Source: an uncultured Bacteroidia bacterium
GTDB taxonomy: Bacteria > Bacteroidota > Bacteroidia > Bacteroidales > Prolixibacteraceae
DNA: 39,412 bases
Assembly: GCA_903927965.1 (NCBI GenBank)
Contig: CAIYPA010000047.1
Location: forward strand, 1-39,412
Reading direction: 5' to 3'
Part shown: one piece after another, positions 1 to 39,412 of the stretch
Layout of the letters: every line of letters begins with the position of its first letter
Position numbering within the stretch: the stretch's first letter is position 1
The notes under the pieces: generated by a model
Databases searched by the model: none
What the model saw: the letters and a program-made list of their open reading frames with translations, nothing else
Told to the model about the DNA's origin: nothing
Translations under genes and position numbers: made by a program

Positions 1-192
1 AAAGCGGAGATCACCTACAATTCCCAAAGCACCTATATCCTACCAGTACCCGGCAAGAAAGGGCAGTTTATTTTTATGGCCGACCGTTGGGTACCCGAAA
101 ATGCAATAGATGGCCGTTACATCTGGCTTCCTGTACAGTTTGACCAGCAAGGAATTCCGTTTTTGGAATGGAAAGATGAATGGAGCTATTAG
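1..192 (+). CDS. C-terminal end of a glycoside hydrolase family 43-like protein (5' truncated)
   Basis: Frame 1 is open from the window edge to a TAG at 190-192 and gives 63 residues. The tail contains SQSTYILPVPG, FIFMADRW, GRYIWLPVQFD and FLEWKDEW. This pattern is typical, from memory, of the C-terminus of secreted GH43-like beta-propeller glycosidases of Bacteroidota, which attack plant or microbial polysaccharide side chains. The catalytic acids of the family lie further upstream and are not in the window, so substrate cannot be inferred. The neighbour downstream, a secreted sugar-isomerase-like protein, fits a carbohydrate-use locus. Confidence 0.7.
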   Translation, partial: KAEITYNSQSTYILPVPGKKGQFIFMADRWVPENAIDGRYIWLPVQFDQQGIPFLEWKDEWSY

Positions 193-404
193 TGGGGAGC
201 ATGGGGCAAAGAGCGGGGAGCATGGAGCGTGGATTAGGAACAAGGATACGGTGGAAACTGGAAAACACAGACCGGAAAAAGCTCGACTTTAAATCAAAAA
301 ATAGAATTTTGAACATTTCAAGCCATCAAATAGTTATCAATTGAAGTGATTGATGTTTCAATTCTGTACTCTGGGAATATATATTTTATTAAGCTTATTA
401 GACT
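193..404. repeat. Gap with short direct repeat GGGGAGCATGG
   Basis: There is no credible gene in this stretch. Immediately after the stop codon the 11-mer GGGGAGCATGG occurs at 194-204 and again at 215-225, 21 nt apart, within a purine-rich low-complexity tract. The rest is AT-rich and probably holds the promoter of the next gene. Confidence 0.5.
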
Positions 405-1337
405 ATGAATCAATTATTTAGCACCAATTATATGAAATCCATGGTTTTGGTATTATTTTTTTCCATCTTGGCAGAACTAAATGTATCTGGGATTGAAAAG
501 ATCAAACGGACGGAAACATCCAAAGTTAAAATCGCCTTGAACTGTTATTCGTTCAACCAGCCTTTAACGGCAAAAGGGATGGGTATTGAAGAGATGTTTA
601 CTTTTTGTGCCTCGGTTGGATTTGAGGCTGTTGACTTAACAGGATATTACTTTTCATCATACCCCAAAGTTCCTTCCGATGAAGAGATTTATAAATACAA
701 GAAATCGGCCTTCCTTCTTGGTCTGGATATCAGCGGAACCGGAGTGCGGAATGATTTTACCTTACCAGATCCAACGAAACGAAAATTGGAAGTCCAATTG
801 GTAAAAGACTGGATATTGGTTGCCGAGAAACTTGGGGCACCGGTTATCAGGGTATTCGCAGGGAAAGAAGTTCCAGCCGGCTTTTCTCGCACCCAGGTGG
901 TTGAATGGATGGCGAAAGACCTCCAGGAGTGTGCCGAATTTGGAGAAAAACACGGTGTGATGGTAGGTATCCAGAACCACAACGATTTTTTAAAAACTTC
1001 CGGCGATATAGAAGAACTCCTTTCAAAAATTAACTCCAAATGGTTTGGGCTGATCCTTGATATTGGAAGTCTGAGGACGACCGACAATCCTTACAAGGAG
1101 ATCGAACAGGTTGTCCCTTACGCGATCAACTGGCAAATCAAGGAAACGGTATTTATCAACAATGTTGAGACAAAAACCGATCTGAAGAAGATCGTAGCGA
1201 TTTTGAAGAGTTCACGTTATCGCGGATATATTCCCATTGAAACTTTAGGCGCAGGTGACCCTAAAGAGAAGGTTGCCCGTTTCTTTAATGAAGTCAAAAA
1301 TGCAGTCGAAGAGAGGCCAAAGAGTTTGGGGATATAG
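405..1337 (+). CDS. Secreted sugar phosphate isomerase/epimerase-like TIM-barrel protein
   Basis: The protein has 310 residues and belongs to the xylose isomerase-like TIM barrel (AP endonuclease family 2) superfamily. After an N-terminal hydrophobic segment (MVLVLFFSILAEL, about residues 13-25) the barrel begins with KIALNCYSF. It continues through GFEAVDLTGYYF, LGAPVIRVFAGKE, GVMVGIQNHNDF, FGLILDIGSL and GYIPIETLG. The QNH, D and final E positions match the metal-binding strand ends of this superfamily. A signal sequence suggests export to the periplasm, common for Bacteroidota members whose reaction is unknown. ATG 432 is an alternative start giving a cleaner signal peptide (MKSMVLVLFF). 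It probably belongs to carbohydrate metabolism with the upstream GH43-like gene. The exact substrate is unknown. Confidence 0.85.
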   Translation: MNQLFSTNYMKSMVLVLFFSILAELNVSGIEKIKRTETSKVKIALNCYSFNQPLTAKGMGIEEMFTFCASVGFEAVDLTGYYFSSYPKVPSDEEIYKYKKSAFLLGLDISGTGVRNDFTLPDPTKRKLEVQLVKDWILVAEKLGAPVIRVFAGKEVPAGFSRTQVVEWMAKDLQECAEFGEKHGVMVGIQNHNDFLKTSGDIEELLSKINSKWFGLILDIGSLRTTDNPYKEIEQVVPYAINWQIKETVFINNVETKTDLKKIVAILKSSRYRGYIPIETLGAGDPKEKVARFFNEVKNAVEERPKSLGI

Positions 1338-1341
1338 AAAT

Positions 1342-1549
1342 TTAAAACATCCTGTATTTCAATTCGTTAATCAACTTATCGATGACGGTTATTTGTAAAT
1401 CGGTGAATTTTATGATTTTTTCAATAGGTTCGTTTTCTTGAATCAATCACTTTGCAACTCCAATAGCCTTTTCCTGTGCAGCTTCCTCCTTTGCCGTGTC
1501 CACAAAGCAGTTCCATTCGATATCATTTGGATTGCCAAATGCCTGTCGC
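1342..1549 (-). pseudogene. Remnant of a C-terminal coding region, possibly a PD-(D/E)XK (Rpn-like) nuclease/transposase
   Basis: Reading the minus strand from 1549 gives QAFGNPNDIEWNCFVDTAKE, then EAAQEKAIGVAK, a TGA stop, then LIQENEPIEKIIKFTDL and QITVIDKLINELKYRMF before TAA at 1344-1342. The second half resembles the short helical C-terminal tail of Rpn/PDDEXK-type recombination-promoting nucleases, which are abundant and often decayed in Bacteroidota. There is no start codon or catalytic domain, and the in-frame stop splits it, so it is a broken remnant. The family assignment rests on tail similarity only. Confidence 0.4.
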
Positions 1550-1590
1550 CAGAGGCCAGCCGCTAGCAACCAGTTGCCAGCAGCCAGCAG
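1538..1590. repeat. CCAGC-rich low-complexity tract (GGCTGGC family)
   Basis: The stretch GCCAGAGGCCAGCCGC, then CAACCAGTTGCCAGCAGCC, is a degenerate reiteration of CCAG/GCCAG. It lies just past the 3' end of the NIPSNAP gene. The reverse complement of the same motif family occurs at 17751-17790 and 17850-17888. Confidence 0.6.
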
Positions 1591-1596
1591 CAATCT

Positions 1597-2382
1597 TCAA
1601 ATCTGCGAATAGTCGAGCGGTAGCAAGAATATCTTGTTGACAACACTTACCGTATTTGCAAATTCCGGTTTGGCTTTCAGCGTGTTCCATTCGGGGCTTT
1701 CCCCAAATTTTTTCCAGAGTGCGGTGCGTTCAGCCATATCGGTAAAACCTAGCATATAGATCAATGCCGGCATCTGTGGACCAGCAAGTATTTCCCCAAA
1801 AAAGACACATTTCAAACCCACCTTTTCAAAAATGCCCATCTCTTCAGAATTGAACATTTTGATCTTTCGTTGTGCTGCCTCTTCGTTGTTGCTTTCATAG
1901 GTCCGCAATTCGAACATTGTCCGCTCCTTTGCAGGCACCTTCAATTTTGGAATCCCGTCAAAGGCTTCCATCAAATAGGTTTCGTACCGTGTAAACGTCC
2001 CCAATTCGGCAGTGGTTTCAAAGTAACCTTTACCGGCAGCGACAAAATCTAGATCCTTCCACATATCCTTTTTAATCGCCTGATATTCAGCCATTGAAGG
2101 ATATACAATCAAGAAGTATATTACTGGGGGTTCGGTGAGGCTGTATTCGCCAAAAGCACCCACTTTTACACCTTTTTTGTTCAGGTAAGGAATAAGTGCC
2201 TGTTTGTAAAAGGTTTCCACCTTGGTTTTTGCTCCCCCATTTTTAAAATGGTAAACTTTCCATTCATAAATTTCTTTCTGTGCCGGAGGGTTACCCTGTG
2301 TTTCAGAAGCTGTGACAGAAGCTGTGGCCGTAGCTGCAGCAGCAACGACTGCCGATGTTTTGATAAAATTTCGTCTTTCCAT
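1597..2382 (-). CDS. NIPSNAP family protein with Tat-type signal
   Basis: The protein has 261 residues. It begins MERRNFIKTSAVVAAAATAT, a twin-arginine-like motif (RRNFIK) followed by an alanine-rich hydrophobic stretch, so export by the Tat pathway is likely. Two NIPSNAP-type ferredoxin-like halves follow. The first covers about residues 37-140 (YEWKVYHFKN, then YFLIVYPS). The second covers about residues 155-261 (TMFELRTYES, LIYMLGFTDM, WNTLKAKPEF). NIPSNAP proteins are small dimeric alpha/beta-barrel proteins. Exported bacterial versions have no settled biochemical role but often sit in sugar or secondary-metabolite loci. It is a single gene facing away from the next plus-strand gene. Confidence 0.88.
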   Translation of the reverse strand: MERRNFIKTSAVVAAAATATASVTASETQGNPPAQKEIYEWKVYHFKNGGAKTKVETFYKQALIPYLNKKGVKVGAFGEYSLTEPPVIYFLIVYPSMAEYQAIKKDMWKDLDFVAAGKGYFETTAELGTFTRYETYLMEAFDGIPKLKVPAKERTMFELRTYESNNEEAAQRKIKMFNSEEMGIFEKVGLKCVFFGEILAGPQMPALIYMLGFTDMAERTALWKKFGESPEWNTLKAKPEFANTVSVVNKIFLLPLDYSQI

Positions 2383-2458
2383 TGATAGTCTGATTGTTTG
2401 TAATTGTTAAATTATCGGACTAAGGTATTAAAAAAACAGTCAGATATAAATAAAAAAA

Positions 2459-2513
2459 ATAGAAATAAGGGGAAATAAATAGAAATATGGAAAATAGAAA
2501 TAAATGGAAATAT
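2459..2513 (+). repeat. GAAATA array (copy 1)
   Basis: GAAATA occurs at 2462, 2472, 2482, 2497 and 2507, mostly in steps of 10 nt, in the gap between divergently transcribed genes. The same family fills 15865-15981 and appears inverted at 17817-17841. Confidence 0.65.
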
Positions 2514-2554
2514 TGTAAGTCGATGTATTTAAAACTAATCCTTTCTTCGAAATT

Positions 2555-2673
2555 GTGCCTTAGGCACTTAATATCGGTAGATAAATAAATATCGCAATCC
2601 ATGTCGTCCCGTACGGGACGTAATCTTGTATTTTTGACCTTCTTTCTACCTATATTTAATCCTTAACAGGATT
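2555..2673 (+). repeat. 119-nt multi-hairpin repeat element, copy A
   Basis: The element runs from the palindrome GTGCCTTAGGCAC (2555-2567) to AATCCttaacaGGATT (2658-2673). Between these are GGTAG (2576-2580), which can pair with CTACC (2646-2650), and a perfect 16-nt palindrome CGTCCCGTACGGGACG (2605-2620). Every landmark recurs at the same or nearly the same offset in copy B at 17922-18040. It lies in the roughly 420-nt gap upstream of the FAD/Fe-S dehydrogenase. The rest of that gap is AT-rich and shows no gene. Confidence 0.8.
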
Positions 2674-2804
2674 GTATTTGGCATTTTTGAACAGAATATA
2701 ATTTGATCCATCTGTATATGCGGATTTTGAATTTTGGCGAATGTTTGATGAAAACAAAAAGAATAATAATCTTTCGTATTTTCGCTGGGAATTACAAAAA
2801 TACT

Positions 2805-5720
2805 ATGAATAATAAACTTCCATTCGATCAATTGGCTCAATTAATTGATGGTGAATTATATACAGATCACACAAAAAGGATAATCTATTCAACGGATGCT
2901 TCATCCTACCGGGAATTGCCACAGGCAGTTACACTTCCACGCCATAAGGAGGATGTGAAATTGATCCTTGAATTTGCCAGGGAACACAAAACCTCAGTGA
3001 TTCCTCGTGGGGCAGGAACTTCTTTGGCTGGACAGGTTGTTGGTCCGGGAATCGTGGTCGATATCTCAAAATATATGGACCAGATCCTTGAATTCAACCG
3101 GAACAAACGGTGGATTGTCGTTCAACCTGGCGTAAACCTCACTGAATTAAATATTTACCTAAAGCCCTATGGATTGCAGTTCGGACCTGAAACATCCACA
3201 ACCAATCGATGCCGCTTGGGCGGGATGCTTGGCAACAATTCCTGTGGTCTAAGGTCATTGATTTATGGAAGCGTACGTGAACATGTCCTTGAAGTGGAAA
3301 CCCTGTTGGCCGATGGTTCGGAAGCCGTATTTGGTCCACTTACCAAAGCTGAATTCAATGCGAAATGTGATGGGTATCCCGAAAAATTGGAGACGAAAAT
3401 CTATCGGCAAATAAGAGAAGTCCTTTCAGATCAAAAGACCCGCGACAAAATCACCGAAGTTTACCCGGAAGCTTCCGTTACACGCCGGAATATGGGGTAT
3501 GCCGTTGATTTTTTGATGGATACCGATCCATTTACAAACAATGGGAACACCTTTAATTTCTCCAAACTTCTTGCTGGTTCGGAAGGGACTCTAGCTTTTA
3601 CGACAGCCATCAAGTTAAACCTGATCCCGCTGCCTCCCAAAATCAAATGTGTGGTACCGGCCCATTTTGCATCACTTGAAGAAGCCCTTTATGCCAATAT
3701 CATCGTTCTGAGGCACCACCCATCAACAATAGAACTGATGGATGATATTATTATGAATTGTACCAAAGAGAGCCTGTCGATGCGTGAAAACAGGTTCTTT
3801 ATCGAGGGCGACCCTAAGGCAATCCTGATGATCGAGTTTGCCGCCGATACGCGTGAAGAGATTGAATTAGTCCATACTGCAATGGTACATGATCTTAAAG
3901 ATGCTGGTTATGGTTACCACTTCCCGTTGGTTTTTGGTGACGACCAGATCAAAAAAGTGTGGGAATTGAGGACGGCTGGGTTGGGCTTGCTTTCCAATAT
4001 TCCGGGCGATAAGCGAAGTACTACAGTGATTGAGGATACAGCGATTTCACCTGAGAAACTACCGGAATATATCGCTGAATTTAAAACTGTTATTGCCAAA
4101 TATGGATTAAGCTGCATTTACTATGCCCATATTGCGACCGGTGAATTGCACCTGAGGCCACTTCTAAACCTTAAAGACCCTGTAGATCAAAAAGTGTATG
4201 CAGATCTTGCACAGGATGTTGCAGTTTTGGTGAAGAAATTCAGGGGGTCGTTGTCGGGTGAACATGGCGATGGACGGTTGCGCGGATCGTTTATCCCATT
4301 TATGTTTGGGGAGGAGATCTACAGTTTGTTTAAAGCGATAAAAAAGACCTGGGATCCATGGAACGTATTAAATCCCGGCAAAATTACAGATGTGCCGCCC
4401 ATCACCCAAAATCTCAGGTACGAGCTTTCGAACCGCTACCCTGAAATTTCGACAACAACGGATTTCTCATCAACCCATGGATATCTTCGTGCTATTGAGA
4501 TGTGCAACGGCTCAGGTGATTGCCGAAAATCTGAAATTGTTGGTGGGACTATGTGCCCAACCTATATGGCAACGCGTGATGAAGACAAAACCACACGTGC
4601 CAGGGCCAATATGCTCCGTGAATTTATGCACCGGAGAGAAAATGACAACTCACTGTTTCACAAGGAAGTATATAAAGTCCTTGATCTCTGCCTGTCGTGC
4701 AAAGGGTGCAAAGGCGAATGTCCGTCGAACGTGGATATGGCCAAGATCAAAGCTGAATTTTTGCAGCAATATTACGACGAAAATGGGATACCTTTCAGGT
4801 CAAGGCTGATTGCCTATTTGCCAAGATTGGGAAAATTGGCTATGGCTTTTCGTCCGATTACCAATTACTTCCTTAATCAACCACGGATAAACAAGTTAAT
4901 AGGTTTTCATCCCAACAGGAAAATACCAGGGTATTCAGCCCAAAGTCTAAGAAATTGGGATGCAAAACACAAAAGCAAACCTGGAAGAAATGGGAAAGTT
5001 TACCTTTTTGCCGATGAATTTACCAACTTCCAGGAATCGGAAATCGGGATCAAAGCTATCCTTCTTTTGAACAAGCTGGGATATGAAGTGATCATTCCTA
5101 AGCATCGTGAAAGTAGCAGGACCTATCTTTCCAAAGGGCTTGTACGCGAAGCAAAGAAAATTGCCATTTCCAATGTTCTTATACTTAAAGATATAATATC
5201 TTCAGAAACCCCTTTGATCGGTATTGAACCTTCAACGATCCTTACCTTCCGGGACGAATATCCCGAATTGGTGGATGCCTCCTTGCGGGTTGAAGCAATT
5301 GAACTTGGTAAAAACGCCCTTTTGTTCGATGAGTTTTTTGTCCGCGAAATGGAGAAAGGGAAGATCTCCGCATCGCAGTTTACCGATAAGAAAAGGGAGA
5401 TCAAATTGCATGCCCACTGCCAGCAAAAAGCGGTAGCTTCATCCCTATCCACACGCAGGATGTTGACTTTGCCTGAAAATTATACAGTTCAGGAATTGAA
5501 AACCGGATGTTGTGGAATGGCCGGGTCGTTTGGGTACGAAAAGGAGCATTATGAACTTTCGATGCAGATAGGTGAAATGGTGCTATTTCCAGAAGTCCGC
5601 AAAAGTGCCGTTTCAACAATAATTACAGCTCCTGGAACAAGTTGCAGGCACCATATCAAAGACGGGACAGGTAAATCGGCTGTTCATCCGATTGAGGTGA
5701 TGTACGAGGCGGTTATTTAA
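2805..5720 (+). CDS. FAD-linked oxidase/Fe-S two-domain dehydrogenase (D-lactate/glycolate dehydrogenase-like)
   Basis: The protein has 971 residues from ATG 2805. That start was chosen because MNNKLPFDQLAQLIDGEL begins the conserved fold and the upstream extension is AT-rich and not conserved in type. The N-terminal half is a VAO/PCMH FAD domain (PRGAGTSLAGQ, then LGGMLGNNSCG), followed by the FAD oxidase C-terminal domain ending LSGEHGDGRLRG. The C-terminal half has ferredoxin-like cysteine clusters (CNGSGDC with MCPTY, and CLSCKGCKGECP). It also has two CCG-type motifs for a heterodisulfide-reductase-like cluster (HAHCQQKA, then TGCCGMAGSFG). This is the GlcD+GlcF type fusion. It oxidises a 2-hydroxyacid such as D-lactate or glycolate and passes electrons through Fe-S centres to the quinone pool. 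The substrate is not set by motif. Its stop overlaps the convergent toxin gene by 8 nt. Confidence 0.92.
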   Translation: MNNKLPFDQLAQLIDGELYTDHTKRIIYSTDASSYRELPQAVTLPRHKEDVKLILEFAREHKTSVIPRGAGTSLAGQVVGPGIVVDISKYMDQILEFNRNKRWIVVQPGVNLTELNIYLKPYGLQFGPETSTTNRCRLGGMLGNNSCGLRSLIYGSVREHVLEVETLLADGSEAVFGPLTKAEFNAKCDGYPEKLETKIYRQIREVLSDQKTRDKITEVYPEASVTRRNMGYAVDFLMDTDPFTNNGNTFNFSKLLAGSEGTLAFTTAIKLNLIPLPPKIKCVVPAHFASLEEALYANIIVLRHHPSTIELMDDIIMNCTKESLSMRENRFFIEGDPKAILMIEFAADTREEIELVHTAMVHDLKDAGYGYHFPLVFGDDQIKKVWELRTAGLGLLSNIPGDKRSTTVIEDTAISPEKLPEYIAEFKTVIAKYGLSCIYYAHIATGELHLRPLLNLKDPVDQKVYADLAQDVAVLVKKFRGSLSGEHGDGRLRGSFIPFMFGEEIYSLFKAIKKTWDPWNVLNPGKITDVPPITQNLRYELSNRYPEISTTTDFSSTHGYLRAIEMCNGSGDCRKSEIVGGTMCPTYMATRDEDKTTRARANMLREFMHRRENDNSLFHKEVYKVLDLCLSCKGCKGECPSNVDMAKIKAEFLQQYYDENGIPFRSRLIAYLPRLGKLAMAFRPITNYFLNQPRINKLIGFHPNRKIPGYSAQSLRNWDAKHKSKPGRNGKVYLFADEFTNFQESEIGIKAILLLNKLGYEVIIPKHRESSRTYLSKGLVREAKKIAISNVLILKDIISSETPLIGIEPSTILTFRDEYPELVDASLRVEAIELGKNALLFDEFFVREMEKGKISASQFTDKKREIKLHAHCQQKAVASSLSTRRMLTLPENYTVQELKTGCCGMAGSFGYEKEHYELSMQIGEMVLFPEVRKSAVSTIITAPGTSCRHHIKDGTGKSAVHPIEVMYEAVI

Positions 5721-6012
5721 ATTTCAGCTTTCGTGGATCTTGTCGGTTATCAAATAATCTTAGGACATCAATGGATTCAAGATTTTCCAGAAAGTACAAG
5801 GAATTGTGTTTAGTCAGAAGACATCGTCTAACCTTTTTGTTTTTTTTTGCCAATGGAAACTGCTTCGGATTCCTTAAAATCAGTTCTATTGATCTATCCG
5901 TCGTTTCAATAAAACTTTGAACGACTTTGTCGTTCCAGTTTATTTGAAGATAATCAAGAATGGAAATAAAATCTTTCTTCGATAATGGCGACCAAATTAT
6001 CTTTTTATACAT
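5713..6012 (-). CDS. RelE/ParE family toxin
   Basis: The protein has 99 residues from ATG 6012: MYKKIIWSPLSKKDF, an ILRNPKQFP turn, then VRRCLLTKHNSLYF and LRLFDNRQDPRKL. This is the ParE/RelE plasmid-stabilisation toxin fold. The start was chosen because it begins at the usual family N-terminus and overlaps the antitoxin stop by 8 nt. ParE-type members poison gyrase and RelE-type members cleave mRNA on the ribosome. The residues visible do not decide which applies. It is translated after its antitoxin, as in typical type II modules, and its 3' end overlaps that of the dehydrogenase gene. Confidence 0.85.
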   Translation of the reverse strand: MYKKIIWSPLSKKDFISILDYLQINWNDKVVQSFIETTDRSIELILRNPKQFPLAKKNKKVRRCLLTKHNSLYFLENLESIDVLRLFDNRQDPRKLKFK

Positions 6013-6253
6013 TTGAGTATTTCTTCCGGATTTCAACCATAACCTCGTCATGTGGAATACCTTTACCCGAATCAATTTCATTGATAGCATCCAATATTCC
6101 CTGCCACTGTTCATCGGTCAATTTACCCGTATCATTTCCTCTATTCTGATCATTTATGAAATTTGATAAAACTCCATAAAGCTCCTCTAACCGATTCTTT
6201 TCCAAAGAATCAATTTGTCGAAATATTTTCAGCTTTAAATCGGATACTGTCAT
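6005..6253 (-). CDS. Antitoxin partner of the ParE-like toxin
   Basis: The protein has 82 residues (MTVSDLKLKIFRQIDSLEKN start). It is predicted to be helical and acidic, with the pattern ELYGVLSNFI, then LTDEQWQGILDAI and HDEVMVEIRKKY. The latter resembles the C-terminal toxin-binding tail of Bacteroidota ParD-like and addiction-module antitoxins. No classical ribbon-helix-helix can be confidently placed. It is assigned mainly by context: directly upstream of and overlapping a ParE-like toxin by 8 nt on the same strand. Such antitoxins neutralise the toxin and usually autorepress the operon. Confidence 0.75.
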   Translation of the reverse strand: MTVSDLKLKIFRQIDSLEKNRLEELYGVLSNFINDQNRGNDTGKLTDEQWQGILDAINEIDSGKGIPHDEVMVEIRKKYSNV

Positions 6254-6283
6254 CTTTTTTTTTCAAAATTACAAAAAATACAA

Positions 6284-8305
6284 TTATGAATTTTTCCCAC
6301 AATGCTTTTGAATCAGCTCCAACAACAACAATTTGTTGATCGGTTTTGAAATATAATCATCACATCCGGCGGCCAATGCTTTTTCCTCGTCGCCTGACAA
6401 CCCAAAAGCTGTTTGCGCTATAATGACGACTTCCTTGTTAAATTGCCTGATTTGCCTTGTTGCTTCATATCCTCCCATTTCGGGCATTTGAATATCCATC
6501 AGGATCAGATCAAGATCGGGGTTTTGCCTACAGGCTTCTATGGCTTCCTGACCGGTCCGAACCTTAATAATCTGCTGTGATAACTTGCCGACTATAATGT
6601 TGATAAGCAATCCTGAGGTGATATCATCTTCTGCAATCAGGATTTTTAATCCTGGACTATTTTTAATCAGCTGTTTTTCAATTTCCCTATAAGTAACAGC
6701 ACCTATGATTAACGGCTTTACTCTGGGTTGGATACGGTATGGCATGGTGAAATAAAATGTTGAACCTCTACCCTCTTCACTTTCAACTCCTATTCGGCCA
6801 CCCAGCATTTCAACATATGATTTGGTGATGGCAAGTCCAAGTCCTGCTCCCTGCATGGCCTTCTTGTCTTCGATATCGGCTTGTATAAACCTTTCAAAAA
6901 TAGCCTCCTGGCGGTCTTTTGGAATGCCCATACCTGTGTCTTTCACATAAAATTGTAGAGACGCACGGCCGTGCGTCTCTACATGGCCGTGCGTCTCTAC
7001 ATGGCCGTGCGTCTCTACATGGCCGTGCGTCTCTACATGGCCGTGCGTCTCTACAACATCATAACCTATTTCAATTGAACCTTTATCAGTGTATTTTATT
7101 GCGTTCTTAACAAGGTTCATTAAAATGGCATAAAGCTTTTCGCTATCCGTTTCAATCACAGCTTCATTCGAAGGGAGGGTGTTTTTAAGGTGCAACTTCA
7201 TCCCTTTGGCCTCGACCTCAGGTTTGAAGAAAGTATAAATGTATTCGGTTTGTTCGTTGATATTCGAATTCTTCAAATTCAATTTCATCACGCCTGCCTC
7301 TATTTTCGAAATATCGACTATGTCATTGATAATGTTAAGCATACGGGCACCGCTCTTTTCGATGATCCGGATATATTCTTGTTGCTCTGCGCCGGTAAGG
7401 CCCGGTTCTTTCAACAACTCCGCAAAACCGAGGATCCCGTTCATGGGTGTCCTGATTTCGTGGCTCATGTTGGCAAGGAAGGCGGATTTCAACCGGTCAC
7501 TCTCTTCTGCTTGTTCCTTCGCTTTGATGAGCTCCATGGTCAACTTCTTACTTTCTGTAATATCCGTTTTAATCCCTAAAAAGTTCGTTATTTCACCCTT
7601 TTCAGAAAATAGGGGGGCAATACTTGCAGATTCCCAATACAATTCGCCATTTTTCTTCTTGTTGTGGAATTCGCCGAACCATTCCTTTCCAGAAAGGATC
7701 GTCTCCCATAAAAAGGCATAATCTTCATTGGATTTTTCACCGGAACCGAATATCCTGGGATTTTGTCCAATTAACTCTTCTGAACTATATCCCGTCAATT
7801 TCAAAGTGGCGGTATTCACGTATTCCATTTGCCCGTTGATATCGGTTATAATCACAGAGTTTGGACTTTGATCTACTGCCCTCGACAGTTTACGCAGTTC
7901 GGTTTCCGCATCATGCCTTGCCTTGTGTTCAAGCAATTCATTGTAGGCTCTGGAAATTGCAGGGATCAACCGTTCCATCTTGTGCTTAAGCACATAATCT
8001 GTAGCACCGTTCAACAACGACTCAATTGCAGCATCTTCACCCATCGTCCCACTGACAAAAACAAAAGGAATTTGTGGATAATGGGTTTTAGCCAACAATA
8101 GGGCCTCCGTTCCACTATAATCGGGTAAGTAATAATCGGACAGGATAATATCGATTTTCTCAGTTTTGAGGATCTCAATGTAATCTTTTTCATTATCCAC
8201 AAAAAAATATTCAAACTTTATATTGGCTTTTTTCAATGCTGCCTGTACCAAATGAGCGTCTGATGGATTGTCTTCAAGATGAAGCAACTTAATCTCACTT
8301 TCCAT
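6284..8305 (-). CDS. Hybrid histidine kinase, REC-PAS-HisKA-HATPase-REC
   Basis: The protein has 673 residues from ATG 8305. That start is chosen because MESEIKLLHLEDNPSDAHLV is a standard receiver N-terminus. An upstream ATG at 8335 would overlap the preceding gene. Domains: receiver (about 1-125, phospho-acceptor D57 in LSDYYLPD), PAS (about 145-265, SVIITDINGQMEYVN), HisKA (H282 in ANMSHEIRTP), HATPase_c (NAIKYT, DTGMGIP, GAGLGLAI) and a C-terminal receiver (D604 in LILMDIQMPEMGG). It is soluble, with no membrane segment. It is third in the operon with the ATPase-kinase fusion and is likely a phosphorelay element. Residues 418 to about 451 are an in-frame VETHGH tandem repeat inserted in the ATP-binding domain. 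Confidence 0.93.
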   Translation of the reverse strand: MESEIKLLHLEDNPSDAHLVQAALKKANIKFEYFFVDNEKDYIEILKTEKIDIILSDYYLPDYSGTEALLLAKTHYPQIPFVFVSGTMGEDAAIESLLNGATDYVLKHKMERLIPAISRAYNELLEHKARHDAETELRKLSRAVDQSPNSVIITDINGQMEYVNTATLKLTGYSSEELIGQNPRIFGSGEKSNEDYAFLWETILSGKEWFGEFHNKKKNGELYWESASIAPLFSEKGEITNFLGIKTDITESKKLTMELIKAKEQAEESDRLKSAFLANMSHEIRTPMNGILGFAELLKEPGLTGAEQQEYIRIIEKSGARMLNIINDIVDISKIEAGVMKLNLKNSNINEQTEYIYTFFKPEVEAKGMKLHLKNTLPSNEAVIETDSEKLYAILMNLVKNAIKYTDKGSIEIGYDVVETHGHVETHGHVETHGHVETHGHVETHGRASLQFYVKDTGMGIPKDRQEAIFERFIQADIEDKKAMQGAGLGLAITKSYVEMLGGRIGVESEEGRGSTFYFTMPYRIQPRVKPLIIGAVTYREIEKQLIKNSPGLKILIAEDDITSGLLINIIVGKLSQQIIKVRTGQEAIEACRQNPDLDLILMDIQMPEMGGYEATRQIRQFNKEVVIIAQTAFGLSGDEEKALAAGCDDYISKPINKLLLLELIQKHCGKNS
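6955..7054 (-). repeat. 18-nt tandem repeat expanding a 28-nt palindrome, inside a kinase gene
   Basis: The 28-nt palindrome at 6955-6982 (arms GTAGAGACGCACGG and its complement) is followed by four exact 18-nt units, ATGGCCGTGCGTCTCTAC, at 6983-7000, 7001-7018, 7019-7036 and 7037-7054. On the coding strand each unit reads VETHGH. The array sits between the N-box strand and the DTGMGIP box of the HATPase domain, where related kinases in this window have only a short loop. Confidence 0.95.
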
Positions 8306-8318
8306 ATATTTGTATAAT

Positions 8319-8756
8319 TTATTCGGGAATTTCATTCACCACGACCCAGTATTGGCCCAATTCCTTTACGACCAACATAAAATCATTGATATTTACCGGT
8401 TTAACAACAAATGAATTGGCCCCATTGTTGTAACATTCCGTCAGATCGTGGCTATCGCGCGATGAGGTCAACATAATAATCGGAACCTTGTTGAAATTTG
8501 GATCAGCCCGGATCACCTTTAATACTTCAATTCCATCCATAAAAGGCATTTTTATATCGAGCAAAATAAAGATAGGTATATCACTCTGATCATCAATGTA
8601 CTTATTCCTTTTGTATAAGTAATCGATCGCATCTTCACCGTCTTCTGCAACGACAATCTCATTCCCAAAACGGGAATTTTGAAGCGAGGCTTTAATCAAT
8701 GTCACATCATTTGCACTGTCATCGATGAGAAGAATTTTCTTAATGTTTGATTTCAT
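8319..8756 (-). CDS. Single-domain response regulator, Rcp1-like
   Basis: The protein has 145 residues and is a lone receiver domain with no output domain. The acidic pair D12/D13, phospho-acceptor D67 ([11 protein letters not shown]), T97 (IIMLTSS) and K119 (VVKPVN) are all present. The spaced loop between the second strand and D67 is longer than in CheY. This is the hallmark of Rcp1-like receivers that partner with phytochrome-type kinases. Its start codon overlaps the stop of the ATPase-kinase gene as ATGA (8753-8756), implying coupled translation and making it the obvious phosphate acceptor for that kinase. The downstream hybrid kinase begins 13 nt after its stop. Output may be through protein contacts or onward phosphotransfer. 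Confidence 0.93.
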
Positions 8757-11700
8757 ATTTCTGGTTTATAAGATATTAACTGATCAGGCAGAGAAAAATA
8801 AAAAGTTGCACCCTTTTCAATTTCACCTTCTGCCCAGCAACGGCCTCCATGGCGGGCTATAATCCGATGGATATTGGCCAATCCGATGCCAATTCCTTCA
8901 AAATCGCGGGGTTTATGAAGCCTTTGAAATACATTGAACAATTTACTGGAATATTTCATGTTAAACCCTGCTCCATTGTCCTTTATATAAAATATTGTTT
9001 CATCGTTTTCTTTAAAACTACCAAACTCTATCGTTGCTTTTTCTTTTTTACCTGTGTATTTTATTGCATTTGAAATCAGGTTTATCCAAACCTGGCTAAG
9101 GAGTTGATGGTCAGCCCAGGAATCGGGAAGATCGTTTATCAATATTTTGATATCCCGGCTTGTAATTTCAGGTTGATAAAGCTCCAATGCTTTGTTTATC
9201 AATTGAATTGTATTTATTTTTACATTATGGAGTTCCGAACGGTTCAATCGTGAAAAAGAGAGGAGGGCATCGATCAGTTTACCCATCTCATCCGAAGATT
9301 TAACAACTATGTCAAGGTAACCAAGTTCTGCTTTCGTTAATTCAGTCACTTTGCTTTCAAGGAAAAGGCCAATAAACCCACTGATATGGCGCAATGGAGC
9401 CCTCAGGTCGTGCGAAACCGAATACGAAAAAGCCTCAAGTTCCTTGTTGGCAGACTCAAGCTTTTCAGTGCGTTCGATAACCCGAAGTTCCAATGACTGG
9501 TTCAGTTTTATGATCTCCTCCTCTGCCCTTTTTCGGTCTGTGATATCCACAAAAGTTGCCAGGAAGTTATCGTTGATGGCAGTTCCTGAAATAAAGATTT
9601 CACGAATACTTTCATCTTTGCAGGTCATATGATAAACATCGGATTTGATATCAGAATTTGTAACTACTGCATGATTTAAAGTAGAATCCCAACTTTTAAT
9701 AACCTGTTTCCGGTATTCAGCATCAGGGTAAGCCTTCTCCCACCATTCTGATAATGAGGGTATTTCTCTTTCACTGAAGCCAAAATCAGATATAAAACGT
9801 TTGTTCCTGTATGTTATCATTCCATTTTTATCAACATAGCACACAGGCAAAGGATTGCTTTCCATCAAACGGCGAAATTTGGCTTCGCTTTCGAGCAAGG
9901 TCTGTTCTACTTTTTTGCGCTCATTGATCTCATCCATTAATGACTTATTGGCAACCATCAACTCCTCTGTTCGTTCTTTTACCCGATGTTCAACTTCATC
10001 ATAGGCTTTTCTCAATTCAGCTTGTGTGTAAATCAATTTATCTTTCTCCTTTCGCAATTCCTCGTTTACCCTCCTTAGTTGATTGGGACTGGGTATTGAT
10101 AGCAACCTTGGAAGAACAGGCCAGACAACGACTGCTGTTGCCACAGAAACCATAGCACAAATCGCATCAACTGTTGCCTGCCACCAGTTGACTTCCCACC
10201 AAAGGCCGATTACATGGATAATATGTGTAGTCCCACATGCCAGAATGAACAGTCCGAAAAGAAAGATGATCCAGGTAAATGGCATATCCTTTCGTTTACG
10301 GACGAAAATGATCAGGAAAAATGGGATAGAGGCATAGGATATGGCGATCAAGGCATTGGAAATGGCCATGACCATCATTAAAAGAGGTGTCATAGACCCA
10401 GGATTTGCACCCAAAATTTCCATTTTGCCTGGCATAAAGACCATTGGTCCAATGATCAGAAGGGCCAATGCAACTGCCGGGGCTATAATACGGGGAATAA
10501 GTGCCACTGCCTGAGCGACAAGAGATTTTTTATGTGAAAACGATTGGACTTTGTATGCCCTTAACCGAAGACTGTTTGTAACGACAAATATGGAGCTGAA
10601 AGCCATCGCCCCGGCAGCAAACATCGGGCTCAACAAACCATATGCAGCAATAGGGATCAATGCCACATTATAAAACAAGGCCCAAATCAGGTTTTGAACA
10701 ATCGTTTGGGAGGTACCCCTGGATAAGGAAATTGCACGACCTACCCCGGAAACATCTCCACCAATCAGTGTTATTCCAGCGGCTGCAATTGCAATATCTG
10801 TGCCGGTACCAATTGCAATTCCCACATCTGCCTGGGCAAGGGCAGGTGCATCATTGATCCCATCACCGACCATGGCTACAATGGGACTTTCATAATTTCC
10901 CAAAGAATTGGACGATTGAAGTTCTTTGATCGCACTTGCTTTATCACTAGGGAGAACTTCTGCCATGACACGTTCGATGCCAACCTGCCGTGCTATGGCA
11001 TCGGCGGTACTTTGATTGTCGCCTGTGATCATGACCACGTCCAAACCAAGTTGGTGCAAATCACTGATGGCTTCCATAGTCCCTGGCTTAACAGTATCGG
11101 CGAGACTCAGGATTCCAACCGGAATGGCTGGGTCATTTTCATCAATTGGCTTTATTGAGACAATCAGTGCTGTTTTTCCCTGGGTTTGAAGATTCAAAAC
11201 CTTCATTTGCATAGAGGTGGTTTCGATGCCTTCATTCTGCATCATCCTCAGGTTCCCGATAAGGACAATTTTGTCTTCAACAATAGCCCGGATTCCAAAA
11301 CCGCCAAAAGAACGAAATTGCTTCGGCTCGGACAGAAGGATTCCCCTTTCAACAGCTGATTTTACAATTGCCTGTCCCAAAGGATGTTCTGAACCCCGTT
11401 CAGCACTTGCGGCTAAAAAGAGTACCTGTTCTTCATCCAAAATACCAAGCGTTTCGATATCTGTAACATCTGGCTTTCCAGTGGTAATTGTGCCTGTCTT
11501 GTCAAAAACGACAATATTGACTTTCCCGGCACGCTCCAGAATTTCACTGTTCTTAAATAAAATCCCGTTTTCAGCTCCTTTGGATGTCCCAACAATGATT
11601 GCCGTTGGTGTTGCCAATCCAATGGCACAGGGGCAAGCAATTACAAGTACTGCAATTGCATTGATCATGGCCCCGGTCCATGCGATCTGAGCCACGTAAA

Positions 11701-12979
11701 TCCAACCCAAAAAAGTAAAAAGTGCAATCCCAATGATAATAGGGACAAAGTATTTCCCAATCTGGTCAGTGAGCTGCTGAATTGGTGCCTTGCTTCCCTG
11801 AGCTTCCCGAACAAGCCGTAGGATCTGCGCCAGGGCTGTATCTTTCCCGATCTTTGTGGCTTCAAACCTGATCATGCCTTCACGGTTGATTGACGCCCCA
11901 ATCACTTCATCCCCCGGGCCTTTGCTAACCGGCATCGATTCGCCTGTGAGCATTGACTCTTCAAAAGCGGAACGACCTTCGCAAATAATGCCATCGACCG
12001 GAACTCTTTCACCAGGACGCACAACAATTGTATCACCAATAATAACCTGATCTATTGGTAGTTCACTTTCAATTCCATCGCGGAAAACTGAGGCGGTTTT
12101 TGACCGTAAACCTGCCAATGCCCTGAGCGATTCGGACGTTTTGCCCTTTGCACCTGCCTCCAGATATTTGCCGAGCCTGATCAGTGTGATGATGGCGGCT
12201 CCGGTTTCAAAATAAACATTGGGATCGCTGATCACGCCAATTGTGACCAAAAGACTGGAGAAATAGGCAAATGAAGAACCCATCACGATCAGTACATCCA
12301 TATTGGCACTTCCATACCGAAGGCTTTTGTAAGCACCAAAATAAAACTGACCTCCTACAACAAACTGAACAATCGTAGCTGCAAAAAGCATCACAAACTG
12401 ATCGTATTCAAATCCAACCAAACGGAAATCGCGCATCATACTGAATACGATGAGCGGAATTGTGAAAACCAGGCCGATGATCAATAACCTCTTTTGCCTT
12501 TTCATTTCAGAAGCCTGAAAATCCGATTCCACATCTTCGATTTCTTCTGAACCGCACACCTGAATAATGTCAAATCCAGCTTTACGAACTACTCCTGCAA
12601 GTTCAGCCACACTGGTCATTCCGGGAATGTATTCCAAACTCAACCTTTCGTTTCCAAAACAGACAGACGCGTTAAGCACACCATTTTGTTTATTTAGTAT
12701 TTTTTCCAATGTTAATGCATCTGTATTGTCCTGCAGACCGGTTACAGGCAAATCGAGTTTACCGGTAGCTATCCCATATCCAACCCTATTCACTGCTGCA
12801 ACAATCTCTTTTTCGCTCAACAACAAAGGATCAAAACGTACTGTAAGCCTTTCGGTCGCAAATTCAACATTGGCATCAATAACTCCCTTCAGTTTCTTGA
12901 CATTCGATCCGATAGCAGATGCACAATTCGTACAGGTTAAACCTGTTACAGGCATTGTGATAATCTTTGGTACGCTCAT
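8753..12979 (-). CDS. Cu(I) P1B-type ATPase fused to an ETR1-like copper-site membrane domain, PAS and histidine kinase
   Basis: This is one uninterrupted 1408-residue frame. Residues 1-70 are an HMA copper-binding domain ([10 protein letters not shown]16/C19). Residues 74-140 are a second HMA fold without its CxxC. Residues about 160-811 form a complete P1B-1 ATPase: TGES 345-348, CPC 449-451, DKTGT with D493, H532 in [15 protein letters not shown] at 705-712, plus ALFYN and MAFSS in the last two helices, typical of Cu(I) pumps. An extra helix lies at about 830-849. Residues about 868-962 match the ETR1 ethylene-binding domain, with N875, Y882, I885, P886, I912, C915 and H919. Then come a coiled coil, PAS (about 1040-1165), HisKA with H1190 ([10 protein letters not shown]) and HATPase_c ([22 protein letters not shown]). 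It heads an operon with an overlapping Rcp1-like receiver gene. Copper transport and kinase activity follow from the families. The coupling between them is inference. Confidence 0.96.
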
Positions 12980-12998
12980 TTTATTCCATTTTAAATGA

Positions 12999-13022
12999 TT
13001 CCCGGTTTCATTTTACCGGGAA
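12999..13022 (-). promoter_or_regulatory. Inverted repeat upstream of the ATPase-kinase operon
   Basis: TTCCCGGT, an 8-nt spacer, then ACCGGGAA form perfect 8-bp arms about 20 nt upstream of the ATG at 12979. It is GC-rich in an otherwise AT-rich leader. It may be an operator for a copper- or signal-responsive repressor or a 5'-UTR hairpin. A TATTTTTG sequence (minus strand, 13062-13055) fits the Bacteroidota -7 consensus TAnnTTTG and would place the repeat downstream of the transcription start. Confidence 0.55.
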
Positions 13023-13107
13023 AACAGAGAAATAATTAGCCTAAAGGCCATTACCAAAAATAAGAAAAAATTATTCGTGTTTCACTTGGTAATTTGTAAA
13101 TAATCTA

Positions 13108-13132
13108 TAACTTTGCATTTCAAAGTACTTTT
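13108..13132 (+). promoter_or_regulatory. -7 box TAACTTTG overlapping the CTTTG-N5-CAAAGTACTTTT motif (site 1)
   Basis: TAACTTTG at 13108-13115 fits the Bacteroidota -7 consensus, with TTGG at 13086-13089 placed about 19 nt upstream. Overlapping it, CTTTG (13111-13115) is followed after five bases by CAAAGTACTTTT (13121-13132), containing the perfect palindrome AAAGTACTTT. The same 22-nt architecture occurs at 14109-14130. This suggests an operator covering the start site, perhaps for the winged-helix regulator encoded two genes on. Confidence 0.6.
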
Positions 13133-13134
13133 AT

Positions 13135-13779
13135 ATGAAAAAGCAAAATCAGTATCTGGAAAGCATTCACGAGATCAGGTCGATGATGGAACGGTCATCA
13201 AAATTTATGTCATTAAGTGGATTGTCGGGAATCGGAGCAGGAATAGCTGCATTGATCAGCGGGACCATTGCTGCTATTTATTTGGGCTATATCAATGTAC
13301 TTGATAAAGAGCAAGGTGGTATTGAGGCTCAAACAGTATCCGACGAAAAGATCTGTTTTTTTCTGCTCCTTGGTGCTGCAACAATCCTGGTAGCAGTATT
13401 ACTTGCTTTTGTATTTACACGCAGAAATGCCAAAAAGAAAAACCTGCCAGTTTGGGACAAGACCGCAAAGCTTGTGACAGTGTCTATGCTGATCCCTTTG
13501 ATAACAGGTGGATTGTTCATACTGGCACTTGTGTTCAAATTTAGACTATACGGTTTGGTTGCCCCTTCGACCCTTATCTTTTATGGACTTGCACTTGTTA
13601 ATGCAGGGAAATACACTGTCAGTTATACACATTGGCTTGGCCTTGGCGAAATTGCAGTTGGCCTGGCAGCTTTGGTGTTTTATGGTTTTGGATTGATTTT
13701 CTGGATGTTGGGATTTGGGATTTTCCACCTGGTTTATGGAACGGTACTGTATTTTAAATTTGAACGTAAAAATCAGTAA
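13135..13779 (+). CDS. Multi-pass membrane protein of a winged-helix regulator cassette
   Basis: The protein has 214 residues. A short charged N-terminus (MKKQNQYLESIHEIRSMMER) precedes about six predicted membrane segments: GIGAGIAALISGTIAAIYL, FLLLGAATILVAVLLAFVF, LVTVSMLIPLITGGLFILAL, LYGLVAPSTLIFYGLALV, LGLGEIAVGLAALVFYGFGL and a terminal segment. No catalytic motif is recognisable. It is followed 12 nt later by a small winged-helix regulator, an arrangement seen repeatedly, from memory, in Bacteroidota. There the membrane protein is thought to be controlled with, or to control, the regulator. Function is unknown. Confidence 0.8.
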   Translation: MKKQNQYLESIHEIRSMMERSSKFMSLSGLSGIGAGIAALISGTIAAIYLGYINVLDKEQGGIEAQTVSDEKICFFLLLGAATILVAVLLAFVFTRRNAKKKNLPVWDKTAKLVTVSMLIPLITGGLFILALVFKFRLYGLVAPSTLIFYGLALVNAGKYTVSYTHWLGLGEIAVGLAALVFYGFGLIFWMLGFGIFHLVYGTVLYFKFERKNQ

Positions 13780-13791
13780 TTTAAGTACTTG

Positions 13792-14088
13792 ATGAAGAAT
13801 ATCATAGCCAATCTGAATAAAGCATTTGATAACCGGGTCAGGTTGGGAATCATGTCGATCCTGATGGTTAACGACGATGTGGATTTTAACGCGCTCAAAG
13901 AGATGCTGAACCTTACGGACGGCAATCTGGCGAGCCACCTTAAGGCACTTGAGGCAACCGGCTATGTTGTTATGCGAAAGGAGTTTGTGGGCCGTAAACC
14001 AAGGACCAGTTATTCAGCGACTGCTTCAGGTAAGATTGCTTTTAAAACTCATCTGGATGCACTAGAAAAACTTATCAATGGAGGTTGA
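13792..14088 (+). CDS. Winged-helix transcriptional regulator
   Basis: The protein has 98 residues from ATG 13792; the in-frame TTG one codon earlier is less likely. The entire protein is a winged helix-turn-helix. NKAFDNRVRLGIMSILMV forms the first helices, NALKEMLNLTDGNLASHLKA the recognition region, and LEATGYVVMRKEFVGRKPRT the wing. The C-terminal helix may dimerise. The family resembles the MarR/ArsR-like HTH_27 group and has no metal-binding cysteines. It is in an operon with the preceding membrane protein. An AAGTACTT palindrome (13783-13790) lies directly before its ATG, sharing the core of the two promoter-proximal motifs at 13121 and 14119. It is therefore a good candidate for an autoregulator of this cassette. 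Confidence 0.88.
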   Translation: MKNIIANLNKAFDNRVRLGIMSILMVNDDVDFNALKEMLNLTDGNLASHLKALEATGYVVMRKEFVGRKPRTSYSATASGKIAFKTHLDALEKLINGG

Positions 14089-14108
14089 TCATTTTTTTTG
14101 TAAATTCA

Positions 14109-14130
14109 CTTTGATTTACAAAGTACTTTT
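14109..14130 (+). promoter_or_regulatory. CTTTG-N5-CAAAGTACTTTT motif (site 2)
   Basis: CTTTG (14109-14113), five bases, then CAAAGTACTTTT (14119-14130) duplicates site 1 exactly outside the spacer. It sits between the regulator gene and the 47-residue membrane protein/DUF4173 pair, so it probably marks a second promoter of the same regulon. Confidence 0.55.
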
Positions 14131-14184
14131 TAATATAAATCAATAATAATAACCTATTAGTCATTTATTTAATTATTAATCAGT

Positions 14185-14328
14185 ATGATAACAGAATTAT
14201 TCACATTGTGCTTTGACAAGAGTTTGCGGAAAACCCTTTTTCGTTTTGCGATTGCTGGATTTTTAATCCTGCTTATGACGATCGTGGTTTCAATCTTTTT
14301 ACTGGCTAAGTTTTTGGAAATGATATAA
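14185..14328 (+). CDS. Small single-pass membrane protein, 47 residues
   Basis: ATG 14185 to TAA 14326-14328 encodes 47 residues. A basic segment (KSLRKTLFRF) is followed by one strongly hydrophobic helix (AIAGFLILLMTIVVSIFLL), then AKFLEMI. It lies downstream of the second palindromic motif and ends 19 nt before the DUF4173 gene, so it is likely co-transcribed with it. No family is recognised. The positive-inside rule would place the N-terminus in the cytoplasm. It could be a subunit or regulator of the neighbouring membrane protein. Confidence 0.6.
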   Translation: MITELFTLCFDKSLRKTLFRFAIAGFLILLMTIVVSIFLLAKFLEMI

Positions 14329-14347
14329 CTTTAAAAATCAATTAATT

Positions 14348-15865
14348 ATGAAATTCAGGAATTGGTACTATCTTTTGACTGTTTTAAGCTTTACAGCACT
14401 CTTTTACAAGCAGGAAGCCGGGATCAATGTATTTCTATTTGCAGGACTGCTTCTTACCCTTTCGGGATTGATGAACACAACAAACTGGAAAAAAAAGGAA
14501 TGGCTGACCATTGCTTCAGGAACTTTATTTTCATCCGTCTTCGTTGCCATCTATGCCAACAGCCTTACCATCATGATGAGCCTTATCTCCATATTGATTT
14601 TGGTGATCCTTCAAAGGTCCAAAAACACATCATACGGGGTTGCCCTTGGGAGTGGAATGATTTCAGTGTTTGGATCATTGGTATTTATGGTGCTCGGAAT
14701 AAACTATGCACAAAAGTTAAAACAAGCCCGGAAAACACAAATTCTTAAGAAGACAAACAGGCGGGGGCCAGTTTTTGTGGTTGTGATTGTTTCGTTTCTC
14801 TTCCTTTCGCTTTATCGTGAGGTCAACCCGATTTTCGATGCATATTTCGCTTCCCTGTTGGGGAACATCGAATGGGGTTGGATTTTCTTCACATTGTTTG
14901 GATCGGTTATTTTGTATTCTTTTTTCTTCCCCCCCAGGATATTAATGAAATTGCTTAAAATTGAGGACAGTTATGGAAAAACGCTGGGCGATAACCATCC
15001 CAAACCTAAGTACTCCTTCATTATCAACTTGTTTGCAAATTTTGAAAACGAGCGGTATTCAGCCTTCATGATGTTCGGCATCCTGAACCTGTTGTTGCTT
15101 TTTCTCAACATTACCGATTTCAACTACCTTTTCCTGAAAGGGGAATTGCCAAAAGGGATCACCTATTCCGACTATGTACATTCGGGGGTTGGTGCCGTTA
15201 TTGTGTCGATCATCCTGGCGATTGCGTTGATCATCTATTATTTCAGGGGACAGATGAATTTTGATCCCCAATCGAAAAATATCAAAACACTTGTCTTTAT
15301 CTGGATTGCCCAGAATATGTTTTTAATCCTTATGGCCACTTTTAAAAACCAACTCTATATAGATGCTTACTCCCTGACATTCTTAAGGATAGGTGTTTAT
15401 TACTATCTCGGTTTTTCAACCCTTGGATTGCTGCTGACACTTTACAAAATTTATTGCAAAAAAGATACATGGTTCCTTTTCAGGAGCAATTCATTTGGAT
15501 TTTACATACTACTTGTGCTCTCGTGTGCCATAAACTGGAGTGCAATTGTTACCAATTACAACCTGAAAAACAACAAAGAGGTCGATTTAGATTATATCGC
15601 AAATGTAGGTTTTGAAAATTACCCATTGTTGTGGGAAAGAGAGTATTTTGAGTCTAAAAGACATGAAACATTTGAACTCCGGCTGACCTCAAAACCTGAA
15701 TTTTATGATCTTCCCAACGCCATTGGTTCGTTTCTTGAAGAATATGAAAGATCAGGAATGGTTTCCTATTCGTATGAAAAGGAAAAAACATATCAGTATT
15801 TTGTGCAACTTGCGGTATCGGGGAAATTGAAACCGTGCACAAAAGAAGAAGAACCGAAAGAATAG
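14348..15865 (+). CDS. DUF4173 (DUF4153-like) multi-pass membrane protein
   Basis: The protein has 505 residues, with at least ten predicted membrane helices in the first 410. They include LTIMMSLISILILVILQ, GPVFVVVIVSFLFLSLY, AFMMFGILNLLLLFLNI and GVGAVIVSIILAIALIIYY. A soluble C-terminal tail of about 90 residues follows. The segment ITYSDYVHSGVGAVIVSIIL and the following QNMFLILMATFKNQLYIDAY pattern match the family DUF4173. Its function is not known. In Bacteroidota such genes commonly accompany a small winged-helix regulator, as here. The stop codon lies at the first unit of a GAAATA array. Confidence 0.82.
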   Translation: MKFRNWYYLLTVLSFTALFYKQEAGINVFLFAGLLLTLSGLMNTTNWKKKEWLTIASGTLFSSVFVAIYANSLTIMMSLISILILVILQRSKNTSYGVALGSGMISVFGSLVFMVLGINYAQKLKQARKTQILKKTNRRGPVFVVVIVSFLFLSLYREVNPIFDAYFASLLGNIEWGWIFFTLFGSVILYSFFFPPRILMKLLKIEDSYGKTLGDNHPKPKYSFIINLFANFENERYSAFMMFGILNLLLLFLNITDFNYLFLKGELPKGITYSDYVHSGVGAVIVSIILAIALIIYYFRGQMNFDPQSKNIKTLVFIWIAQNMFLILMATFKNQLYIDAYSLTFLRIGVYYYLGFSTLGLLLTLYKIYCKKDTWFLFRSNSFGFYILLVLSCAINWSAIVTNYNLKNNKEVDLDYIANVGFENYPLLWEREYFESKRHETFELRLTSKPEFYDLPNAIGSFLEEYERSGMVSYSYEKEKTYQYFVQLAVSGKLKPCTKEEEPKE

Positions 15866-15981
15866 AAATAGATGGAAATAAGTAGAAATAGATTGAAATA
15901 TTGGATTTGGTTGAAATACTGGAAATTGTTGAAATAGGAAATATAATTGAAATAAGAAATATAATTGAAATAAGAGAAATA
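15865..15981 (+). repeat. GAAATA array filling an intergenic gap (copy 2)
   Basis: GAAATA begins at 15865, 15875, 15885 and 15895 (exactly 10 nt apart), then 15913, 15931, 15938, 15949, 15956, 15967 and 15976. The array starts within the DUF4173 stop codon and ends in the A of the next gene's ATG, so it makes up the whole gap. Confidence 0.85.
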
Positions 15982-16739
15982 TGGGGAATATAGGTAATGT
16001 ACAACTATATAGACAGTTGGCTCTGGTCACAATTTTTTCGGTGGCGATGGGGATGTTGGAAAGTTCTGTGGTGATCTATCTTAGGGAACTGTACTATCCT
16101 GAAGGATTTCAGTTCCCGGTAAGGGCAACATCCTATACAGTGGCAGTTACGGAACTGATGCGCGAACTGGCCACAATTGTTATGTTGTTGTCAGTCGGAA
16201 TGATAGCAGGGAAAAACAAGCAGGAGCGTTTTGCCTGGTTTATTTACAGCTTTGCAATATGGGATATCTTTTATTATCTTTTTCTCTTCCTGATCATCGG
16301 CTGGCCTATGAGCCTGATGGATTGGGACATCCTATTCCTTTTGCCGATGATTTGGACAGGACCTGTGTGGGCGCCTTTGTTGTTGTCAACCTTAATGATT
16401 GTACTCGCAATTTGCATTTTGTATTTTTCAACATTGGACAAGGACACGCACTTAAAATTACAGGAGTGGGCCTTGTTGATTTCCGGCTCCATTGTTGTGA
16501 TCGTTGCCTTCTGCAAGGACTTTTATCTCCGTATGACAACACTTTACCCCACAATTCCGGCATCAAAACTCTTTTTCTCAAAGCAAACCGGAGAATATGC
16601 GGCAAAATATGTCCCTCAACATTTTGATGTTGTCCTCTTTTTGGTGGGTTCAATGCTTATCCTTATCGGGATCGGCATGTATGCCTATCGAAATTGGAAA
16701 GAATTGAAAATCAATATTCAAGTGTTGCGGCATGAATAA
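15981..16739 (+). CDS. Conserved-type integral membrane protein of unknown function
   Basis: The protein has 252 residues. About six membrane helices are visible: LALVTIFSVAMGMLESSVVI, ELMRELATIVMLLSVGMIAG, FAIWDIFYYLFLFLIIGWPM, PVWAPLLLSTLMIVLAICIL, ALLISGSIVVIVAFCKDFYL and VVLFLVGSMLILIGIGMYAY. The aromatic-rich loop YSFAIWDIFYY and PMIWTGPVWAP are distinctive, but I do not recognise a named family. The ATG at 15981 follows the GAAATA array directly with no ribosome binding site. It may be read through from the upstream DUF4173 gene. Confidence 0.78.
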   Translation: MGNIGNVQLYRQLALVTIFSVAMGMLESSVVIYLRELYYPEGFQFPVRATSYTVAVTELMRELATIVMLLSVGMIAGKNKQERFAWFIYSFAIWDIFYYLFLFLIIGWPMSLMDWDILFLLPMIWTGPVWAPLLLSTLMIVLAICILYFSTLDKDTHLKLQEWALLISGSIVVIVAFCKDFYLRMTTLYPTIPASKLFFSKQTGEYAAKYVPQHFDVVLFLVGSMLILIGIGMYAYRNWKELKINIQVLRHE

Positions 16740-16811
16740 TGATGATCTTCTTCAAACTCCGCCCACCTTTTGGTACAAACTTTATGGCATTGGAGAACAA
16801 TAGCACCTGAT

Positions 16812-16847
16812 CAATAAAAAATCTCCCTCCGAACAAAGGAAGGGAGA
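16812..16847 (-). terminator. Rho-independent terminator of lgt
   Basis: TCTCCCTCC (16822-16830) pairs with GGAAGGGAGA (16838-16847) with a one-base bulge. On the minus strand the hairpin is followed by TTTTTTATT (complement of 16813-16821). It lies 26 nt after the lgt stop. Confidence 0.8.
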
Positions 16848-16872
16848 CTAATATCGGACATTTTATGGATTA

Positions 16873-17733
16873 CTAAGTTTTATTCAGGATATTCTTATAA
16901 ACCACAGGTGGATGTGTCAATGCATTGTAAATAAGATAAATACCAGCAAGGATAAAGGGTACGCTCAGCCACTGTCCCATATTTAGGGTCATGCCAGATT
17001 CAAACGCTTCCTGGTTCTCCTTGATAAATTCGATCAGGAATCGGGTAAAAAAGATACCGATAAAGAAAACCCCTGAAAGGAAACCTGTCCTGTCCTTCAA
17101 ATCTTTCTTCTTAAAGTAGAAATACATCAACAAGGCAAAGGTTATCAGATAACAAATGGCCTCATAGATGTGGGTGGGATGTTTGGGTATCGTTTCGTGG
17201 TTCCGTTCGTAGATAAACCCCCATGGCAAATTTGTGGCCACACCATAAATCTCGGAATTCATCAGATTTCCAGTACGGATCATGGCACCAACCAAAGCTG
17301 TGGGAACAACCAAACGATCGAGTGTCCACAACAATGGGCGTTTGGTTACCCTGACTGAGAACAACCACAAAGCCAAAAGAATGCCAAAGGCACCACCATG
17401 GCTTGCAAGTCCTTGAAAACCAACAAATTTATAGCCATCCACCCCTTTTGCAATTGGAAGGAAAATTTCAGTAAGGTGTTGTGAATAGTATTCCCATCCA
17501 TAAAAGAATACATGCCCCAAACGTGCACCAACAATTGTGGCAATGATCACATAAACAAATAATTTCTCACCCCAAACAGGATCAGACCCTTCAAAATTCA
17601 ACATTTTTGTGATGATCGTTAATCCCAAAAGAAAACCCACGGCAAACATCATCCCATACCAACGGATGGAAATCGGGCCAAGGTTAAAAATCTCGGGACT
17701 AACATTCCAATGGATCGCTAAAAGTGTGTGCAT
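16873..17733 (-). CDS. lgt: Prolipoprotein diacylglyceryl transferase
   Basis: The protein has 286 residues from ATG 17733. This start gives the normal short N-terminus (MHTLLAIHWNVSPEIF); an upstream in-frame start would add 14 residues derived from repeat DNA. Lgt transfers diacylglycerol from phosphatidylglycerol to the lipobox cysteine of prolipoproteins in the inner membrane. Family signatures are ISIRWYGMMFAVGFLLG, GARLGHVFFYGW, LASHGGAFG (with the conserved His), the signature RTGNLMNSEIYG with its Arg and Asn, HPTHIYEA, and RFLIEFIKENQE near the end. About seven membrane helices are predicted. It is a monocistronic housekeeping gene with its own terminator. Confidence 0.96.
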   Translation of the reverse strand: MHTLLAIHWNVSPEIFNLGPISIRWYGMMFAVGFLLGLTIITKMLNFEGSDPVWGEKLFVYVIIATIVGARLGHVFFYGWEYYSQHLTEIFLPIAKGVDGYKFVGFQGLASHGGAFGILLALWLFSVRVTKRPLLWTLDRLVVPTALVGAMIRTGNLMNSEIYGVATNLPWGFIYERNHETIPKHPTHIYEAICYLITFALLMYFYFKKKDLKDRTGFLSGVFFIGIFFTRFLIEFIKENQEAFESGMTLNMGQWLSVPFILAGIYLIYNALTHPPVVYKNILNKT

Positions 17734-17750
17734 ATGATCGTTTATTAATT

Positions 17751-17790
17751 GCAACTTGCGACTGGCGGCTGGCAACTGGCTAACTGCACG
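17751..17790. repeat. GGCTGGC-rich tract, part 1
   Basis: GCGACTGGCGGCTGGCAACT, then GGCTAAC, reiterates CTGG/GGCTGGC directly upstream of lgt. It is the inverted form of the tract at 1538-1590. Confidence 0.6.
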
Positions 17791-17816
17791 AGCTTACAAG
17801 ATGAGCATTTTTCAAA

Positions 17817-17841
17817 TATTTCTTTTATTTCAATTTATTTC
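17817..17841 (-). repeat. GAAATA array, inverted short copy (copy 3)
   Basis: TATTTC, the complement of GAAATA, occurs at 17817, 17826 and 17836, in 9-10 nt steps, sandwiched between the two GGCTGGC tracts. Confidence 0.5.
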
Positions 17842-17849
17842 TTTTTGCT

Positions 17850-17888
17850 ACTGGCAATTGGTGGCTAGCGACTGGCGGCTGGCGAACC
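17850..17888. repeat. GGCTGGC-rich tract, part 2
   Basis: CTGGCAATTGGTGGCTAGCG is followed by ACTGGCGGCTGGCGAAC. The 11-mer ACTGGCGGCTGGC core is shared exactly with part 1. Confidence 0.6.
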
Positions 17889-17921
17889 GGGCCAAAGATA
17901 ACAATTCCAAATTATTAAGAC

Positions 17922-18040
17922 GTGCCGTAGGCACATAATATAGGTAGAAATTTGATATCCGCCTATTTATCCCGTCCCGTACGGGACGAAACTTTGAACA
18001 TCAATCAGCTTTCTACCAATATTAAATCCTTAACGGGATT
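17922..18040 (+). repeat. 119-nt multi-hairpin repeat element, copy B
   Basis: The element runs from GTGCCGTAGGCAC (17922-17934) to AATCCttaacgGGATT (18025-18040), with GGTAG (17943-17947), the palindrome CGTCCCGTACGGGACG (17973-17988) and CTACC (18013-18017). Its length equals copy A, and its landmarks sit at offsets equal to copy A within a base. It occupies most of the 3' flank of secA in the 332-nt gap between lgt and secA. That gap otherwise holds only the GGCTGGC and GAAATA repeats. Confidence 0.8.
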
Positions 18041-18065
18041 ATAAAAATTAAATTAAAAACCGTTC

Positions 18066-21000
18066 TTATACCAGGCCGTGACCGTGGCAATTTTTGAATT
18101 TTTTACCGCTTCCGCATGGGCATGGCTCATTACGGCCAACTTTTGGTGTGACCCGAACCTGCTGGTGTTGTACCGGCTTCTCTTCACCCTTTTCAGGAAC
18201 TTTACCTCCTGATGAAACATCACTTTTCTCCTCGCGGAGTTGTGAACGATCTGTATGACGGCGTGCAACCGGAGCTTCACGGACCTGTTCGGGGTCACTG
18301 ATTGGGATCTGTCCTTTCATCAGGGTCGAAACCACGCCTTTATTGATCCGTTCCATCATTGCCTTGAACAGGTTGAACGATTCGAGCTTGTAGATCAGCA
18401 ACGGATCTTTCTGCTCGTAGGAAGCATTTTGAACCGAAGTACGGAGTTCGTCCAGTTCCCGGAGGTTTTCCTTCCAATGTTCGTCAATGGTTGCCAGGAT
18501 GACCTGTTTTTCGTACGATTTCACAAGGTCCTGACCTGAAGTCTTGTAAGCCTTTTCAAGATTGGTAACGATCTGGAACAACCGTAAGCCATCCGTAATT
18601 GGGACTACTATATTGTTATAAATGTGTGCTTTGGTCTCATAAACATTTTTGATCACCGGCCAGGCCTGTTTTGAAATGGACTGAGCCCTTCGTGTGAAAT
18701 TTGCGATTGCAGCATGATAAACCTTATCGCTTGTCTCAGAAGGTTTCAAATCAACGAAATCATTTTCTGAAACCGGCACATCAAGCGACAACGAACGGAT
18801 CAGGTCGAGCCTGAAATCTTCATAACCATCCTTTCCGTTTGACTGATGTTCGGAGGTGATCAATTCGCTCATATCGAAGATCATGTTGAGGATGTCCACA
18901 TCGATCCTTTCCCCGAAAAGTGCATGGCGCCGTTTTTTATAAATAACCTCGCGCTGGGAGTTCATCACATCATCGTATTCGAGCAAACGTTTACGGATGC
19001 CGAAGTTGTTCTCTTCTACTTTCTTTTGGGCCCGTTCGATCGACTTGGAGATCATAGAGTGCTGGATCACTTCGCCATCCTTCAAACCAAGCTTATCCAT
19101 TATACTTACGATCCGGTCGGAGGAGAAAAGGCGCATCAGGTCATCTTCCAAAGAAACAAAGAATTGCGAATATCCGGGGTCACCTTGACGACCAGACCGT
19201 CCACGCAACTGACGGTCAACACGTCGTGATTCGTGACGTTCGGTACCAATAATTGCCAAACCACCCAGTTCACGGGTTTCAGGAGTCAGTTTGATGTCAG
19301 TACCACGACCTGCCATGTTGGTGGCGATGGTAACCATGCCCAACTTACCAGCTTCGGCCACAATATCGGCTTCCTGCTGGTGACGTTTGGCATTCAAAAC
19401 CTGATGTTTGATCCCCCTCATCTGCAACATACGGCTCAACAATTCGGATATTTCCACGGAAGTGGTACCCACCAACATCGGTTGACCCTTTTTATTTAGC
19501 TTTACAATCTCCTCAATGATTGCGTTGTATTTCTCTTTTTTTGTTTTGTAAACCAAATCCTCCTGATCCTTCCTGATCACAGGTACATTGGTAGGAATAA
19601 CAACGACCTCAAGTTTGTAAATATCCCAAAGCTCACCAGCTTCTGTTTCGGCTGTACCAGTCATCCCCGCAAGTTTATGGTACATCCTGAAAAAGTTCTG
19701 CAGGGTGATCGTCGCAAAAGTCTGAGTCGCATCTTCAACTTTTACCCGCTCCTTGGCTTCAATGGCCTGGTGCAACCCGTCAGAATAACGGCGCCCTTCC
19801 ATAATACGGCCAGTCTGTTCATCTACAATCTTGACTTTGCCTTCAATAAGTACATATTCGATGTCTTTTTCAAACATTGTATATGCCTTTAACAACTGAT
19901 TTACAGTATGTACCCGCTCCGATTTGATCGCAAAATTCTGAAGCAGGATATCCTTTTTATCAAGTTGCTCAGCTTCTGATAGTTTTTTATTATTCTGGAT
20001 ATCAGCAATTTCAGCTCCTACATCAGGAAGTACAAAGAACCCGCCATCTTCATTGTCTTTCGAGAGGATTTCGATTCCATTATCAGTCAGTTCGATAGAG
20101 TTCAATTTTTCCTCAATGACAAAGAAAAGTGGATCGGTTGCGATGTACATGTTCTTGTTGTTGTCGGCCATGTAGAAGTTCTCAACCTTGAGCATTTTCG
20201 CTTTATTCCCTTCCTCGCTCAAAAACCGGATCAATGACTTGTGCTTCGGAAGCCCTTTGTAGGCACGGAAAAGCGCAAGCGCACCTTCGTCCGATTCCTT
20301 ACTATTCGAAGAACCTATTTTCTTCTTGGCCTCAACAAGGTATTGGTTGACAAGTTCACGCTGGGATTTTACCAACCGTTCAACAGAACCCTTGAATTCA
20401 TCAAACAGTTGATTTTCACCTTTGGGGACGGGACCTGAAATGATCAATGGGGTTCGGGCATCGTCAATCAAAACCGAGTCCACCTCATCAACAATGGCAT
20501 AATGGTGTTTGCGTTGTACCAGGTCCGAGGGATTGACAGCCATGTTATCGCGCAGGTAGTCGAAACCAAATTCGTTGTTGGTACCGAATGTAATATCGGC
20601 ATCATAAGCTTTCCTTCTTTCGGGCGAGTTGGGCTGGTGCTTGTCGATACAATCGACCGATATCCCATGGAACTGGTAAATAGGTCCCATCCATTCGGAG
20701 TCACGTTTGGCCAGATAGTCGTTCACAGTTACCACATGCACACCACGGCCTGCCAAAGCATTCAGAAACACAGGAAGCGTTGCCACAAGCGTTTTCCCTT
20801 CGCCGGTGCCCATTTCCGAAATTTTCCCGCTATGAAGGACAATCCCCCCAATAAGCTGGACATCATAATGTAACATGTTCCATTTCTGCAACGTGCCACC
20901 TGCTATCCACTCATTTTTATAAATGGCTTTGTCACCACTGATTTCGACAAAATCTTTGGTCACCGACAGGTCCCGGTCAAAATCGGAAGCTGTTACCTCA

Positions 21001-21389
21001 ATAGTCTCATTTGCCATAAACCGGCGCGCAGTGTCCTTAACAATTGCAAACGCTATTGGAAGGACTTCATTGAGTACCTCTTCGATCTTTTTAAGGATCA
21101 GCTCTTCGAGTTTGTCAACTTTGTCGTATATTTTTTCCCCTTCTTCGAGCGGAAGCGTCCCACTTTCGGCCTGTTCTTTCAAAGATTCTATTTCATCTTC
21201 CTCTGCTTTTATGTAATCCCTGATCTTTTTCCGAATAAGCTCCGACTCTGTCCTTAACTCATCGTTGGTTAAACCTGGCATTCGAAGATATTCCTGTTTA
21301 ATCTGCTGTAATACAGGCATTACCTCTTTAATATCTTTTTGCGATTTATTCCCAAAAAAACTTGAAAGTACTTTATTTAAGAATGACAT
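18066..21389 (-). CDS. secA: Preprotein translocase ATPase SecA
   Basis: The protein has 1107 residues from ATG 21389, giving [20 protein letters not shown], the usual Bacteroidota N-terminus; the upstream in-frame start adds only MNRKV. SecA drives post-translational secretion through SecYEG. Visible motifs: [14 protein letters not shown] (Walker A), [20 protein letters not shown] (DEAD box and preprotein region), [23 protein letters not shown], and [14 protein letters not shown] (motif VI). The C-terminal zinc motif [20 protein letters not shown] supplies CxC and CH ligands for SecB or ribosome contacts. It is longer than E. coli SecA (901 aa) because of insertions usual in the phylum, including the charged stretch at about residues 330-480. 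It is a housekeeping gene on the minus strand. Confidence 0.98.
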
Positions 21390-21484
21390 TACTTTTCTAT
21401 TCAATAATTAATAGCTCCAATACATTTTGCCACAAATGTAACTCAAAAGTTTTTAGTATTGAAGCAGGTATTTAAAATAATCAA

Positions 21485-21503
21485 AGCAGGCCTGTAGCCT
21501 GCT
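21485..21503 (-). terminator. Hairpin after the ferritin gene, probable terminator
   Basis: AGCAGGC (21485-21491), loop CTGTA, then GCCTGCT (21497-21503) gives a perfect 7-bp GC-rich stem 40 nt after the ferritin stop. The minus-strand sequence beyond it is T-rich (TTGATTATTTTAA) rather than a clean T tract. Confidence 0.55.
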
Positions 21504-21543
21504 CTGAAAGTTAAACAAATATGTATTACGGGAGCAACAATAT

Positions 21544-22059
21544 TTACGCGATACCTGCAAATGGATCGACAAAAACACGTGCTTTCATTTCCCGGTCCAT
21601 CATCAGCAATCCCTGACCTTCGCCTTTGATCAATTTCAGATTGTTAAGGATTTGCTCAACATTGGCTTCCTCCTCTACCTGTTCATCGATAAACCATTGC
21701 AGAAAGCTCTTAGTGGCATGGTCACTTTCCTGAATAGCAATATCCATCAACCTGTTGATCAGGCCTGTAACCAATTGTTCATGTTTTAAAGTCTCTTCAT
21801 AAACATCAACAACCCCGGTATAATCGACCTGAACTTCCTGGATTGGAGCTAATTTTACCCTGCCCCCACGACCGTTCACATAATCAAAAAACCGGGTGGA
21901 ATGTGCAAGCTCCTCCTGATATTGAACACGCATCCAGTTGGCAAAACCTGCCATACCAATCGACTGAAAATATGCAGACATGGAGAGATAGAGGTATGCC
22001 GAATGAAATTCAGCATTGATCTGCTCATTTAAAGCAATTTCCATTTTATTCTTAATCAT
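21544..22059 (-). CDS. Ferritin
   Basis: The protein has 171 residues and is a four-helix ferritin of the bacterial FtnA type. It forms a 24-mer that oxidises Fe(II) and stores ferric mineral. Dinuclear site ligands are visible: E in LNEQINAEFHSAYLY (E17), the EELAH motif (E50 and H53), E94 in the third helix (ETLKHEQ) and the EQVEEEAN region with Gln127. No haem-binding Met and no Dps features are seen. It follows icd by 22 nt on the same strand and is probably co-transcribed with it. The following hairpin would end the transcript. Confidence 0.95.
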   Translation of the reverse strand: MIKNKMEIALNEQINAEFHSAYLYLSMSAYFQSIGMAGFANWMRVQYQEELAHSTRFFDYVNGRGGRVKLAPIQEVQVDYTGVVDVYEETLKHEQLVTGLINRLMDIAIQESDHATKSFLQWFIDEQVEEEANVEQILNNLKLIKGEGQGLLMMDREMKARVFVDPFAGIA

Positions 22060-22081
22060 ATCGTATTTTTTTATTGAACAA

Positions 22082-23311
22082 TTAATTTCCCATCCGACTG
22101 TTTAACAGTTTAATCAGTTCATCCATGAACTGTTCCGTTGTCAGATAATTTTCTGGTTTTAGATTTTCGCCATAAATTGACAGGGCAAGGTCCTTTGTCA
22201 TTTTGCCCGATTCGACCGTATCGATGCAAACTTTCTCAACAAGGTGCGAGAAATCGATCAATGGCTGGTTTTTATCCAATTTCCCACGGAAAGCAAGGCC
22301 GCGTGTCCAAGCAAAGATTGAAGCGATCGGGTTTGTTGATGTTGGCCTGCCTTTCTGGTACTCCCTGTAATGACGGGTCACCGTTCCATGTGCTGCCTCT
22401 GCTTCAATGGTTCCACCGTCAGGTGTCATTAAAACAGAAGTCATCAATCCAAGTGAACCAAATCCCTGAGCCACTGTATCCGACTGTACATCACCATCAT
22501 AGTTCTTGCATGCCCAGATAAAGTTACCGTTCCATTTGAGTGCAGAAGCTACCATATCGTCAATCAGGCGATGTTCGTAGATTATACCGGCCTCTTTGAA
22601 TTGCTCTTTGTAAACAGTCACAAATATTTCTTCAAAAATATCTTTAAAGAAGCCATCATATTTTTTTAGGATCGTGTTTTTAGTTGAAAGGTAAAGTGGC
22701 CATTTTTTTTCAAGGGCCATCTTGAAGCAGCTATGGGCAAAACCTCTGATCGATTCTTCAGTATTGTACATGGTCATCGCCACACCCGGGCCTTCAAACT
22801 GATAAACATCGTGTACCTGTGGTCCCGATCCATCCTCTGGTGTAAAGGTCATGGTCAGTTTGCCCGGACCATTTACAACGATATCAGTTGCACGGTATTG
22901 GTCCCCAAAAGCGTGACGACCTATAACAATGGGTGCTGTCCAATTGGGAACAAGGCGTGGAACATTCTGCATGACAATTGGTTCACGAAAAATTGTCCCA
23001 TCAAGGATATTCCGGATCGTTCCATTTGGCGATTTCCACATCTTCTTTAGCCCAAATTCTACAACACGGGCCTCATCAGGTGTGATGGTCGCACATTTTA
23101 TTCCAACATGATACTTTTTGATGGCATTTGCGGCATCAATGGTTACCTGATCATTGGTTTCATCACGATATTCGATACCCAGGTCATAATATTTGATGTC
23201 GATATCCAAAAAAGGGAGGATCAATTGTTCCCTGATCAACTTCCAGATTATCCGGGTCATCTCATCTCCGTCGAGCTCCACAACGGGGTTAAGTACTTTA
23301 ATTTTTTCCAT
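22082..23311 (-). CDS. icd: NADP-dependent isocitrate dehydrogenase (type II, eukaryotic-like)
   Basis: The protein has 409 residues. It catalyses isocitrate to 2-oxoglutarate with NADP in the TCA cycle. The sequence is of the roughly 400-residue homodimeric family rather than the E. coli type. It has [14 protein letters not shown] at the start, then [32 protein letters not shown] (substrate loop with Ser and Arg), [32 protein letters not shown] (metal-binding Asp region), [20 protein letters not shown] and [12 protein letters not shown] (coenzyme region). All catalytic blocks appear intact. It lies between dnaX and ferritin on the same strand. Confidence 0.97.
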
Positions 23312-23376
23312 TGAAAAATGATTATGAATTGAATTATAAATTAAAAATGATCATGCATGTATATAAGGAAAATAAA

Positions 23377-24039
23377 TCACAAATGTTCAAAATCAAGGCC
23401 GAATTTGGATTTTAACGCCGCAAGCGGAGGATACTTCTCAACCAGCAAGTCCCATCTTTCAGCTTCGGTGTACGCGGTCCTTGTTTGTGGAATTGTATTG
23501 GCCGAAACCTTGAACTGAATCTCAATCCTCTCATTTTTAAATACCTCACGTAAAAATCCCAATAGTTTGGGTTTCAGGTCGAGAGTAAGCCGGTTTAGCT
23601 GAAGCTCAGAATCGAGTTCGTAATGAACCTGCCACTTTTCGGCCAGGACCGGCTCCCTTGCACTTAATGCCGATTTTAGCTGCGCAGCATCAATGGATTC
23701 AACAAAATTCTTCCATTCCTCGACCAACCCTGGTTGCGTAAAAGGTTTTTCTGGTATTTCTATTACATTCGAACTTCCAGAATCTTTAAACAACTCTCCT
23801 GTTTCCTTTTTCTTCGGTTCGTCCCGCAACGCTTCCATGATTGAAGGGGTCGAAAAACCTTCCCTGCCATTGAAACGCCGTGTTGTAGGCCTGTGTTGAA
23901 TAGCTTCTGCTGAACCAGTTGGTATCGAAGTACTTGACTGTGCAGGATTCACAATATTCGGACTGGTTGCCACTTTCGACGGATCTATCAAAGAAAAGAT
24001 AGGCAAAAGTGAAAGTGAGGCTAAGGCATCGTCAATTGT
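23377..24039 (-). CDS. dnaX: Tau-specific C-terminal part of DNA polymerase III tau (reached by frameshift)
   Basis: This frame is open from the A10 tract (24039-24048) to 23377. After the tract it reads KKKTIDDALASLSLLPIFSL and continues for about 220 codons through a Pro/Ser-rich linker into a folded C-terminal domain (EEWKNFVESIDAAQLKSALS, then LTLDLKPKLLGFLREVF and EAERWDLLVEKYPPLAAL). This is the usual tau C-terminal domain of Bacteroidota, where DnaX is normally one long chain. There is no good independent start near the beginning (only TTG). I read it as the extension of the preceding frame by a -1 shift, giving a 589-residue tau. A single-base homopolymer error is the main alternative. 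Confidence 0.8.
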   Translation of the reverse strand, partial: TIDDALASLSLLPIFSLIDPSKVATSPNIVNPAQSSTSIPTGSAEAIQHRPTTRRFNGREGFSTPSIMEALRDEPKKKETGELFKDSGSSNVIEIPEKPFTQPGLVEEWKNFVESIDAAQLKSALSAREPVLAEKWQVHYELDSELQLNRLTLDLKPKLLGFLREVFKNERIEIQFKVSANTIPQTRTAYTEAERWDLLVEKYPPLAALKSKFGLDFEHL

Positions 24040-25145
24040 TTTTTTTTTAACATTTCTTCTAACTGGGCTATCCTTACCAATGTCAGCTCTACCAAAAAAC
24101 GTTGGTTTGAAGACGATTTGTACTGGATATCACAATCGGATGCCAACTGCAAAGCCCCGATCAGAAAATTGACAGAACATGAACTGGCCTGCTTTTTATA
24201 CTTTTCGCGGATTTCGCCCCCAACTTCAAGTAATTGAACAGTTACAGCATCCTTGCTGATCAGAAGATCCCTGAAATGCTGACCCAATCCCGTGATGAAA
24301 TGATGGGCATTAAACCCATTGTCCAATATCTCACTGAATATCATTAATGTACCAGAAATGTCCCCTTTTTGGAAACCATCTGTCAATTTGAAATAGTAAT
24401 CATAATCAAGTACGTTGAGATTGGCAATCGTATCTTTATAAGTAACATTAGACCCACAAAAACTGACCACCTGGTCAAAAATTGAAAGCGCATCGCGCAT
24501 AGCGCCATCGGCTTTCTGTGCTATTACGTTCAGTGCTTCTGGCGCGGCGACAACATTCTCCTTCTGAGCCACATCCCTGAGATGCTTTTCAATATCGGGA
24601 ATCGAGATCCTGTTGAAATCATAAATCTGGCAACGGGACAAGATCGTTGGCAGAATTTTGTGTTTTTCAGTTGTGGCAAGGATGAAAATAGCATGTGGTG
24701 GTGGTTCCTCAAGGGTCTTCAGGAATGCATTAAAAGCAGCCTGCGACAACATGTGGACCTCATCGATGATGTAAACGCTGTATTTTCCAATTTGCGGCGG
24801 AATCCTCACCTTATCGACCAGTGAACGGATATCATCAACAGAGTTGTTGGAGGCAGCATCGAGCTCATGGATGTTGTAGGAGCGGTTCTCACCAAACGAA
24901 AGGCATGATTCGCATTGGTTACAAGGTTCAGTATCAGCACCTAAATTCAAACAATTGATCGTTTTTGCGAAAATACGGGCCGAGGTGGTCTTACCTACAC
25001 CTCTTGGACCGCAGAACAAATAAGCGTGTGCAAGGTGGTTGCTTCGGATCGCATTTTTCAACGTCGAGGTAATCGACGGTTGTCCAACAACCGAAGTGAA
25101 TGTATCGGGACGGTATTTCCGGGCTGAAACTATATAGTTTTCCAT
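24021..25145 (-). CDS. dnaX: DNA polymerase III subunit gamma/tau, zero-frame (gamma-like) product
   Basis: The protein has 374 residues from ATG 25145 (MENYIVSARKYRPDTF, the standard DnaX start). It is the ATPase motor of the clamp loader that opens the beta clamp and couples the replisome. Walker A is GPRGVGKTTSARIFAK. The zinc module has three visible cysteines in EPCNQCESC plus an upstream Cys in INCLNLG. Walker B is IDEVHML, the sensor is LATTEKHKILPTILSRCQ, and sensor 2 is in DGAMRDALSIFDQ. Domains I-III end about residue 365. Then comes EEMLKKKQLTMP and TAG at 24021, so the zero-frame product corresponds to gamma. The slippery A10 tract links it to the tau domain in the -1 frame. Confidence 0.93.
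   Translation of the reverse strand: MENYIVSARKYRPDTFTSVVGQPSITSTLKNAIRSNHLAHAYLFCGPRGVGKTTSARIFAKTINCLNLGADTEPCNQCESCLSFGENRSYNIHELDAASNNSVDDIRSLVDKVRIPPQIGKYSVYIIDEVHMLSQAAFNAFLKTLEEPPPHAIFILATTEKHKILPTILSRCQIYDFNRISIPDIEKHLRDVAQKENVVAAPEALNVIAQKADGAMRDALSIFDQVVSFCGSNVTYKDTIANLNVLDYDYYFKLTDGFQKGDISGTLMIFSEILDNGFNAHHFITGLGQHFRDLLISKDAVTVQLLEVGGEIREKYKKQASSCSVNFLIGALQLASDCDIQYKSSSNQRFLVELTLVRIAQLEEMLKKKQLTMP
24039..24048 (-). other. A10 slippery tract in dnaX
   Basis: On the coding strand the sequence is ATG TTA AAA AAA AAA CAA, a run of ten A residues. A -1 slip, or one added A in the mRNA, converts KKKQLTMP-stop to KKKTIDDALA and opens the tau frame. Homopolymeric A tracts are the known slippage sites of dnaX in E. 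coli (A AAA AAG, translational) and Thermus thermophilus (A9, transcriptional). Confidence 0.7.
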
Positions 25146-25189
25146 AAAAAAATCAAAAGGCAAATTTTGTCGCCAAATATAACGCTTTT

Positions 25190-25221
25190 AGTTTAAAAAG
25201 TTGAACTAAACTTTTCAACTT
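25190..25221. promoter_or_regulatory. Inverted repeats in the dnaX/peroxidase divergent promoter region
   Basis: AAGTTGAA (25198-25205) and TTCAACTT (25214-25221) are perfect 8-bp arms with an 8-nt spacer. AGTTTA (25190-25195) and TAAACT (25207-25212) interleave with them. They lie between the divergent dnaX and glutathione peroxidase genes. They could be an operator, but the AT-rich context makes chance pairing possible. Confidence 0.35.
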
Positions 25222-25290
25222 ATCTGGAACATTTCTTAATAATAAACGTTATAGGTTGTATTACATTTTAAACAATTAAAAGTTAGGAAT

Positions 25291-25839
25291 ATGAAAAAGA
25301 TAATATTGACAAGTGTATTGATGATCATGATTTTAGGTGTTTTTGGACAGGGAAAAACGCTTTACGATTTTAAGGCAACGACGCTCGATGGTTCACCCTT
25401 CAATCTTTCGTCGCTCAAAGGAAAAAAGGTTCTTGTTGTGAATACTGCTTCCAAATGTGGTTTAACCCCTCAATATGAGATACTTCAGAAACTTTATGAC
25501 ACTTATAAGGACCGCAATTTTGTGATCGTTGGCTTTCCGGCCAATAATTTCGCATCCCAGGAGCCTGGGACAAATTCGGAAATTCAGGAATTTTGCAAAA
25601 AAAATTATGGTGTGACCTTTCCAATGATGTCAAAGATTTCTGTTAAGGGAAACGACATAGATCCTTTGTATAAATGGTTGACATTAAAAACGTTGAATGG
25701 GGTTGTCGATGCAGAGGTGCAGTGGAATTTCCAAAAATTCATGATTGACGAACAAGGAAAACTTGTGGGTTTTTTGACCCCGAAAGAGTTGCCCAATTCG
25801 GAAAAGATCATCAGCTGGATCGAGGGGAAAAAGAATTAA
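25291..25839 (+). CDS. Secreted glutathione peroxidase family thiol peroxidase
   Basis: The protein has 182 residues. An N-terminal hydrophobic signal (KKIILTSVLMIMILGVFG) suggests export to the periplasm, with cleavage near residue 19-21. The thioredoxin-like GPx fold follows, with catalytic tetrad C56 (NTASKCGLT), Q90 (NNFASQEPG), W145 and N146 (VQWNFQKF). The peroxidatic residue is Cys, not selenocysteine. C102 (EIQEFCKKNYG) is in the position of the resolving Cys of thioredoxin-dependent members, so the reductant is probably a thioredoxin-like protein rather than glutathione. It reduces H2O2 and organic hydroperoxides. It is monocistronic with a strong terminator. Confidence 0.95.
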   Translation: MKKIILTSVLMIMILGVFGQGKTLYDFKATTLDGSPFNLSSLKGKKVLVVNTASKCGLTPQYEILQKLYDTYKDRNFVIVGFPANNFASQEPGTNSEIQEFCKKNYGVTFPMMSKISVKGNDIDPLYKWLTLKTLNGVVDAEVQWNFQKFMIDEQGKLVGFLTPKELPNSEKIISWIEGKKN

Positions 25840-25860
25840 CCCTTCGACTCCGCTCAGGGG
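25840..25860. repeat. Short dispersed repeat CCCTTCGACTCCGCTCAGGG
   Basis: This 20-mer lies directly after the peroxidase stop codon. It is a sequence I recognise as a common intergenic repeat in many Bacteroidota and some other genomes (often seen as the reverse complement, ending GTCGAAGGG). Only one copy is present in this window. Confidence 0.45.
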
Positions 25861-25880
25861 CCGGAAAAAGGAAATTGGAG

Positions 25881-25915
25881 ACTGGAGCTGTTGCATAAAC
25901 AGCTCCAGTTTTATT
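25881..25915 (+). terminator. Strong rho-independent terminator of the peroxidase gene
   Basis: ACTGGAGCTGTT (25881-25892), loop GCATA, then AACAGCTCCAGT (25898-25909) is a perfect 12-bp stem followed by TTTATTGTTG. Confidence 0.9.
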
Positions 25916-25981
25916 GTTGTACAATCTGAGCAAATATTTAGTATCTTGCGTACATCATCTCAAAATCTTAAATTTATAGCT

Positions 25982-26350
25982 ATGCGATTAATAGGAAATG
26001 TTATCTGGTTGATTTGTGGTGGGTTTTTAACATGCCTGGGATATTTATGGGGCGGTTTTTTGTTGTGCCTGACCATAATCGGGATTCCATGGGGACTTCA
26101 GGCCATGAAATTAGGGATTGCTCACCTGGCACCTTTCGGGCGCAAAGTTACACCAACAGGAGGATCTATTCCGGTTATCTCTTTTCTTTTGAACCTGATC
26201 TGGATCGTTTTTGCCGGAATCTGGATCGCTATTGCAGAACTGGTTTTAGGCCTGCTTCTTTGCATTACCATAATCGGGATACCATTTGGCCTGCAACATT
26301 TTAAACTGATGAGGCTTGCACTTTACCCTTTTGGTTACGATCTGGTTTAA
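25982..26350 (+). CDS. YccF domain-containing inner membrane protein
   Basis: The protein has 122 residues from ATG 25982 (MRLIGNVIWLICGGFLTCLG), the standard family start; an upstream in-frame ATG at 25946 would add 12 residues. Two tandem YccF repeats are visible. Each has a hydrophobic hairpin followed by the signature LTIIGIPWGLQAMKL (first) and ITIIGIPFGLQHFKL (second), with polar APFGRKV and YPFGYDL after them. About four membrane segments are predicted. The biochemical role of the family is unknown. It converges on the histidine kinase gene that ends 31 nt away. Confidence 0.92.
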   Translation: MRLIGNVIWLICGGFLTCLGYLWGGFLLCLTIIGIPWGLQAMKLGIAHLAPFGRKVTPTGGSIPVISFLLNLIWIVFAGIWIAIAELVLGLLLCITIIGIPFGLQHFKLMRLALYPFGYDLV

Positions 26351-26381
26351 AATGACCTGATAGGCAAAATATCGTAACATG

Positions 26382-29300
26382 CTATATATCAGATACTAAT
26401 ACAGGGATCGTCAAGGTAAATGTACTTCCTTTTCCTGGCTCTGAAACAACAGTTAATTCACCTTTGAGGATTTTGGCTATTTTAAGAGATATGGCCAGTC
26501 CAATACCAACCCCACCATAACTTCTTGTTACCGTATCATCAACCTGTCTGAAAAAATCGAAAATGATATCTTGTTTGTCTTTTGGGATTCCAATACCAGT
26601 ATCTTTAAAGTAATATGTAAGATAGGTTTTATTATCAAACCTGTAACCAAATTCGATTGTTCCCTCCTGGGTAAATTTTAGTGCATTTTTAAAAAGGTTT
26701 GACAATATCTGGTTGATTTTACTTCTGTCGGCTGTGATGTAATCATGCAAGCAGTTTGTATCTGGTTTATAGATCAATCTGAGTTGGTCGTTCTTTGAAG
26801 AATTTTTTATCAGTTCGTCGAATGAAGCTTTATTCTCTATAAAATGATCGACAAGGCTAAATGTTTGGTTCCTGAGTTTGATGTTTTCATTTTCAACCAA
26901 GGCCAGATCGAATACATCTTCAATTATGGAAAGCAGGTTTTTACCACTTTGATTGATAAACTTAGCATAATTTCGACTCTTCTGAAGTGTAGCATCATCC
27001 GAAAGGATCAAATCACTAAATCCAAGAATATGGTTAAGTGGAGTGCGCAACTCATGGTTCATCGTGGCGAGAAAAGCTGTTTTTAACCTGTTGCTCTCTT
27101 CTGCTTTTTCCTTTGCCGCAATTAACTCCTCACGATTTTTCCGAATTTCTGTGATATCGATGGCAACACCAATCATTGCAATTTCATGGTTATTTTCGTC
27201 CTTGATACTGGATGTCGAAAGTAAAATCGGAAATATCTGACCATTCTTGCGTTTGTTCATCATTTCTCCCCGCCACCCCCGATTGGGTAATTCCTCAAAT
27301 ATATCACGGACATGCTGGTTTTTTAACTCAACTGGACGGAAGATATTGATGTGCTGGCCAATCAGTTCATCTTCAGAATATCCATATATTTTTAACAATG
27401 AGTCGTTTACATAGATGATCAAATCCTCGCTGTTGGTGATGGTGACACCTTCACTAATGCTCTCCAACGAATGAGCCAGAAGTTTAATTTTTCTCTCTGT
27501 TGCTTTCTTTTCGCTAATGTCGCGAATAATCCCTATTGCGTACCACCCATCCGGAAATTCAAGTGCAGAAAGGGAAAGTTCGATATCGATCGCTTTTCCA
27601 TTTTTACATAGTGCTTCCAATTCAATAGTTTTCCCGATTGCATTACCCTTTCCAGTTTTTAGAAAAGATTTATAAGCTTGATTATGTGATTCATGGTAAT
27701 TTTCTGGAGCTAAAAATGAATGGAGATTTTTACCGATAACCTCCTCTCTGGAAAATCCGAAGATCTTTTCTGCGGCTGGGTTAAAGAACTGGATGTTCCC
27801 AAGCGGATCCATCATCAGAATCCCATCTTGGGCTGTCATAGTTATCGCTTTTATCCTGGCTTGTTCGGCTTTCAACAATTCTTCAGCCCTTTTGCGTTCG
27901 GTAATATCCATGATCTGCACTAGGTAATCAAAATTATTCTGCTCACCTTTCATGATAGGGGTTCCCTGAATATCGAGTGAGACTTTGCCACTTCTGGAAG
28001 TCGGATAGAGGTTCAGTTTTTTTACAAGATCAAAATCGAATTCAGTTTCATATCGGATAGGCAACCCTTTGTAAAGCAATTCTTTCAGGGCATTTGAAAT
28101 GTTAGGGTCTTCAAATAGTGAAAAGCCGCGAACAACATCGGCAGATTGGATCCCAAACAAGGCACAACAAGCCGGGTTGACATCAATAAGGCGACCTTGT
28201 TCATTGTACAATTCAATCGCAATCGGGGATTTGATGAAAATATTTTTGAAGCGTTCTTCACTGTTTTTCAATGCCTCCTGTTGTTTCCTTTGTTTTGTAA
28301 TGTCATCAAAGATCCCCAAGACCCCAATAATCTTACCTTGCTCATCGTGATAAGGAACCTTGGTAGTTTGAATCCAGTGCTCAACCCCGCCAATCACATA
28401 AGGTTCAACTATATTTTTTAATTTTCCTGTAGCCATTACGGTTTGGTCGTCAGCCCTGTAACCCTCGGCCAACGCGGCAGGGACAAACTCAAAATCAGTT
28501 TTACCAATAATTTGCTCAGGTGTAATCCCAAGGTCATTTGCATAATTGGCATTACAGGAGAGATAGACCGAATTGATGTCCTTGATAAAGATCCGTTGAG
28601 GAAGGTGTTCAACAAGACTCCGGTTCAGGATTACACTTCTTATCAGTTCCATTTCAATCTCCTTTCTCGCGGTAATGTCCTGAATGACTCCATAAACAAT
28701 CCGGTTTTCCTGATCATAAGTGGCAACCGACTGGATATCTTTAATTTCGCCTGTATCGACAGTTTTTATCTTAAATTCAAGATGATACGATTCGTTCCCA
28801 TTGATCAGGTTTTCTATGGTAGCATCAAGCAATGGTCGATATTCAGAAAGTGGAATATTTCTAATAACCTCATAATCAAATATATTACTATTTACTCCAT
28901 AAATTTTTGCTGCGCCGACAGAAGCAATCACTTTGCGGGAATCAAGATGCAATTCCCAGTTTCCCGATTTTGAAGCCAGCTCGGCCCTATTCAACCTTAA
29001 TTCATTTAACCGGAGTTCTTCCTCAGTTGTTTTACGTTCAGTAATGTCTGTTGAGATTACCTGTATCCCCAAAACCTTTTTCCCGGAATCCTGAATACGT
29101 GTATAAATTGTATGAAACCATTTCGGACCATCAGGCAGAAAAATTTGATCATCATATTCCTGAAGGATATCCAAATCAGCCGCCATTTTTATTCGGTACA
29201 GCAAATTCTCTGCATCCGGTTTTGAAAAGATATCATAAACCGACCTACCAACAAAGTCAACTGGTTTTCCGTTCTGATAATTTGCCCTTAGCTGATTGTA

Positions 29301-29918
29301 TGAAATAACAACACCTTCAGTCGTATAGTAGCCAATTCCGACTCCTGCACTTTCATAGAGTTGCCGATATCTTTGTTCACTTTCCCTAAGTGCTTCCTCA
29401 GTTTCAATACGCACTACATTTTCAGCCCTTAAATCGTTTATCAGACCGAGCATTTCGATTTGGTTTAGCTCAAGTTCAGAAGTGCGTTCGGCTACCAGTT
29501 TTTCAAGCCGTTCATGCTGAAACTGTTTTTGACTGTTTGCTGATTTAATTTTAACCATTGCATTGATCTGGGCAATCAATTCAATTTCGTCGATGGGCTT
29601 GGTAAGAATTGCCTCAGCACCAATCTCAAGTGCTTTGATACGGGTATCCCTTGTTTCCCTTGTCGCAGTAATGAAAACCACAGGAATATCCCGAACTTTG
29701 TCGATCTGTTTCAATCGATGGCAAACTTCAAAACCATCCATTCCGGGCATTACGATATCCAAAAGGATTACGTCAGGATCAATTTCAACGGCCAGTTCAA
29801 TCCCTTTCGTTCCATTCAATGCAGGGTAAAAAACCGATTCTGAAAAAGCATCCTGGATCATGGCTTTCAAAGAGATCAGGTTGTCATTATTGTCGTCAAT
29901 AGCAAGGATTTTTGACAT
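26382..29918 (-). CDS. REC-multiPAS-histidine kinase (1178 aa)
   Basis: An N-terminal receiver (about 1-125, D54 in VILLDIVMPGMDG, lysine in LTKPIDE) is followed by a short coiled coil. About six PAS/PAC units follow between residues 180 and 935, each ending in DITERK- or DISEKK-type linkers, for example YYTTEGVVISYN, IFIKDINSVYLSCN and GILMMDPLGNIQFFNPAAEK. HisKA has H955 (FLATMNHELRTPL), and HATPase_c has NALKFT, DTGIGIP and GGVGIGLAI. There is no membrane helix, so sensing is cytosolic, perhaps of haem-, flavin- or small-molecule-type ligands. The receiver at the front suggests that another kinase gates it. It is closely similar in the catalytic core to the 33880-38301 and 38384-39412 kinases. 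Confidence 0.93.
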   Translation of the reverse strand: MSKILAIDDNNDNLISLKAMIQDAFSESVFYPALNGTKGIELAVEIDPDVILLDIVMPGMDGFEVCHRLKQIDKVRDIPVVFITATRETRDTRIKALEIGAEAILTKPIDEIELIAQINAMVKIKSANSQKQFQHERLEKLVAERTSELELNQIEMLGLINDLRAENVVRIETEEALRESEQRYRQLYESAGVGIGYYTTEGVVISYNQLRANYQNGKPVDFVGRSVYDIFSKPDAENLLYRIKMAADLDILQEYDDQIFLPDGPKWFHTIYTRIQDSGKKVLGIQVISTDITERKTTEEELRLNELRLNRAELASKSGNWELHLDSRKVIASVGAAKIYGVNSNIFDYEVIRNIPLSEYRPLLDATIENLINGNESYHLEFKIKTVDTGEIKDIQSVATYDQENRIVYGVIQDITARKEIEMELIRSVILNRSLVEHLPQRIFIKDINSVYLSCNANYANDLGITPEQIIGKTDFEFVPAALAEGYRADDQTVMATGKLKNIVEPYVIGGVEHWIQTTKVPYHDEQGKIIGVLGIFDDITKQRKQQEALKNSEERFKNIFIKSPIAIELYNEQGRLIDVNPACCALFGIQSADVVRGFSLFEDPNISNALKELLYKGLPIRYETEFDFDLVKKLNLYPTSRSGKVSLDIQGTPIMKGEQNNFDYLVQIMDITERKRAEELLKAEQARIKAITMTAQDGILMMDPLGNIQFFNPAAEKIFGFSREEVIGKNLHSFLAPENYHESHNQAYKSFLKTGKGNAIGKTIELEALCKNGKAIDIELSLSALEFPDGWYAIGIIRDISEKKATERKIKLLAHSLESISEGVTITNSEDLIIYVNDSLLKIYGYSEDELIGQHINIFRPVELKNQHVRDIFEELPNRGWRGEMMNKRKNGQIFPILLSTSSIKDENNHEIAMIGVAIDITEIRKNREELIAAKEKAEESNRLKTAFLATMNHELRTPLNHILGFSDLILSDDATLQKSRNYAKFINQSGKNLLSIIEDVFDLALVENENIKLRNQTFSLVDHFIENKASFDELIKNSSKNDQLRLIYKPDTNCLHDYITADRSKINQILSNLFKNALKFTQEGTIEFGYRFDNKTYLTYYFKDTGIGIPKDKQDIIFDFFRQVDDTVTRSYGGVGIGLAISLKIAKILKGELTVVSEPGKGSTFTLTIPVLVSDI

Positions 29919-30011
29919 TCACTTTATTGTAATAAATTCTTAATATTTAATTTTGAAATTACTGATTTCTTTGGAATCCTGCATATGAAAACCACATTTT
30001 TTTTGCATTAA

Positions 30012-32993
30012 TTACCTTATAGTTGGAATGTACTTCTGAATTGTTTTCTCGAATAGTTCATGGTCAATCGGTTTGGCAATATAACCATCAAAACCACAGG
30101 CTAAAAAATTTTCACGCTCACCCTTCATCACACTTGCTGTGACAGCAATAACAGGAATATGCTGTAGTGCCTGTTCTTTTCGCAACAAATTTAACAATTC
30201 GGTTCCACTCAATTCAGGCAGGGCAATGTCAAGCAAGATCAATTCAGGCTGATGCAATTGTGCCATTTCGAATCCTTTCCGACCATCTTCAGCTTCTAAA
30301 ACTACACAACGATCTTCTATCAAAGCCTTAATTGTCAGTATATTATCTGGATTATCCTCAACCACCAATATTTTAGGAACCGATTTACTGCCCGGTTTGA
30401 CTACTTCCTGTAATTTAGGCTTATCCACTTTTGAACCTCCCTGCAACATGGCAGCGATTTCATTAAGTAACTGGTCCTTATTGATATTACCTTTACGGAT
30501 CAATTGGTGGATGCCATTGTGCTTTAGAAATGACAGCTCCTCTTTTGTGACGAATTTTGCAGTCAGGATGATAACGGGAAGATATTCAGTCTTCTTTTCC
30601 TCCCTGATACGTTTCAATACCTCAAAACCGTCAACACCTGGCATCATCAAATCAAGGATCATCGCATCAGGGATTTGCCTGGCAATTTGTTCAAGGGCTT
30701 GCTGTCCATTGTGGGCCACCAAAATCCGATAACCCTGTAATTCAAGGATATCCTTCATTTGAATAATGCTGGCATCGTTATCTTCCACCAACAAAATGGT
30801 CTTGCTACGGTTTTCGGCGAAACCCTGAATATGAATGGGTTTACTAAAATGTTTCCACATATCTGGACTGGTCAATTCGGATTTTAATTGTATTTTCGGG
30901 AAGTGCACAGGAAGGGTCAGTCTGAATTTGGATCCCCTATCCGGGGTACTTTCAACAGTGATGTCCCCACCCAGCAAATCGGCATATTTTTTGGCAATAG
31001 CCAGTCCAAGTCCTGTGCCACCAAATTTCCGGCTATTGCTGCCATCGGCCTGTGTGAATTCGTTGAAAATATAAGGCATTGAATTAGAGCTAATTCCAAT
31101 ACCTGTATCACTTACCAAAATTGAGATGGAACCGTCAATGTGCGAAACCTGTATTTCAACACTCCCCTCCTCGGTGAATTTGACAGCATTTGAGATTATA
31201 TTCTGGAGAATGTGGCGGATTTTCTCATAATCACTTTCGATCACAGGTAGGATACCTTCAACTTGAAAATTAATTACTATGCTCTTTTGTTTGGCGATTG
31301 GTTCGATCGACTCAAAAACCTCCTGTATTAATTCGCTGATATCGAACCTATTGATTTCGACAACTTCACGACCGGCTTCAATACGTGAAAGATCCAAGAT
31401 ATCATTGATCAGTAGAAGTAGTTGTTTCCCATTGCGTTCAATGACTTCCAGATAACTGTACTCCTCTGGCGCAATTTTGCCTTCGAGGCGACGGTTAAGC
31501 ACACCCGAAAGTGCGATAACCGAGTTTAAAGGGGTACGCAATTCGTGGCTCATGCTCGACAAAAAACTTGTTTTCATTTTGTTCGCATCGTCAAGTTGCC
31601 GCTTCTGCATCTCAAGTTCGGTATTTTGTTCGGCCAATTCACTTGAATGAACAGAAAGTTCATTTTTCTGCACTTCCAGCTCATTGTTCTGAATTTCCAA
31701 CTGTTTTGAAAATGCGATAACTTTCTGCCAGGTAAGTATTCCGTCCATTCTGGCGGATAGCATACTTTGAATTTTATCGAGCAGTGGCAAGCTGTTTACA
31801 GCGAAAAGCTTTATAGTTGCAAGTGAAATTACAGCAACTACCTCATTACCTACAATAATTGGAATTGTTAAAATTCCGCGGGGCGCAAATTGTCCGCTGA
31901 CCGTCGAAAATTTTAATTGTGTCTCCTCGGGTATCGACGTGATGTTTTGAATTTTCCGGGTGGCAAGGGCGGGGCCAAATTCTCCTTCAAAACTAGTTGC
32001 CGAAAAAGGTTTACAACCCTCTTCGTCCAATCCGATGCCAACAAATTTTTCGAAGCTGGTTTTTGCGTCGTTAAGCAGGTAAAGGGCACCCAACTGTGAA
32101 CCTGTGTATTCAAGTAATTTGCTGATTAAGATGTGGCAGAAACTGTTGGCATCATTTTCGTTCAGCATAACTTCGGCAAGTTCCGCCGACTGTCTGTTAA
32201 GGGTCAACTCTGTTTCGATTGTATCGGCCAGATCGTTGAATGCGACAGATAATACGCCAAATTCATTGTTGATAAGATAATTGCAGCGTGCTTGGATCTT
32301 ACCGTCCCTAAAACGCCTGGTTGCATTCGAAATTTGCTTTAGGGGACGACGGATATTCCGAATAAGATAGATGACGATCAGCACCGAAAAACCAAAAATT
32401 ATCAGAACAAACGTGACCATCTGCCACCTAAGGGTTTGAACAAGCACAATTGAATTTTGATAAAGTTCATCGCCCTTTGATTTTGCAAAATCATCAATCT
32501 TCATTATCGATTTTAACAAAAATTCCGGTCTTCCATTATAATCATCAGATAATTGCAGCTTATGTACTGTTTCTTCATTTATTACGTTAGCATTGAGAAC
32601 CTTCAGGTCTTCCAGTTTAGCAAACCATAGTTCAAAAGCGTTGGATGCTTCCTCAATATCTTGTTTTGGTCCCAGATAACGATCTCTTAAAACAGCAAAT
32701 TGTTGTTCTGAACTGCTATGAAAGGTTTCAATATTCCTGATTGACCTTTCCCTGCCTACTTCTCCATCAGCATGAAGAAAATTTGAGAGTTCAAGGCGCA
32801 TTGAAAGGATATCATTGTTTAATTGCCCAATCGCCCTTCTAACCTGAAGCGGGTGCTGGTAAAGGTCGTTCGTTTGTTGTGCGATCATATCCGATTGTCG
32901 TAATGAAAGGACACCAAGCAGGACGATCAGCAACAAAATTATCCCAAACCCAATCTTAAGTTGGGAACCTATTTTAATGGCTTTTATTTTCAT
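30012..32993 (-). CDS. Membrane hybrid kinase 4HB-HAMP-GAF-HisKA-HATPase-REC-REC
   Basis: The protein has 993 residues. TM1 (IKIGFGIILLLIVLLGVLSL region), a helical periplasmic sensor of about 160 residues of the MCP four-helix-bundle type, TM2 (MVTFVLIIFGFSVLIVIYLI) and HAMP (IRRPLKQISNATRRF) make up the input. A GAF domain (about 280-425, LLEYTGSQLGALYLL) follows, then a coiled coil, HisKA with H483 (SSMSHELRTPLNSV) and HATPase_c (SNAVKFT, DTGIGIS, GGTGLGLAI). Two receivers follow, D781 (LDLMMPGVDG) and D922 (LLDIALPELSG). The first receiver has LIRKGN in place of the usual KP turn. It overlaps the upstream CheR-like gene by 20 nt, so the two are translationally coupled. Confidence 0.93.
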   Translation of the reverse strand: MKIKAIKIGSQLKIGFGIILLLIVLLGVLSLRQSDMIAQQTNDLYQHPLQVRRAIGQLNNDILSMRLELSNFLHADGEVGRERSIRNIETFHSSSEQQFAVLRDRYLGPKQDIEEASNAFELWFAKLEDLKVLNANVINEETVHKLQLSDDYNGRPEFLLKSIMKIDDFAKSKGDELYQNSIVLVQTLRWQMVTFVLIIFGFSVLIVIYLIRNIRRPLKQISNATRRFRDGKIQARCNYLINNEFGVLSVAFNDLADTIETELTLNRQSAELAEVMLNENDANSFCHILISKLLEYTGSQLGALYLLNDAKTSFEKFVGIGLDEEGCKPFSATSFEGEFGPALATRKIQNITSIPEETQLKFSTVSGQFAPRGILTIPIIVGNEVVAVISLATIKLFAVNSLPLLDKIQSMLSARMDGILTWQKVIAFSKQLEIQNNELEVQKNELSVHSSELAEQNTELEMQKRQLDDANKMKTSFLSSMSHELRTPLNSVIALSGVLNRRLEGKIAPEEYSYLEVIERNGKQLLLLINDILDLSRIEAGREVVEINRFDISELIQEVFESIEPIAKQKSIVINFQVEGILPVIESDYEKIRHILQNIISNAVKFTEEGSVEIQVSHIDGSISILVSDTGIGISSNSMPYIFNEFTQADGSNSRKFGGTGLGLAIAKKYADLLGGDITVESTPDRGSKFRLTLPVHFPKIQLKSELTSPDMWKHFSKPIHIQGFAENRSKTILLVEDNDASIIQMKDILELQGYRILVAHNGQQALEQIARQIPDAMILDLMMPGVDGFEVLKRIREEKKTEYLPVIILTAKFVTKEELSFLKHNGIHQLIRKGNINKDQLLNEIAAMLQGGSKVDKPKLQEVVKPGSKSVPKILVVEDNPDNILTIKALIEDRCVVLEAEDGRKGFEMAQLHQPELILLDIALPELSGTELLNLLRKEQALQHIPVIAVTASVMKGERENFLACGFDGYIAKPIDHELFEKTIQKYIPTIR

Positions 32994-33846
32994 ATGGTTT
33001 AAAATTTCTGAATATTCCCGAAGAAAAAAACTCCTCAGTATAATTGTTTTCCTTTACGATTTCCCTCTCTGCCTCACCTGTAATCAACCAGGCATTTGAG
33101 TTCAGGCAATTCCCAATTTTGGCCAGCATACGATACCTATATTCCGGTTTATAATAAAAAAGGACATTACTGCAAATTATCATGTCGAAATTCCCATAAA
33201 TGCTGGCTTGTGGGCAAGCACCTTCCTCTGACGCCAGGTCAAACACTGAAAAATCAATATATTGCTTCAAATCAGAAGATATTGCATAGGCCTCAAAATG
33301 ACCATAATATTCCATCTGATTTACCCTTGTAAAATAGGTATTCAGCCGGTTTATATTGACTTTACCCAAAGAAGAGACCTGATAAATGCCTTTTTTTGCA
33401 ATCTCAAGTTCAGATTGGTTAATATCGGTGGCAAAAATCCGGCACGATAAATCAAGATGATGGATCCGGATCAGTTCGTCAATCAGAATAGCGATGCTGT
33501 AAGGTTCCTGACCTGAGGCACAGGCTGCCGACCAGATGCGTATTTCCTTTTGTTTTTCCTTTCTTTTTTTTTCGATAAGTGACGGAAGCACAATTTGCTC
33601 AAGATAGGCAAAAGTAAGGGTGTTACGAAAAAACTCGCTAAATGTATTGTTAAGGGAATTTACTAGGGAATGTGTCTCTTCTTTGTTGGATTTCAATAAA
33701 TTACAATATCCATTAAGGGAATTGGACGAAGTTTTTGACATTCGGTTTTGAACACATTTCATAAAAAAAGCCTCTTCAAAACCATTGGTGTCAATTCCAT
33801 TAAATTGGAACAATAAATCTCTGATAACAGCTACCCCGTTGTTCAT
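32974..33846 (-). CDS. CheR-type protein-glutamate methyltransferase
   Basis: The protein has 290 residues. It has an N-terminal helical CheR_N domain and a SAM-dependent methyltransferase domain. The SAM motif is IRIWSAACASGQEPYSIAIL, then CRIFATDINQSELEIAKKG and FDMIICSNVLFYY. These are close to the canonical WSAACSTGEEPYS, FATDI and CRNVLIYF. CheR methylates glutamates on chemoreceptors using S-adenosylmethionine. No CheB, CheA, CheW or complete chemoreceptor gene is visible. It lies 33 nt after a PAS kinase gene and overlaps the 4HB-HAMP kinase by 20 nt, implying that a kinase or its helical linker is the substrate or partner. That role is inferred from context. Confidence 0.92.
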   Translation of the reverse strand: MNNGVAVIRDLLFQFNGIDTNGFEEAFFMKCVQNRMSKTSSNSLNGYCNLLKSNKEETHSLVNSLNNTFSEFFRNTLTFAYLEQIVLPSLIEKKRKEKQKEIRIWSAACASGQEPYSIAILIDELIRIHHLDLSCRIFATDINQSELEIAKKGIYQVSSLGKVNINRLNTYFTRVNQMEYYGHFEAYAISSDLKQYIDFSVFDLASEEGACPQASIYGNFDMIICSNVLFYYKPEYRYRMLAKIGNCLNSNAWLITGEAEREIVKENNYTEEFFSSGIFRNFKPYENKSH

Positions 33847-33879
33847 AAAAACCGATAGTATTACGTAATTATCATATAT

Positions 33880-36800
33880 TCAATACTTTATATCAGGTGA
33901 TATATCTGATAGTTCAACAGGGACTTTTAAATAGAAAGTACTTCCCACGTTCGGTTCTGAAACAACAGTAAGCTCCCCATTGAGGATTTTTGCTATTTTT
34001 TGTGAAATGGCCAAACCAATACCTATTCCACCATGGACCCTTTTGATATCATCGTCACCTTGTCTGAAGAAATCGAAAATGATGCTTTGCTTCTCCTTTG
34101 AAATGCCAATACCTGTGTCGGTTACAAAAAATATCATATTCGAATCATTATCAATTTTATAACCAAATTCAATTGTTCCCTTTTCAGTAAATTTGACGGC
34201 ATTTTTAAAGAGGTTCGTAAGTACCTGATTGATTTTACTCCGGTCGGTTGTTACATATCCCGAAAGCCAGTGGGTTTCGGGTTTGAAAACAAGCTGAATT
34301 TGTTCGTGTTTGGACGAAGCCCTAAGAATGTTGTCAAACGAGGCTTTACATTCCATAAAATGGTCGATGATACTGAAAGTGTGGCTGCGGATCCTGACAT
34401 TAGCCTGTTCAAAAAGTGCCAGGTCAAAAATATCTTCAATAATTGAAAGCAGGCTTAGGCCACTTGAATGGATACCTTGGGCAAAAATGGAATTCTCATC
34501 GGGAGAAACATCCGACATGATGAGTTCGCTAAAACCAATGATGTGATGCAGAGGTGTCCGAAGCTCGTGGTTCATTGTGGCCAGAAATGCCGATTTTAAC
34601 CGATTGCTCTCTTCCGCATTGTCTTTTGCAGCAATCAATTGATTGAGCATCAACTTTTTCTCCGAAATATCGTCCATAATAAGGATATAATTGCTAATCG
34701 CCCCGTTTGCATCAATCAATGGCGATATCGTAACATCTTCCCAATAGGTAACCTTGTCTTTCCTTCGATTTAAAAATTCGCCCTTCCAGACCTTTCCGTT
34801 CAGCAAGTTCTCCCACATTCTTTGAAATTCCTCCTCCACTTTGTGCGAATGATTGAAAATCCGGGGAGGTTTGTTCACTACTTCATCCAATGAATATTGG
34901 GTCAAGGTTGTAAAGGCAGCATTTACAAATTCGATTTTTCCATTGGCATCGGTTATAATCGTCGATACAGGACTCTGTTCAATAGCCTTACTAAGCTTCC
35001 TGATTAGTGTCTGGTCATTTTTTTGACCTGTGATATCCATCTTTACAGCCAGAAAATTGGTAATCTGACCACGTTCGTCTTTTATCGGGGAAATGGATAC
35101 TTCCTCAAAATATTCTTCCCCATTCTTCTTTCTATTTTTAAATTCACCATGCCACTCCTTGCCCTGAAGGATGGTCTGCCATAAAATAGTATATTCGGAG
35201 GACGGTGTATAACCCGATTTTAATATATTAGGATTTTTGCCCAGGACCTCATCGTACGAATATCCTGTCTGTTGGGTAAAATTCTGATTGACATACTCGA
35301 TATGGCCTGAAGTATCTGTTATTATAATACTGGCTGGATTTTGCTCCACTGCACGTGAAAGGCTCCTCAATTTCTCATCTACCTTCCGGCGTTCTGAAAC
35401 ATCGCGCAAAATCCCTTCATGGAAAATTATATTTCCCTGATCATCATAGATATACCATCCATGGTCTTCGACCCATATTTCGGATCCATCTTTTCTTTTC
35501 AATTTATAAACTTCGATTCCCTGGCCAATTTCTTCCAGGATGTCGCTGTCCCGTTCCTCCGGTTCAAAATACAATTCCTTCCTAATATCAATCGACATAA
35601 GGTCAGCTTTGCTCTCGTAACCAAATAGGTTTACCATTGCGGAATTTATGGAAACGAACTTTCCTGCGGGAGTGGATTTATAAACACCATCAGGCATTCT
35701 TTCGACCAGATTCCGGTATAACTCCTCGCTCGATTTTAAGGCATCTTCGATCAACTTTCGTTCAGTAATATCATAACCTATACCCACCAACCCCTGAACC
35801 TTACCGTTATCGTCAAACAACGGAAATTTGGAATTAAGTTGCCAGTGTTGCTTCCCCGAAGAATCGAACAAAGTGCCCTGCTGATTGATCAAAGGAGTAC
35901 CTGTCTGGATTACAGTTAAATCCTCCTTATATCCACGGATCCCATCTTCACCGGCAAACAATTCGATGTCTGTTTTTCCCATAATTTCAGATTCGGAAGT
36001 ACGGCCCATATGGGAAAGGTCCGACTTATTGGCAACAATTTTTCTTCCATTAATATCCTTTACATAGACTGTATTCGGCAAATTATCGATCAAAGTCCTG
36101 AGCAATGTCCTTTCCCGCCGTATCTCTTCTTCTGCCAATCGGCGGGCAGTAATATCAATGTACGAAGAGAGAAGGTGATGTACCGACCCATCGGGGTTAC
36201 GTTCACAAACAACCGAAAGTGTGCTGTATAAAATTGACCCGTCCTTCCTTACAAAACGCTTGTCCATCTCATATCCATTCAACTTACCGTTGATCATTTC
36301 ATTAAACAAGGCTATGTTCCGTTCTATATCACCAGGATGAGTTACTAAGATCCAGGTTAGCTGAAGGAGTTCCTCTTTGGAATAACCCAGCATCTGGCAC
36401 AAGCTCTGATTGACTTCAAGCCATTTCTTGTTGGGCAGGGTCACGCTCATCCCGACTGAACAATTCTCAAAATAATTCTGAAATGCCATTCTGCTTTTTA
36501 ACAGGGCCATCTCCGCCTCACGTCGTTCCAGTTCACCTGCGGCCCTTATGGACACCAGATTAAGTACCGATTCGACCATAGACACATTTTCGATCGGTTG
36601 TTTGCCGATTAAAGCTATAATGCCCAAGGGTTTGCCCGATGAACTCCACAATGTCGCCCCGGCATAGCTATCGGCATTGATTTCCCTGAGGTAGGTGTCA
36701 TCCGGAAACAAATCCGCCACATCACTTTCAAAACAAACAACCGATTTACCCAGAGCTTCGCCACAAGGTGTACCCTCTATTTTATACGACATATTATCGA

Positions 36801-38301
36801 CAAAAAGATTACAAGCAAAATTCACAATTGTCTGAAATTCATGATTATCTGGCAAAATAACATTGATGCAAACATATTCCATTCCCAAGGTCTTCGTTAG
36901 AAACCTACACAACGATTGAAAGAAATCTTCTTCTGAATTGGCCCAACCGGCACTGTTCAGGAATTGCTGGGTTTCTTCCATTTTGGTCTTATGGGTAATG
37001 TCCTGTACAAATCCATAGAGGTATAGATCCCCGGATATTGTTTCCTGACGTTTGCCAAATGAGAGGATTCCATCAAAGATACTCCTGTCCTTACGATGAT
37101 AACGATTTTCAAAGATTTCCCATTTGCTGTCGGAAAGCTCGATCTTGTTCAAATAAAAAGGCCTGAGTTCGGGATCCTTATAAAGAACATCAGCAACATT
37201 TGATCTGTTTACAATTTCGAGGCATTCTTCAGGCGAGTCATATCCAAACATGTCGGCAAAGGCTGGGTTAACAAAGATCAGTTTGCCTTCTACAGTCGAT
37301 TGGAACATACCGATCGGGACATTTTCAAATATCACACGAAAACGCATCTCATTTTCCCTTAGTATTTCCTCAGCCCTTTTCCTCTCTGATATATCCCTGA
37401 AATTGATAACAATGGCTTCAATCCCGGATTCAGAAAGCAGATTGCTGTAAGTACTTTCCACCCAGAGCCATTCGTCATTTTTCCTTTTAAAACGATATTC
37501 CAAAGTAGGGACGAACGAAGGGATATCTATAATTTTTTGTAAAGCGGCAAGAACAGCCGGAAGATCATCGGGATGAGTTGAGGCAACCGGATCAGGAAAA
37601 TCCACAGCGTCATCCTGATATCCAAACATCCGTTTGGCCGCAGGGCTTGTATAGGTAATCTGGCTGTCCTTGCCAACAAGGACAATACCATCGGTGGCTT
37701 TTTCGATCAATGACCGATAATATTTTTCAGCTTTCCGGATCGATTCTTCAGCTTTGTTCCGTTCTATGACATCCCGAAAGAATACCTTATCCAATTCATC
37801 GAATGCGAATTGTAGTTTTTGCTCTGCTTTCCTGCGCTGTTCGAGTTCCTTCTCCAAGGCTTCTGTACGCTGTCTGACCAGTTCTTCCAGCATTTGCTTT
37901 TCAAGTATTTTTTGATCCTCAGCTTCCTTGATCCTTAACATTGCACGGATTTGTGCAGTCAGTTCAGGCAGTTCAACAGGTTTAGCAAGAAAGGCATCAG
38001 CGCCACATTCAAGGGCTTTTACCCTAACCTCCCTGCTATTTCCGGCAGCAGTAATCATCATAACCGGGATATGCTTTAGCAAATCGTTGCATTTCAAAAC
38101 TTTACAAACAGCATAACCATCCATGACAGGCATAAAGATATCCAATAAAATGACATCCGGTTTTTCGAGAAGGCAAAGATCAATTCCATCCGTTCCAGAA
38201 AGGGCACTATAAAACTCGATAGTCGGAAAAGCTTCATAGATTAAAGCTTTCAAAACGAACAGATTATCATTACTATCGTCAATGGCGAGAATCTTTTTCA
38301 T
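33880..38301 (-). CDS. REC-PAS-GAF-multiPAS-histidine kinase (1473 aa)
   Basis: An N-terminal receiver (D54 in VILLDIFMPVMDG) and coiled coil are followed by two PAS units (about 185-310 and 315-435: DGIVLVGKDSQITYTSPAA, then PIGMFQSTVEGKLIFVNPAF). A GAF domain follows (about 440-600: LTKTLGMEYVCINVILPDN, then GTPCGEALGKSVVCFESDV). Then come five further PAS units (about 600-1220) and HisKA with H1245 (FLATMNHELRTPLHHI). HATPase_c (NAVKFT, DTGIGIS, GGIGIGLAI) completes it. It lacks membrane helices. The last two PAS units share phrases with the PAS of the hybrid kinase at 6284-8305 (RAVEQNPASIIITD against RAVDQSPNSVIITD). It is transcribed with the CheR gene 33 nt downstream. Confidence 0.93.
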   Translation of the reverse strand: MKKILAIDDSNDNLFVLKALIYEAFPTIEFYSALSGTDGIDLCLLEKPDVILLDIFMPVMDGYAVCKVLKCNDLLKHIPVMMITAAGNSREVRVKALECGADAFLAKPVELPELTAQIRAMLRIKEAEDQKILEKQMLEELVRQRTEALEKELEQRRKAEQKLQFAFDELDKVFFRDVIERNKAEESIRKAEKYYRSLIEKATDGIVLVGKDSQITYTSPAAKRMFGYQDDAVDFPDPVASTHPDDLPAVLAALQKIIDIPSFVPTLEYRFKRKNDEWLWVESTYSNLLSESGIEAIVINFRDISERKRAEEILRENEMRFRVIFENVPIGMFQSTVEGKLIFVNPAFADMFGYDSPEECLEIVNRSNVADVLYKDPELRPFYLNKIELSDSKWEIFENRYHRKDRSIFDGILSFGKRQETISGDLYLYGFVQDITHKTKMEETQQFLNSAGWANSEEDFFQSLCRFLTKTLGMEYVCINVILPDNHEFQTIVNFACNLFVDNMSYKIEGTPCGEALGKSVVCFESDVADLFPDDTYLREINADSYAGATLWSSSGKPLGIIALIGKQPIENVSMVESVLNLVSIRAAGELERREAEMALLKSRMAFQNYFENCSVGMSVTLPNKKWLEVNQSLCQMLGYSKEELLQLTWILVTHPGDIERNIALFNEMINGKLNGYEMDKRFVRKDGSILYSTLSVVCERNPDGSVHHLLSSYIDITARRLAEEEIRRERTLLRTLIDNLPNTVYVKDINGRKIVANKSDLSHMGRTSESEIMGKTDIELFAGEDGIRGYKEDLTVIQTGTPLINQQGTLFDSSGKQHWQLNSKFPLFDDNGKVQGLVGIGYDITERKLIEDALKSSEELYRNLVERMPDGVYKSTPAGKFVSINSAMVNLFGYESKADLMSIDIRKELYFEPEERDSDILEEIGQGIEVYKLKRKDGSEIWVEDHGWYIYDDQGNIIFHEGILRDVSERRKVDEKLRSLSRAVEQNPASIIITDTSGHIEYVNQNFTQQTGYSYDEVLGKNPNILKSGYTPSSEYTILWQTILQGKEWHGEFKNRKKNGEEYFEEVSISPIKDERGQITNFLAVKMDITGQKNDQTLIRKLSKAIEQSPVSTIITDANGKIEFVNAAFTTLTQYSLDEVVNKPPRIFNHSHKVEEEFQRMWENLLNGKVWKGEFLNRRKDKVTYWEDVTISPLIDANGAISNYILIMDDISEKKLMLNQLIAAKDNAEESNRLKSAFLATMNHELRTPLHHIIGFSELIMSDVSPDENSIFAQGIHSSGLSLLSIIEDIFDLALFEQANVRIRSHTFSIIDHFMECKASFDNILRASSKHEQIQLVFKPETHWLSGYVTTDRSKINQVLTNLFKNAVKFTEKGTIEFGYKIDNDSNMIFFVTDTGIGISKEKQSIIFDFFRQGDDDIKRVHGGIGIGLAISQKIAKILNGELTVVSEPNVGSTFYLKVPVELSDISPDIKY

Positions 38302-38383
38302 TTGCTAAATAATTTAATATTCCGATTATGTTTCCAACCAGGAAGAGCCAATCAATAGTCGAGTCTAATATCAAAAAAAGAGA

Positions 38384-39412
38384 TTAACCTATTGCATCGG
38401 TCATCTCTACGGGAATTGTCAAAGAAAATGTACTCCCCTTGTCTGGTTCTGAGATGACACCAAGGTGCCCTTTAAGAATCTTTGAAATTTTCATCGCAAT
38501 GGAGAGTCCAATCCCAATACCACCATAAACACGGGTCGGGGAATCGTCACCTTGCCTGAAAAAATCGAAAATCAATGATTGTTTTTCCTTAGGTATTCCA
38601 ATACCGGTATCCCTGATATAGAATGTAAGCGTTCCTTTTGTCTGACTTTGAAAGCCATATTCGATTGTTCCTTTGTTCGTAAACTTGATTGCATTTTTAA
38701 ATAGATTGATCATTATCTGGTTTACTTTGCTCCGATCAGTTGTTAAATACAACGAAAGAAGTTGTGCATCAGGTTTATAGATCAAATTTATTTGTTCCGA
38801 CTTTCCCGATGTCTGAAAAATCTGATCGAAAATAGATTTATTCTCCATAAATTGATCCATTAACCTGAAAGTCTGCAACCTCAGTTTGATATTGGAATGT
38901 TCGGCAAGGGCCAGATCAAATACATCTTCCACAATCGAAAGCAACTCTTTTCCGCTGAAGTTGATATTTGTGGCAAATGAAACATTGTCGTCGGGCATGG
39001 CACCAGATATGATCAACTCGCTAAAACCAAGAATATGGTTAAGCGGTGTCCGCAATTCATGGTTCATTGTTGCAAGGAATGCAGACTTTAAGCGGTCGCT
39101 CTCCTCAGCATTATGTTTTGCCACAACAAGTTCATCCCTATTCTTTTTTTGAATGTAGGCAGCACCAAATGTATTTGCAGCAGCACTTAAAAGCCTTTCT
39201 TCGGTCGATGTCCAGGTCCTTTTTTTCAGGCAATCGTCGAACCCGACAAATCCCCAGAATTTATTGCCAATAATTACCGGGGCAACAAGTATGGACAAAA
39301 TTCCCTGGCTTTCAAGTACCAACTTTTCGCCCTGTGGAAAATCGCTGATATTGCCAACAATGACTTTCCCTTGATTAAGTACTTCATACCAACGTTGAAA
39401 TGCCGTTTCATA
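38384..39412 (-). CDS. GAF-histidine kinase, 5' end outside window
   Basis: The frame is open to the window edge, so about 343 residues of a longer protein are visible. A GAF domain C-terminal part (RWYEVLNQGKVIVGNISDF, then SILVAPVIIGNKFWGFVGFD and TWTSTEERLLSAAANTFG) leads through a short helix to HisKA (FLATMNHELRTPLNHILGF) and HATPase_c (FKNAIKFT, DTGIGIP, GGIGIGLSI). The Arg-Trp and WGFVGFDD patterns are typical of GAF units fused to PAS kinases. It lies 82 nt upstream of the 1473-residue kinase on the same strand. The catalytic core is a close paralogue of the other two PAS kinases in this cluster. Confidence 0.92.
   Translation of the reverse strand, partial: YETAFQRWYEVLNQGKVIVGNISDFPQGEKLVLESQGILSILVAPVIIGNKFWGFVGFDDCLKKRTWTSTEERLLSAAANTFGAAYIQKKNRDELVVAKHNAEESDRLKSAFLATMNHELRTPLNHILGFSELIISGAMPDDNVSFATNINFSGKELLSIVEDVFDLALAEHSNIKLRLQTFRLMDQFMENKSIFDQIFQTSGKSEQINLIYKPDAQLLSLYLTTDRSKVNQIMINLFKNAIKFTNKGTIEYGFQSQTKGTLTFYIRDTGIGIPKEKQSLIFDFFRQGDDSPTRVYGGIGIGLSIAMKISKILKGHLGVISEPDKGSTFSLTIPVEMTDAIG

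Follow-up and report, generated by a model that had tools for sequence, protein, structure and literature searches.

The fused gene and its neighbors

The window, a 39,412-nucleotide stretch of Bacteroidota DNA, carries on its minus strand a single open reading frame (ORF; 8753..12979) that starts with an ATG at 12979, ends with a stop codon finishing at 8753, and encodes a protein of 1408 aa without an internal stop. The domain order of this protein is HMA, degenerate MBD-like segment, Cu(I) P1B-ATPase, extra transmembrane (TM) helix, ETR1_N, PAS, HisKA, and HATPase_c, and every Pfam domain scores at or above its own curated cutoff. A sequence-only reading of the locus, which gave no strand, had described a copper pump, an ETR-type domain, PAS, and a kinase in one polypeptide, and the translation, Pfam, and NCBIfam all agree with that description. 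A transporter and a kinase are joined in one chain. Residues 811 to 868, where a break would have spoken against that reading, are free of stops and frameshifts, and 14 further distinct proteins likewise continue across this junction without interruption.

In total, 15 distinct fused proteins, the window protein and 14 other single-frame relatives, were obtained from Bacteroidota genomes of at least two classes, with one relative lying on a contig of 5,257,441 bp and another on a contig of 1,895,574 bp. All of the genomes searched belong to this phylum, that of the window, and the contig scan, for which six short window-protein patterns served as probes, can therefore pick up close relatives only. 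Two incomplete proteins were left out of the fused set, L035, with the frame broken inside the ETR part, and L056, which stops behind the ATPase close to the end of its contig, and the identical pairs L033/L062 and L034/L064 were each counted once. In plasmids, 19 records matched residues 809 to 976, none over 80% of the query, and no fusion was seen in the 11 records fetched; with the whole protein as the query, none of the best 5,000 records covered 80%.

The C-terminal part of the window protein contains a PAS domain (residues ~1033 to 1148; 9536..9883, minus strand), called by PF13188 and PF00989 with scores that reach or barely exceed the cutoff (PAS_8, PF13188, residues 1033 to 1087, 23.1 bits against 21.8), and a histidine kinase (8780..9436, minus strand) composed of HisKA (residues 1182 to 1246, with an SHDLR box; PF00512, 37.2 bits) and HATPase_c (residues 1290 to 1400; PF02518, 71.6 bits). 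No SLC5 or STAC domain was found in the 1408-aa protein by Pfam. The region behind the ETR module varies freely among the relatives, with different numbers of PAS domains and a GAF domain in L059. Both HisKA and HATPase_c were detected in nine of the ten relatives scanned with Pfam; L034, one of the 15, has neither and lacks a kinase in the same frame.

A single-domain response regulator of 145 aa (8319..8756, minus strand; PF00072, 74.6 bits) overlaps the end of the fused gene with its start by 4 bases, and a hybrid kinase of 683 aa with receiver, PAS, HisKA, and HATPase_c domains by Pfam lies at 6284..8335 on the same strand. The response regulator has like-placed counterparts at L030, L040, and L059 (Pfam) and at L031, L041, and L067 (start of translation), and the hybrid kinase, with 649 to 665 aa, at L030, L040, L059, and L067 (Pfam) and at L031 and L041 (start of translation). 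Receiver and hybrid kinase come after the fused gene in 7 of the neighborhoods viewed, which cover 12 of the 15 fused proteins; Pfam was run on a subset of them. Among the ten window neighbors scanned (405 to 21404), Pfam recognized no copper chaperone or copper regulator. In genomes G184 and G373, which share one genus code, cytochrome bd oxidase genes are located directly upstream of the fused gene (L040 by Pfam and L041 by translation starts), the only 2 of the 12 neighborhoods with such genes. The fused pump is the sole match above the TIGR01511 cutoff in 6 of 11 carrier genomes. An ordinary Cu ATPase is also present in the other five, and a second P1B-like pump (~800 to 840 aa; 266 to 299 bits, below the Cu cutoff) occurs in 6 of the 11, including the window's genome, so the fused pump need not be the only copper exporter of its carriers.

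Pump, junction, and ETR module

The first HMA domain (residues 9 to 68; 12776..12955, minus strand; PF00403, 61.1 bits) contains a CxxC motif (TCTNC) that is kept in all 15 fused proteins. An alignment of these proteins also delimits a second MBD-like segment (residues 77 to 141; 12557..12751, minus strand), which has no CxxC in any of them and for which we infer an HMA fold from length and position only. The ATPase core (residues 160 to 811; 10547..12502, minus strand) ends its set of P1B-1-type motifs with GAMAFSS and comprises an E1-E2 ATPase domain (residues 291 to 470) and a hydrolase domain (residues 488 to 718) in Pfam. It scores 613 bits with TIGR01525 (cutoff, 346) and 564.2 bits with the Cu-type model TIGR01511 (cutoff, 397). 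In P1B-1 pumps, the signature residues are CPC in TM6, YN in TM7, and M plus SS in TM8. CPC, DKTGT, SEHPLGQ, and GDGINDAP are all present in the translation, and CPC, DKTGT, HP, GDGxNDAP, LFYN, and GAMAFSS occur in all 15 fused proteins, with TGES in 14. By profile and motifs, the ATPase part is a P1B-1 Cu(I) ATPase, and Cu(I) transport is predicted.

An extra, ninth TM helix (residues ~820 to 848; 10436..10522, minus strand) joins the ATPase to the ETR module. It is placed by hydropathy, with a peak at residues 831 to 849 in the window protein and corresponding peaks in L061, L040, and L059, the three relatives included in the profiling, and it appears in both AF2 models, each of low confidence. 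With mean pLDDT values of 44.7 for residues 142 to 1005 and 61.1 for residues 800 to 1005, the AF2 models, made from seven sequences, are too poor to judge the nearness of the pump exit and the ETR site. The helix is followed by a methionine ladder (M849, M853, M863, M868, M869, and M871; 10367..10435, minus strand), each residue of which is present in 15 of 15 fused proteins. These 23 residues (849 to 871) hold 6 of the 16 invariant methionines of residues 160 to 1005, and the ladder is predicted to run from the extracytoplasmic side to the start of ETR helix 1. The sequence-only reading had proposed that copper donor and acceptor are covalently joined. That they meet on the copper-exit side is supported by the predicted topology, in which the extra hydrophobic helix would place the ladder and the ETR module at the pump exit, and by the six invariant methionines of this stretch.

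The ETR1_N module (residues 867 to 962; 10094..10381, minus strand) scores 106.9 bits with PF25487 (E value, 6.5e-31; cutoff, 27 bits) and 113.7 bits in the genome scan; residues 844 to 976 had no match among solved structures up to an E value of 10. Its residues C915, H919, H922, N875, and D938 correspond to C65, H69, position 72, D25, and K91 of ETR1, and Cys65, His69, His72, Asn25, and Asp91 are invariant in the 15 fused proteins. The seven ethylene-binding residues of ETR1, which we take to be D25, Y32, I35, P36, I62, C65, and H69, are kept in the fused proteins with one exception, since Y32, I35, P36, I62, C65, and H69 are retained in 15 of 15 and position 25 is N. The profile together with Cys65/His69 identifies an ETR-type membrane domain, in which ethylene binding is only putative.

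For comparison, 38 aligned stand-alone ETR1_N domains were used, including the imperfect L094 (X at position 25) and L014 (a stop given as X). Left out of this set were L029 and L095, which exceed the Pfam cutoff and were missed by the tblastn step, 8 of the 19 plasmid records, and hits below the cutoff (L049 to L051, which have no alignment, L096 to L101, and L103). On inspection by eye, Cys65 is absent from L029 and most of the motif from L095, and neither has the fused residue set. The polar pair Asp25-Lys91 is N/D in all 15 fused proteins, whereas 28 of the 38 stand-alone domains have D with K or R and none of the 38 has N/D. His72 is found in 1 of the 38, compared with 15 of 15. Within the stretch of at most 20 residues that precedes position 25, every fused protein has four methionines and no cysteine, whereas all 38 stand-alone domains have at most two methionines and 35 have a cysteine. 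Position 25 is D in 33 of the 38 and N, S, or X in the other five; the loss of D25 by itself is not unique to the fusion.

Seven ETR1 residues are given as required for ethylene binding in passages of PMC6586836 and PMC6944256, mutation of D25 or C65 eliminates ethylene binding in AtETR1 in a passage of PMC11819568, and the copper site is named as Asp25, Cys65, and His69 in a passage of PMC12643061, so the fused site is without one published copper residue. In a 2026 review (PMC13012798), a passage that gives no residue number states that changing a conserved TM-domain aspartate, which I take to be Asp25, to asparagine leaves a functional receptor with ~100-fold lower ethylene affinity. Olefin binding is thus not lost on sequence grounds, because only one of the seven residues differs and the published Asp-to-Asn receptor still functions. 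Asp91 might stand in for Asp25.

Evolution of the fused proteins

In the ATPase tree, the fused rows form one side of a branch with SH-aLRT support of 100, apart from ten ordinary pumps, and in the ETR tree they form one side of a branch with support of 97. Both trees come from quick searches, and their midpoint roots serve display only. Long branches were flagged for L069 and L112 in the ATPase tree and for 11 rows in the ETR tree, where the placement of L083 next to the fused proteins may be spurious. In L066 (1288 aa), a kinase and an ETR part share one frame with a short stretch between them. In the three pairs for which all or nearly all segments were usable, the ETR segment had the lowest dN/dS of any segment (0.021, 0.013, and 0.026), compared with 0.051, 0.048, and 0.067 for the ATPase and 0.085, 0.041, and 0.119 for the linker and extra TM helix. 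A fourth pair, the window protein and L034, was mostly saturated, with values of 0.022 for the ETR segment and 0.165 for the linker. The junction and the ETR module are under purifying selection.

A proposed copper transceptor and the closest known systems

The reading that best explains these features, and one to which we give about even chances, is that the protein is a copper transceptor, in which a P1B-ATPase that exports Cu(I) carries its own receptor kinase and the ETR site reads copper. The pump would move Cu(I) to the extracytoplasmic side, and the extra helix would bring the chain out so that the six-Met ladder and the ETR module face the pump exit. The methionines would then relay Cu(I) in cis to Cys915/His919, where His922 and Asp938 would serve as additional ligands or belong to the second shell. 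Filling of the ETR site, or pump flux, would alter ETR helices 2 and 3 and, through a coiled coil, the PAS domain and kinase, from which phosphate would pass to the receiver and the hybrid kinase encoded next to the fused gene. In this view, the module would have been retuned from olefin binding to reading copper itself. Arguing for this reading are Cys65, His69, His72, Asn25, Asp91, and the six methionines shared by all 15 proteins, the N25/D91 pair found in none of the 38 stand-alone domains, the low ETR dN/dS, the tree grouping, the genomes in which the fused pump is the sole Cu match (6 of 11), the neighborhoods with receiver and hybrid kinase (7 of 12), and the ~100-fold Asp-to-Asn effect (PMC13012798). 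Against it stand the six retained ethylene residues, the missing Asp25, the lack of a recognized neighboring chaperone or regulator, the other pumps in the carriers, the kinase-free L034, and the five stand-alone domains without D25.

The sequence-only reading had suggested a self-metallating ethylene/olefin receptor. In such a protein, the main task of the pump would be to load the ETR module with Cu(I) in cis, the counterpart of the role in trans proposed for RAN1 toward ETR1, and the kinase would answer ethylene or a similar small ligand, with an affinity below that of plant receptors. Such a receptor would account for an ETR1_N score far above the cutoff, the six residues including Cys65 and His69 in every fused protein, the strongest constraint falling on the ETR module in the three usable pairs, and the functional though weaker Asp-to-Asn receptor (PMC13012798), and a separate Cu ATPase in 5 of the 11 carriers could do the bulk export. 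However, N25 plus D91, the added His72, and the Met ladder suggest a changed job for the module, D25 mutation eliminates binding in AtETR1 in the passage cited above (PMC11819568), and in 6 of 11 carriers no other pump exceeds the Cu-ATPase cutoff. The claim is weakened, and we consider it a serious but less likely rival of the transceptor; the alternative that the sequence-only reading had also offered, exit-side copper read by a kinase, fits the fused-only residues better.

Cu(I) thiolate/imidazole sites can bind ligands such as oxygen, CO, and sulfide, and this chemistry, with the cytochrome bd genes upstream of the fused gene in G184 and G373, would suit a sensor that depends on Cu(I) and responds to redox state or to a different small molecule, with the pump only supplying the cofactor; with bd genes so restricted in number and genus, we think this improbable. 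We attach similarly little probability to the view that a regular copper pump and a regular ETR-like kinase are tethered for co-expression only and pass no copper between them. Both halves do have complete stand-alone motifs, and what follows the ETR module is free to vary, down to the loss of the kinase, but the fused-only Met ladder at the junction and the fused-only ETR core residues are invariant across two classes. A chimeric assembly or missed frameshift might be suspected in a source genome of 584 contigs with 4.41% estimated contamination. This explanation is rejected and is almost certainly wrong, because 14 other distinct proteins, some on large contigs, carry the same single-frame fusion; purifying selection across the junction also argues against it.

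If the transceptor reading holds, the pump and the sensor for the pumped metal may be one molecule. We suggest, more tentatively, that the kinase would count pump output, because each exported copper would pass a receptor on the same chain, and that this would be the first ion-motive (P-type) ATPase with a covalent kinase readout, obtained through an ETR fold rewritten from D25/K91 to N/D with an extra His and a Met ladder. The swap of Asp25/Lys91 to Asn/Asp in all 15 proteins is in addition a natural experiment on the role of that pair.

The sequence-only reading knew of no described protein of this architecture, and none appeared among the open-access literature matches listed; transporter-kinase fusions as a kind are already known. 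CbrA and the SLC5/STAC histidine kinases, also transceptors, likewise join a transporter and a histidine kinase in one polypeptide (PMC13022988), but their transporter is a solute symporter with a STAC linker, whereas the fused protein has an ATP-driven metal pump, which a receptor module with a metal site separates from the kinase. Passages of PMC10654040 ask whether eukaryotic P1B pumps are "transceptors" and state that prokaryotic sequences lack the relevant terminal domains; the fused proteins, as prokaryotic P1B pumps with a C-terminal receptor kinase, open that question to direct tests. With CopA and other P1B-1 ATPases (TIGR01511), they share an HMA domain with CxxC, CPC, DKTGT, HP, GDGxNDAP, and, in the final TM helices, YN and MAFSS, and they differ in the extra TM helix, the receptor kinase, and the CxxC-free second MBD-like segment. 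CusS and CopS have the metal site in a periplasmic domain and a kinase unlinked to a pump (passages of PMC11213822 and PMC10141476); like them, the fused protein would respond to copper outside the cytoplasm by phosphorylating a receiver.

With ETR1, SynEtr1, and AzoEtr1 (PF25487), the fused proteins share the three-helix module with Tyr32, Ile35, Pro36, Ile62, Cys65, and His69, and AzoEtr1 likewise has PAS and a kinase after it (passage of PMC11819568). However, the fused module has D25 changed to N, K91 to D, H at position 72, and a Met ladder replacing the N-terminal Cys, and it lies behind a pump instead of at the N terminus. In Arabidopsis, RAN1, a Cu(I) P1B-ATPase, supplies the ETR1 copper site, and direct RAN1-to-ETR1 transfer is set against release into the endoplasmic reticulum (ER) lumen in passages of PMC12586476, according to which the third MBD of RAN1 also lacks CxxC, like the second MBD-like segment here. 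RAN1 and ETR1 are two proteins of the plant ER membrane, whereas the fused protein is one bacterial chain. With donor and acceptor fused and methionines on the predicted exit side, how ETR1 gets its copper becomes directly testable, and the protein, if the transceptor reading is true, would be a natural, fused model of the exit-side RAN1-to-ETR1 copper hand-off.

Anatomy and relatives of the fused protein

The fused gene lies on the minus strand at 8753-12979 (ATG at 12979, stop ending at 8753) and encodes 1408 amino acids (aa) with no internal stop. Pfam recognizes HMA (residues 9-68), E1-E2 ATPase (291-470), hydrolase (488-718), ETR1_N (867-962; 106.9 bits against a cut-off of 27), PAS (1033-1087), HisKA (1182-1246), and HATPase_c (1290-1400) domains, and NCBIfam assigns the pump half to the copper-translocating ATPases (TIGR01511; 564 bits against a cut-off of 397), which confirms the sequence-only reading of one open frame carrying a Cu(I) pump, an ETR region, PAS, and a kinase. 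A genome scan revealed this frame as the sole ETR1_N match of the window's genome. The protein has 120 matches in that genome, mostly to its kinase parts, and several further long frames resembling kinases (1178, 993, 1473, and 312 aa) lie at 26382-39322.

Six short patterns from the protein, scanned against contigs of 84,980 species, retrieved 10 loci; 7 (L030 to L036), all from Bacteroidota metagenome-assembled genomes, are relatives with pump and ETR region, and 3 match in the kinase only. Overlapping genome sets were searched with the ETR1_N model. Matches occurred in 21 of 395 whole genomes of the phylum sample, three of them fused (the window and genomes G184 and G373, both of another class), in 9 of 393 genomes of the order sample (6 over the cut-off, 5 of these fused), and in 21 of 395 of the class sample (15 over the cut-off), where the window alone had a frame longer than 641 aa. 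A whole-protein search of 100 genomes of the window's family found the fused protein in the window and four others (66-74% identity to the window protein over the best segment); in one further family genome, G853, the pump is close to a contig end. Within the window's genus the protein is patchy, since 2 of 13 genomes in the family sample carry it.

The alignment set comprised 15 distinct fused proteins, including that of the window. One fused relative sits on a 5,257,441-bp contig, and L034 and genome G805, whose family code is that of the window, encode an identical fused protein. Locus L056 ends after the ATPase, and L035 loses its frame within the ETR part, which is spread over three reading frames (L035:2508-3235) through decay or assembly error. 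L034 has PAS domains and no kinase in frame; after its pump-ETR-PAS chain (L034:8872-13369) comes a distinct frame of 860 aa, HisKA-like by pattern match only, as if the kinase lay in the next gene. In the fused proteins of L036 (~2300 aa) and L065 (~2450 aa), long arrays of PAS domains separate the ETR module from the kinase.

Origin, selection, and genomic context

In quick, unrooted trees with long branches flagged, the fused rows formed one side of a branch for both the ATPase (15 fused and 10 ordinary pumps; SH-aLRT, 100) and the ETR module (15 fused and 38 stand-alone domains; SH-aLRT, 97). The simplest reading is a single fusion event, retained afterwards, across two classes. Among the matches listed, the window ATPase is ~50% identical to a plasmid-borne Bacillota CopA and ~39-46% identical to ordinary pumps from its own family. 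Segment-wise dN/dS was estimated by a simple counting method for four pairs. For L030/L031, L040/L041, and L060/L061, respectively, values were 0.021, 0.013, and 0.026 in the ETR module, the lowest computable segment in each pair, 0.051, 0.048, and 0.067 in the ATPase, and 0.085, 0.041, and 0.119 in the linker plus extra helix. In the window/L034 pair, three segments were saturated, the ETR module gave 0.022 and the linker 0.165, and the kinase value is meaningless because L034 lacks a kinase.

A 145-aa receiver gene overlaps the end of the fused gene by four bases and is followed by a 683-aa hybrid kinase. This order recurs in 7 of 12 neighbourhoods, some based on Pfam (window, L030, L031, L040, L041, L059, and L067; L033, L060, and L066 fall outside the 12). 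L036 and L065 have one gene of the pair, L034 has different kinase and receiver frames, L061 has neither gene, and L032 ends near a contig end. The 10 window neighbours scanned included no recognizable DNA-binding regulator and no known copper gene. Two genomes of a different class encode cytochrome bd oxidase immediately upstream of the fused gene (L040:1812-4204, by Pfam; L041:11222-13614, by translation starts); a putative copper reader adjoining a copper-free oxidase is suggestive. In the window, a 133-aa protein matching a ParE-type toxin (5713-6114; PF05016, 30.4 bits, cut-off 23) adjoins the signalling genes.

The fused pump is the sole match over the TIGR01511 cut-off in 6 of 11 carriers (the window's genome G000, G805, G822, G838, G493, and G556); the other five (G184, G373, G648, G857, and G452) have one ordinary Cu ATPase besides. 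Two points speak against a simple role as the cell's copper exporter: six genomes (G000, G838, G805, G184, G373, and G493) hold a second P1B-like pump (266-299 bits, below the cut-off), which may or may not carry copper, and G556 is 82% complete.

Residues and topology of the ETR module

Positions are given in ETR1 numbering. Y32, I35, P36, I62, C65, and H69 are retained throughout the 15 fused proteins, all of which have N25, H72, and D91. Among 38 stand-alone domains, D25 occurs in 33, together with K or R at 91 in 28, the N25-D91 pair in none, and H72 in one (L083, a Deinococcus plasmid). Two stand-alone rows have N25, both with Leu91, and S25 is found in two more, once with D91 and once with L91; a missing D25 is therefore not by itself special to the fusion. 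The gap-free alignment of positions 69-91 among bacterial sequences, the plant sequence lying outside it, makes D91 well placed relative to these. In the stretch leading up to position 25 (at most 20 residues), Cys occurs in 35 of 38 stand-alone domains, with at most two Met; all 15 fused proteins lack Cys in this stretch and have four Met. Met 849, 853, 863, 868, 869, and 871, each invariant in the fused proteins, form a ladder within 23 residues, whereas residues 160-1005 as a whole contain 16 invariant Met, these six included.

Other variants were observed among stand-alone domains. L086 (Rhodovastum atsumiense plasmid RHOApb), which is not one of the fused proteins, combines Ser25 with Asp91, so that its acidic residue too lies on helix 3 rather than on helix 1. 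A second group of 14 ETR-tree rows (L012, L014, L016, L020, L022, L063, L088-L094, and L102), many beginning RWxCGxW, has Asp72, with position 91 occupied by Leu or Arg and in one row by Lys. L029 matches ETR1_N over the cut-off (51.5 bits) without the copper ligand Cys65.

P1B pumps have eight transmembrane helices with both ends cytoplasmic, and the ETR1 N-terminus lies outside; an ETR module joined directly to the pump would therefore be upside down. Eight helices are likewise given in PMC12586476. Hydropathy revealed an extra hydrophobic helix between pump and module, peaking at 831-849 in the window and matched in L061, L040, and L059, all those profiled. This helix would correct the ETR topology and place the Met ladder outside. 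AF2 helices at 820-848, 865-895, 901-926, 932-959, and 965-1004 (mean pLDDT, 61.1; 44.7 in a longer model) lend this topology weak backing.

Possible copper or olefin sensing, and known precedents

The sequences establish the anatomy and its conservation; how the protein works goes beyond them as an inference. Judged from sequence, chances are about even that the fused protein is a copper transceptor, a Cu(I) pump with a built-in receptor kinase. Cu(I) from the pump would be picked up by the Met ladder and passed to C915/H919 (ETR1 65/69), with H922 and D938 (72/91) joining this site or surrounding it. Its occupancy, or else the flux of the pump, may then shift the helix bundle and, via the coiled coil beyond residue 965, affect the kinase.

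An olefin receptor is a less likely but serious rival reading. The sequence-only reading proposed a self-metallating ethylene/olefin receptor, and the six kept residues, C65 and H69 among them, agree with it; N25 in place of D25 weakens it. PMC13012798 describes a salt bridge between a conserved transmembrane aspartate and a conserved lysine, and reports a receptor with asparagine for this aspartate that is functional with ~100-fold weaker binding. The two residues are here taken to be D25 and K91, named as a polar pair in PMC11819568. According to the latter paper, mutating either D25 or C65 abolishes binding in AtETR1. These statements differ, and on either account high-affinity ethylene sensing seems less likely in the fused protein than in stand-alone receptors, although D91 could take over the role of position 25. 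PMC12643061 counts Asp25 with Cys65 and His69 in the copper site; as a copper site, too, that of the fused protein may therefore be altered.

In agreement with the sequence-only reading, which knew of no described protein of this kind, the titles and abstract starts listed by searches of open-access literature contained no fusion of a P-type ATPase with an ETR module or a kinase, and word searches within PMC6944256, PMC11213822, PMC10654040, and PMC11970713 gave none either; "undescribed" is provisional. The pump-ETR-kinase combination and its residue set are provisionally new, and the individual parts are already known. CbrA, according to PMC13022988, likewise carries transporter and kinase in one chain, as the fused protein does.
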